Source of the DNA: Malania oleifera | Lineage: Eukaryota > Streptophyta > Magnoliopsida > Santalales > Ximeniaceae | Direction of reading: 5' to 3' | DNA: 64,000 nucleotides | Assembly: GCF_029873635.1 (NCBI RefSeq) | Contig: NC_080417.1 | Span: forward strand, 30,368,214 to 30,432,213 | Shown here: in pieces, positions 1-64,000 of the stretch | Position numbering within the stretch: position 1 is the first letter of the stretch | How the letters are laid out: every line of letters starts with the position of its first letter | Notes under the pieces: generated by a model | The model's database searches: none | Told to the model about the DNA's origin: nothing | What the model saw: only the letters and a program-made list of their open reading frames with translations | Made by a program: the position numbers and the translations under genes

Positions 1-108
1 TAGGTCAGTCTCGGTGGTGGCTTGCCGGGACAGCTCGGTGGGAGGGCGCTGAGAAGAACCTTCGTCGAGCTCGGGGTGAGAAGCTCTCTTCTTTGGGTGA
101 GGAGCCAT
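1..108 (-). CDS. 5' part of an unidentified ORF downstream of copia A pol (runs off the window)
   Basis: On the minus strand an ATG at 106-108 opens a frame of 36 codons that is still open at the window edge. The product starts MAPHPKKRASHPELDEG and is rich in basic, Pro, Ser and Thr residues. It lies on the same strand as the pol of copia element A, about 440 bases after the pol stop, with no LTR recognised in between. Some SIRE-type elements are known to carry an extra (env-like or accessory) ORF between pol and the 3' LTR, and this position fits. That assignment is inference. It could instead be the start of an unrelated repeat or gene. Confidence 0.35.
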   Translation of the reverse strand, partial: MAPHPKKRASHPELDEGSSQRPPTELSRQATTETDL

Positions 109-398
109 TTTAATGAGAGGAAGAGAGGGTGATGGATCTGGTAAGAGGGAGTCAGATGGCGAGGAGAGGGAGAGACAGAAAGTGTGGGTTAGGGCACAAA
201 GGAGGGAAAATGGAGAGGGGCTGCGAGGGTTAGGAGGCATAGAGAATAAGGAAAATGGAGAAGATGAGTAGCTAAAAGGACAAAGGGATACAAATGGGGT
301 TCAAAGGGACGAAGGAGGGAAAAGGGATGCGAGAGCTAGGGTTTAGGGCTTGAGGAAAACATTTTGGATGTTGGTAATTTTAAGTAGCCCCGACAGAT
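109..398 (-). other. Pyrimidine-rich leader between the palindrome quartet and the edge ORF
   Basis: Read on the minus strand this stretch is strongly pyrimidine-rich, with runs of CTCTC, CCCTAAC and TTTCC, up to the ATG at 106-108. It resembles a 5' untranslated leader. No LTR ends, primer-binding site or RNA gene was recognised in it. Confidence 0.3.
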
Positions 399-477
399 TT
401 TGTCGGCAAATCCCCTATGTTCATCAATGAAGCACTCTTCAATTCTTGTCGATGAATCCCCTGTGTTCGTCAACAAG
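399..477. repeat. Quartet of degenerate TTCGTCGACGAA palindromes, 3' internal region of copia A
   Basis: Four 12-bp degenerate palindromes start at 399, 420, 445 and 466, giving spacings of 21, 25 and 21. The same quartet architecture occurs three times in A's 5' LTR (16032-16336). The short spacers share the text TCCCCTATG or TCCCCTGTG with the LTR copies. The quartet lies about 70 bases beyond the pol stop, so it is either internal 3' sequence or the remnant of a damaged 3' LTR. Confidence 0.7.
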
Positions 478-544
478 GCCAGTGAAAAATGTTGTGTTTT
501 ACCTTTTTGGGAGTTTTGAGCCACTGAAAGGCAACTTGAAGTTC

Positions 545-3500
545 CTAAGATAGGTTCTTAGAAGTGCACATGCCCAAGGCATGCTTTATTTTGCTGAACC
601 TTTCTTTGTTTAGGGTTTTGTTAAAATATCAACCAGTTATATTTCGGTATTGACGTATACTAACTCAACGTTCCCTTTTTGAACATGATCTCGGATAAAG
701 TGGTGTCGTATCTCAATATGTTTGGTCCTAGAGTGCAGGCGCAAGTTTTTTGAGATATTGATGGTACTAGTGTTGTTACAACGAATTGGTGTACCCTTAA
801 TCAGAACTCTAAAATTCTCAAATTGTTGCTTCATATATAAAGCTTGAGTGAAGCAACTACTGGTTGCAATGTATTCAGCCTCGTTGGTTGAGAGAGCAAC
901 AGAAGTTTGCTTCTTGCAAAACCATAGACAAGTGAATGTCCTAGTAAGTGACATGTTCCACTAGTGCTTTTTTTTTTTTTTATCGATTTTGCATTCTCCA
1001 TAGTCAGCATCTGAGTAGCAGGTGAGATCAAATGGGGCATTCTTAGGGTAAAAGAGCCCTAAGTCATGTGTTCCTGCTAAGTATCAAAAAATTATCTTGA
1101 CAACATTAAGATGTGACTCTTTGGGACTTGATTGGAATCTGGCACATAATTAAACGTTGAACATAATATCAGGTCTACTGGAAGTGAGGTACAAAAGAAA
1201 CTACTAATTATCCCTCAGTATAGTTTTTGGTCAACATTCTTCCCTTTTTCATCATTGTCAAGTTTCGTTGTTATGCTCATGGGGGTTGCTTTAGATTTTC
1301 CCATTTCAAGGCCAAATTTCTTAAGCATTTCCTTGACGTATTGGGTTTGATTAATAAAAATTCCATTCTTCATTTGTTTTATTTGCAACCTAAGGAAGAA
1401 GGTTAATTCACCCTTCATACTCATCTCAAATGTTTCCTGCATAGTTTGGGCAAATTCTTTACACATATCCTCATTTGTGGCACCGAAAATGATATCATCT
1501 ACGTAAATATGTATGACTAGCATATCATTTTCCTTATGTTTCAAAAACAAGGTAGTGTCCAATTTTCCTCTTGAGAAGCCATCTTCCAAGAGAAACTTGC
1601 TTAATCTTTCATACCAAGCTCTTGGTACTTGCTTAAGTCCATAAAGAGCTTTTAAGAGTCTAAATACATATTCAAGGTGTGTATGACTCTCAAAACTAAG
1701 GGGTTATTTGACATAGACTTCTTCATTGATGTATCCATTTAGAAAAGCACTATTTACATCCATTTGGAATAACTTGAAGTTTTTATAGCAAACAAAGGCA
1801 AGCAGCATCCTAATGGCTTCAAGTCTTGCTACAGGGGCATAAGTCTCATCATAGTCAATACCTTCTTATTGATTATACCTTTGTGCGGCCAATCTAGCTT
1901 TGTTTCTTACAATGTTACCATCTTCGTCTTTCTTATTCCTATACACCCATTTTCTACCTATTATTGTAGTGTTTTTGGGTTTAGGAACTAAATCCCATAC
2001 TTTGTTCCTTTCAAATTGATCAAGTTCCTCCTACATGGCTAATATCCAATTTTCATCATTTTCAGCTTTCTCAAAGTTCTTAGGCTCTAATTGGGACACA
2101 AAAGCTATATGATTACATCCACTCCTCAAGTGAGATCTAGTACTAACTCCATGGGATGGACTACAAATAATGAGATCAATTGGGTGATTCTTAACAAATT
2201 TCCAAGCTCTAGGGAGTTCTCAATTTTCTTCTTTCAATTTTATAGATTCTTCTTGAGTTGATGATTCTTGATGATCATTTTTTATTTCTTGAGAATTTTA
2301 ATTTTTTTTATCACTTATCTTAAGTTGCTCAAGTTCCCTTTCAACTCTCATAGTAATCTCTTGATCATCCAGGTCAACTGTTGTTCTGGGTGTATATGGG
2401 TTAGCTTTATAAAGAACAACATGTGTTGATTCTTGAACAGTTTGAATTCTTTTTATTAAACACTTTATAAGCTTTACTGTTCATTGCATACCCTAGAAAG
2501 ATCCCTTCATCGGATTTTGAGTCAAATTTTGCTAAATGGTCTTTATCGTTTAATATAAAACATTTGTATTCAAAGGCCTTAAAGTGTGGATGTTTGGTTT
2601 TGTACCCTTCAATATCTCATATAGGGTTTTGCCTATTTTGGATTTGATGATGACATGATTACTAACATAGCAGGTTGTGCTAACAGCTTTGGCCCAAAAA
2701 TATTTTGGAAGATTATGTTCATCAAGCATTGTCTTAGTCATTTCTTGGAGTGTTCAGTTCTTTCTTTCAACTACTCCATTTTGTAGTGGAGTTTTTGGTG
2801 CAAAGAAGTTGTGTAAATAACCATTTTCATTACAACAGTCTTCTAATTCTTTGTTCCTAAATTTTCTTCCCCTATCACTCCTAATGTGAACAATTGGCGT
2901 TCCTTTTTCATTTTGAGTTTGTTTACAAAAGTGTATAAAGGCATTGCAAGTGTCACTTTTGTTTGCAATAAAGATTATCCACAAAAACCTAGAGAAGTCA
3001 TCAACTATCACAAAAGCATATAATTTTCCACTAATACTTGCAATATCGCTTGGTACAAACAAATCAAGATGAATTAATTCTAATGGTCTTGTTGTGGATA
3101 TCATTTTCTTGGTTTTGAAAGATGATTTAACTTGTTTTCCATATTGACATGCATCACAAACTTTGTATTTGACATAATTGTCTTTTGGCAAGACATTTAC
3201 TAGCTCCTTATAGGATAACCTATGCAATAAATCCATGCTAGCATGACTTATCCTCCTATGCCATAGCCAACTGTCATTTGTTGCAGCCAAACATCTAACA
3301 TCACAAGTGTTAATATCATCAAACTCAATTGTGTAGATGTTAGATTCACGCTTTCCTACTAGTATAGTGTTTCCATTTAAATCATTTATCAAGCATTGGG
3401 TAGATTGAAATATAATATGTAATCCCTTATCACACAGCTGACTAACACTTAATAGATTATGCTTTAGCGTATCTACAAGAGCAACATTTTCGATAGACAA

Positions 3501-3578
3501 AAAAGAATTACCTATTTTACCTTTGCCAATAATTCTGCCCTTAGCGTTCTCTCCAAATGTCACTAACCCTTATTTTTA

Positions 3579-3647
<69 letters not shown>

Positions 3648-3738
3648 ATTTGTCAGCATCTCCCGTCATGTGTATTGAGCAACCGCTGTCAAGAAACCAT
3701 TTGTTCCTTGCGGAATTTGTCTTCAAGCAAACCTGCAC
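545..3738 (-). pseudogene. Copia A pol: protease, integrase, RT, RNase H (degenerate)
   Basis: Read from 3738 leftward. The protease region has the active-site text WFLDSGCSIHMTGD (about 3670-3710), followed by an in-frame GA microsatellite. Next come the pre-integrase and integrase domains (2754-3563; motifs RRISHASMDLL, HLDLF, VDDFSRF, RSDRG, PLQNGVVERKN), then RT with an intact YVDD (near 1500) and the SMKGELTFFLRLQIKQ stretch. RNase H (637-960) has ALSTNEAEYIA and SRTKHIEIRHHFIRDH. The last block, LNKERFSKIKHALGMCTSK, ends at a stop at 545-547, but a one-base deletion separates it from the VDILTKP block upstream. Several stops interrupt RT (about 1690-2480). In the family, pol makes cDNA and integrates it. 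This copy cannot encode a full polyprotein. Confidence 0.85.
3582..3640. repeat. (GA)n microsatellite inside copia A protease
   Basis: About 59 bp of uninterrupted GA dinucleotides. On the coding (minus) strand it reads as a Leu-Ser run between the protease active site and the start of the FGENAKG block. It therefore replaces or expands part of the protease domain. Confidence 0.95.
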
Positions 3739-3795
3739 ACAACACTAAGTTTGTTTTGGTACCCATATTGTCTTGGGTCCTAGGGGGTTAGTATC

Positions 3796-4860
3796 TTTAA
3801 TCACCCATTCATATTTCATTCATTTTCCTTTATTTCCTCTAAAGGGGCAAGTGAAGCGCACATGTCCCTTTCTTTCATAATATAAGCAAATTTTGTTAGC
3901 AAGCAAAGGGTTTGGTTTGGGAGCTGGGTTTTTCCTTATCAAAGAACTTTTCTCAGCCCAAACATTTACAAAGACGATTGATTTAGATGACAACAAACCA
4001 TACCCTAATCCTTCTTTGAAAATTCCAGATCTTTGGACTCCAAGTAACTTATCAAAATTTTCTTTTCCATTTGTAAATTTGTAAATGATGTTATTTTGAT
4101 CTTCAATCTTCTTTTTCAAAATTGAATTTTCTCGAAGCATTTCATCAATTTGGTTTTTCAAATTTCCAACTTCTTTTTGAAAGGTTTCCTTGTCCTTTTT
4201 GGAGTTCTTGACAATTTTTTTCTTTTTTAGTTTTGAGAGTAGTATTTTCAACTTTGAACAAATTTGCTTTTGTTTACATTTTGAGTGAGTTTCTTCTAAA
4301 AGCCTATTTTTCTTTTTAATAGCAATCAACTCAATATAAAGTTGCCTACAATTTTCTTCTATTTCTTTACATAAGGGAAGGTATTCATCATTAGAATTTA
4401 CCCCATTTTTCTCATCTGCCATAAAATAGAAGTTTGCAACTTCTTCTTCGTTTTCTTCATCGGTTGAAGTTCTATCAAGTTCATCCCATCCAGTTGCATT
4501 CATAGTTTTCTATTTCTTCTTGTCTCCTTGTTGGTTGTTGCCTTTTTTTTTTTAAGTTTAGGCAATCAGCCATTCGGTGTCCGATTTTCTTGCAATTATA
4601 GCATCTTATGCTTGATTCTCCTTTCTCCTTTTGCTTACCACCCCGTTTGTTTAGCAAGAAATTTCTGAATCTTCTTGTAAGGAAAGCTACTTCATCATCA
4701 TTGTCACACTCTTTTTCTTCTTCCATAACTTCCTTTTTGCTTGTTGTTTTTAGAGCCATGTCCATTGTCTTTTTTGGTTTTTCAACTTTAGCTGCAACAT
4801 TCTTCTTCTTGATCTCATAAGTCATAAGAGATCCAACGAGCTCATCAAGAGTGACCTTAG
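3796..4860 (-). pseudogene. Copia A gag, 3' portion, with two zinc knuckles
   Basis: Minus-strand reading from the B insertion site at 4860. It begins with the gag stretch KVTLDELVGSLMTYEI, typical of copia UBN2-type gag. An intact CCHC knuckle follows (CYNCKKIGHRMADC, about 4570-4612), then a Lys/Glu-rich coiled-coil-like linker and a second knuckle (CLYYERKGHVRFTC, about 3850-3895) in which the second Cys is Tyr. The stop at 4500 and the overlapping reading shifts near 4481-4503 break the frame. The 5' part of the same gag lies beyond copia B at 14687-15265. Confidence 0.8.
4856..4860. repeat. 5-bp target site duplication CTTAG, left copy of copia B
   Basis: CTTAG directly precedes the TGTT start of the 5' LTR and recurs at 14687-14691 directly after the AACA end of the 3' LTR. 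Five bases is the usual copia duplication. It shows that B inserted as a unit into copia A gag. Confidence 0.95.
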
Positions 4861-7029
4861 TGTTAACCTTATTGGTCATGCCCAGTTTTGATTATGATAA
4901 ATACTTATTTTATCTAATGCGTGTTTGAGGTTATGTGCAGGAACTCAGATTAAAAGATCTTAATGCACGTGGAAGATAGTGAAGAGACAAGACCCAATAA
5001 TTTCATGTTGTAATATATATAATTCATTTTTGTAAAGGGTCTATAATAGTAAATTAGGGTGTTTACTTGTAATAATCACACACCCCACATACATGTTTTA
5101 ATACGTAAGCTTACAATGCTCAAAATGAAAATGACCTTAGGGTTTACCCTTCGGTCGACCGACACTGGATTTTTTCGGTGTCTTCAATTGGACATAAATA
5201 ACCCTAGGTCACACACCATTGCACCTATGAATGTTAGGCACTTGAATAGGGTTTGTGTGATTCAAAACAAAACCGAAATGTACACTTTATGCACTTTCGG
5301 TCTACCAACCTTGGCAGTTCATTCTGCCTCGATCGACCGAACCCAGGTTCAAGTCAACGGTTGACCAAAGTCCCGGTCGACCGAACCATCGTAGTTCAAA
5401 TCCCCCGGTTGACCGAAACCTCCTGATGTCAACAATTTGACCACCTGGTTGACCGAGCCAAATTTGTATTGTAACTACATGGTCGACCAAGGGTCCTTGG
5501 GAGAAGTCCCAACTGTCTGGTCGACTAAATCATTCAGTTCAAAATGACCTAGTCGACCGAACCTCGGTAAAATAGAAAATCGCCTTTCAAACATGCACTT
5601 TCAGTCAACCAAGTCCCAAGTTCAAAAATGTCCTAGTTGACCGAACCATATGAACTTCGGTCGACCGAAAAGGTTTCTGGTTGACTGGACCTCTCGGGTT
5701 ACACTAATTTTTTACCATGATTAAAATGTTTTAAACAGGGTTAATTATTTTAAAATGATTTAAAACTTTCCTAATCATTCCTAATAGGTCCCCAACGGTT
5801 ATAATTCTTAAGATGTCTATATATAAAATTTGCAACTGGATTAAGCAAAAAAATTCAAAAATTGTCTCTCAAGAAAAATACTCTCTACCACTCATATTCT
5901 TTCTACAAACACTCTAGCTTACGTTCTCAAGTTTAAAAATCCTCTGTAAGTGTTTTGAGTGTTTAATCAAAAAGGTTTGCTCTCTCATTGTTGTGAGATT
6001 GAATCGATTTTAAAAAAGCAAAGCCTAAGTTCTCTTAGGGGGCTTTGTTAATAAGTCTATCCTAAGAAAACTTGTATTGAACTTCCGAGTGTTGCATTTT
6101 TCCTTGTAATAACTTAGGAAGTTTTATATTTGTTTTGGGTTGTAAAACTTTTTCTAAACACACTCAAATATCTTGTAGGATTTACTTTGATATATTTGTG
6201 AAAAGATATTTGCGTTTGTGATATTGGTCTTTGTTGCAATATTTACTCAAATACATATTATCTTGCTAAATACAAAGATTGAATATTCTTTTGTAAACCA
6301 AATATACATATACATTACTAGAGCATCATACGATTGAGAAAATTTGTTGATTGAAATATACTTATATATTGTTTGGCTACTATCTTTGTGTGAGCTATAA
6401 GATTGAACACATATTGTCATACAAAGATTGTTTGTTGACACTCTCACGTACACATTACACTGATAGAAAATACATTTGAGAGTCGAACTATTTAGACCAC
6501 ACCGAGCTTACATATTAAATCATTTGTGGTGTATGTGATTAAACGCATTTGGGTACAAATCTGCTTTACGTGAAAGCACTTTTATATTGTACCATTTGAT
6601 TGTAAATCTGAGTGATTCTAGGCGTGGCCTGAGGGGGCGGTAATCCAGTCGGGTAAGGATTGGTGTAAAGATTGAGGTCAGCCCTGTGCTAATTGACCTA
6701 GTTTGTGTAGGTGCCGATCCACCCGTTTAAGTGAGCAAGTTATAGTGGTAATCATTGTGCTTGTTAGCCAAGGCGAGGACATAGGCAATTGGCCGAACCT
6801 CGATACCATATCTGCGTATCACCCTCTCTTTACTGCTTCCTGGTGCTTGTGTGATTGATTAAATTGCTTTATTTACTTTCTGGTATACATTTACTTTACT
6901 TGCACTAGATTGACCATAGGGTTGTGAATGCACTGGTGTTAGGAGATTGACCTAGGGATTAAATTTTAAAAATACCAATTCACCCCTCCCCCCCCCCCCC
7001 CCGGTCTTGGGATCATGGTAAATCTAACA
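4861..7029 (+). repeat. 5' LTR of copia B
   Basis: 2169 bp, TGTT...AACA, matching 12547-14686 along its length. It contains the palindrome array (5151-5660). A poly-C tract near its end (about 6990-7003) is also present, shorter, in the 3' LTR. The tail GGTAAATCTAACA is followed at once by a tRNA-type primer-binding site. Confidence 0.95.
5151..5660. repeat. TCGGTCGACCGA palindrome array in copia B 5' LTR
   Basis: At least nine degenerate copies of the 12-bp palindrome TCGGTCGACCGA. Examples start at 5151 (perfect), 5297, 5329, 5357, 5373, 5405, 5445, 5479, 5517 and 5549, with weaker copies to about 5660. Many intervals are 32-40 bp. Variants are mostly CG to TG or CA changes (GGTTGACC, GGTCAACC). 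The array repeats in the 3' LTR at 12838-13342. Confidence 0.85.
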
Positions 7030-7045
7030 ATTGGTATCAGCGCCA
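7030..7045 (+). other. Primer-binding site of copia B
   Basis: TTGGTATCAGCGCC directly follows the 5' LTR. Plant copia elements usually carry TGGTATCAGAGC, complementary to the 3' end of initiator tRNA-Met. Here the AGAGC part reads AGCGC, one base off. Confidence 0.85.
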
Positions 7046-7085
7046 CGTAGCATAGACTAGTTGTTATTTTGTAAAAAAATCACAT

Positions 7086-8700
7086 ATGACTCATAGCTCC
7101 GTGACCCCTTTCCCTGAGGGACCATCTTCCACATGACCTCCTATTTTCAGTGGTGTTAATTTCACCTTCTGGAAACAGAGGATGCGCATCTACCTTCAGA
7201 ATACTGATTAGAAGGTGTGGAGGATTGTTTTTAAGGAAAACTATGTCCCTATGAAAACTGAGGGTGCAGCTGGGGTTCCTAAGACTGAGGATGGATATGA
7301 TGATGATGATACGAAAGCTGTTAGTCTTAATGTCACTGCCATGAATATTTTATACTATAGTCTTGACGTAAATGAATTTAACAGGATTATGACATGTTCT
7401 ACTGCAAAAGAAATATGGGATAAGTTAGAAGTCACATATGAGGGTACTAGAGATGTGATAGACAGTAGGATAGATATGTTAACCAATGAGTATGAGGCCT
7501 TTAGGATGAATGTAGGTAAGTCCATTCAGAGCTTGTACACAAGATTCACACACATCATAAACTCACTGCATGCTTTAGGAAAGACCTATCCCACATATGA
7601 GACGATTAGGAAGATCCTTATAGGCTTACCCCCTGTTTGGGAAGCCAAGGCTACAGCAATTGTTGAGGGCAGAGACCTTAAGGCCATGACCTTAGATGAA
7701 TTGATAGGTTCCTTGATTACTTATGAATTGTCCATAAATGAAAGACTTAATGAGCATAATAGGGCTAAGAAAGTGATTGCACTGAAAGCATCTAGTAACA
7801 CATCTAGTGAGTGCAATGAGTCTAACATTGATGATGAAATGACCATGTTAACCAGAAAGTTTAGCAGATTTTTCAAGAAGAACAAGAAGTCATTTAAAAA
7901 ATATAGAGACTCTACTAATGAAAAGGGAGATTCTAGCAAAAGAAAAGAAAAATCAAATGCTCCTACGTGCTATAACTGCAACAAGGTGGGGCACATCAAA
8001 CCTGACTGCCCACTGCCGAAAAAGGAGGCTAAGAAAAAGAAGAAAGCCATGAAGGCTGGGACTTCATAGGACCAATTCAACAGCAGCGGCTCAAATTCAG
8101 ATCATAGGGACACTGAAGTCGCTAATCTGTGCTTGATGGCACAGGAGGATGAGGTATTGTCTTCTACTTCATCATCTTCTTATTATTCATCTGATGATTG
8201 TGATTTTGAAAGCATGCCTACATTTAGAGAATTATAGTTTGAATATATTTGTGTTTCAAAATTGTTAGGCAAAATGACTAAAGAGAATAATGATTTGAAA
8301 AAGAAATGTGAAAATTGGTCAAAATTATTTAATATGGCAAAAACCTCTCATGCCTCTATTTTAAAAGAAAAGGATGCTACTATTGTTGAGCTTGAGAGGA
8401 AATTGGAGGATAGCTCTAAAATCATTTTTAAATTCACTAAGGGTAAAGAAAATTTTGAAAAATTACTTGGTGCCCAAAGAAACTCCTAAAGTAAAGAGGG
8501 TCTTGGTTTTAATAGTATTGAAAATGTTAGAAAATCTAATCTTTACTTAGGACACTTTACACGTGAGTCAAAATCTCATATTCCTCCTAAAGAAGCTAAG
8601 TGTAGATTAAGATGTTTTAAATGCAAACAGATTGGTCACATTCAATTTGATTGTCCACTTAGGAATAAGCATGCTAGAATTAGGAAGGTATGAGTAGTTA
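7086..8700 (+). pseudogene. Copia B gag, two CCHC zinc knuckles (broken)
   Basis: An ATG at 7086 starts a reading that meets a stop after about 16 codons and another near 7210. From 7215 the frame is open to 8067 and shows the copia gag-polypeptide (UBN2-type) domain: AKEIWDKLEVTYEGT (about 7405), LYTRFTHIINSLHALGKTY, and LDELIGSLITYEL. It ends with the knuckle CYNCNKVGHIKPDC (about 7970-8012). After a stop, a coiled-coil-like region (8262-8486) leads to a second intact knuckle, CFKCKQIGHIQFDC (about 8612-8655). Gag packages the element RNA. The stops prevent one continuous product. Confidence 0.85.
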
Positions 8701-8740
8701 AGGGAGATCCTGCTACTAACCCCCGTGGACCCAACAAAAT

Positions 8741-11700
8741 TTGGGGACCAACATCAATCACTTAGCTTATTTTGCAGGTATGCTAAGATCGTTCTCCTCC
8801 AAGGATAGATGGTACTTGGATAGTGGGTGCTCACGACATATGACCGGCGACAAGGGCAAATTCACATCAATTGTTCCCAAGGATGGAGGCTATGTAACAT
8901 TTGGGGACAATGCCAAAGGACGTATCTCTAGGTAGGTAAGGTTGGTAAGGATTCCTCCTTTACCATTGATAATGTTTTGCTGGTTGATGGACTGAAACAT
9001 AATCTACTTAGCATAAGTCAGTTGTGTGACATAGGATATAAAGTATCTTTTGCAAATGACAAATTCATAGTAGAAAATAAAACATATCACAAAGTGCTTT
9101 TTATTACTGACAGACATGAAAATGTTTATACTACCTCTCTTGATAATCTAGCTTTACAACAAGTAACATGTTTTTCTGCTATAAATGAAGCTAGTTAGTT
9201 ATGGTATAGGCATTTAGGACATGCTAGCATGGATTTACTGTCTAAACTTGTTAGAAAAGAATTAGTTAAAGGCTTGCCTAAGATGTCTTTTGTAAAGGAT
9301 AAAATATGTGATGCAAGTAAAATGGGTAAACAAACAAAATCTAGTTTTAAGAAAAAGAAATCCGTATATACTACTAGAGCTTTGGAGATGCTTCACCTAG
9401 ATTTATTTGGACCTAATTCTGTGGAAAGTCTTGGTGGTAAATCTTATGCGTTTGTAATTGTGGATGACTTTTCTAGATTCACATGGGTGTTGTTTCTTGC
9501 ACATAAAAATGAATCATGTGAACAATTCACCCAAATTTGTAGGAGAATTTAGAATGAAAAAGGATATAAAATCACTTACATAAGAAGTGATAGAGGCACG
9601 AAATTCAAAAACAAAAGCATAAAAAAATATTGTGACTTAGAGGACATATCACATAACCTCTTTGCACCTAGGACACCTCAACAAAATGGTGTAGTAGAAA
9701 GAAAGAATAGATCACTGCAAGAAATGGGTAGAACTATGTTGAATGAGCATAACTTACCTAAATATTTTTGGGCCGAGGCCATTAATACTGCATGCTATGT
9801 TATGAATAGGGTGTTGATTAAACCATCAATTAATAAAACCCCTTATGAATTATGGAACAACCATAAGCCTAATATTTCCTATTTTCATGTGTTTGGTTGT
9901 AAATGCTTTGTACTTAGAGATAATGAACATCTAGGAAAGTTTGACTCAAAATCCGATGAAGGTATTTTCCTAGGATATGCATTAAATAGCAAAGCATATA
10001 GGGTTTGCAATAAAAGAACTTTAGCTGTCATTGAATCTATTCATGTTGTGTTTGATGAGTCTAATCCATTTTCCAATAAAGATGATGAAGATGATATTGA
10101 TATTAGAAAATGCTTAGAGAAAATGTCTATTGAAAACAATGTAAGTGAAAATCAAGAAGCAAATGAAAAATCACTTGAAGATAATGAAAATGGAAATCAG
10201 GAGTTGCCTAGAGATTGGAAATTCATTAGAAGTCATCCTATAGATCAAATCATAAGCGAACCATCCCGTGGAGTAACCACAAGATCCTCCTTAAGAAATA
10301 TAGTGAATCATTCCGCTTTTTTATCCCAAGAAGAACCTAAAAATATTAAAGAAGTCATAGAGGAGTAGTCTTGGGTGATGTCCATGCAAGAAGAACTTAA
10401 CCAATTTGAAAGAAGCAAAGTGTGGACCTTAGTTCCTAGGCCTAATGAGCACACCATAATTGGAACTAAATGGGTATATAGAAATAAGAAAGATGAGAAT
10501 GGGGTAGTAACAAGGAATAAAGCTAGACTAGTTGCCCAAGGGTATAACCAACAGGAAGGAATTGATTTTGATGAAACATATGCTCCTGTTGTTAGGTTAG
10601 AAGTCATTCGTATGCTACTTGCTTTTGCTACTTTTAAAAATTTTAAATTGTTTCAAATGGATGTTAAAAGCACTTTTCTAAATGGCTACATTAATGAAGA
10701 AGTATACGTAAAACAACCACCCGGTTTTGAAAATCATAAATATCCCGATCATGTTTACCAGTTGTCTAAAGCCTTATATGGATTGAAACAAGCTTCTAGA
10801 GCTTGGTACGAGAGGCTCAGTGGTTTTCTACTAGAAAATGGGTTTACCCGTAGCAAGAATGACATTACACTTTTCATCAAATTCAAAAATGATGATATGC
10901 TCCTTGTTCAAATTTATGTGGACGATATCATTTTTGGAGCAACCAATGATGAGTTGTGTAATGAGTTTGCCAAATGCATGCAAAGTGAATTTGAAATGAG
11001 CATGATGGGTGAACTTAGTTTCTTCTTAGGGTTACAAATTAAGCAAGATAATCATAGAACTTTCATATGCCAATCCAAATACATTAGGGACTTGCTAAAG
11101 AAATTTAATATGGAAGATTGTAAAATTCTTGGTACACCTATGAACTCTTCCATTAAGCTTGATAAAGATGAGTAAGGAATCCCTGTTGACGTAAAATTAT
11201 ATCGTGGCATGATTGGGAGTCTCCTATATCTCACTGCTAGTAGGTCTGATATTATGTTTTGTGTGTGTATGTGTGCTAGATTTCAGGCTGCCCCTAAGGA
11301 ATCTCATCTAAAAGCTGTTAAACGAATCCTTAGGTATTTAGTTGGGACTATTGAATTAGGATTGTGGTACCCTAAGCATACTACCTTTGAGATTGTGAGT
11401 TACACTGATGCTGACTTTGCCGGTAGTAAGGTTGATAGAAAAAGCACTAGCGGCACTTGTCATTACTTAGGACAATCTATTGTTTCTTGGTTCTCTAAGA
11501 AACAAAACTCAGTTGCCTTATCCACAACCAGAGTTGAATATATTGCAACTGGAAGTTGTTGTGCCCAAACTCTTTATATGAAACAACAACTTGTGGATTT
11601 TGGATTGCACTATGTAACAATACCTATTAAATGTGATAATACGAGTGCAATCAACATCTCCAAAAATTCTATCTCACATTCACAAACTAAACACATTGAG

Positions 11701-11858
11701 ATTAGAGATTATTTCCTTTGTGATCATATTCAAAAAGGAGATGTTGCACTTGAGTTTGTATGCACCAAGAACAATGGGCTGACATATTCACTAAACTACT
11801 ACCCGAGGATAGGTTCATACAAATGAGACGTGAGTTAGGCTTAATGCATAGTAGATGA
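8741..11858 (+). pseudogene. Copia B pol: protease, integrase, RT, RNase H (a few stops)
   Basis: The protease motif WYLDSGCSRHMTGD is near 8810-8855. The GAG-pre-integrase and integrase region (8977-9720) shows HLDLFGP, VDDFSRFTWVLF, RSDRG and TPQQNGVVERKN. The zinc site reads CDASK where CDACQ is usual. RT (10375-11175) opens with the NQFERSKVWTLVPRP block and keeps an intact YVDDIIFGA at about 10912-10940. RNase H (11209-11820) has SYTDADFAG and TKHIEIRDYF, and the reading ends at a stop at 11856-11858. Internal stops occur near 8933, 9197, 9550, 10366 and 11173, so only fragments remain open. This is the best-preserved coding region of the window's retroelements. Confidence 0.9.
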
Positions 11859-12531
11859 CTTTCCTAAACTTAAATGCTTCATAACTTGCATAAATTTAGG
11901 GGGAGCTCTCAAATGAGAACTTTGCAAGTCTTAGCAACTAATACTATTGTTGACTTATCTTTTTGCTTTAGAATTTGTGAAAGTTGATTATTGATTGTGT
12001 GCACATGTCAAATATATATCTATTGCATGATTGTATTGAATGTAATGACTAATGATTATCATTTGTGATGCACAACTTGGCCATTTCATGATCATCTTGA
12101 AAGTTTATTTACTTGTTGGACCATACTGAACTGTTTGAGTAGTTGTGGATAAACCATTAGGACATATATAAACTCAACCAAGTTACACTTATATAGGTTT
12201 TATTTTGGAAAGTCCGATTTACAAACGACAGTCTACCGAAAATTTTTAAAAATATTTCCAAAATTCTTCATGTATAACTATAATACTTACCCATTGCCTA
12301 GATTATTAACTCATATGACCCCTTTTGCTGTTGCCAAAAGGGGGAGATGGAAATGGGCAAAAATAATGGGTAAAATGAATTTGTTCAAAAATAAGTTGGA
12401 TGCATATTGAGAGGGGAAGCCTTCTTAGACTTAACCTTATATTTTTGTTCAAAAATAAGTTGGATGCATATTGAGAGGGGGAGCCTTCTTAGGCTTAACC
12501 CTATATTTTTGCTAATCGTATTTGTCATCAT
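11859..12531 (+). other. Copia B 3' internal region, non-coding, with a 63-bp tandem duplication
   Basis: Between the pol stop and the polypurine tract. It has purine-rich blocks near 11898 (TAGGGGGAGC) and 12340 (AAAGGGGGAG) besides the terminal tract. A 63-bp unit starting TTGTTCAAAAATAAG is directly duplicated at 12382-12444 and 12445-12507 with few differences. No ORF was recognised. Confidence 0.75.
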
Positions 12532-12546
12532 CAAAAAGGGGGAGAA
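12532..12546 (+). other. Polypurine tract of copia B
   Basis: AAAAAGGGGGAGAA directly precedes the TGTTGATC start of the 3' LTR, the usual priming site for plus-strand DNA. Confidence 0.9.
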
Positions 12547-14686
12547 TGTTGATCTTATTGGTCATGCCCAGTTTTGATTATGAAAAATACTTATTTTATC
12601 TAATGCGTGATTGAGGTTATGTGCAGGAACTCAGATTGAAAGATCTTAATGCATATGGAAGATAGTGAAGAGTCAAGATCCAATAACTTCATGTTGTAAT
12701 ATATATAATTCATTTTTGTAAAGGGTCTATAATAGTAAATTAGAGTGTTTAATTGTAATAATCACACACCCCACATGCATGTTTTAATACGTAAGCTTAC
12801 AATGTTCAAAATGAAAATGACCTTAGGGTTTACCCTTCAGTCGACCGACACCAGATTTTTTTGGTGTCTTCAATTGGACATAAGTTATCTTATGACACAC
12901 ACCATTGCACTTATGAATGTTAGGCACTTGAATAGGGTTTGTGTGATTCAAAATAGGACCGAAATGCACACTTTGTGCACTTTCGGTCAACCGACCTTGG
13001 CAGTTCATTCTGCCTCGATCAACCAAACCCAGGTCCAAGTCAATAGTTGACCAAGGTCCCGGTCAACCGAAACCTCCTGAGGTCAACAATTTGACCACCT
13101 GGTTGACCGAGCTAAATTTGTATTGCAACTACCTAGTCGACCGAGGGTCCTCGGGAGAAGTCTCAATTGTCTGGTCGATCAAACCATTCAGTTTAAAATG
13201 GCATGGTCGACCGAACCTCGGTAAAATGGAAAATCACCCTTCGGACATGCACTTTCGTTCGACTGAGTCCCAAGTTAAAAAATGTCTTGGTCGACCGAAC
13301 CATATGAACTTCAGTCGACCGAAAAGGTTTTTGGTCGACCGGACCTCTCAGGTTGCCATGAATTTTTACTGTGGCTAAAATGTTTTAAACAGGGTTAATT
13401 ATTTTAAAATGATTTAAAACTTTCCTAATTATTCCCAATAGGTCCCCAACGGTTATAATCTTGGGATGTCTATATATTCCCCTTCATTTGGGAAAATTAG
13501 CAACTAGATTAAGCAAACAAATTCAAAAATTCTCTCTCAAGCAAAATACTCTCTACCACCCATATTCTTTCTACAAACACTCTAGCTTACCTTCCCAAGT
13601 TTAAAAATTCTCTATAAGTTTTTTGAGTGTTTAATAAAAATGGTTTGCTCTCTCATTGTTGTGAGATTGAATCAATTTTACGAGAGCAAAACCTAAATTC
13701 TCTTAGGGGGCTTTGCTAATAAGCCTATCCTAAGAAAACTTGTATTGAACTTCCGAGTGTTGCATTTTTCATTGTAATAACTTAGGAAGTTTTATATTTG
13801 TTTTGAGTTGCAAAACTTTTTCTAAACACACTCAAATATCTTGTGGGATTTATTTTGATATATTTGTGAAAAGATATTTGCGTTTGTGATATTGGTCTTT
13901 GTTGCAATATTTACTCATATACATATTATCTTGCTGAATACAAAGATTGAATATTCTTTTGAAAACCAAATATACATAAACATTACTAGAGCATCATACG
14001 ATTGAGAAAATTTGCTGATTGAAATATACTTATATATTGTTTGGCTAGTATCTTTGTGTGAGCTATAAGATTGAACACATATTGTGATACAAAGATTGCT
14101 TGTAGACACTCTCACGTACGCATTACACTGATAGAAAATACATTTGAGAGTTGAACTATTTAGACCACACCGAGCTTACATATTATATCATTTGTGGTGT
14201 ATGTGATTGAACGCATTTGGGTACAAATCTACTTTACGTGAAAGCACTTTTATATTGTACCATTTGATTATAAATCTGAGTGATTCCAAGCGTGGCTTGA
14301 GGGGGCGGTAATCTAGCCCGGTAAGGATTGGTGTAAAGGTTGAGGTCAGCCTTGTGCTAATTGACTTGGTTTGTATAGGTGCCGCTCCACCCGTTTAAGT
14401 GAGCAAGTTATAGTGGTAATCCTTATGCTTGTTAGCCAAGGTGGGGACGTAGGCAATAGGCCAAACCTCGATAACATATCTGCGTGTCACCCTCTCTTTA
14501 CTGCTTTCTGGTGCTTGTGTGATTGATTAAATTGCTTTATTTACTTTCTCGTATACATTTACTTTACTTGCACTAGATTGACCATAGAGTTGTGAATATA
14601 CTGGTGTTAGGAGATTGACCTAGGGATTAAATTTTAAAAATACCAATTTACCCCCCCCCCCTCTTGGGATCACGGTAAAGCTAACA
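12547..14686 (+). repeat. 3' LTR of copia B
   Basis: 2140 bp, TGTTGATC...GCTAACA, matching the 5' LTR throughout. It carries a palindrome array at about 12838-13342 and a shorter poly-C tract (about 14651-14661). It is followed by the CTTAG duplication and resumed copia A gag. Confidence 0.95.
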
Positions 14687-15265
14687 CTTAGATAGGTCCT
14701 TTGGTTCTTCAATCGTCGTAGACTTTGTGTGCCATTATTCCGGTATTGAACAAAGAACTTTCTGCACATTATCTTCCATAGAATATTCTCTACTAAGTGC
14801 TTTCAATCCAATTGTTATATGTTTAAAACATGTGAACATGGAAGTAATTAACTCACTTTCTTCCATTTTAAACATTTTATATTCTTTAACTAACATATAG
14901 ATTTTTGATTTTTTCACCTGAGATGTACCTTCGTATGTTACCTGGAGCTTCTCCCACATTTCCTTGGCCATGTTGCATTTGTAGATCCGGTTGTATTCTT
15001 CGCCATTCACAGCACAATAAAGAAAATTTTTTGTTTTAAAGTTTAGTTATGCCAGCTTTGCATCAGCTTCTGGAAGCTTCCCAATCGATATGATCTCACC
15101 ATCGTCATCCTTGAATATGTTATCTCCTTTGGTGATTACATTCCATATTCTATAGTCATATGCTTGGATGAAGATAGACATTTGGTCCTTCTAAGTCAGA
15201 TAGTTGACACCGCAGAACTTGGGTGGATGGTCAACGGATTGTCCTTGGGCAAACATGTCCGCCAT
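14687..15265 (-). pseudogene. Copia A gag, 5' portion (cut by the copia B insertion)
   Basis: The minus-strand ATG at 15263-15265 starts MADMFAQGQSVDHPPKF, and the reading (with stops and small shifts) continues into the UBN2-type gag domain: MAKEMWEKLQVTYEGT, LITSMFTCFKHITIGLKAL. It stops being gag exactly at the CTTAG duplication at 14687 and continues across the B insertion at 4860 with KVTLDELVGSLMTYEI, the next block expected in this family. Confidence 0.85.
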
Positions 15266-15310
15266 TGGATCTTTGCGCTCTAGATGTTACTTTGAAGGTC
15301 TAGCAACTTG

Positions 15311-15322
15311 CTCTGATACCAC
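15311..15322 (-). other. Primer-binding site of copia A
   Basis: On the minus strand GTGGTATCAGAG, the initiator tRNA-Met type site, lies four bases inside the 5' LTR and about 45 bases before the gag ATG. Confidence 0.85.
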
Positions 15323-15326
15323 TTAT

Positions 15327-16883
15327 TGGCCCGGGGGTGCGTCTAGAGGGGTTTGAATAGACATCTTTGGCGGATGTACAATTTTTCTACAATCACAACA
15401 ATAACTTGACAAGATATAAGAGTATTATATCACAATTTATATTTAAGATAAATAACAACAAGTAAACAAAATGAAAGAGGAAGGAGAAGGAAAGCTCAAC
15501 ACGACAATATTAACATGGTTCGACACCAAGCCTACGTTCACACCTTGAGACCAACTCAAGGATTCCCCAAATCAACTAAGCAATCCTCCTTCATCGGCGA
15601 AGAAGCCTTTACAATCCAGCCGCTCACCAAGAGCTACAATAAGGTGCTCACCAAGAGTCACCTTACAAAGGCTCACAAAGAACCCTTCAACACAATGGAT
15701 TTAAAACAATGTGATACAAATTTATATTCTCCTTTTTGAGCTAATATTACAAATCAAAACCTCACACTACTCTCTTTGTGAATGGTATTTGAGACAAGAG
15801 TAAAGAGCCAGAGAGCAAGAGAGTATAAGCAAGAATGAAAACCTTAGAAATGAATGCTCAATCAATGTGCTTAACAACAAAGCACTCAACTAGTTTGAAA
15901 TAAATGCACAAGACTCATATAAAAGGGCAAAGGGAAGAGCAATGCACTGGAGAGCCGTTGGGTATTAATGGACATGAGACAATTTGAAAACTAGCCATTA
16001 ATACGCATTAAATGATGTTAGCAGCTTGAAATTCATCGATGAGTTCATGCCTTCGTTAACGAGTCTTATGCATGCCTTCGTCGACGAGACCCTGTGTTCA
16101 TTAATGAACCTTCTATTCTAAATTCAGGCAGGTCTCGGTTTCTTTTCATCGACGAGTCCCCTATGTATGTCGATGAACCACCACTATTTCTTCATCGCCG
16201 AATCCCCTGTGTTTGTCGACAAATGTACTCTGAAATTTTAGGTGGTCTCGGTATCTTTTTGTCGATGAGTCCCCTATGTACATCGACAAAATCCCTTCTT
16301 GCATTCGTCGATGAATCCCCTATATTCGTCGATGAACCCCTTACTTATATAAATTTGAATACGTTCAAAAATTGGTTTTCGTTCAAGTAAAGGTTCCATC
16401 TTGTCCAGAATTAATTTTTACCAATTTTAAGATGTCTTCGTTTGATAAAACACGTTTGAAAGTCATTTTGACATCTTATGCAGTTTAAGTGACTCGACAT
16501 GCATGTGTGAACTCGAAATCATGTTCTAACCTATAATGAACTATATGCATGTATGATTTGCTCGTCTTTTGCAAAATACTCTTGAAACATACCATATGCA
16601 CAGAAGGTACAATATTAATCTCATACGCACAACCCAACACATATGTGTAGAAATCATAAATGCTTTGCTTGAGTGGTTGAGCTCCGGATGTGTCGTATGT
16701 TGGACTTTGTTGATGGTCATTTGCTTGTTCAATACATATATGACCATTATGCTTTGTCTTGGAGTTTTCCTATATAACTGAACTAAGCTTGAGGAAAAAA
16801 TGTTAGTAAACTTTGAGAACAACTAATGGGTTGTTGTCATCAAAACAAGTTGGAATGAAAACCCTTAGCCACTAAGGCTAACA
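15327..16883 (-). repeat. 5' LTR of copia A
   Basis: About 1557 bp. Its U5 edge (TGGCCCGGGGG in + orientation) lies beside the primer-binding site. The outer edge reads GGCTAACA, giving a TGTTAGCC start in element orientation. Near that edge is text common to SIRE-type LTRs (TTGTCATCAAAACAAG in + orientation). It carries a 12-copy palindrome array at 16032-16336. Beyond 16883 the coding of copia C starts abruptly, so this is taken as the insertion junction. With no second LTR in view, the boundary is inferred. Confidence 0.7.
16032..16336. repeat. Three quartets of TTCGTCGACGAA-type palindromes in copia A LTR
   Basis: Twelve degenerate 12-bp palindromes start at 16032, 16052, 16077, 16097; 16145, 16166, 16191, 16212; and 16258, 16279, 16304, 16325. 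Spacings within quartets are 20-21, 25, 20-21. Quartets begin exactly 113 bp apart. The inner 10-mer TCGTCGACGA is perfect at 16077. Spacers often read TCCCCTATG or similar. No protein-coding reading is supported here. Confidence 0.85.
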
Positions 16884-19719
16884 ACTTCAATTACAAGTCC
16901 AAAGGTGGAGTCTTAATGGTTTAGAAAGGTAATCTGACTGTAATGAAAGGGTAGAAACTTGATGGGAATATTTACACATTGCAGGGAACTATCGTTGTAG
17001 GTGAAGTTACAACCGTGAATGCTGAATCAGATGAGACCATCTTGTGGCATATGCATCTTGGGCTTATGGGGGAACATGGCATGAAGGAACTATACAAGAG
17101 GAAACTCTTGAAGGGCTTGAAATCATGTCAGCTAGAATTTCGCAAGATATGTGTTCTCGGACAACATAACAGGGTAAAGTTTAGACCAACTATTCACAAG
17201 ACAAAGGATATTCTTGACTATGTACATTTAGACGTTTGGGGCTTAGTTAGAGTTGCATCAAGGGTGGAAAAGTGTATTATGTGAGTTTCATTGATGATTA
17301 CTCATGGAAGATCTAGGTTTACTTCATGCAACATAAATCAGATACGTTTTCCAGGTTTAAGATTTGGAAGGCCGAAGTGGAGAACCAGACGGAGAGGAGA
17401 ATCAAATGTTTGAGGTTGAATAATGGGACCGAGTACGCTGATTCTCAATTTATGGAGTTTTGTGCTGAGCATGACATCAAGATACATTTTATAGTTCATC
17501 GGACACCTCAACAAAATGGTGTGATGGAACGAATGAACTGGACTCTTGCTGATAGGGCTTAGTGTCTCAGATTGAATGCAAGGCTACCAAAGAACTTTTG
17601 GGTTGAGACAGTTAGTAGGGCTTGTTTTCTAGTAAATAGATCACCAAAAGCGTCACTAGAGGGTAAAGTGGCGGAAAAGGTATGTACGGGAAATGCATTA
17701 GACTATTCTGAATTGAAAGTATTCGGGTGTCCAGTCTATGTCCACGTGTCTAGTGAGAAGAAGTCTAAGCTTGACCCAAAGTCTTGTCGTTGCATCTTTT
17801 TGGGGTATCCAATGGGCGTAAAGGGGCCAAAGCTATGGGACCCAGTGACAAACAAGGTGGTGATTAGTAGGGATGTAGTCTTTGATGAGAAGGCTATGGT
17901 GAAGCGTACTTAAGAATGTGATGAACAAAAATAGGAGCTAGAAAGTTGAGGCAGTGATGAACATATCGTGCAGGTGGAGTTGGAAGCTTTGGACAATGGA
18001 AATGATCATGGTCCCATGGTTGCAGGGAGCTCTAGCTTGGAAAGCCAGCAAGTCGACAATATTCCGTTAAGAAAATCCAGATGCACTATTCAGCCTCTTC
18101 CAAGGTATGATTTTGAAGAGTTATTGTCTTATGCTTTTCTTATTAGTTACAACAATGCAACTACGTTTCAAAAGGCAATGCACGGCCAGGAGAAAGATAG
18201 ATGGATGTGCGCAATGATTGAAGAGATGGGGTCACTATGTAAAAATCAAACTTAGGAGTTGGTGGAGCTTCTAAATGGGAAAAGACCGATAGGCTACAAA
18301 TGGGTTTATAAAAAGAAGGAGGCAATATAAGAAAAGGAAGGTGAGAAGTTCAAGGCAAGGTTGGTAGCAAAAGGGTACTCATAAAAGAAGGAATAAACTA
18401 TGATGAGATCTTTTCTCCAGTTGTCCGACATACTTCTATCAAAGTTGTGTTGGGGTTAGTAGCCCATTATGATCTTCATTTGGAACAAATAGATGTGAAG
18501 ACGGCGTTTCTTCATGGTGACTTGGAGGAACAAATCTACATGGTATAGCCGGAGGGATTCATTGAACCAGGAAAAGAAAATTTAGTTTACAAGTTAAAGA
18601 GATCTTTTTATGGGCTGAAACAGTTTCCAAGACAATGGTATAAAAGATTTGATTCCTACATGATCAAAATTGGCTACAAACAATGTGAGTATGACTACTG
18701 CATATATGTGAATAAACTTGATGATGGCTCACTTATTTTCTTGTTATTGTATGTCGATGCTATGTTGATAGTTGCAAAAGATTTAACTGAGGTGAATCAG
18801 TTAAAAGACCTGTTTTTATAAGGAATTTGACATGAAGGATCTTAGTTCAACCAAGAAAATACTTGGGATGGAGATTCGCCAAGACAGGACTATATGGAGA
18901 TTATGGCTATCTCAAGGCGGTTATGTGCATAAAGTGTTGGAGAGGTTTAGCATGACTAATGCAAGACTAGTGAGTTTACCTCCAGGGAATCATTTTAAGT
19001 TGTCTACTACAGATTGCCCAAATTCGAATGAGAAAATTCGGGACATGTCAATGGTCTCCTATGCTAGTGTTGTGGGAAGTTTAATGTATGTCATGGTGTG
19101 TACAAGACCAGATTTGGCTCATGCAGTGAGTGTGGTGAGCAAGTTTCTCTCTAATCAAGGAAGACAACATTGGGAAACTGTAAAATGGATACTCAGATAC
19201 TTGCGGGGTACATCGGATTATGACATCATGTTCAACAAGCAACAAGGTTGTCCTTCAGTTATAGGGTTTGTAGATGCAGATTATGCTGGAGATATGGATG
19301 ACAGAAGGTCTACAACGGGTTATGTTTTTATCCTTGTAGGAGGACCGATATGTTGGAGATCCATGGTACAGTCTCTAGTAGCTTTGTCTATGACTAAGGT
19401 AGAATATATGACAGTTGCCGAAGTTGCGAAGGAAACCTCATGGCTTACTTGGTTAGTTAGAGAGTTGGGGTTATAGCAAGATAGAGTGGTGCTACATTGT
19501 GATAGTCAGAGTGCCATTAACTTGGTGAATAATCAGATTTACCTTGCTAGAACCAAGCACATTGATGTGAGGTTCCATAAGGTTCGGGAATTGATTGCTT
19601 CGAGTGAACTTGTGTTGGAGAAGGTTTATACTTTTGAAAATGCAGCAGATATTCTGACTAAATCAGTTACTTTTGAAAAGTTCAAGCATTGCTTGGACTT
19701 ACTCCATGTCTCCAAGTGA
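16884..19719 (+). pseudogene. Copia C pol, Tork/Tnt1-like (5' truncated at the copia A junction)
   Basis: Coding resemblance begins at the first bases after copia A's LTR with NYKSKGGVLMV, then KLDGNIYTLQG and LWHMHLG (GAG-pre-integrase). The integrase core follows to about 17560 (YVHLDVWG, TPQQNGVMERMN), then the AEVKVFGCPVYVHV-like block (17572-17913). RT (18250-18830) shows QIDVKTAFLHGDLEE and YVDAMLI, where the second catalytic Asp of YVDD is Ala. MKDLSSTKKILGMEI and RNase H follow (18832-19716), ending ADILTKSVTFEKF. Many stops and at least one frameshift are present. Gag and protease are missing here and probably lie on the far side of copia A, outside the window. Confidence 0.85.
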
Positions 19720-19811
19720 TAGAAGGGAAACAAGCCCAACCTAGCGTTTTCAAGTTCAAGGTGGAGCAGTTCATATGTTTTTCAGGATTCTCCAAAGGGA
19801 CATATAATCAC

Positions 19812-19823
19812 CAAGGTGGAGAT
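19812..19823 (+). other. Polypurine tract of copia C
   Basis: AAGGTGGAGAT directly before TGTTGTTTATGG. This is the usual Tork-type polypurine tract and LTR junction. Confidence 0.75.
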
Positions 19824-19919
19824 TGTTGTTTATGGTGGCTCTTATATTTTGAAGTTTCATAAACAAGGAAAAGGAAGAAGAACATGGAGGGGCTGTACAG
19901 CAGAGACTCGTCGACAAGG

Positions 19920-21759
19920 TGTTAGCTTTGGTGCAATCCCAAGAGGGGGGGGGTGAATTGGTATTTAAAAAATTTTATCCCCTGGGTCAATCCACTAACA
20001 ACAGTATTACAAAAGCCTAAGATCAATCTAGTGCATATAAAATAAATCAATGTAAATATACAGTGGAATTTAAACTGCAATAGAAATTTAACCAAGCATG
20101 CACAATAAAGCAATAAAAGAGACAACACCAGAAATGTTATCGAGGTTCGGCAAACTACCTATGTCCCCACCTTGGCTAACAAGCACAAAGATTACCACTA
20201 TAAGCTCATTTAACGGGTGGAGCGGCACCTAAGCAACCAGGTCAAATTAACACAGGGCTGACCTCAACCTTTACAACCAATCCTTACTAGGCTGGATTAC
20301 CGCCCCCTCAGGCCTGGAATACAACATATTTCTCAATAAAATTTGCGTACAACAAATGTGCTTCTTAACTAAGCAGATTATGTATCAATGTAATCAATAC
20401 ACTACTGATTGATATGATAAGATAAGCTTAGTGTAGCCTTAGTGTCTACTCTCAAAGATTAATGCAAATAATACAATCAGTACGTGAGAGTGTAAGTAAT
20501 ATGATCTTTGTGTTAAAATAATATTTTCAATCACAATGCAGCAACAAAGATCACAAGTATACTTCAAATATTTTAACAAATTTTTTTCTCAAAATAAACC
20601 ACAAGAGATATTCAAAAATGATTTGTAAAACTTTATTTGATTTTGTATTAAAATGATAATCTCAATCAAAATGTATAGCAACAAAGATCTTTAACACTCA
20701 AGAAGTAAGATTTTTTGAATTTTAGAAAATTTTTGCTAATTAAAATTGCTAATCCTTGACTAATTTTTGCAAATGAGAGGGTATATATAGAATTCCCCAA
20801 AATTATTACCGTTTAGGACATATTAGTCATTTTTGAAAAAGTTTAACTAAGGTTAATAGATTTTAACTGCATTTTAACCTTGGTAATTATCGCCAACCCA
20901 AGAGCACCGGTCGATCGAACTTAAGGTTCAATTGATCGAGTGGCTGGGTTCGGTCGACTGGGAGAAATTTGAACTGAAAAGATGGTCGACTGGACTTGTA
21001 GGGTTCAATGGCGATTTTCCAACTTCGAGCTGTTTGGTTGACTAGGTCAATTTAAACTGCGAGATTTGGTCGACCGGGCAATTGGCAATTCCCACGTGGG
21101 GGTTCGGTCGACCAGGACGTTGCCCATATAATCGTGGTCGATCAACCGAGTGGTCAACTTGTTGACCCAGGGAGGTTCGGTTGACCTGGGCTTGCTATAT
21201 GTATTTGGTCGGTTGACCGAAGGGTCAACTTGTTGACCCGGTGGGAGTTCAGTTGACTGAAGATCTCAGTGTAACTGAGTTCGCTTCGATTGACTGAACA
21301 CGCCATCCTTGGGCATTTCAGTCCTTTTTCTCTTATAAAATTTTTCCTATTCATATGATGATTAATGTTAAGACTATAGGGCATATTTTTATGAAGTATA
21401 GGGTGTCATAAGGTTAGTCTAGGTCTTTTGAGCATAGACCCTAAAAAATTCGACGTTAGTCGACCGACCCCTAAGGTTATGTAGCCCCCTATGGTCAATA
21501 TATGGTCATCACTGAGCTTTTATCCATATCATGCATGCAATGCATTAATTATTACAGACCATTTCCTATATTACTATTACAGACCAAAAATGATAAATAT
21601 AAATTACAATAAACAAATTTGTCGAGGTCTTCAATTTTCTTCAAGTTGTCGCATGCCATCAATATAATCCGGTTAGTGTGATCCTGCACACAAACTTGAT
21701 AGCCATCAATTATCAGTATTTGTCATTATCGAAATCGGGCGTGACCTATAAGATCAACA
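19920..21759 (-). mobile_element. Solo LTR D, relative of the copia B LTR
   Basis: The reverse complement matches copia B LTR ends: TGTTAG..CCCAAGAGGGGGG..GTGAATTGG at the left is the complement of B's CCAATTCACCCC..CTAACA end, and GGCGTGACCTATAAGATCAACA at the right is the complement of B's TGTTGATCTTATTGGTCATGCC start. No internal region is present, so this is a recombined solo LTR. The flanking 5-mers (CAAGG left, TGAGG right) agree at only 3 of 5 bases, so the duplication is decayed or not provable. Confidence 0.85.
20907..21465. repeat. TCGGTCGACCGA palindrome array in solo LTR D
   Basis: About a dozen degenerate copies, for example near 20907, 20949 (TTCGGTCGACTG), 20982, 21032, 21066, 21103, 21134, 21176, 21211, 21247, 21285 and 21454. 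Spacing is mostly 30-43 bp. The family flank TCG..CGA matches copia B, as expected from the shared LTR ancestry. Confidence 0.8.
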
Positions 21760-22274
21760 TGAGGAGATCCCAAGAGACCCAAAAGTTCAGAGATCCTAAG
21801 ATACTGAGAGCTATTTTAAAGGCTCGTCGATGAGTGGTCTTCTTGGTCTTGTCGACGAACCCTGTTCTCATCGACGAGCAGTTCTGGGCTGCAGGCAGAT
21901 TTTTGAAATTTGAGTTTCGACGTTATAGTGGTTGGGTATTTGGAGGAAAACCTTCAAGTAACTTTTATATATTGTATTTCTAAGTGTATTTGCAAAGTAA
22001 GATCATTGTAAAACTTTTGTATTGTGGTGTTTCATATTGTAGTGAATATTGAATGTCATTTGCTTTCATTTTTGTGTTATTGGTTGTTGTCTTCTCATTC
22101 ATATTGGTGGAGTGTTGTTGAGACTTCGTTTATTTGTTGCAAGTTTACATCTTCCGCTGTGTGTTTGTCTTATACCCGAATTTTACAACACACTCCCTTC
22201 TCAAACTCATTTATTATAAGGACTTAAGCTACGCATATGTGTTGCACTTAAGAGATTGATCATATCAACCAAAA

Positions 22275-22291
22275 TTATATATATATATATA

Positions 22292-22331
<40 letters not shown>
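22275..22331. repeat. Compound (TA)n-(CA)n microsatellite
   Basis: TA repeats at 22275-22300 are followed directly by CA repeats to about 22331. No coding role is supported. Confidence 0.95.
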
Positions 22332-22335
<4 letters not shown>

Positions 22336-22569
22336 GTATGTGATAGAAAATGTGGTTAAGGCGAGGGACATTTCTTTAAAATGTAACGACACCGCAACAC
22401 CAACAGCTGTAGGCTTCACCGCATGGCTCTCTCTATAGCAAAATTCAAGTGTAATATTTTTAATTGTATTGTTGTGAATTTTTTGCTCTAAAAGCTTTCT
22501 TGAATTTTCTATGGATATGTCCCTACATTTAACAATGCATCACAGCTTCGCACACTCAATGAGAGTAAC

Positions 22570-22672
22570 ACCGTCGATGGTTACATCGACGCTTTCAAAC
22601 AAAAAGCAATTCCGAAGCAAACCGTTGACGGTTTCAGCAAATCGTCAATGGTTACATTTGTCCGTTGCCGAT
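22570..22672. repeat. Small array of ACCGTCGACGGT-type palindromes, unassigned
   Basis: ACCGTCGATGGT (22570), an off-register ATCGAC core (22585), ACCGTTGACGGT (22621), ATCGTCAATGGT (22641) and TCCGTTGCCGAT (22661). The last three are exactly 20 bp apart. They fit a palindrome ACC-GTCGAC-GGT with CpG-type decay. No LTR ends were recognised around it, so the carrier is unknown. Confidence 0.5.
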
Positions 22673-23865
22673 TTTAATGACGAATATTCGAGACGAATCA
22701 TCACAATAAATACTAAGGAACGTCAGAGATCCAAAGCCAATTGTCTCAGGATCATATATATATGCTAACAAATCAGAGCCTATTAATTCAAAAGGAGGAT
22801 ATATGTCAACAACGCAGATTTTATCTCAGATTTCATTGAATTTATAATATACCATTTATTGTCTTGTATATCATGTAATCGTGTTTAAATACCTCCGCTT
22901 GTATCCTCCTTAAGCATGTAGTGTTCACGGTTCAGTTATTGGAATAAAAATACCATTAGTTTTTCATGTTTCAGTTTTTCTTTACCTGTTAGCCACATTG
23001 TTATTCATGCTAATACATTTCATAGATAAAATTAGCAAATTAAAGGTTGGTTAGTATATCGAGTTTTATAAATAAAATATAGAAATGAATGAGATGTAAG
23101 AATTATGAAAAAAGAGTTATGTTAGAAAGAGCACACAAAGACTTGATCACTTATAATAAAATATATTCAAATGTGAAAGATAGAAACTTTATGCAAGTAC
23201 TTACATTCATGAACAAATAGAAGAGTGAGAAATGTTAAAAAAGAGAACCAAATTCTTGAAACTTGAAAATACCGTGAGTTAGGGTTTTACTTTGAATGTT
23301 AGTATAGATACAAGAATGTAAGAGTGTGGAAAGCTTATATAAAATAATAAGCAGAAATTGCAAATTTGGCAATGTAAAGATAAAAAGGGCAACATGAGAA
23401 AATGAATTAATGTCATTTAAAAAAATTTATCTTATAAAAATTAAGTGAAAGGGTAAAGTTGTCATTTTATTATGAATAAAATCTAATTTTTTTTCACTAA
23501 ACTTAATGTTTGACTAATAATCAACTAAAGAAATATTTATTTTCTCATTAAATTAAACTTTATGGGATTTGTGATAATTTTTTAAAATGCTTAGGAGTAG
23601 AATGTCGTATTCTAAACAATAAAATGATTTTACTAAATTCTATCTTATCTGTTTTAGTCATTTTAATTATTTTTACAAACCTTTTAACTTTTTTGGTGTC
23701 AATTATTTTCTTTCTATAAGTTTTTTTTTTTACAAGGAATTAAATATTTTTAAAACAATATCATAAACTCTTTTTATAAAAAATCAAATTAGGAAGGATG
23801 TAAAATTACATAATTTGTTAAAATTAATTAAAGTAAAAAAAATGTCACATCATTTGTAATTTGTT
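22673..23865. other. AT-rich intergenic DNA upstream of pBRP
   Basis: Mostly A/T-rich sequence with short homopolymer runs. Nothing coding, no LTR ends and no RNA gene were recognised. Confidence 0.6.
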
Positions 23866-24066
23866 CTTATATATATATTTTAAAATTTTTAATTTTTAAT
23901 TTTTTGGCAATCAATAGCAAAAACTCAACGAACAATAAAAAATAAAAATAAATAAAAACCAAGCGGAGGACTCTGTGTTGACCCCACGCGCTCCCTCGCA
24001 ACAATGATCAACTCAAAAGGACTGCAGGAGTGAAGAGGGCCAGAAGACTGACCGGAGAGATTTGGA
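23866..24066 (+). promoter_or_regulatory. Putative core promoter and 5' UTR of pBRP, with a short uORF
   Basis: A TATATATATATT run at about 23868-23880 lies roughly 190 bp before the start codon. Composition shifts from very AT-rich to GC-rich at about 23960, as expected near a transcription start. If the transcript includes 24004-24033, it carries a 9-codon upstream ORF (MINSKGLQE, stop TGA), 33 bases before the main ATG. The start site is not known, so this is a prediction. Confidence 0.35.
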
Positions 24067-24723
24067 ATGACGTGTCCGTACTGCAAGTCGGCGCAGGGGC
24101 GGTGCGCAACGACGGCGACGGGACGAAGCGTGACGGAGTGCAGCTCCTGCGGTCGAGTGGTCGAGGAACGCCACTCCCACCCCCATCACCTCTTTCTCCT
24201 CCGCGCCCAAGACTCCCCTCTTTCCCTCGTCACCTCCGACCTCCCTTCCGCTGTCCCTCCGCCATCATCCCACCACCACTCCCCACACCTTCCCCAAGAA
24301 GCAGCGCAAAACGACCGCGGCGAGGACGACGAAGACCCCTTCGATCACACGGGCTTCATCACGGCCTTCTCCACCTGGTCCCTGGAGCACTCCCCTGTCT
24401 TCGCCCGCTCCTCCCTCTCCTTCTCCGGCCACCTCGCCGAGCTCGAGCGTGCCCTCGATTCCTCCTCCTCATCTTCATCTTCTTCTTCGTCGTCGTTAGG
24501 CTCGTCTGGGCCCGCGGTGGTGGTGGACAATTTGAGGGCGTATCTGCAGATCATCGACGTTGCATCGATATTGGGTCTGGATTATGACATATCAGACCAC
24601 GCTTTTCAACTCTTCAGGGACTGTTCGTCCGCTACTTGCCTCAGGAATCGCAGTGTGGAGGCCCTCGCCACCGCTGCTCTCGTTCAGGCCATTCGAGAGG
24701 CCCAGGAGCCCAGAACCCTCCAG
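24067..24723 (+). CDS. BRP: pBRP exon 1 (zinc ribbon, linker, start of cyclin repeat 1)
   Basis: 219 codons, GC-rich against very AT-rich surroundings. The start is the first ATG that gives the conserved MTCPYC N-terminus. It ends EAQEPRTLQ at a CAG|GTATTG donor. The frame runs on into intron 1 for about 100 codons, to a stop at 25033-25035, so intron retention would give a truncated protein of about 322 aa lacking the second repeat. Confidence 0.93.
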
Positions 24724-27700
24724 GTATTGGTACATTTTTCCTTTTATGGAAAATTCTCTTGTTCTTTCGTGAATTGGGGATTTCAATTTTATGATGCTAT
24801 TCTTAATTTATTGGAACGCTGCCTGCAATTAATCTTCTCCCCCTCTATTTGTTTGATTATTCTATCTTGCTTATATGATTTTGATGTGATTTTGGTGCAT
24901 AAGGTACAAACATTTTACATAACCATCCAGTCTATCTTTTCTTTGTTGATTCTCCTTCTCAAGTTTGCAATTTATAGAAGAAATGATATTTCATTTGAGA
25001 AGAGACAATCCTCCAGTCCAGGAGAGATGGAATAGCTGTAACCTGCAATTGACCATTGTATGCTATTGAGCCCCCCTTATGATTTGGATGCTCTTTACCC
25101 CAAGTTATAACCAGTGCATACTTTTAAGAATGAGGTTATCATCCGCAATAACTGCAAGTCATGTTTATGATCGTTTATCTGCTTTCAAAGTTTTACCAGT
25201 TATTGTCTAGAATAAAAAAATGTAATAGATTTGTGACATATAATTTTATGGTAAAGAAAATCATGTTTTTTATGCTCGAATGAATGTGAGAGAATCCATC
25301 TAATTGTCGGTCTTGTAGTTAGGTCTATGAATATGTGTGGGTACATTTGCGATATTCATGACCAACTTTATTGTAGTTTTGTTACTTTTAAAAGGGAATA
25401 GTCACAGACATACTGATATTGGGAGTATGTTCAAATCATTATTCAATTTTCAAATTCAACCAAAAGTGTATTCTGGGTGTTTGAATGGTCATTTTGGAGG
25501 GAAGAACTGCAAACACGGAAGGTTGCTAAAGTAGTGCTTCTATTGTAGGGTTGGGAATCGGCTCAAATCATTTATCCTAATATACATGCTATTTTTGCTG
25601 ATACAGTCTTCAAAGGAACTTAATTGCTTTTTTTCCTCGGGTGATTTTAAATAACTAGATGATTTTAGTCCCAAAGGATGGTAGCTAGAGGGAAAAAAAT
25701 TATGGAAAAATTTAAAGAGCTTGTACTTTGTGCATGGTTTTAAATAATGATCGCGACCGTTACGTAACGGTTTTTTGGGTTACTGATACCATTACACACC
25801 GTGAAATCGGTGGGAAGAAAAATCACGGTCGTAGCGGCGGTTACAAACCACGACCGTTACGTAAAGGCCTCTATGGCCGTTACCTTACCACTACAGGATT
25901 GTTACACCAAAAAAATTATTTTATTTTTTACTTTTTCTTCTTACTTTTTCCCTCTCTTTCATAAATCATTTTTCAATATACCATGTGGCGAGAAGGGGAA
26001 AAGATTATGAGGACGACAATGATACAAAATTTACTATTTCTTTAAATACTCACAATAGATGCATTAATTAACAATTTGAAAATACTAACTTGTTAGGAAA
26101 ATATTTTATTTTGATAATATTAGTAATGTGATATTATATTTTATATTTTTTAACTTCAACCTTCTTTCTTTTCTAGCTATTTTATATTTGTATTATTTGT
26201 ATGTCTTATATGTCTAATAAATTAATGGAGTGTATAATGTATTTTGTTCTATTACTTAATTTAGCACACATAAGAATTTATCACATATAAGAACAATGAG
26301 AAGTATAAATACACACACACGTAATTTTTCTATCAATGGTGATTTAAAACAAATGTAAACTTGTTGTCCTTACTAAATAACTTAGTTTCTCAAACTAAAG
26401 GAACCAAAATACACTAAAACTCTTTCTAAGAAGGGCTAAAAACTTAAAACATGCAAGTACGCTAATATGCACAAGGTTGTGCGTGCTTCAAAAAAATTCA
26501 CGGCCGTTACACCCACTTCCCGTTATGTAACACTTGCTACTCCCGCTTCCCATTACACCTGTTACCGTTGCGTTACACTACCCGCAACCGTGATTTAAAA
26601 CCATGACTTTGAGATCAATAAAATATTGGTTTTCCTGGTTTTAGCTGCTATTTATCATGTCCTGTTTTCCCTGGACATTATGTTCATTTCAACGAACAGC
26701 TACGTATGGACACTAGTAGGATCTGCAGATATTTAGAATCTGGTCATTCAATCCTCCAATGAACAGCTCATATAATTTCTTCTGCACAATTATCTGATCA
26801 ACTAGTTTGTTAGTGAGAGATGTCCAGTTTGTGTTCATCTTGTGGTTTATATGAAAGGTTCTTACTTTAAAAAAAAAAATAAAAATAAAGTTAATCATGT
26901 TAAGACACTGATGGAATTATTCTGTTGCAATGCATATTTTTTAGTTCCTTGGAAGTATACACCTGATAATATATGAAAAGATAATGATACTTGGACCATT
27001 TAAGTGGATACTTCAAGTGGACATCTTGCTGTGAAAGGCTTTGTACTATCCATATAGTGCGATTCCTGCAACTAGAGTTCCACCAGAGGTGTCTAGATGT
27101 CTCTTTTCTTGTTTCCTGCTTGGGGGTAGTTGATGTAATGGTGCTCTTCAATTGTTATTCACTCAATTAGATGTCTGATATGTATCAGTTGTCACCTTGA
27201 CTTATCCTTTCTCTGTCTTTATCTCGGGAACCCTAATTTGGCACCTTCCCTAACATTTTTCAGGAAATCTCTACTGCAGCCAATGTACCCCAGAAGGAGA
27301 TTGGAAAGTACATTAAGATATTGGGAGAAGCACTACAGCTAAGTCAGCCCATTAACAGCAATTCCATTTCTGTTCATATGCCAAGATTTTGCACACTCCT
27401 TCAACTGAACAAATCTGCTCAGGTAATGTTATTTGAATGGAAGCCTTCAATACTTTGAACCTGCATAGTAGAATTTGATTACTTGAAAACTTAAATCTCT
27501 TATGGTATAAAAGCATGGACTTGTTCATGCTCCATGCCCGCAAAACTCGCTGTTATTCTTCTTCTCTTTTTCCCCCCCTTCTGGCTGTATTCTCATATCT
27601 ATTTCTTCCCTAGCAATAGGTTCGCTTTCCCTTTTCTTCTAGCTGCTGTGTCCTTTTTCGTTAGGTTTAGCATATTGTATCTAAAATCACAAAAACTTAA

Positions 27701-30700
27701 CCTTGAAATGTGTTTTATATGAGGCTTTTATACTTGGACTTTGACTTCATCCTATAGTACTCTTAGTCTCTTACCCGACACATCAAAATAATGAAACAAC
27801 TCTAAAAATAGGGAAGCTTGACAATTAGACATGCATGTACACCTGTGGACCTCCAAATTTATTCCTGTTGCACAAGATTCAAACTCTTAGGTGTGGGCAC
27901 ACCCCCAACAATGACACCATACATTTTTCGATCTCTTTCTATCTCTCTCAGTTGACTGCCTTTTTGTGTATTTCCTATTTTATTTTATCATGTTTGATCT
28001 TGTGTGTTGAAATGGTGTGTTGCCTTTTATTATTCTAATAAGCTTGTCTTTATTTTTTTTTATTTTATATTATTTTCTTGTGTCAAGATGCTGTCTTATT
28101 ATTCTGAAATGTTGTTAAAAAAAATATTTTGAAAAAGCAAAGGAAGAAAGGAAACAATTGAAAGCTGTTTATTTTGTTTTATTTTCTATTCCATATTTTA
28201 ACTTTATTGTATTTGTCTTACATATGATATTGGATTTAAAAACAAAATATTTTATTTCATTTGAATTTGTTTTCTTTTCTTTTTTTTTCTTGCAATTACC
28301 TGCACATATTGTCTTATGGTTTTAGAATTTCAAAGGAAAGGAAAATGAAAGAATTCCATAAAATAAAATATTTTCAAAAAAGATGTGAAAAGAAAAATAA
28401 AAACATATAATTTTGTTATTTTCATTGTTTTTTTTTTTTGGCCTTTATCTTGTTTTAATCCTTATCCAATAGGGCATGTTGCTTTTGTGTTGGTTCATCC
28501 AAGCCTTAGGATAAGGATCTCCAATTTGGACCATTAGATTGGAGAGCTTTCCTTTTGGGATAATGAAATTATGATACAAAATAAAGACAACCATCATGGT
28601 TAAAAAATGAAAAAGAAAAAAAATAGGCTAGCCTCCATACTCAGATAAGAGCGTAGGGTATTATTGTGGAGAAATTGGGGAAATTTTAGAAGGGAAAATA
28701 GTAAGAGAAAATAGGGTTTGATCACTTTGAGGGGATCTACCTCCAAATTAGCCAAGGGCTATGAATTATGTTATTGCTTAGGTGGAAAAGCCCCACTAGG
28801 GAAACTTACTCCTATTAGGAATGTAAAATATCCCAATCCAAGTCCTTAGTAGACTCAATCCCAATTGATTTGGAAATCCTAACACATTAAATAAAAATCC
28901 CAACATTAAATAATCCTAACATTAAATAGAATTCATTGGAAATTATAATAGATTAATTAGAAATCCCAATTGATTTAGGAATCTTATCATTAAATGGAAA
29001 ATCTGAATTGATTTGGGAATCCTAACATTCTCGCTTCCTTCAAATCAGCCTTGTCCTCAAGGCTAAGTAGCAATAAACTCTGGGAATCTCTCCTCCAAGG
29101 ATTGATAAGTTTCCCAAGTTGCATCTTTAGATTGTAAGTGAAACCAGTGAACTAAAACTTCTATGATGTCTCGACTTTTACGTTTGACCAACCGGCGATC
29201 CAAAATTGCTTGTGGTTGCACTTGAACCTCACTCGTAGGTGCAACATTAGGTAAGTGATGCTACACAGTTTCTTGCTCGCCTAACTTTAGAGGTGTACAC
29301 AAATTACTGGAAAATCGAAAATCTGACCAAAACCGAACTGTTTAACATTCAGGTTCATTTTTTCAGTTTCGGTTTTAATTTTATAAAAAACCTATTTTCA
29401 ATTTCGGCTTTAGTTTGACAAAAAGACCAATTCGAAAAGCCAAAAAATTGATTACTTATATTTATATTTTTATAAATCTTTAAAGTATTGTAATAAATTT
29501 TCCAGATATCATATATAATAATTATAATTATTAATAATATAAATATAATCATACAATAATTATATATAAGATTAGTTGCTAAAACGGACTAAAAGCAGTA
29601 GGGTGGGAAGTTTTATATAGAAGGGGAGGGTCCTTGATTTTACTCCTTTCCAATGTGGGACAAGGAAAGAGTGAACAAGGCTTGCTTTGCTTTGGACTCT
29701 GAGTAGTGGCTATTGGGAAGTGGGAATAATCTGTCCCACATCGACTGAGGGAAGAGGGAAAGACCCTTCCACCTCATATATATATCCAACCCACTACCCA
29801 ACTTCCTTGTGTCATTAAATCCAATGGAGGATGGGCTTAGGCTGGATTTTTTTCAGTTGGCCTTCTCTAAAGCCCTTTTTAATGGGCTTGGATTATTTGG
29901 TCTGTGTATTAGGCCTCCTTTAAAACATGCCCTTTCTATTGGGCCTCAGTTATAAAAGTTTTAAATTACGCCCTCCTACACTGGGCTTTTTTTAATTTAA
30001 AATTTTTAATTAACATATAAAGCGATTAAAAATCAAACCAAACTGGTAGTAGTCAGTTTTTGGTTTCTCTAAACTGTCGGTTTTCAGTTTTGTAAAATTA
30101 AAAATGGATAAATTCGGTTTGGTTTTCGACTTTTGGCAAAACAGAATCGAATAAAACCGATTACACCCCTACCTAACTTCTTTGTGAGGCAAGAGACATG
30201 AAAAATTGGATGTACCTTAGAACCTGTTGGTAAGTCAAGATAATAAGCAACAAGGCCTATACGTTTTAGGATCTTATAAGGCCCGTAGAATCGAAGAGAC
30301 AACTTCATTGAAGAACGAACAATCATAGATATCTGTCTATAGGGCTGTAGCCTGAGAAATACCCATCTCCCACTGAGAATTCCCTTTTGCTATGGTGCTT
30401 ATCAGCTTGCTGTTTCATACGAGCTTGAGCTGCAACAAGATTTTCCTTGAGGAGCTGAAGCACTTTGTCTCAATCATGTAATTCCTTGTCAACTTGATCA
30501 ACTCTGGATGATCTAGCTATATACCTAGCAAGAACAGGAGGAGCTCGACCATAAACAATCTCGGATGGAGTCAACTTGATTGAGGAATGATAAGTGGTAT
30601 TATACCGCCATTCACTCATGGGAGCCATAGCACTCAATTCTTTGGTTTGTCACTAACAAGCAATGAAGATAAGTCTCCAAGCACCTGTTAACAACTTCAG

Positions 30701-33700
30701 TTTGCCCATCTGATTGTGGATGATACGCAGTGCTCATATTCAATTGTGTTCCTTACAAACGGAAAACTCCTTCCAAAAGTTGCTAGTAAAGACTTTGTCA
30801 CGGTCACTAACAATAGATTGAGGAATTCTATGCAACTTGACAATATTTCAACAAAAGTGCGAGCAACACTTATAGCAGTATGAGGGTGAGTTATGGCACA
30901 AAAATGAGCATATTTTTTGAGACTGTCCACAATAACAAAAATAGTAGACTTAACATGAGAAGATGGGAGTCCCTCAATGAAATTCGTGGAGATATCGGTC
31001 CAAACTTCTTCTGGAATAGGAAGAGGCTATAGAAAGCGTGGACTCGCCATGGTTTCCCCTTTCTATCATTGACAAACATCACTCATTCTACCACAAACTT
31101 TTTGATTTCACCCTTGATTCCCTTGCAGTAAAATTCTTGAGAAATGCACTTGTAGGTTCTAAGAAAACCAGAGTGACCTACAACCGGTGATGCGTGTAAT
31201 TCTTGCAGTATGGTTTGTTTGTGGGCTGAATTAGGCACTAAGAAAATCCTCCTTTTATACAATAAGCTTAAAAAGCCCCTAAGGTAAGGAGGGACTGAAG
31301 TTGGCTCTTTTTGTAGCTTTTGGATAATACCTCTAGTCTCCAGATTTTGCCACCATTCCTTCCTAATTTGTTCAAGAGTAGTACATGCAGGTATAGAAAT
31401 AGCTATAAGTTCAACTTGCTTAGGAAGTTGTGAGAGTGCATCTGCCACCACATTCTTGGTTCCTTTCTTGTAAATAATCTCATAGTCATAGCCCAACAAC
31501 TTAGTGACCCACTTTTTTGGTTCCATGGAAGATATTTATTGCTCCAAAAAATACTTCAGACTCTTGTGAGCAGTTCGGATTCGGTAATGCCTACCAATTA
31601 AATATGATCTCCACTTTGTAACTGCATGCACTATGGCTAGCATCTCTTTGTCATAAATAGACATGCTGATGTGGGGTGGAGAAAAAGCTTTACTGGTAAA
31701 AGCAATGGGGCATTTGTCTTGAATTAAAATTGCACCAATGCCAACTCCTGATGCATCAGACTCAGTGATGAACATCGTGTCGAAATCTGGCAGGGCAAGA
31801 ATTAGTGTGGTAGATATTGCGTACTTAAGCTTGACAAAGGCTTGTTCAGCTTCCTCACTCCATTTGAATGCATCCTTTTTTAGTAGCGCAGTCAGTGGAG
31901 CGTTAATCTTTTTATAATCATTGACAAACTTGCAATAGTAACCAATTACCCCAAAAATCCTTGCAGCATTTTTATTGTTTGTGGAATAGGCTTGTTTTTC
32001 ATCACTTGTATTTTAGAAGGGCCAATTGAAACACCTTCTTGGGAAACAATATGCCCAAGGTATTCCACACGTGATCGAGCAAAATTGCGTTTAGATATCC
32101 TAACAAACAGATGATGCTCACGAAGAGTGGTGAGTACAATTTGCAAATGACCTAAATCATCTTCAAGACATGAGCTATATGTTAGGATATCATCAAAAAA
32201 TATGAGAACAAACTTATGTAGGTGAGGTTGGAAAACATCATTCATGAGACTTTTGAAGGTCAAAGGACCATTGGTTAACCCAAAAGGCATAATCAAGAAC
32301 TTGTAATGGCCATTGTGATTTCTAAACTCAGTCTTCTGAATGTCATCCTTGTGTAACCAAATCTGGTGATAGCCTGATCTCAAGTCGAATTTGGTGAATT
32401 GTTGGGCACCTCCCAACTCTTCTAACAATTTATCCAGAACAGGGATAGGACATTTATCCTTCATAGCGTTCTTGTTTAGTGCTCGATAATCAACACACAT
32501 CTACCAAAAGTGTTCCTTCTTCTTCACTAATAAGAAAGGGGAAGAATATGGATTGACACTTGGTTGAATTATGCCTGCATCTAACGTTTCTTTCACTCTC
32601 TTTTCTATTTATACGTTCTGAAAATAAGGATAGTAGTAAGGACGGACATTAGTAGGGACAATACTTGGCAATAGAGGAATATGGTGATCATGTGTTTGCT
32701 GAGGTGGCAACCCTTGTGGCTCTACAAATAAGTGAGAAAATTCTGAAATAAGAGAGTCTAGCCGTTCATCCTAGCTAGATTGATGTTGTAACTCTGGTGT
32801 TGGAAGTTGTACCAAGCAATCATGTCGCTCCTTTTAGGGAGCTTCTCAATATGATGGTTTGACACGATAGTGACATTACCACAATGTTGCCTTTAAGAGT
32901 CACTCATTCACGTGAACTTCATAATAAGTTTAAAGAATTCCTGGTTATATCACCTAAAGTCTTCAACCATTCAATACCCAAAACCACTTCATAGTCTTCT
33001 AGTGGCAGCAAAAGAAATCAACAGCTATGGTTTTGCATGGTAAGTTTAACCTTCGGACACTTGCTCTGACATGTCAAGGTCCTTCCATCGGCAACCTTCA
33101 CATCAAACATTTCACATTGCTCCATAGGATAGGCTAGCTGTTTAGCAATTTGAGTGTCCATGAAATTATTAATGCTAGTCGTATCAATTAAGATAGTAAT
33201 AGGTTGACACTTTAGGAAGTCACTAATTTTCATGGTTCGAGGATTAGCATAACTAGCTAAAGCATGAGCTGAAGAAGTGATTGATTCATCATTATCATCA
33301 GATTCCATACCTTCCTGGTCTGAATAAGTGGGGTCATCCTCAACCTCTTCTAGCTCCTCCACTAGTTCAATTATCAACAATTGTCCTTTTTGCTACGGTG
33401 CCCTCTATGCCACTCTTCATCACAATGCTAGCACAAACCTTTTGTTATTCTCTATTTAAGTTCCTCCTAAGTCAATCATTTGGCAAGAGGATTGTCAAGA
33501 GCTGGTGGTGTGATAGTGCTGTTGACATTCTACTTGCTAATGATCTTATTGGAGCAACATTGTTCTTCTCCCAACTTCTCTTCTTCTAGCTGTGCAAAAG
33601 AAAATTGCAGCAGTAATAGTTTGTGGCCGGCGTACTTTGACCTCAATCAGAATGTCAGATAGGAGACCTTCAATAAAAGTACCGACGAGTTGGCTTTCAT

Positions 33701-36700
33701 TCCAATCTTTAGTCCTGTTTGATAGCCGCTCAAATCGTGTCTGTTACCCCAAGACAGTTCTAGTTTGGCGTATTTTAGCAAGCTCTCCATCGATATTCTC
33801 ATATCCAGTGGGCCCAAATCGGATTAGTAATCCATAAACAAATTCTGCCCATGAAGGCACTCCATAACGAGCTTCAAACCAGTCATACCATTAAATAGCA
33901 TTGTTATCTAGAATAATAGAAGCAATCTCAACTTTAGATGGTTTTGGAGTGCGGTGAAAGAGAAATTATTTTTCAGTCCTTTAAATCCAATTGGTAGGGT
34001 CATCACTGTCCCACTGAGGAAATTCCATCTTCATACGAGAAGGATCACAATCACGTTCTCCTTGGTAACCTCCTTTGCGCACATATGGACGCTCCCTACG
34101 ATTAGCTGATGTAGAGGCGTCATCTTCTTTCTCTTTGTGGTAAGATGTAATGAGAAGTTTAGAAAGCGATGCCTGGATTTTTCAAATTGAGACTTAAACA
34201 TATCGCTAAGTTCAGCATTTAGCCTAGCTTCCATTTGGGACACTGCTGAATTTTCTGAGGTCATTGCGTATGAGTCAAGATCAAGAGTGTCAAGATCTTG
34301 CTTTAGTTGGCGAGTTAACGACATCCACAAGGTCGACTCTGATACCAAATGATAAGGCACTAGGGTTTTATCATGGAGAAATTAGGAAAATTTTAAGAAG
34401 GGAAAATAGTAAGAGAAAATAGGGTTTTGATCACTTCGAGGGGATTTGCCTCCAAATTAGCCAAAGGCTATGTTATTGCTTGAATGGAAAAGCCTTATAG
34501 GGTTATATATATATATGGTTGGGAAACTTACTCCTATTAGGAATGTAAAATATCCCAATCCAAGTCGTTAATGAACTCAATCCCAATTGATTTTGGAATC
34601 CCAACACATTACATAAAAATCCCAACATCAAATAATCCTAACATTGAATAGAATTCATTCGGAAACATAATAGATTAATTAAAAATCCCAATTGATTTGG
34701 GAATCCTAACATACTCTCAGACCAACCTTCACCATTGGTTCATTTACCTTCTTATCATCATCCTCTCATCCATTTGGCTTGTTTTCATTCTTAATTTAGC
34801 ACAGTGGTTTGGAAAGGATTTGAGTAAGTAATTTAAGGAGAGAAAGCTGGTGCCTGACGGGAGGTTAACCCCTGCAGAAATCAGTGGTGGCCCAAATGCA
34901 CGTGTCCTTTTCCTCCATCTTCTCATTTGCGCTTGCCAGTATTTCCGAATATTTGGTAGAAACATGGATGTTTTTTAGAGAGTATTTTCGTTTGGAGAGA
35001 ACTTGACCTGAAGGGAACCTATGACTGTGGTCATCATTGGTAATCTCCATGGTTGCCGATGGTCCAAGCATTCACACCCATCCTTTTCTTTTTCTTGAGG
35101 AATTTTAGCATAGAGAGAGGGAGAGAGCATATTTGCAGCGGGTATATTCTGAGGATGGGAAGAATAAACCCATTGCTGGTGAGTGTAGGTACCACTAACA
35201 CCAGCAGCAAGCTCTTTCTCATACTCCCTTCTCTGCTCTGTCTGATGACCACCATCTCATCTCCAATGGGAGACTTTTTTCTTGAGGGGAGTGAGAACAT
35301 ATGAGGATACCCTTTTGTATTGCAACAGCTGCTTTTAGTGCTGATGCTGCTGGCGGTTCAAATTGTAACTACTTATTCTTCTTCTTTGCTGGGTATTGGA
35401 GGCACTATTGTCCCCGTAATGGGGCCATTTCCATCCTCAGCAATCCACTGCCATCAAAGTCAAACGATGATCTGTCATAGCATTAGCTATCAAACCAAAA
35501 TCCATTATGGATTCTGGCTAACTCACCTCCATCACCCATGGCTGTGGAACCCTGACCAGCAATTGACTATCACCTCCTATTAGGCGTCTCAACCTGCAGC
35601 TGCAATCTGCCATTTTCACAGTTGTGAGGCTTGTAATGTCCAATCAAACATGTTGTGCCTTTCTTTGGGAATCAGGACATTCAATCCACAAATGGTAATG
35701 GGGGTCTTTGGAGCTTTGTGCCCACTTGCAGCACAGTGAATCAGATCTCATGCCTGGTATACGATCAAGTGTTCCAATCTTTCTTTTCTTTTCTTTCTTC
35801 CTAGTTGTTTGGTGATGGTTACCCAAATATATGATTGGTAGGTAAGTACCTTTGATCTTTCTTTGGGAAACAGGACATTCAATCATCAATTGGGAACAAT
35901 GACACATGCGCAGAGTGTATCGGGTATCAACTCTCAAATCTGTATTGTGATCAAATGTTCCCAGATTTTTTTCATTCGTAGCCATTTTGTGCCCAAACAG
36001 TTCTTCCAGTAGGTAAGTCCCTTAGACCTTTCTTCTTTTGCGATTCCCAAAAATATTTTCATGCTTGATCAAATTGAATTGAGTTGTATATATTTTAAAC
36101 TTCTCTAAATTTGATTACATGAATCCATTTCAATTTCAGGCTTGCGTCTAAATAAGTTTTTGTTGAGCAAAAAGTTTTGTTTCTTGATGATTTGTTTTGT
36201 AATATCGAGAATTCCACAAGGGGAAAAAAATAAAACAGAAAAAAAAATGCAACACCCAATGCAAAAGGTTCCCATGTTGTACCTCAGGGATTTGGTGAGG
36301 AATGATGTACACAACCTTACCTCCACAAACAGTAAAGAAATAGTTTATGGAAATGCATTTGTTTATGTTGCTGGTTTTCTGTTTCTGTTGATGGTTTTCA
36401 GTTATTTGCAGAAAAACTGAAGACCAGATTTTATAGTTTTCAATTGTATTGGCAATATGTTGCTAGAAAATTTAGTATCCAAAATTAACTTTTTTGGATT
36501 AAATAATCCATTTTATCCATATTTTTTAATTAAAATTGAAATAAAATGATCATTTGAGTTTTAAAAATATAAATAGAATAAAAAATTCCCATAAAATTTC
36601 AAAAAAAAAAAAAAAATAAAAAAAAAATAATAATAATAATAAAATCCCTTTACAAAATATTTTTACTTTATTTCAGTTCTCATATACAATAAGATTGTTC

Positions 36701-37810
36701 TTATAAAGTGAATTTGAAACATATTTCTTGAGTAAAATTATTATAATAATTTTTATTTTCATTATAATATTTTTAATTTATATTACTTTGTACTTTTATT
36801 ATCTTAATCATATTTTGTATTTGTTATTTGTTTTGAGGACAGAAATGAGCATTTGTTTAGTCGAGTTTTTAATTTGTTTAATTCTAAAACTATTAATCAA
36901 ACATGTTGCTTGTTTTTTATTTTTAATTTCTGTTTTTGGGTTTTAGTTTTCGTTTATGATTTTTGTTTTCATAATTTTGACAGTGATACCAAGTGACCCC
37001 TTAATCTTATTGCAAAATTTTCAGGAACTGGCAACTCACATCGGAGAAGTTGTGATCAACAAATGCTTCTGTACTCGTCGCAACCCAATAAGCATTTCTG
37101 CAGCTGCAATATATTTGGCTTGTCAATTGGAAGACAAACGCAAGACCCAAGCTGAGATTTGTAAAGTGACTGGTCTTACGGAGGTCACACTTCGGAAGGT
37201 TTACAAAGAACTGTTGGAGAATTGGGATGATCTGCTCCCATCTAATTATACTCCAGCTGTACCCCCAGAGAAAGCATTTCCCACAACTGCAATTGCGTCA
37301 GGCCGTTCTTCAATGTCTAGAATTGATTTAGCTGAAGTAGTTCCTATATTGGAAAAGGATAAGCAGGCTGAAACTCAACATAACAAATTAAATGAGGTTC
37401 CAGACACGAACTATCAGGCTAAAGGTACAGATGACACTGAAGGTAAAGATAACTCTTGTGGAACTCATATGCCTTCTCTGAATCAGGCACTGTCTATCTG
37501 TCAGTCGCAGCTGCTGTTTGGGACTTCAGGTATTAAGGTTGCAGGAATTGACATCAATGATCTGCAGACTCACTCTCAAGAGTTGGAACAGAGGGTAGAC
37601 AAGGACACACAGACTTCCACAAGGCTGAGCCAGTTTTCCAGTCTACCTGCTTCAAGTGGGAGTTCTATCTCCTGGCCATTTCGTCCACCGTCTTCATCAG
37701 GGCCTTCTCCTCCCATGCACTTTGTGCAACCATCTACGGTGGTATCTGTTTTTCCAGAGCTCAAAGGAACAGGTAATGAAATGAGAAATCAAAACAGCCA
37801 CCATTGTTGA
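24067..37810 (+). CDS. BRP: Plant-specific TFIIB-related protein (pBRP), three exons, 533 aa
   Basis: Exons 24067-24723, 27264-27422 and 37025-37810 join in phase 0 to 533 codons. The N-terminus has a TFIIB-type zinc ribbon (Cys3, Cys6, Cys25, Cys28; [16 protein letters not shown]). A linker with a poly-Ser run (about residues 132-143) precedes two cyclin-like repeats: about 160-260 ([36 protein letters not shown]) and about 273-350 ([48 protein letters not shown]). The C-terminal tail is Ser/Pro-rich. Length and order match Arabidopsis pBRP (about 500 aa). The family is reported on the cytosolic face of plastid envelopes and, when stabilised, in nuclei, with a role in rRNA gene transcription proposed from algae. 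Introns are GT-AG, 2540 and 9602 bp, the second swollen by retroelements. No lesion is seen, so the gene looks functional. Confidence 0.93.
24724..27263 (+). other. pBRP intron 1
   Basis: 2540 bp, donor GTATTG, acceptor TTTTTCAG at 27263. It is AT-rich and contains one hAT-like non-autonomous element (25733-26605). Nothing else was recognised. Confidence 0.9.
25733..26605. mobile_element. hAT-like non-autonomous TIR element in pBRP intron 1
   Basis: 873 bp with inverted ends CATGGTTTTAAAT... and ...ATTTAAAACCATG. Subterminal GTTACGTAACG, CCGTTAC and GTAACGG motifs repeat on both sides. The flanking 8-mers ACTTTGTG (25725-25732) and ACTTTGAG (26606-26613) match at 7 of 8 bases, which fits a hAT 8-bp duplication. 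There is no transposase ORF, so any mobility would have needed a partner element. Confidence 0.75.
27264..27422 (+). CDS. BRP: pBRP exon 2
   Basis: 159 bp, 53 codons, from [17 protein letters not shown] to LLQLNKSAQ. It completes the first cyclin-like repeat and the link to the second. It is bounded by TTTTTCAG|GA and CAG|GTAATG and is near-identical to the known pBRP sequence at this point. Confidence 0.93.
27423..28642 (+). other. pBRP intron 2, portion before element E
   Basis: T-rich intron sequence. No gene, LTR end or RNA was recognised. Nearby short ORFs are chance readings. Confidence 0.7.
28643..29027 (-). repeat. 3' LTR of gypsy E
   Basis: Matches 34350-34711 (shared GGGAAAATAGTAAGAGAAAA, CCTCCAAATTAGCC, TTGGGAATCCTAACA). 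The first base is A where the partner has T, so the TG terminus has decayed on this side. The AT-to-AT run of repeated short phrases (AATCCTAACATTAAATAG) is present in both LTRs. Confidence 0.92.
29288..30171. mobile_element. hAT-type non-autonomous element nested in gypsy E
   Basis: 884 bp with ends TAGAGGTGTAC... and ...TTACACCCCTA. A perfect 8-bp duplication CCTAACTT lies at 29280-29287 and 30172-30179. Near its ends are TTCGGTTTTGG-type repeats, as in many TAGGGGTGTA hAT elements. It contains snRNA-promoter-like motifs (see the separate entry). It has no transposase ORF. It inserted in the linker before the chromodomain of gypsy E. Confidence 0.9.
29651..29785. promoter_or_regulatory. snRNA-type upstream sequence elements inside the hAT-type element
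   Basis: GTCCCACATCG (29733-29743) matches the plant upstream sequence element consensus RTCCCACATCG. A TATATATAT box follows at 29777-29785, with a 33-bp gap, the spacing typical of Pol II snRNA genes. An inverted near-copy, CAATGTGGGAC, sits at 29651-29661. The sequence after the TATA box matches none of the snRNAs I know by their 5' ends. Function is unproven. Confidence 0.45.
34331..34347 (-). other. Primer-binding site of gypsy E
   Basis: On the minus strand TGGTATCAGAGTCGACC lies two bases inside the 5' LTR. It is an initiator tRNA-Met type site. Confidence 0.85.
34350..34711 (-). repeat. 5' LTR of gypsy E
   Basis: 362 bp, TGATAAGG...CCTAACA in + orientation, matched by 28643-29027. 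It is followed by the TACTC duplication. Confidence 0.92.
34717..37024 (+). other. pBRP intron 2, portion after element E
   Basis: AT-rich intron. It includes a direct duplication: the phrase CTTTCTTTGGGA plus a diverged AGGACATTCAATC context starts at 35659 and again at 35857, about 198 bp apart. An A-rich tract lies near 36600-36640. The acceptor is AAAATTTTCAG at 37024. Short ORFs here are not supported as genes. Confidence 0.7.
37025..37810 (+). CDS. BRP: pBRP exon 3 (second cyclin-like repeat and C-terminal tail)
   Basis: 261 codons plus a TGA stop. The first about 90 codons (second cyclin repeat, ending [17 protein letters not shown]) are the most conserved. The rest is a Ser/Pro/Gln-rich tail, variable in the family, ending [11 protein letters not shown]. 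Confidence 0.93.
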   Translation, partial: ELATHIGEVVINKCFCTRRNPISISAAAIYLACQLEDKRKTQAEICKVTGLTEVTLRKVYKELLENWDDLLPSNYTPAVPPEKAFPTTAIASGRSSMSRIDLAEVVPILEKDKQAETQHNKLNEVPDTNYQAKGTDDTEGKDNSCGTHMPSLNQALSICQSQLLFGTSGIKVAGIDINDLQTHSQELEQRVDKDTQTSTRLSQFSSLPASSGSSISWPFRPPSSSGPSPPMHFVQPSTVVSVFPELKGTGNEMRNQNSHHC

Positions 37811-38700
37811 ATTGCCTACAGGCATTTGTGCGTATTTCAACTTATGTACTGGCAACCTGAAAAGCTTGTTCCTGTGACCCCATTTTTACCAGGAAAAGAA
37901 AAATAGATTCTACTTTTGTCTAAACTCTAGCTTTTTCCATGTAAATTTCTTAAGTTCCCTTGTGAGAACATTCTTTACTCATTCCCTCTGTGATAACTAG
38001 GCATTATGTCTGAGGATTTTTCTTTTTTTTTTTCAAGTTAGGTCGACTAACTTAACCCATTTTTATTTTGAAGTCCATTGTTATTGCAAGGTGGCCAATG
38101 GCAAGCTAGTGCCAAATTCTCATCTTATTTTGATTAGTTCATTGTCTTATTTTGACGGTGGATATGAGCTCATTTTAACATGTTCAGAATTTAAACCTAT
38201 GACAGGTAGTATTTTACCTTCTAGCTTGAAAGTAAATTCTTTACTCTTGATCCTTCTTCACTTGTGATCAGCACAATTTTTCCTATGCTTCTTACCAACT
38301 AGACTGATGTACTAATACAAGGTGGATGGAACCCCTGAAGGCAAAAGGTGACTTCAGCCTTTTTTTTGCCCTCTTTTATATGTTTCCCTTTATTTTCTCT
38401 AAATTTGTGAGGCAATACATGTTGCTCAGGAGAGGAATTGTCTTCTTTCCTTAAATGCCTTTCAAAAGGAACTCATTAGCAGCCAAGGATACTTGCTGAG
38501 CAGCTCAGCATTATAAAGCATCAAGAGCTTCTTGAGGAGTGTAGACTTGTCAGGTCTGTTCTGCGCTTACTGGACTTTCCTGCTTACCTTGCTTTGCTCA
38601 TGTCTTGAGTTGTACTTATGCCTCTTGTGTCCTCAACAGAGATGAATACCTTTGTGGATCTGAGTATTTTTTAGAGAAGGGCAGAAAGAAGTTGTGTGAA
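37811..38700 (+). other. pBRP 3' UTR and downstream flank
   Basis: No canonical AATAAA signal is obvious just after the stop. The transcript end is not determinable. The sequence is T-rich, with a T tract near 38022-38033. Confidence 0.5.
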
Positions 38701-38940
38701 GAAAATGTTTAGATTGACCAGTTGCGTAAGAGGCTAGGGATGACCCACCCTTTGGGCCTTAGGGCCAACCATGACAATGGATTGCAGTGCAAGCAACAGG
38801 TTTCTTTTCTAGGTAGCACTATGGAACTTAGCCCACATGAGATGCTTCATTCCTATGGGCCTTATGTTCTTCATGATCCTTTTGTGTTGCCTAAAGTGAC
38901 CATTAACCTCATTTTCTCAAAGAGAGGTAAGAGCTAGAAG
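38640..38940 (+). pseudogene. Unrecognised coding-like fragment
   Basis: After a CCTCAACAG acceptor-like site (38640) the reading RDEYLCGSEYFLEKGRKKLCEEN meets a stop near 38710, then continues open from 38722 to 38937 (MRKRLGMTHPLGLRANH...). The composition resembles a coiled-coil protein fragment from a transposon or a captured gene. I do not recognise a family. Confidence 0.25.
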
Positions 38941-39275
38941 AGATGCCAACCTCGAGCAACACCATTTGACATCACGCACACAAGGTAATCCTACCCACTT
39001 CCTTAGATCTTCCCTTACCTTTCATATTACTATGCTAATCATACACCAACTTTGAGCTACGTTGCAAGTTGCAGCAAGTGTGTTGTTTTAGATGACAAAG
39101 TGAATGGCATCTTACACTTTACCTCTCAATGGAGGAGCAAGGTTGATATGATTAACAAAAACTAAGAGCAGGTGGCAAGAGAGCTCTAGAGTTTTTAAGG
39201 GGATTGCACAGAGCAAGCAGATTAGCTTCCTTGAGAGTTGCACTGGGGCTACTTGGCTAAAGAAATGGAAGGCAT

Positions 39276-39538
39276 GTCATGGAGCTATGTAAGAGTTCAA
39301 GAAGTCCTTTGGGCCAGGGAGCCCTAAACAAATATGTCATGGAGCTATGTAAGAGTTCAAGAACTGGGAAGGCATGTCATGGAGCTATGTAAGAGGTCAA
39401 GAAGTCCTTTGGGCCAGGGAGCCCTAAACAAATATGTCATGGAGCTATGTAAGAGTTCAAGAACTGGGAAGGCATGTCATGGAGCTATGTAAGAGTTCAA
39501 GAACTCCTTTGGGCCAGGGAGCCCTTAACAAATATGTC
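39276..39538. repeat. Tandem repeat with alternating 60- and 40-bp units
   Basis: The phrase GTCATGGAGCTATGTAAGAG starts at 39276, 39336, 39376, 39436 and 39476, intervals 60, 40, 60, 40. Each ends with either a TCCTTTGGGCCAGGGAGCCC arm (60-bp type) or a GAACTGGGAAGGCAT arm (40-bp type). A 100-bp higher-order unit therefore repeats about 2.6 times with few differences, indicating recent expansion. Confidence 0.92.
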
Positions 39539-39539
39539 T

Positions 39540-40977
39540 TAATACTAATATGGTTGCTTTTGACGAGTCGAGGCAAGTGATGCTACATATTTTGGAAGAA
39601 TTTATAGATGTATCTTTGTTTTTTTGAACTTGTTAGGACTTCAAAATTCTAAAACATGCAAAGTAAAATCAAGTTGGAGGTAGCTTTGTCAAGGTCTTCT
39701 AATGCCCAATTCAGTGTATTCCTTAGGTGTGTCGCGAAAGAGAGGCTTAGAAGGAGCTGGGTATTGTGTTTTTGGAGGTTTTTTTATTTCATGTTTGGAA
39801 CTCTTGCTAATTTGGTAATACCCCTTGATCATGGGATTGTTAAGAAACAGTTTTGCCTAATCTATGGTGCTAATCTTGTTCTTCCATTACCATGGTGTAC
39901 CAGCCATGTTTAACTGGCATTTCCTTGTGTTCATGCACATGACCTAGTTATTTTGGCTGTTATAATCTCTGGCTTCTGGTATGGTGATCGACTTGAATAA
40001 GTCGGTGATCAGTCGGTCTGGCGGGGTTCGACTGGAACCGACTGCCCATTCAGTTTGGGTGATACTTGCAACTCGAAAATGGTGCAACTCGATGAAAGAT
40101 TGGGTGGCAAGTTGAATTCCTGTGAACCAAGGTTGGATATGGTCCATATGGATCAATGTGGTGATTTTTTTTTTTTTGAAACGAAAGCAAAAATAGAAAG
40201 AGGCGGATCGGGAAAGACCATGTAGCACAGCTGCATCTTCCTTGTCAGTGCAGTAGCCTCTTTTGGTGATAACATGGCAGCCTATTTGAGAGACAACAAC
40301 TATTCTTTCGGCAATAGCATTATAACAGCAGCCTCCTTCAGCGGCAGTAGCCTCCTACAACATGTTCTCCTACAATCGAGGCAGCCTCCTCCAATTGCAC
40401 AAAGCAGAAACTCAAAGCCTAACTTGCTTAATCCTCCTCTTGTCCTCTGGTTATTAAATTATTAATTATCTAATTATATGCTTTTAATTCTCAGTTCATT
40501 TTCTATTTAGTAGCTTCCTTATTTGGCTTGATATTTTCCTAAGAAAAAATATTTAATTTGCTTTCCAAAAAAAATTGTTGATGATATGTTTATTTTGACT
40601 ATAAATTTATGAATGGAAATGCTACACATATATAATGTATTTTTTATACCGATATAATTATAATACAACAAATATAATCCATATAATTGTCAACCCAGTG
40701 AAAAAACCTACGGAGTTGCTACTTTATTTCTTTTCTTTTTAAGTAAAAACATGGTAAAAAAAAATTGAAAAGAAAATAATTTTTAGGTTTGTGAGTGACT
40801 TTGTGTGGAGAAGCTAATCGGATAACCATTTCAAATGATGGAACCCATTCATGAAATGGTTACCACTCTTGTGTGCGTGGGTCTCCAGTTTTGAAAAATT
40901 AACATTTTGTGAGACTTATATGGAGGACCCATGGCGTAAAGACCTGATTTTTTTATTTTATTTTATTTTATATACTA
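39540..40977. other. Intergenic stretch without a recognised gene
   Basis: Short open stretches at 39656-39913 (+), 39944-40228 (-) and 40274-40465 (+) match no family I know. A run of CAGCCTCCT-type repeats lies at about 40330-40400. The rest is AT-rich. Confidence 0.5.
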
Positions 40978-40999
40978 CTCTGATACCCTGAATAAAGTA

Positions 41000-41910
41000 T
41001 GTAACGTCATCTCGATCCAAGTGGGGATTGGGAAGTCTAAACATCCATAAAATTTCCTATGTAGCGATAAACAAAAAGGCATATATCCACATTTATAATA
41101 CCAAAGTTTCATTCAAATCCACTGGTCGTTATTTCAAACTCTTGCATTTTATAAACAATTACAGTATTTCCACAAGCATTTCGAGTATTTCTCAAACAAT
41201 TCAGTATTTTATAATTTCCAACCCATTCAAATAATTTGCTACACAATTTCACATTTAAACGCACTCATATATATATATATATATATATTCAACTGTCCAC
41301 CGTTCATTCTATATAAAATTACATATCATATATCCTAATTTAATCAAATCAATCCTAAATAAAATATTATTTTAACATTTCCTAAGCTCATAAATTTCAA
41401 ATAACAATTAACCTTTGAAAACAACAAATTTCCTTAATTCCCTAAATCTCATTCTCGCTTTAGAATGGTGTCTAAGACCCCTAAATGAAAAATTTGCTCC
41501 GATCAAAATGACGATGATTGAGTCTAGGACCCCGTGGTTGTTCCTGATCATCAATTTAGCCGAAGATTCAAGGAGGAATTGAGGAAAGAGAGGGAGTATA
41601 CCTTTCCTCAGGAAATATGTCTATGTCGCTCTTACGAAAAATCCGCTCCGACAGAAATGTCGATGGCGGAGAATGGAACTCAATGATATTTTCTGATTTT
41701 CGATCGGCCAAATATTTGCTGAGAAATTGAGAAGAGTGGGAGAGGAGATGAGGAGAAAGACGGAGAGTGAGAGGATGGCAGAGAGATGGTCTGAGTCTCT
41801 GTTCAATTCAAATGTAATTTGAATCTTCTTCCTGAAGATTCTTATACACTTATGTTATATTATTATATTAATATATATATATATATATATATGTACCCAT
41901 TATATTTATT

Positions 41911-41941
<31 letters not shown>

Positions 41942-41976
41942 CTCTTCCATGCATATAAATTTTTTAGGGCGTTACA
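41000..41976 (-). repeat. LTR of gypsy J (Tekay/Del-like)
   Basis: 977 bp from TGTAACGTCATC to AGGGCGTTACA. The reverse complement resembles the partial LTR I (45282-45655), for example CTCTCCCACTCT, TCAATTT..AAATATT, GGAGCGGATTTTTC. To its right, on the minus strand, is the Tekay-type 3' end text AAATTTCGAGAACAAAAT...GGAGTAGAGAA before TGTAACGCCC. This makes it a 3' LTR. A CTCTGATACC primer-site-like string at 40978-40987 on the other side is unexpected. Confidence 0.75.
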
Positions 41977-43837
41977 TTCTCTACTCCTTATAAAAATTTT
42001 GTTCTCGAAATTTATTGAATGTAACCCCAAGTAAAATTCATTGTTAACCCAATAAGTTTTGAGTTAATCTTTTAAACAAGTCCATTAGAACTGATAACTA
42101 ACATAAATTGATGGATTATACATCATGTTCTAATACACCTTACTTCAACACTAACACTCAACAACTTCAATTTTCATCTCCAATCTTCTAAAGATCTAAC
42201 ACTGACATAACCTTAAGGCCCCATTATGTTTCTTAGTGAATAACACAAGTGCAACCTATGATGATGTACTAGGTTAAACAAACTCCTTGTCGAGGAAATC
42301 TTCTAATTGCACCTTAGGTTGCCTTAGTTCAATTAGTTTCATTCTATATGAAGCAGTTGACATACGCTCTGTTCCTAACACCAAATCAATATTAAACTCA
42401 ATCTCCTCTTGGAGGTAACCCCGATAAATCATCTGGGAAGAATATCTAAAAACTCATCACCTATGGGTAAAGAAGTTTGGAATTTATTAACTCGTATATT
42501 TCTTTCATTGCTACTACAACCCCAGACATGTGCCCAAATTCACAAGCTCTCAAGATGTCAAATATGAGAGCTTGTTAGTTGGAAGGAAACCATCACTCCA
42601 TTTGAATCTCCAAGTACTACTTTCTTTTTGGAAACAATCAATTAGGTGTATGATCAATAGATAACCACAAATGGTTTGCTTCATTTTAAACAGAGAACTT
42701 GCAATGATGACTTATACTCACCAAGGATCATACCTACTGGGACATCTCAGACCAGGATGTGTAATCATTTACCCGTTAGATCAATTGTATAAAAGGCACT
42801 TCAAAACTCTCACCATAACTTTGTAATTTGTTTGAGTAAAAATTATATAAGCTTCTAAACATTCTCTGAAATTCTAATTACCCAATTCCTTTTTAATGTC
42901 AAACTAATACACAGGCTTACACTTTTAAATCAGGATAAAGTATCATTTTCCCACCAAATTGGTTTCTAAATTTTTCTTGCTTCCAACAGTTTTAAGATTC
43001 AACTTCTAGCCTATGTTGGCAAACGTTGAATATCAAAGTATAGTTGGAAAATTTCCTCAATGAAAAGCAAGGATTGCAATTATGGCAAGTCTAAGTCCTG
43101 GTATACTAACTTCAAGTCAACCATTACCTTGCTCCAGTGATTGGACAAATATGCAATAAACACGTACCTTGTTTTTGGTATAGAATACAATACTAATGAA
43201 GTTGTTTAGTTAGCTATGATCAGTGATCGGACATTGTCTGGCAGCATAAATCTTGTGTGAAATGGACTATGAAGGAAAGGGTGACATTTATTTGTACAAG
43301 AGAGTTGCTAATGGTAGAAGAATTAGATTCTGAAGATGGCTTCAAAAGCCATAATCAACTGCAGATAACCATAGAAGATCTCACATGAAGCTATATGCAA
43401 GTTAAATCCCAACTGAGCTAATGCCTAAGTGGTTAAATTGGTGCTCCATTTCCAAGTAGGATCCGCATAGGATAAAGCGAAAAGATAAAGCTTCAGGTCC
43501 TAGCATGTATGGTTTTCTTTCTAGATAGCAGATTGTTAAAGGTTCGAGTATCATTATGATTTTCCTTCTAAGTAAGTTGCTAAAAATGATTCTGTTAGGT
43601 GTTATTTGGTTCATAGGATCCTTCGGAAGACTTGGCAACGTGATGCCCATGACATCTTGTTCCCATAGTTGGTTTCAGGTTATGGTGATGATCCCACTTC
43701 TCAAGGAATAAAGAATTTCCACAAAACATAGAAGTCCAATTGTTGCCCACTTAGTATCTTACATTCTTATGGGCATCTTAATTTTAGGATTACACTGTCC
43801 CCACTATTTTGGTCAACACATGGAATATGAAAATATG
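41977..43837 (-). pseudogene. Decayed internal region of gypsy J
   Basis: Only patches are recognisable. At about 42200-42560 the minus strand parallels the protease-RT linker and RT start of gypsy G (AACTCCTTGTCGAGGAAATC, ATTAAACTCAATCTCCTCTTGGAGGTA). The rest is too decayed to assign. It is a separate copy from G, because G repeats the same region at 43838-44100. Confidence 0.5.
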
Positions 43838-45281
43838 TAGTCGATGCACACTCTCATCGACCCATCTTTCTTTTCTTTAAACAATATCGGTGCTCCCCCA
43901 GGGTGATATGCTGGCCGAATAAACTCCTTATCCAACAATTCCTGCAACTGTTCCTTCAACTTTTTTAATTCTGTTGGTGCCATTCTATACGGCGCTTTAA
44001 AGATTGGCGCTGTCTCCGAAACTAGATCAATAATAAACTCTACCTCACGATTTGGAGGTAGTCCCGACAAACCCTTGGGGAATATATCAGGAAAACCCTT
44101 CACTATCGGAATGTCCTCAATTTGCCCTTTTGATACTTTCTTCACACAAGTCAAATATCCATGGCAACCCTTTAACAACAATCTCCTTGAATAACCATTG
44201 TGGTGGGGTGCGCACCCATGACCCCACAAATCTATACCCCTGTCCTTTTGGAGGTATGAACACTACCTCTTTTTGATAACAGTCTATACTAGCATAGTTA
44301 GCTGTCAGCCAATCCATACCCGATATTATATCGAATCCTTGCATGTCTAACACTACAAGATTGGCTGGTAATATTCTTTCTTGAATGCCCACTAGATAGT
44401 TTTTAAGTACCCTTCCACATCTCACTACTGATCCAGTTGGCGTGGCTACTAACAAATCAGTATTTAGTAACTGCGTCTCAACTTCAATTGTCTTGACATA
44501 TCCTAACGACACAAACGAATGGGTGGCACCTGAGTCAAATAAAACAACATCTTTATATAATAAAGCAATAATCATCCCTGTCACGACGTCACCTGTAATC
44601 TCAGCATCTCCCGGCATCAACGGATAGATTCTCGCTGGAGCTATGTTCCTCTATTGGCCGCCACCCTTGGGTGCCTAGATATTCCCTCCAAAGGGTCTGG
44701 AAGCAGTAGTAGTACTATAATTCATATGATAGTCTTGTGCTACATGACCTGGTCCACCACATCAATAGCAAACATTCCTCCCTGCTTGGCATTCTCCCTA
44801 GTGTCTCTTTCCACATGTAAGACAAACAGGAAATGCCTGCTCACCCTGAATCTCCTGTCTCCCAGTATCTTTCCTCTGGGCTTTGCCGTATTTGTCTCCC
44901 TTCCAAGGGCCTCCGTTGGACCCTGCCTGGAATCTTGGAGGTGTGGGCCTCTTCCTCTAACTCGGCGTCTCCACATCTCTCTGGCTGCTCTCCTCTGCCA
45001 TTGTGGCCCTATCCACTAATTTGGAGAAATCCTGCATCTTTAATATTGTTACCTGTCTATGGATGTCATACCTCAAACCCCTCTCAAACATCTTTGCTTT
45101 CTTAACCTCATCTGGAACGATATAGGGAGCAAAGCATGACAGTTCGATAAACGTTGCTACATACTGCTACACTGTCAGTTACCTCTGTCTCATATTCAAA
45201 AACTATGTTATCTTAACTTCTCTAATAGTGGGAGGAAAATAACGATCAAAGAACATCTCCTTGAATTGGTTCCATGACATG
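43838..45281 (-). pseudogene. Gypsy G gag-protease-RT fragment (Tekay/Del-like)
   Basis: Minus-strand reading from 45281: SWNQFKEMFFDRYFP-type gag text, then zinc region remnants (CLTCGKRH; stops replace two positions). The protease is open at 44117-44620 with an intact active site (LFDSGATHSFVSLGYV) and DIISGMDWL. The RT start (43838-44100) has FPDIFPKGLSGLPPNREVEF and KKDGSMRVCIDY, where similarity stops. Gag is cut at 45281 by the TGTAATAACC start of LTR I. It is a fragment with several stops. Confidence 0.8.
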
Positions 45282-45655
45282 TGTAATAACCCCAAAAATT
45301 GTATGCATGGAAATGTAAATATATATATATATATATTAAAAATAAAAATTAAATTAATTAATTTTTTTAATTTTAAATAATATGATATAATATTATTTTA
45401 TATATATATGTTGATAACCTCTTGAGGAAGTAAACTTCCTCAGGCCTGAATTACAGTGAGAGATGGTCTCTCTCTCTCTCTGCCTCAGTCTCCGTCTCTC
45501 CTCGTCTCCTCTCTCCCACTCTCTTCAATTTTTCGACAAATATTCGGTCGATCAGAAAATCGAAGATACCGCTGGGTTCCTATCTCCACCGCCGACATTC
45601 CTATCGGAGCAGATTTTTCATGGGAGCGATGTAAGCATATCTCCTGGGGTAAGGT
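45282..45655 (+). repeat. Partial LTR of gypsy I, inserted in gypsy G gag and cut by copia F
   Basis: It begins TGTAATAACCCC inside G gag and is homologous, in opposite orientation, to LTR J. It ends abruptly at 45655, where copia F's TGTTGGCC begins. The remainder must lie beyond F, outside the window, so neither its full length nor its duplication can be checked. Confidence 0.7.
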
Positions 45656-47628
45656 TGTTGGCCTAATTAGGCTTTTCAATCTTGTTTTGATGATAACAAA
45701 ATGAAAGATGTTTTAACATGTGTTGTTAAGTGACTTTATTTCAGGTTTAAGTAAAATGACACTCACGATTAAGCATGGAAGTAAGCTGGAGATCAAAGTC
45801 AATCAAGTGAAAGCTTCTTAGTATATTGAAGTAATGAACAACAAATGAAGAGCTTAAAGGCCAAGCAGATCTTGAAGTAAAAAGTGAACTTCAAGAGGCT
45901 GCAAGACTTAGTGATTAAAGAGATCATGCTAAGAAGGATATTTGTAAGTACTTCAAGTCATTACTATTTAGATATGTGAAGTTCCTTAAGGTACAAAGAC
46001 TGAGAGATCAACACTTGTAAAACTCTTGAAAATGTTTTTGAAAAATTATAATTAAAATTTTCTAGTAAACTAGATTTTAAAGAAATCAGAAATAGAAAAT
46101 ATTTGAAAATAGAGAATTGCCCAACCGACTGAGAATACCCAGCCGACTAACTATTTTTTAACGTGGTTTAGTCAGCCGACTGACAGGAAACCTTCAGCAA
46201 AATTAACTGTCTAGCTGACTGACTCGATGAATGGAAAACGTCCAGTCGACTAACAGTACCCAGCCGACTGACAATTTTGAACGTGGTTCAGTCAGCCGAC
46301 TAACAATTTGTTAGAATTATTTTTTGAGAGACAAAATGGTGTCAGAATGGTGTCCAGCCGACTGACTAATGCAAAAAGTGACCCAGTCGAGTGGGTCAGC
46401 CAACTGATTCTGCTGGGAATTTTTGAATTTGAAACTTATGGGAAGATTTTCAAAATTGATTCTATAATTTAATATATTTTGAATAGTTACCTAAATGCTC
46501 CATGTTAAATGAGGAAACTTTTCCTTAAAAAAATCTATAAATACCTCCCTTACTCAATAAAAAAAATACACTCAAACAATATACGATTTCTATGCTAAAG
46601 TTCTCCTAAAACTCATACTTGTTCACACTCTTACTGGGGGAAAACTTTACGAAATTGCTGGATTAAAAAGGGGCTTTGATTCTAAGTTGCATCTAAAATT
46701 CTTATATCAATAAGAAAGAACCTTTGGTGACTTCTAAACCTTGAACTTCATATTTTCTATTTAGTTTTGGTTTTGAAGTATGATTAGAGATTTAACTTGT
46801 ACAACTTGCTCTGTGTTTAAGAATATTTTTGTATGCAGATATCCATTCCTTTCTACTAGATCTTTGACGGTTCAAGGTATTGTTGGATCGTTGGACCAAG
46901 CATAGGTTGTTGCTTGGAGAGGTTTCTCTTCCTAAAAAAGAGGTTAGTTTTTGTAAAGGTTTTTGTTCCACTCGGAAGGAATAAGGTATAGTGAAATCCT
47001 TAAGTGGTTGACTTAAGGCGAGGACATAGGTTAGGGTAAGCCGAACCCCGTAAAAACGGCGGTGTCACTCTCTTTCCCTTACTCTCTTTAAATTCGAGCA
47101 AAAATATAAATTGTGTGGATGTTGTAATTATTTCAATCATAAAAATAACGCATATTGGAAATTAAATAAATCAAAGCCTAATTTGTTCTCGGGCTTGCGG
47201 AAACCGAAAGGGAGAACGTTGGTTAATCAATTTTTTGCAAAAACCGTGAAGGAGTATGTTGATTGGTTAACAACCCAAAACCTATTAGCTGAAGGTTTAT
47301 TTAAATTCTGATTTTGAAAAAGTGATTGGATGTTATTTTAATGTTCAAAGGCCAAATGCAGGACTTGCACATTTATATACAGGGCTGCTGAATATTGCAA
47401 AGCAAATATTGATTGCTTGTTTTGTGTTTGTTTGATTTGAACAGTTAATCAATTGGTTGTGTATGTTGTGGTTGTGGATTGAATAGAATAAGTAAGTGTT
47501 TGTGTGAATTGCCTAATCAATAAGAATATAAGAAGTATTTAAAAGGTTGTAAAAAGTCAAGAACTCATAAAGAAGCTCTAAGGAATTTTAAATAACCAAA
47601 CCCTCTTGGGACTACACCTTAAGTTTCA
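45656..47628 (+). repeat. 5' LTR of copia F
   Basis: 1973 bp, TGTTGGCCTAATTAGG...AAGTTTCA, followed two bases later by TGGTATCAGAG. It matches 56219-57559 until the H insertion. It carries a palindrome array at 46122-46408. Confidence 0.88.
46122..46408. repeat. GTCAGTCGACTGAC-type palindrome array in copia F LTR
   Basis: Nine or more degenerate 14-mers start at 46122, 46140, 46173, 46209, 46241, 46259, 46291, 46353, 46381 and 46395. The block 46122-46186 recurs 118-119 bp later at 46241-46304. The commonest form is GTCAGCCGACTGAC. The perfect palindrome GTCAGTCGACTGAC appears in the 3' LTR copy near 56960. The core matches the GTCGAC centre of the other arrays. Confidence 0.85.
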
Positions 47629-47630
47629 AT

Positions 47631-47642
47631 TGGTATCAGAGT
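47631..47642 (+). other. Primer-binding site of copia F
   Basis: TGGTATCAGAGT, initiator tRNA-Met type, two bases after the 5' LTR. Confidence 0.85.
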
Positions 47643-47698
47643 GAGGTTATAGCAAATCCTAACAAGTAGCTATATAAATACCTAGATGGCACAATAGG

Positions 47699-49678
47699 TG
47701 TAACGACCTGCTCCTTTTTCACATATATATATATATATATTTTTATATAAATAAATTATCATCACATCATACATTCCAACTCAGCAGGTCACAATCCACC
47801 TGGGCTCGTGGGCACCAGGGATATAACAAAACATACAGCAGAAGCCTACGCAGCAGAAAGTATAAAATCATATACATCTCATCATAATGTGCATAACACA
47901 TACCAGAGTCACTACAATTACTATCTCACAGTATATACATCTCAAAAATGAAATATAGGGACAATCCCCACAAAACCTAATTGTCCCTACCAAAAACTTA
48001 CCCTTCCAAAGAGGGCAAACAACTGCTCTAGATCAGCGGGGCTTTTCCTGCTCTCCTATTAGGGGCTCCTGAAAAATATATAAGATTTAGGTGTGAGACA
48101 CCTCTCAGTAAGGGAAATAAACTAATACCAGTGTGTGACAACATGAGTATTCTGTGTTCTACATATACCATACATAACATATTCAATACTGTTTATCAAA
48201 CTGGGAAAACATATGCATATCAAAACATGGCAGAACATACTGCATTTTCATAAACATTTCTCATCTCATATCATAATAATAATAACATAAAAACAATCTT
48301 GGTAGGTTAGTTGGCTGTTGTCATGTATTACCCCTACATGACTAGGTTGTGTGGCTCGAAGGCGGGACTTGACAATGGTTGGCCGACCACTGCCAAGTCA
48401 AACAGTAGTCTGTAGGTCCGATGGGTCTACCCAGACTTGTCCATACACCAGGGGCGATAACAGCACACTTCTTGAAAATAACCACATCGACCATCCAATC
48501 TCACACCACTCCGTACAGCAGCGTTAACACAGATATCATGATCACGAGGACCATGGACACATAGCAACGGTACCGTGCAAGTGCTAGCCTAGACCAAGCC
48601 AACCAGGTTCTGATATCATATACATATACTAAAACCGTGATACATAAATATCTCATATAATTTATTTTCACATCAATCATATCATTTCACATATATACGT
48701 GTATCATGAAAATCATCGGTCCGTATGCCGGTATTACACATTTTAACATAGCACGGCCCGTACACCGGAAAATCACATAGCACAGCCCGTACGCTGGCAA
48801 ACCACATAGCACAGCCCGTATGCTGGCAAATCACATAGCACGGCCCGTACGCCGGCAAATCATATAGCACGGCCCGTACGCCGGCAAATCACATAGTACG
48901 GCCCGTACGCCAGCAAATCTCAACCATATAGCACGGTCCGTACACCGGCAAATCACATATACATATAAAAATATCTCGGCCCGTACGCCGGTTTTCCATC
49001 ATAGAAATCCATATCGTCCCCATTCCAAAAAAAAAAAAACAGTATTTCACAACATTTTTATACTCATGCCACACTAAACAAATTTTCTACGTATCCAACA
49101 TATCATCATTTAAACAGTATTTTCCAAATATAAATCATATATATAAATATATTTATTTTTCCTAAAACCAGATGCTATATATATATATATACATACATTT
49201 TCTCAAAACAAAACTAGTTTAGTTTATCCCCTTACCTGATTCCTGAAAAGCCCCTAAGAAAATTTTCCCCGTACCCACAAGGTTCTCAACTCAACACCCT
49301 GAAAATGAAAACTCGCAGAATTAAAGTTTAGTATTTTCGTACGTATAACATTTTCTATAACTACCACTAAGTCAAATTCGACTTAAAAAGTCTTACCTCA
49401 ACTTAGGGATAATTCCCAACTTTCCCAATCAATACCCTGGAACTGAAAATTTTCAGTATTAAAGTTCAGTATTTTTACGCATATATCACTTTCTTCAACT
49501 GTCAAAAATCCAAATATTAAATATAAAGCCTTACCTTGGATTTGGGATGAAATCCAACTTCGTTTTCCTGACAATCCGCTCCGGCAGACTTGTAGAGAAC
49601 TTCGCCAGGAGCGTCGTGGTGGCTTCGGTTTGTCGATCCGGAGTAAAACGAGCCCGAAATCGAAGAGAGAGAGAGTCG

Positions 49679-49735
<57 letters not shown>

Positions 49736-49865
49736 TGCACTCACGCGCACCAAATGAATCCAATTCAAATTGGATTTTTTTTTTTTTGACTTTTCAAAGC
49801 TTAAGCTTGTGGTTTGAATTTATTTGACTTTTCAAAGCTTTTTTCTTTTTTTTTGAAGAAGCTTG

Positions 49866-49910
<45 letters not shown>

Positions 49911-50055
49911 CATAATTACTTATATATATATATATATATTTTGTCCTTATCATACTATTCATTTTACTTGTTAATTTAATTAATTAATTTTATTTTATTA
50001 TTTTATTATTATTATTATTATTATTATTTTAAATTTTTTTTTCCCGGTTACTACA
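47699..50055 (-). mobile_element. Solo LTR K of a gypsy element, inserted in copia F gag
   Basis: 2357 bp, TGTAACGACC...GGTTACTACA, flanked by a perfect ATAGG duplication (47694-47698 and 50056-50060). The reverse complement resembles the H LTR (CCACGACGCTCCTGGCGAAG, CAATCCGCTCC complement), so it is a diverged Tekay/Del-type LTR in minus orientation. It holds a 29-bp minisatellite, a GA microsatellite (49682-49731) and TA runs (49870-49908), and no internal region. Confidence 0.92.
48747..48960. repeat. 29-bp minisatellite in solo LTR K
   Basis: A CATAGCACGGCCCGTACGCC unit repeats with CATAG or TATAG at 48747, 48776, 48805, 48834, 48863 and 48892 (exactly 29 bp apart), then 48927. Single outlying copies of CCGTACGCCGG lie at about 48721 and 48980. 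Differences are mostly at CpG positions (CGGCC to CAGCC, GCCGG to GCTGG). Confidence 0.95.
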
Positions 50056-51829
50056 ATAGGAGTAGCTCCCTTTGGTGAGGGTCAATCCTCAACTAGACCA
50101 CCCATTTTTTGTGGACTAAATTACACCCTTTGGAAGCAACGAATGAGAATCTACCTTCAAACAATGGACAAGAAGGCATGGAATGTTGTCACAAATGGAA
50201 ATCTAGTCCCTACTAAACTAGTATATGGAAAAGAAACACCTAAAGAAGATAAAGAACTAATCGAATCAGATTACAAAATGCTGCAAATTAACTCAAGTGC
50301 AATAAACGCCCTATATTGTGCATTTGATGCAAATGAATTCAATAGAGTAATGGCGTGTAAAACAGCTAAATAAATTTGGGATAAATTAGAAGTAACCTAT
50401 GAAAGCATGGTAGATGTTAGGGACAGTAGAATGATATGTTAACTAGTGAATACGAAGCTTTTAGGATGAATTTCGATGAAACTATAACAAACATGTATAC
50501 TAGGTTCACACATATCATAAACTCACTAAGTGCCTTAGGAAAAACATATTCCACCCATGAGATGATTCGTAAAATTCTAAGAGCACTTCCACCTATTTGG
50601 GAACCGAAAGCCACAGCCATAACGGAAGGGAGAAACCTCAAAACAACTTCATTAGATGAACTCATAGGATCACTTCTAACCTATGAAATGATTTTGAAAG
50701 AAAGAAGCATTGAAAATAAAAATAAGAAGTCTATAACTCTAAAAGTCTTGAAAGAACATTCAAGTGAAGAAGATAATGAATTTAATGAATTAGAAGATGA
50801 AGACTTAGCTTTCATAACTAAAAGACTTGGAAAATTTTTCAAAAGAAACAAGAAATTCACTAGAAAATTCAACGGATCAAAAACTGAAAAAGGTGAAAGT
50901 AATGAAAGGGAATACAAAAGCAAAAATGAACCTCCCATTTGCTATCACTGTAAAAAGGTTGGACACATCAAGTCGGACTACCCACAACTCAAGAAGGAAA
51001 AGAGGAAAAAGAAGCCTGCAATGAAGGCAATTTGGGATGACACAAGTTCGAGTGAATCGGAGAGCGAGTAAAGCGATCAAGAAGTCGCAAACATGTGCTT
51101 TATGGCACACAATGAAGAGGTAAAATCTTACTACTCTCTCTCCGAATATTTGTGTGATGAATAATGTAGTAACTCATGTGAAAGCATGCCTTCTTATAAA
51201 GAACTTCAAGCGAAATTATTCTCTCTCCATAATAAGTTCATTAAAGTCTCAAAGAGGAACATAAGCTTGAAACAACAAAACAAAACACTTAGAAATCAGC
51301 TTGAATCCTCAAAAGTTGTTTAAAAAGAAAAAGACTTACAGATTGAAGAGCTTTAGAAGAAAGTAGATGACTTGTCTCAAAAATTAGTTAAGTCTCAAGT
51401 AAATGAATATAGCAAGAGAGTGCAAGAAATAATTGATCTTAAAAACCAAATTCAAGAAAAGGAAACTATCATTTACAACTTTACCAAAGGTAAAGATAAC
51501 TTCGAAAAAATGGGAGGACAACAAAGGATGACTAACAATAAAGAAAGAATTGGTTACAATGGAACACCAAACAAGAAAAAGAAAAACTTGTTTATGGGAT
51601 ATTTTGTAAATCAATCTAAACACTATGCAAGTACTTCATCGACAAACATTTATGAGCATACTACTTGCTACATGTGTAAAAATAAAGGACACATAATGTT
51701 TAATTGTCCACTTAAGAAAAAGTACATTAAAGTAAAAAATGAATGGAAGATAAACACCAAAACTATACAAGATTTAAAGAAAGTTAGGAAAGTTTGGGTT
51801 CCAAAAGTAACAACATAAATCCTTTCTTG

Positions 51830-54800
51830 TAGGTTTGCTTTAGGACCACTCCGTATAAAGATAAATGGTACTTGGACAGCGGATGTTCAAGGCATATGAC
51901 GGGAGATAAATCTAAGTTCACTTCTCTCACTTAAAAGGATGAAGGATATGTAACTTTCGGTAACAATGCAAAAGGCAAGATCATCAGAATTGGTAAAATA
52001 GGTAAATACTTTTCACTCACTATAGATGATGTCTTGTTAGTTGATGGTCTAAAGCATAATCTATTGAGCATTAGTCAACTTAGCGACAAAGGATTTTAAA
52101 TAATGTTTAAGAAAGACAAATGCATAATTCAGAATTCTAAGGATCATAAGACACTATTCACTACATTTAGAATGAACAATGTGTATTGCATAAACCTTGA
52201 TGGCTTGATCTCTTAAGATATAACTTGCTTAGCTACCATGAGTGAAAATAGTTGGTTTTGGCCTAGAAGATTAGGACATGCTAGCATGGATCTCATATCT
52301 AAACTCTCCAAAGAGAATTTAGTTAAAGGCTTGCCTAACACCAAGTTTATCAAAGATAAAGTGTGTGATGCCTGTCAACTAGGAAAATAAATCAAGAAAA
52401 GCTTCAAAAAGAAGAAACATATATCAACTAGTAGACCCTTAGAACTCATACACTTAGACTTGTTTGGTCCTACTAGAACTCTAAGCTTAGGAGGAAAACA
52501 ATACGCCTTCGTAATTGTTGATGATTACTCTAGATACGCATGGGTGTTGTTTTTAGCCAACAAAGAGGAAGCTTGTAATTCGTTAATCACTCTATGCAAA
52601 AAGCTTCAAAATAAGAAAGGGTATTATGTCTCAAATCTAAGAAGTGACCAAGGAAGGGAATTTAAGAACCAAGATGTTGAAAAATTCTGCAATGATCATG
52701 GCATAAGCCACAATTTTTCAGCACCTAGAACCCCACAACAAAATGGAGTTGTGTAAAAAAAAAATAGAACTCTTCAAGAAATGGAAAGAACTATGCTTAA
52801 TGAAAATAACTTACCCAAGTATTTTTGAGCCAAAGCTTTGAATACATCTTGTTATGTAATTAATAGGGTTTCTATTAGATCAAGCCTAAACAAGACACCC
52901 TATGAATTATGGAAAGGAAGAAGGCCTAACATAACTTACTTTCATGTCCTTGGGTGTAAGTGTTTTGTACTCAATAACAAAGATAACTTAGGAAAATTTG
53001 ATACTAAATCGGATGAAGAAATTTTCCTAGGAAACTCTACAAATAGTAAGGCTTATAGGATCTATAACAAAAGAACACTCATCATAATTGAATCAAATCA
53101 CGTAGACTTTGATGAATCAAATCATGTTTCAAGAGAAGTCAAAAATGAAGAAAAAGATGATATTTTCAAAAAGGAAGATGAGATAGAAATCAAGGAAGAA
53201 AAGGAAATAAATGAAGAAAACCCAAAAGATGAACTTATAGAAAATTCGGAATTACCAAGAGAATGGAAGTATAAAAAAGATCACCCTCAAGAACAAATTA
53301 TAGGTGAACCATCTAGAGGTGTGACTACTAGATCCTCTCTAAAGAATCTGTGCAATCACTATGCATTCCTATCTCAAAATGAACCTAAAGATATTGAAGA
53401 GGCCCTTAAAGATGACCCTTGGATAATTGTTATGCAAGAAGAATTAAACCAATTTAAAAGAAGCAAAGTATGACAATTAGTACCCAAACCTGAAAATCAT
53501 TCGATCATAGGAACTAAATGGGTACTTAGAAATAAAATAATGAGAGTGGTATAATCATTAGAAACAAAGCTAGACTTGTAGTTAAAGGGTATAACCAAGA
53601 AGAAGGGATAGACTATGATGAAACCTTTGCCCCTGTAGCTAGAATGGAGGCTATAAGAATGCTGTTAGCTTATGCTTCCTACAAAGAATTTAAATTATAC
53701 CAAATAGATGTCAAAAGTGCATTCTTAAATGAGTATATTAATGAAGAGGTATATGTTGAACAACCCCCTGGTTTTGAAAATATAGAAAATCCCAATCATG
53801 TATTTAGGCTAACTAAGGCTTTGTATGGATTAAAACAGGCCCCTAGGGCTTGGTATGAAAGACTTAGCAGATTTCTAATTGAGAAGGGGTTTTCAAGGGG
53901 AAAAATTGATAGTACTTTGTTCATTAAAATTAAGAAGATGACATACTTTTAATTCAAATCTACGTAGATAATATAATATTTTGTGCCACTAATGAATATC
54001 TATGTAAAGAATTTGCAAAATGTATGCAAGAAGAATTTGAAATGAGCATGATGGAAGAATTGAACTATTTTCTTGGACTTCAAATCAAACAAGCAAAGAA
54101 TGAGACTTTTATAAGTCAATCCAAACACATAAAAGAAATGATACAAAAATTCGGTATGGAAAATAGTAAACCCATAGGAACACTTATGAGTACCTCCATC
54201 AGCCTAGACAAAGATGAAAAGGGAAACCCATAGACACAAAGTATTATAGAGGTATGATTGGAAGTCTACTATATCTAACAGCCAGTAGACCCGACATAAT
54301 GTTTAGTGTGTGTATGTGTGCATGTTTTCAATCAGCACCTAAGGAATCATATCTAATAGCTATTAAGAGAATCCTAAGATACTTAATAGGCACTATGGAT
54401 TTAGGACTATGGTACCCTAAGGACACCGGTTTTGAAATGATAAGTTATTTAGATGCAGACTATACAGGGTGTAAAATAGATTGAAAAAGTACAAGTGGCA
54501 CATGCCACTTTTTAGGAAGATCCTTAGTCTCTTGGTTCTCTAAGAAACAAAACTCCGTGGCATTGTCAACTGCTGAGGCTAAATATGTAGCAGCCGGAAG
54601 TTGTTGTGTGCAAACACTATACATGAAACAGCAATTAAGAGATTTTAATTTGAAATACACAACTATACCAATTAAGTGTGATAATACGAGTACATATCTA
54701 AAAAATCATATTTCACACTCAAGAACCAAGTAGATTGACATAATACATCACTTACTAAGAGATCATGTTCAAAAAGAAGACATCATTTTAGGATTCATCA

Positions 54801-54907
54801 ATACAAATGATCAATGGGCTGATATCTTCACTATACCACTCTCAGAAGATAGATTTATAACCATTAGAAGAGATCTTGGGCTACTACATAGTAGAGAAAC
54901 TAACTGA
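51830..54907 (+). pseudogene. Copia F pol (many stops, catalytic RT change)
   Basis: Protease KWYLDSGCSRHMTGDK (about 51866-51912). GAG-pre-integrase with FGNNAKGKII and RRLGHASMDLI. Integrase with an intact CDACQLGK zinc region, HLDLFGP (about 52450), VDDYSRYAWVLF, RSDQGREF and TPQQNGVV. RT (53400-54230) with MLLAYASYKEFKLYQIDVKSAF, and YVDN (about 53960) instead of YVDD. RNase H ends LGLLHSRETN at a stop at 54905-54907. More than ten stops and a frameshift are present, so it cannot encode a working enzyme. Confidence 0.88.
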
Positions 54908-56205
54908 AAGGACAAGCCTAAAGAAAAATCTACAGTCAGCCAACTGACTCTGAGGTCATTCAACTAACTAAAGCAGTTTTTTCCTAGAATAGAGGCTAGT
55001 CAGCCTATTGACCCTAAGGTTAGCCAATTGACCCTAAGGTTAGCCAACTGACTGAAGTAGTCTTCCTCGACCAGAGAGTAGTCAGCAAACTGACCCTGAG
55101 GTCAGCTGACTAACTAACAGAGCAACCCTAGACTCGTTTATGAAACTTATGTGATTTGAGTGGTCAGTTAACTGACCTAAGGTTTGTCTCTTTGTGTGCT
55201 TTAATATTTTTTTTGGTTTGTACTTTGATATGTTGTATGCACAACACTTAGCTTGATTGCTTTGCTTGTTTCTTTCCCCTTGTTGTTCTTTTTTATGTTG
55301 GTAAAATTTTTTGAGCAACAATCCAAGAAGAAGTATAGTACAATGTGTATGATAATGATAGACTTCATGCTTATGTGATATGCAATATGCTACATATGTA
55401 TATCTTGAAATTGGTATCTTGAAAATCTGAGCATAAAGTTATTAAGCATGACTTAGAAACATGAATTTTGAAATGACTTGACCATGTATGCTTATGATGG
55501 ATCACATGAATAAATGAAAAATTAGCATCTATAAGCAATGCATGATATGGCATCAAAATTAGTATCTAAGAAGTATATTGGTTTCCATGAATATATCACT
55601 TGGTATTTAAGAAATACAACATAATTATGAGCATGTAATGATATTGATAATATTGCCATGATCTTGGTATTTGAATGATGAATTATGAATGACAAATATG
55701 ACTTTTGAAGTATTTTTCACAAATATGAATGTTGTACAACATATGTTTGATTGTAAATTCAAAGATGTCACAACACATATGCAATATGAATGATAAATAT
55801 GAAATATGCATGATTATTTGACTATCAAAGTACACTGTATATACTACATTGCAATATATTGAAAAGTGTGTGTTCATATGTTCATTTGAACTTAATCGTT
55901 TTGATATCTTACTCTTTTTGATTGATGTCAAAAGGCGGAGTTGTATTTGAGTAAAAATTGAGCATGATATTGAAAAAATTTGAACATGAGATATGTATCA
56001 AAAGGAAGAGGAAGAAGTATTTGATATTGAATAATTTTGAACTTGAATGATGTAATGAGCACGATATTGTATGATATTGAAATTGGTCTTGAAACTACAA
56101 ACATTGTAGACTACAAATATTGTAAGGTGGAGTAAAATGATGCTTGTTGTAAGGGGAAGTCTTTTTAAGGCTTACTCATATTTTTGCTCCTCAATTGTCA
56201 TCATT
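54908..56205 (+). other. Copia F 3' internal region with a second palindrome array
   Basis: Just after the pol stop (about 54930-55180) run CAGCCAACTGACTCTGAGGTC-type repeats such as CAGCCAACTGACT, CAGCAAACTGACC and CAGCTGACTAAC, the same motif family as in F's LTR. The remainder to 56205 is AT-rich with no recognised ORF. Copia A also has a motif quartet soon after its pol stop. Confidence 0.7.
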
Positions 56206-56218
56206 AAAAAGGGGAGAT
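56206..56218 (+). other. Polypurine tract of copia F
   Basis: AAAAAGGGGAGAT directly before TGTTGGCC. Confidence 0.88.
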
Positions 56219-57559
56219 TGTTGGCCTAACTGGGTTTTTCAATCTTGTTTTGATGATAACAAAATGAAGAATGTTTTAACATGTGTTGTTGAGTGGCTTT
56301 ATTCCAGGTCTAAGTAAAAAGACACTCACGGTTAATCATGGAAGTAAGCTAGAGATCAAAGTCAATCAAGTAAAAGCTTCTTAGTATATTGAAGCAATGA
56401 ACAACGAATGAAGAACTTAAAGGTCAAGTAGATCTTGAAGTAAAAAGTGAACCTCAAGAGGTTATAAGACTTAGTGATTAAGGAGATCATGCTAAGAAGG
56501 ATATTTATAAGTACTTCAAGTCATTACTATTTAGATATGTGAAACTCCTTAAGATATAAAGACTTATAGACCAACACTTGAAAAAATCTTGAAAATGTTT
56601 TTGAAAAGTTATAATTAAGTTTTTCAAGTAAACTAGATTTTAAAGAAATCAGAAATAGAAAATATTTGAAAATAGAGGACTGCCCAGCTGACTAACAGTA
56701 CCCAGCCGACTAACTATTTTTGAACATGGTTCAGTCAGCCGACTGATAGGAAACCTTTAGCAAAGTTAACTATCCAACCGACTGATTCGATGAACTAAAA
56801 ACGCCCAGCCGGCTGACAGTACCCAGCCAACTGACAATTTTAAACGTGGTTCAGTCAACCGACTCACAATTTGTTAGAATTACTTTTTGAGAGACAAAAT
56901 GGTGTCAGCCGCCTGTCCTGCCAACTGACTAGTGCAAAAGATGACCCAGTCGAGTGGGTCAGTCGACTGACTCTGCGGGTAATTTTTGAATTTCAAACTT
57001 ACGGGAAGATTTTCAAAATTGATTCTATAATTTAATATCTTTTGAATAGTTACCTAAATGTTCCATGCTAAATGAGGAAACTTTTCCTTAAAAATGTCTA
57101 TAAATACCTCCCTTGCTCAATGAAAAAATACACTTAAGCAATATACGATTTCTACCCTAAAGTTCTCCCAAAACTCATACTTGCTCACACTCTTGCTGGG
57201 GGGAAACTCTACGAAATTTCTGGATTAAAAAGAGGCTTTGATTCTGAGTTGCATATGAAATTCTTATATCAATAAGAAAGAACCTTTGGTGACTTCTAAA
57301 CTTTGAGCTTCACATTTTCTATTTAGTTTTGGTTTTGAAGTACAATTAGAGATTTAACTTGTACAACTTGCTCTGTGTTTGAAAGTGTTTTTGTACGCAG
57401 ATATCCATTCCTTTCTACTAGATCTTTGACGGTTCAAGGTATTGTTGGATCATTGAACCAAGCATAGGTTGTTGCTTGGAGAGATTTCTCTTCCTAAAAA
57501 AGATGTTGGTTTTTGTAAAAATTTGTGTTCCACTCGGAAGGAACAAGGTATAGTGAAAT
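56219..57559 (+). repeat. 3' LTR of copia F, truncated by gypsy H
   Basis: Matches the 5' LTR through its palindrome array (56688-56980) to TATAGTGAAAT, where the 5' LTR continues CCTTAAGTGG but here gypsy H begins (TGTAACGACC). GAAAT at 57555-57559 is the expected left target duplication of H. The right copy is outside the window. Confidence 0.9.
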
Positions 57560-59725
57560 TGTAACGACCTGGAAAATATTGATATTTAAATATTAAAGAG
57601 AGAGGAAAATGGAAACAGGAACAGAAGGAGGTAGTAGACTTCGTCGATGAACTCGGGTTTTAGAGATAATAATAATAATAATAATAATTTTAAGGAATTT
57701 CCAGGACTCGTCGACGAATATAGGGGTTCGTCGACGAGTGCATAAGGAAATTCATCTACGAATACACGGTTTTGTCGACGAAGGTCTTCAGGACCTCATC
57801 GACGAAGGCAGGATTTCGTCGATGAGAAAATACCGAGAAAGGTTTTGGGGCAGCCTAAATTTCATCGACGAGGAAGCAAGGTTCATCGACGAAATTACTG
57901 AAAGATTCGTCGACGAGATGACATGTCTCGTCAACGAAGGCCGCAGTATAAATAGTGAAAAACTCGGATTTTTACTCATTTTCAGCGCTCCTCTCTCTCT
58001 CTACAACCCTCTCTCACTTCTCTTTTCGTTTTCGGGCCTGTTTCTCGTAGGATCGAAGATCTGAGGCTACCACGACGCTCTTGGCGAAGTTCTTTGCAAG
58101 TTTGCCAAAGCTGATTGTTGGAAAAGTTGGGTTGAATTTCGTCCTAATCTTAGAGTAAGACATTTTATTCAGTATTTGTCTTTCCTTCAGTTATGAGAAA
58201 TGTTGTAGGTAAGAAAATACTAATGTTTTGTTCTAGGGGATTTTGTTCAGAATGTTGAGCTAGGAATCCTGCGGGTATAGAGCCAGAATTTCATAGGGGC
58301 TTTTCAGAGTTAAGGTAAGGGAAATATGCTATGCTAGGAGTTTTCATAATGCTATCAGAGATTTCATACACACATATTTATACCAGTTTATTATACAGTA
58401 TTTATAGAATATGAGTTTAAATGCTTGTGTGGCCTGAGTAGATTTTCATGTGATGAAGAATTTATACAGCTTTTATAATGTATCATACTAAACTGAATAC
58501 ACAGATATAGATACATATTCACAGAGATTATACAAAGAAATTTACATGCATATACAGTTTTTATATGAGTAGTTTCATTAAACAAACATATATATATATA
58601 TATACATATACATGTATACAGTTTTATTCAGATCAGTATTAAATCATAGTTTTATACAGAACAGTATATACAGAGTTATAGCATGTCATGTTTCTTATTA
58701 CCATAACATACAGAGTATACGGACAGAGTATATAGACAGAGATACAGAGGTAGCATCAAGATGCTACAGATACAGTATACAGAGATTACAGTATTTATAG
58801 TACAGAAAGATAGCGTTATGGTAATTTTGGAAATATGATGAAAACAGTAAAAGAGTATATATGTATATATGTATATAGTATCATATCCCTGTGGAAAGAT
58901 TAGAAACAGATACAGTACAGATATAGATTACAGAGCACGGTACCATTGCTATATACAGATAGAGTGTAACCACATATCTCAGATAGTGTGTTGGTACCGT
59001 CAGCTGTGCTCAAAGAGTATGCAGCTCCCCAGTTCACTAGGTGGAGGGGGCCGGTTTGACGAGGTAGTAGCCAGTCCTGAGCTTAGGAGTGGATGCAGTT
59101 TGGTTGGGCTGAGGTAATATAGAGTATATTAACTTATCTAGAGAGCCGACCAGATGAAGTCCTGCCTATGGGCCGCACAACCCTGTCATGAGGGGTCAAA
59201 TCATAACGTACAGAGTCCGAGGGATAAAACACAGTTATGTATATGTATACGTATACATTTTTACAGTATATGATGAGTATAGTATGATATTAGTAGTATG
59301 AAAAGTAGAAAATATAGATGATACAGCTATATTTTAAATTGTGAAAAGAAAGATATGCTTTATAGATTGTTTATTGCATTACAGTTCAGTTGCTATTGAA
59401 AAAGTTTTCTTAACTTAGTTGTCACACACTAGTAATAGTATATTTTCACTTACTGAGCGTCAACTCACCCCATTACTTTACAATTTTTCAGGTGAGCCAG
59501 TTAAGCGAGTAGATCAGGCTCGCGGATAGAGAGTATTTTGATTACCTTGGTTATAGGGTGAGTTTTTGATAGAGTTGTATATATTTTGAGTAGATGATGC
59601 TAGAGGGGTATTTTTGTATGGCTATGGTCTGTATATATACTGGATTCTGGTATTGTATAGTATATATATGTGAGTGGTTGTATGATTTGTGTTTCCGCTG
59701 CTTAAGTATGGATATAGATACACAG

Positions 59726-59775
<50 letters not shown>

Positions 59776-59799
59776 GGTAAGAATTTTGAGGTCATTACA
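57560..59799 (+). repeat. 5' LTR of gypsy H
   Basis: 2240 bp, TGTAACGACCTGG...GGTCATTACA. It carries an 11-copy palindrome array (57640-57938) followed by CT-rich text and the CCACGACGCTCTTGGCGAAG block shared with solo LTR K. A region rich in ACAGAGTATA and ATACAGA repeats lies at about 58640-58960, and (TA)n at about 59729-59771. Confidence 0.88.
57640..57938. repeat. TTCGTCGACGAA palindrome array in gypsy H LTR
   Basis: Eleven degenerate 12-mers start at 57640, 57707, 57727, 57751, 57771, 57795, 57815, 57861, 57882, 57906 and 57927. After the first, intervals are 20, 24, 20, 24, 20, 46, 21, 24, 21. The consensus is (T/C)TCGTCGACGA(A/G). The inner 10-mer is perfect at 57707, 57727 and 57906. 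Eight of nine inner deviations are CG to TG or CA. Confidence 0.9.
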
Positions 59800-59800
59800 A

Positions 59801-59816
59801 TTTGCTATCAGAGCCT
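59801..59816 (+). other. Primer-binding site of gypsy H
   Basis: TTTGCTATCAGAGCCT follows the LTR after one base. It resembles the initiator tRNA-Met site TGGTATCAGAGCC with a changed start. Confidence 0.7.
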
Positions 59817-60120
59817 AGGTTGTTAGGTTCTGTAGACTCTAGAGTGCAGCAGAAAACAATACCAGAATATAGGGAAAATATTTAAGCTTTTGTTCTGTGA
59901 TCTGGATACGGGATTTCGTAATTGTTTCTATGTTTTTCTTGAGGTAACGATTTTAGGAAAACCATAGTAAACTGTCGACAAGTCATGTCTTTGGGTTGCA
60001 GGAGTGGATTTTGGGGCTAGAATTAGGAGGGATAGCTAATAAAGGATTTGGAGTTTTAGTTTAATAAGTTGGGGCTGTAGGAAGATAGAATTTTGAAACG
60101 GTATTCTATGTGTTTGCAGG

Positions 60121-61060
60121 ATGGACCTAGGAGGCAATAGCGCTCACGCTAGTGGGGATGATGGTGTTGGCCCTTCTAGCGTAGTAGGTGGGGATTCAGA
60201 TGCTATGCTACGTAGTGTGGCTCAACAAGTTATGACTGAGTTAGCGCAGAGTTCTAAAGAGCAGGGAGGTCCATCCTCAGCTCAGGGATGTACCATAGAG
60301 AAATTTATGAAGATGAATCCGCCTGCTTTTTCTGGAGCGACTGATCCTGCAGTTGCTGAAAACTGGGTGTAGGAGGTAGAGAAGATTTTGACAGTACTTC
60401 ATTGTATCGATGATCAGAGAGTTTTATATGCTATGTATAGGATGACGGGGGAGGCCGAGAGATGGTGGGTAGCCACCATATTGTTGGAGGAGCAGAGGGC
60501 TATACCAGTTCCGATGACCTGGGCTCGTTTTAGGGACATGTTCTTTGATAGATATTATCCTGCTTCAATCAGAGAGGCTCGAGTACAGGAGTTTCTGATT
60601 CTGTCCCAGGGGTCATTGACTGTCCAGCAGTATGCGGCGAGATTTATCGAGCTCTCTCGTTTTTGCCCATATATCATCCCCGATGAAGTGAAGAAGGCCA
60701 GAATGTTTGAGAGGAACTTGAGACCAGACATTTACAGACAGGTGGCAGTATTGAGGATCCAGGATTTTGCAGAATTGGTTGACAGGGCCACTATAGTGAA
60801 GGAGAGTCTATCTAGAGAGACGGAGATGTAGAGTCAAAAGAAGAGGACAACGCCCTCGAGTTTTTAGGTGGGTCCCAGCTAAAGCCCTTGGAGAGGAGGT
60901 AGATTTGGCGGAGGCCAGAGGCAGATGGTAGAGCACAGGGGATTTCAGGGTGGACAGCTTCCTGCCATTTGTCCCATATGTGGACGGAGACATCCTGGTG
61001 AGTGCCGACTGGGGGAGAATGTTTGTTACCGCTGTGGGAGGTCGGGTCATATGGCTCGAT
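60121..61060 (+). pseudogene. Gypsy H gag with zinc knuckles (stops)
   Basis: The ATG at 60121 starts MDLGGNSAHASGDDG. The retrotransposon gag domain is recognisable: FMKMNPPAFSGATDP, EAERWWVA, FRDMFFDRYYPASIREARVQEF, FCPYIIPDEVKKARMFERNLR. A TAG at 60370 falls in the ENWV-EVEKIL block. A stop at 60829 and others follow before CPICGRRHPGEC and an intact CCHC knuckle CYRCGRSGHMARSC (about 61025-61066). Confidence 0.85.
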
Positions 61061-61119
61061 CATGTCAGATGCCATCAAATTATGCACAGGCTCCCAGTCC
61101 ATTTCGAGGTGGATATCAG

Positions 61120-64000
61120 GCGCCCTGCGGTGGTCAGCAGAGGAACACAGCACCGGCGAGGGTCTATGCGTTGACACCGGGAGACGATGAGACGGCTAGA
61201 GACGTGGTCACAGGTACTCTTACTGCTTTACCATATAGAATGATTGTTTTTTTTTATACATGTGCCACCCACTCTTTTAAATCAATAGGATATGTGAAGA
61301 TAGCTGGAATAGAGACACGATCATTAGATATAGAATTGTCTGTGGGTACGTCGATGGGATCTGTGATTAGATGCAGGAGGGTACTTCAGAATTTTCTAGT
61401 AAGTATTCAGGAGAGAGTGCTGTTAGCCGATCTTGTGGTCTTGGATATAGAGGGATTTGATGTGATACTGCGTATGGATTGGTTGGCCATTTATCATGCT
61501 AGTATAGATTGTCATCTGAAAGAAGTAGTTTTCAGACCCCCAGGTGAGCCAGAATTTAGATTTACGGGTTCACGCGTGTGTGCCTCACCATAGCTGGTGT
61601 CGCCTATTCAGGTGAGGAGAATGCTACAGGATGGTTGTTAGGGGTATGTCGCATACATAAAAGAATTGTCAAAAGAAGAATTGGGACAAACTGACATACC
61701 ACTAGTGAGAGAATTTCCAAATGTATTTCCAGAAGAATGTCTAGTTTGCCACCAGATCATGAGGTTGAGTTTACTATAGACTTGTTGCCGGGATCTGCAC
61801 CAGTATCTAAAGCACCGTACCATATGGCTCTAGTCAAGTTGAAAGAACTGAAAGATTAGTTACAGGAATTACTGGATAAAGGTTTTATCAGGCCCAGTGT
61901 GTCGTCCTAGGGAGCGCCAGTTCTGTTCGTGAAGAAGAAAGATGGAACCATGAGATTATGCATTAATTATAGGGAGATAAATAAATTGACAGTCAAGAAT
62001 AAATATCCTCTCCCTAGGATCGATGATTTATTTGATCAACTCCAGGGGACCCAAGTTTACTCTAAAATTGATCTGCGGTCGGGCTACCACTAGGTGAAAG
62101 TTAAAGCAGAGGACATTTCGAAGACCGCATTTCGTATCAGGTATGGGCATTACGAGTTTTTAGTAATGCCATTTGGGTTGACTAATGCACCAGCGGTTTT
62201 CATAGATTTAATGATTCGGGTGTTCCATCAGTATTTGGACCAGTTTGTGGTTGTGTTTATTGATGATATATTGGTCTACTCGATGAGTTTTAAGGAGCAC
62301 GAGCATCATTTGAGACTGGTGTTGCAGGTATTAAGGGCAAGGAAATTATATGCGAAATTCAAGAAATGTGAGTTTTGGTTAAGACATGTTACTTTTCTCG
62401 GCCATGTGATCTCAGAAGCAGGAGTATCAGTTGATCTGAGTAAGATAGAGGCAGTGGTGAGTTGGGAAAGGCCAGGAAATGTTCAGGAAGTTAGGAGTTT
62501 TCTGGGGTTAGCAGGATATTACCGGCGTTTTTTGGATGGTTTCTTTAGGTTATCAGGTCCATTAACACAACTTACAAGGAAAATGTAAAATTTGAATGGA
62601 TTGGTGACTGTGAGTAGAGTTTCCAAGAGTTAAAATAGCGGTTAGTTTCAGCTCCGGTATTGGCTATTCCTTCAGGGGAGGATGGGTTTGTAATATACAG
62701 TGATGCCTCTTTGAAGGGCTTTGATGCGTGTTGATGCAGCACGACATGGTTATTGCATATGCGTCCAGACAGCTTAAAGAATATGAGACGAATTATCCTG
62801 TCTATGATTTAGAACTTGCTGCAGTGGTGTATGCTCTCAAAATCTAGAGGCATTATTTATATGGTGGAAAGTGCAAGATTTTCACAGATCATAAGAGTTT
62901 GAAATATTTCTTCACTCAGAAAGAGTTGAATATGCGACAAAGAAGGTGGCTAAAACTTATTAAAGACTATGATTGCACGATTAGTTACCACCCAAGAAAA
63001 GTGAACGTAGTGACAAATGCTCTGAGCAGAAAATTTGGGGGACTCGTACTGGCAGCCATGGAGATTCCACATTCAATTTTAGTGGATTTGGAGAAGCTTA
63101 GTTTAGAGTAAATAGAGGAGAGTCCGCAGGCAATCATTGCCAGTCTAGTGATTCAGCCTACACTATACGAGAGGATTAAAGCAACTAAGGGTGATGATGT
63201 AGAGTTGGCAGCGGTGATGGCTAGAGTACGTGATGGACAGGGTGGGGAGTTCAGCATATCAGATGACGGAGCTCTTCGATTCCGTACTAGACTATGTGTT
63301 TCAGCATATACTGAGATCAAGAGAACTATACTGGTGGAGGCTCACAGATCCCTATACACAGTCCATCCCGGCAGTACTAAAATGTACAGGGACCTACGAG
63401 AATATTTCTGATGGAGTGGAATGAAGAGGGAGATAGTTGAATTTGTTCAGCAATGCTTGATGTGTCAACATGTTAAAGCTGAGCACCAAAAACTAGCAGG
63501 ACAGTTGCAGCCATTGTTCATTCCAGAATGGAAATGGGACCACGTTTCGATGGACTTCGTTACAAGGCTACCACCAGTACGATAGGGATTGAATGCAATT
63601 TGGGTAGTTGTAGATCGTCTAACGAAGACCGCTCATTTCATCCCTATTAAAATCATTTATTCCATGGACAGATTGGCAGAGATATATGTTCAGGAGATAG
63701 TTCGTGTTCATGGAGTACCAGTATCCATAGTCTCGAACCGAGATCCTCGGTTTACTTCACAATTCTAGAAAAGTTTCTAGGAGGCTATGGGTACACATCT
63801 AGCTTTTAGCACTGCTTTTCATCTCCAGATAGATGGTCAGACTGAGAGGATGATTTAGACACTAGAGGATATGCTTCGTGCTTGTGTTCTTGATTTTGGA
63901 GGTAGTTGGATCCAGTTTATGCCGTTAGTTGAATTTGCTTATAATAATAGCTATCAGGCTAGTATCGGCATGGCTCCATATGAGGCATTATATGGCAGAA
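61120..64000 (+). pseudogene. Gypsy H pol: protease, RT, RNase H, integrase (partial)
   Basis: The protease (61240-61590) has YTCATHSFKSIGYV where DSGATHSF is usual, so the catalytic Asp is lost. RT (61740-62588) shows [22 protein letters not shown], an intact [10 protein letters not shown] and GYYRRFLDG. RNase H (62640-63050) has [14 protein letters not shown] text and [13 protein letters not shown]. The integrase zinc region (63330-63480, HRSLYTVHPG..CLMCQ) and core ([24 protein letters not shown]) follow. The SDRD block reads SNRD. Reading reaches the window edge at YEALYGR. Stops are frequent. Confidence 0.88.

Follow-up and report, generated by a model that had tools for sequence, protein, structure and literature searches.

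A regularly spaced palindrome array upstream of the TATA box in a Ty3/gypsy LTR of Malania oleifera, probably shared with Copia elements

Results

An ordered palindrome array in gypsy H

In a window of 64,000 nucleotides from Malania oleifera (C1:30368214-30432213 of the 1.494 Gb host assembly), the U3 region of the Ty3/gypsy element H carries eleven copies of a palindromic motif, which start about 80 bp into the 5′ LTR and stop 8 nt before its TATA box (Table 1). We favor, with moderate confidence, the reading that these sites form an upstream activating array of the LTR promoter that would be bound pairwise by a sequence-specific host factor. To judge from sequence comparison, this regulatory module is probably common to Copia and Gypsy elements.

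Pfam matches to Ty3_capsid, RVP_2 and RVT_1 revealed a Ty3-type gag, protease and reverse transcriptase in H, identifying it as Ty3/gypsy, and an SH3_Tf2-1 match was found at the end of pol (L061:3-491). The open frame ends near what we take to be the expected start of a chromodomain, with no Chromo matches up to an E value of 1, and from its LTR ends we assume H to be a likely Del/Tekay element. The 5′ LTR is 2240 bp long, and the 3′ LTR lies just outside the window (L061:849-3108, corresponding to 64849-67108 on the window scale); the two are 89.5% identical across 2293 columns. Eleven sites are also present in the 3′ LTR of H, in which the TATA pattern was not found. Comparison of the H reverse transcriptase piece with viral and genome contigs returned no relatives.

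The eleven sites of the 5′ LTR follow each other at intervals of 67, 20, 24, 20, 24, 20, 46, 21, 24 and 21 bp, and our motif scan reproduced both the number and the spacing reported in the initial annotation. Exact TCGTCGACGA is found in only three of the sites (57708, 57728 and 57907); of the others, seven depart from it at one letter and one (57752) at two. Eight of these nine changes are C>T or G>A at CpG, a decay pattern as in methylated copies. A chance origin of the H array is excluded: CpG-decay forms of the site number 10 in the H U3, whereas 2000 Markov shuffles of this U3 had 0.028 on average and never more than 1, and the window holds 39 matches to the motif with at most two mismatches, where 5.5 were expected and none of 100 shuffles scored as high. 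Tandem Repeats Finder detected only (ATA)n inside the array, confirming that it is not a simple tandem repeat.

The sites had also been supposed to lie on nearly the same face of the helix. This does not apply to the whole array, which has a vector strength of 0.21 at 10.5 bp per turn (0.85 at 11.0), and is right only for the two members of a doublet, spaced by 20-21 bp or about two turns. Doublet starts are 44-46 bp or more apart, so successive doublets turn around the helix, and with the whole array out of phase at 10.5 bp per turn, paired binding within doublets is expected instead of a single protein face.

Table 1. Positions of the described features in the window
Feature	Position	Strand	Basis or remark
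Gypsy H 5′ LTR (TGTAACGACC...GGTCATTACA)	57560..59799	+	termini and match to 3′ LTR
Palindrome array, 11 sites, U3 of H 5′ LTR	57640..57938	+	motif scan
Site 1 TTCGTCGATGAA	57640..57651	+	
Site 2 CTCGTCGACGAA, exact	57707..57718	+	
Site 3 TTCGTCGACGAG, exact	57727..57738	+	
Site 4 TTCATCTACGAA	57751..57762	+	
Site 5 TTTGTCGACGAA	57771..57782	+	
Site 6 CTCATCGACGAA	57795..57806	+	
Site 7 TTCGTCGATGAG	57815..57826	+	
Site 8 TTCATCGACGAG	57861..57872	+	
Site 9 TTCATCGACGAA	57882..57893	+	
Site 10 TTCGTCGACGAG, exact	57906..57917	+	
Site 11 CTCGTCAACGAA	57927..57938	+	
H octet, eight TATA-proximal sites (20-24-20-46-21-24-21)	57751..57938	+	matches octet of fetched loci
Second conserved motif AATACCGAGA, 2 nt after site 7	57829..57838	+	junction comparison
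TATA-proximal short spacer ATGACATGT in H	57918..57926	+	several relatives have (A/G)TGACGTG(G/T) at this spot
TATA box TATAAATAG of H	57947..57955	+	sequence; fixed distance in 19/19 array-bearing H-family copies
PBS-like stretch TGCTATCAGAGCC after H 5′ LTR	59803..59815	+	sequence
5′ LTR of Copia A (starts TGTTTTGATGACAAC; TGGTATCAGAGC directly after)	15326..16849	-	part of 3′ LTR at L062:9118-9931, 89.4% identical
A array, 12 sites, in LTR	16032..16336	-	20-25-20-48-21-25-21-46-21-25-21 (+ strand order)
GATACCGAGA in A, 2 nt after palindrome	16246..16255	-	junction comparison
Quartet of decayed sites (21-25-21), CAYAGGGGA spacers, 3′ of A pol	399..477	-	spacing
D 3′ LTR start, one site at 19907-19918	19829..19919	+	5′ LTR at L062:5498-6034
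D 3′ LTR remainder, sites at 21823, 21848 and 21867; interrupted by LTR C	21770..22190	+	LTR comparison
LTRs B and C	5152..5667, 12838..13341, 20908..21466		
LTRs of element E	46122..46406, 56703..56969		
Gypsy LTR G, inside E leader	47699..50055	-	

The octet order across the assembly

The motif in its form YTCGTCGACGAR occurs 121,972 times in the assembly, versus 244 times for the reversed control. Among the first 100 matches listed, all within the first 1.3 Mb of C1, pairs at most 250 bp apart were spaced by 19-21 (14), 24-25 (6), 44-46 (13), 65-67 bp (13) and other distances, and none by 22-23 or 26-39 bp. In 20 loci of 9.9 kb each, which were picked around motif matches and are not a random sample, 27 clusters with at least four sites were found; 152 of their 169 intervals are 19-21, 24-25 or 44-47 bp, and again none is 22-23 or 26-39 bp. 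The sites are organized into doublets (20-21 bp), the doublets into quartets (24-25 bp apart) and the quartets into octets, in which two quartets flank a spacer of 33-39 nt. A frequent form in the picked loci is the octet P21P25P20P-46-P20P25P21P, near-symmetric about its center; beyond its octet, H has one extra doublet and one further site. Within 40 nt of the 26 arrays with at least five sites, a TATA was found at 8 nt in ten, at 18-20 nt in six and at 30 nt in two, and was not found in eight. Beside these arrays, similarity to H- or G-type gypsy LTRs was seen in 19 (some matches being short), to D-type Copia in one (54 bp) and to neither in six.

A second conserved motif, RATACCGAGA, is usually present in octet loci 2 nt after a site, and the central spacer of the octet usually begins with it. 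For ATACCGAGAG, which was picked from the same arrays in which it was counted (scope about 283 kb), 31 places were found with at most one mismatch; 19 of them begin 0-11 nt after a palindrome, 18 at one offset, where 0.4 were expected, and the reversed control gave none of eight. At two mismatches, 25 of 207 places follow a palindrome (2.7 expected), against one of 190 for the reversed control. The short spacers also contain ACGTG or CACGT in 18 of 120 cases (shuffled 1.0, maximum 6), ACGTG being a bZIP-type core.

The motif is held between copies and decays after insertion

A search for H-family members with R/U5 yielded 8833 candidates, of which 40 were scored, and U3 was taken from the next 20 after H's own two LTRs. 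Arrays of 6-12 recognized sites (at a lax threshold) were present in 19 of these 20 copies; the remaining one, L082, has no sites. When columns with at least eight letters were compared, with L082 left out, variation at positions that are never CpG was about eightfold lower in the motif than in spacers: 36 motif columns varied by 0.033, 123 spacer columns by 0.281 and 106 flank columns by 0.240 (permutation p ~5e-5). With L082 kept, the values were 0.062, 0.307 and 0.248. CpG columns varied by 0.311 in the motif, 0.405 in spacers and 0.373 in flanks. In a family alignment of the kind called for by the initial annotation the motif is thus better kept than the spacers, and this difference, together with the quantised spacing and the fixed distance to the TATA box, supports a functional cis-regulatory array in the LTR.

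Sixteen octets were also put in register, H included, with two that are a likely LTR pair never compared with each other. Motif identity was 0.80-0.90 versus 0.33-0.55 for spacers, and the 128 octet sites contain 114 mismatches, 103 of which are CpG transitions and 11 non-CpG. Slot-specific spacer similarity was highest in the TATA-proximal slot (0.56 vs 0.34 for other slots), followed by the sixth slot (0.49 vs 0.33); it was weak in slots one to three (0.46/0.37, 0.40/0.36 and 0.42/0.39), and the fifth slot showed none in these sixteen octets (0.375 vs 0.38). The spacers of H do differ in sequence from each other, as stated earlier, although certain slots resemble one another between copies and between families.

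The 5′ and 3′ LTRs of five elements (H whole; parts of L059, L053, D and A, the pairing being inferred for L059 and L053) gave no sign of post-insertion protection of the motif. Differing positions amounted to 48/320 in the motif, 24/436 in spacers and 241/3378 in the rest; at CpG, to 37/174 in the motif vs 39/150 in the rest, and outside CpG to 11/146 vs 202/3228. For the H pair alone the counts were 9/100, 20/197 and 126/1910 for motif, spacers and rest. Dead copies thus lose sites as fast as other sequence, or faster at CpGs. Equal decay of motif and spacer, which the initial annotation had named as counting against a function, is what the LTR pairs display, but it is not seen between copies or families. 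With no protection after insertion, selection on replicating lineages is shown by the contrast between copies and families.

Arrays in Copia elements A and D

Element A, which from its LTR and PBS features we take to be Sirevirus-like, has the Copia domains gag_pre-integrs, rve and RVT_2 (Pfam) in its pol, and D has RVT_2. Nine of the twelve sites in the A array have at most two mismatches and the other three were placed by spacing. In D, the 3′ LTR contains four sites and the 5′ LTR five, of which four follow each other at 20-25-19. The junction of palindrome, NN and RATACCGAGA is exact in H and A, and occurs with one mismatch in a second copy in A and in D. The nearest TATA-like stretches, judged by eye, are about 110 and 85 nt from the arrays of A and D, versus 8 nt in H.

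Comparison of the H and A spacers gave a divided result. Module-wide similarity was not significant (masked alignment, p 0.30; spacer shuffles, p 0.16-0.21), whereas fixed-register tests were (best short spacer, p 0.002; gap, p 0.00025 and 0.0005), with two of the five H short spacers no better than shuffles in register with A. L063, a relative of A at 74%, is without TCGTCGACGA arrays, which counts against a shared origin. The LTR of this A-like Copia carries other palindromes, such as AAACCGTTAATGGTTT, and palindrome arms may change between related families. Since junction, order and spacing agree between H and the Copia elements, we consider common descent of the module likelier than convergence, and a motif carried by two unrelated element classes suggests a shared switch and one DNA-binding protein.

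Other LTRs and neighboring sequence

Two further palindrome classes were found in the window. LTRs B and C carry CGGTCGACCG, and the LTRs of E carry CAGTCGACTG or CAGCCGACTG; both classes are irregularly spaced, without the 20/24/46 order. In an unbiased palindrome scan (at most one mismatch, 20 shuffles), counts against shuffles were 10 vs 3 for H, 5 and 7 vs 4 for B, 3 vs 2 for D, and 5 vs 4, barely above shuffles, for C and the 5′ LTR of E; A (4 vs 4) and the 3′ LTR of E (3 vs 6) were not above shuffles, so that E palindromes exceed them in the 5′ LTR only. The Tekay-like LTR G has R/U5 as in H and an AT-rich U3 without palindromes, as either gain of a movable module or its loss would predict.

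At L041:4912-5154, an array has H-type sequence upstream and a B-type LTR beginning 14 nt from its other end, and may be a nested insertion or a chimeric LTR. Host gene pieces lie at 24052-37810 (+) of the window, with TFIIB repeats (Pfam TFIIB) about 12 kb apart, and probably belong to one gene split by a TE-filled intron; its product, we presume, resembles plant-specific TFIIB-related proteins. A scan of viral contigs gave 32 stretches that contain a spaced pair of motifs, 31 at a GC content of at least 0.578 and one at 0.40 (L024) that looks coding by eye; as a group they are presumably chance phage coding sequence.

Discussion

The nearest known system to the H array is that of the Sirevirus RM boxes. 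The accessible parts of Bousios et al. 2010 (PMC2829016) describe palindromic RM boxes upstream of TATA in Sirevirus LTRs, clustered in the upper half of the LTR 200-400 bp in, call them Sirevirus-specific among the Ty1/copia elements compared, and give a CGG-CCG core for 12 of 13 elements in Table 3. The H array is likewise high-copy, palindromic, CpG-rich and upstream of TATA; with 11 copies per LTR it agrees with the at least eight per element of RM boxes, and it lies in the upper LTR half, although it begins earlier (~80 bp). H differs in being Ty3/gypsy instead of Ty1/copia and in its motif (TCGTCGACGA), from which the CGG-CCG core is absent. That core is present in B and C, whose CGGTCGACCG is the RM given there for a Vitis Sirevirus (PMC2829016); these LTRs, and also E, are without the order of the H sites.

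Among gypsy elements, Del LTRs as presented in the available sections of Cruz et al. 2014 (PMC4029996) have, as H does, a CpG-rich, length-variable 5′ stretch, and the 2240 bp of the H LTR fall inside the 1143-4831 bp reported; unlike in H, no palindromic motif is described in the searched text, and absence of CpG islands is predominant in the cluster with all eudicot Del elements studied. The heat-responsive ONSEN/COPIA78 elements likewise have transcription-factor sites in the cis-regulatory region of an LTR retrotransposon, but with another motif and in Brassicaceae Copia, as far as the consulted portion of the source goes (PMC5059998). A literature search lying mostly outside subscription journals gave no match for LTR retrotransposon, GTCGAC and palindrome together and, among the matches listed for papers containing the 10-mer, no retrotransposon title. 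Short repeated motifs with regulatory roles are also known from the U3 boxes of Tnt1 and the VANC-binding motifs of VANDAL, and to our knowledge neither is a palindrome octet common to two superfamilies. The TCGTCGACGA 10-mer is also found in a northern-blot probe in the accessible text of a grapevine viroid paper (PMC2767511), probably by coincidence.

In an upstream activating array, each palindrome would be bound by a protein specific for its sequence, probably a host transcription factor acting as a homodimer, with two such proteins per doublet on one helix face, and a bZIP-like factor may bind at ACGTG of the TATA-proximal spacer. Many weak contacts could then produce strong or inducible transcription, and inserted, silenced copies would lose their sites by CpG deamination. 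One absolute 10-mer at every site, with rare non-CpG changes, argues for direct reading of the DNA by a protein. Binding of GTCGAC by DREB/CBF was considered and dropped, as GTCGAC in the paper checked occurs only in primer restriction sites.

The array might instead act as RNA, neighboring palindromes forming hairpins in U3 transcripts that feed small RNAs or affect RNA processing. Such a hairpin role has been proposed for maize Sirevirus palindromes, over which small-RNA hotspots are reported in the accessible parts of two papers (PMC10760457, PMC5311732), and folding of the H array is far stronger than that of its shuffles (z -10.0; octet of another element, z -4.1). Folding is, however, expected of any palindrome array, doublet partners scored as inverted repeats do not significantly exceed permuted ones (128 vs 124.8, p 0.22; H alone, p 0.053), and the retention of one absolute 10-mer by all sites, with mismatches in the 128 octet sites chiefly CpG transitions, also makes this explanation unlikely.

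Somewhat less likely still is that a CpG-dense array serves methylation, as a host silencing platform or a CpG-island-like shield. Each site has three CpGs, and decay chiefly at CpG suggests methylated copies; moreover, RM boxes bound CpG islands upstream of TATA in Sireviruses (PMC2829016) and CpG islands occur in the 5′ part of Del LTRs in some monocot groups (PMC4029996), according to the available text of both papers. CpG density alone would nevertheless leave the fixed spacing, the near-invariance of T and A within the motif (0.033 in never-CpG columns) and RATACCGAGA unexplained. The varying number of recognized sites among the 19 H-family copies would fit a functionless by-product of tandem duplication and slippage, but duplication would copy spacers too, and instead the sites are alike while the spacers differ, some with slot-specific letters; this origin is disfavored and, in our estimate, very improbable. 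An element-encoded factor like VANC of VANDAL, to which one motif arrayed family-wide might point, is the least probable: between the end of pol and the 3′ LTR, no stop-to-stop ORF listed for the H strand is longer than 58 aa, and since Copia elements share the motif, a single element-borne gene would need to act in trans on all of the elements.

The module probably moved between the LTRs of Gypsy and Copia elements through recombination or template switching, and did not arise twice. We tentatively propose, as a possibility that falls short of an even chance, that a cassette of octet, RATACCGAGA and TATA-proximal ACGTG spacer may have been exchanged between Ty3/gypsy and Ty1/copia LTRs in this plant and have reached tens of thousands of copies, a figure obtained by extrapolation at about three exact sites per array. 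Unrelated retrotransposons would then use the same dedicated DNA-binding factor, in competition with one another, and the cassette would be a promoter part that can be transferred and has an evolutionary success of its own.

With the present analysis, palindromic arrays of the RM type are seen in a Ty3/gypsy family as well, where their layout is precise, and a CpG-aware comparison separates a motif that is held between copies and families from its decay once inserted. The results point to a cis-regulatory cassette common to two superfamilies of LTR elements, whose 12-mer has over 120,000 exact sites in a single genome. They offer a concrete sequence with which the factor could be identified, and a case in which the exchange of promoter modules between retrotransposons can be tested.
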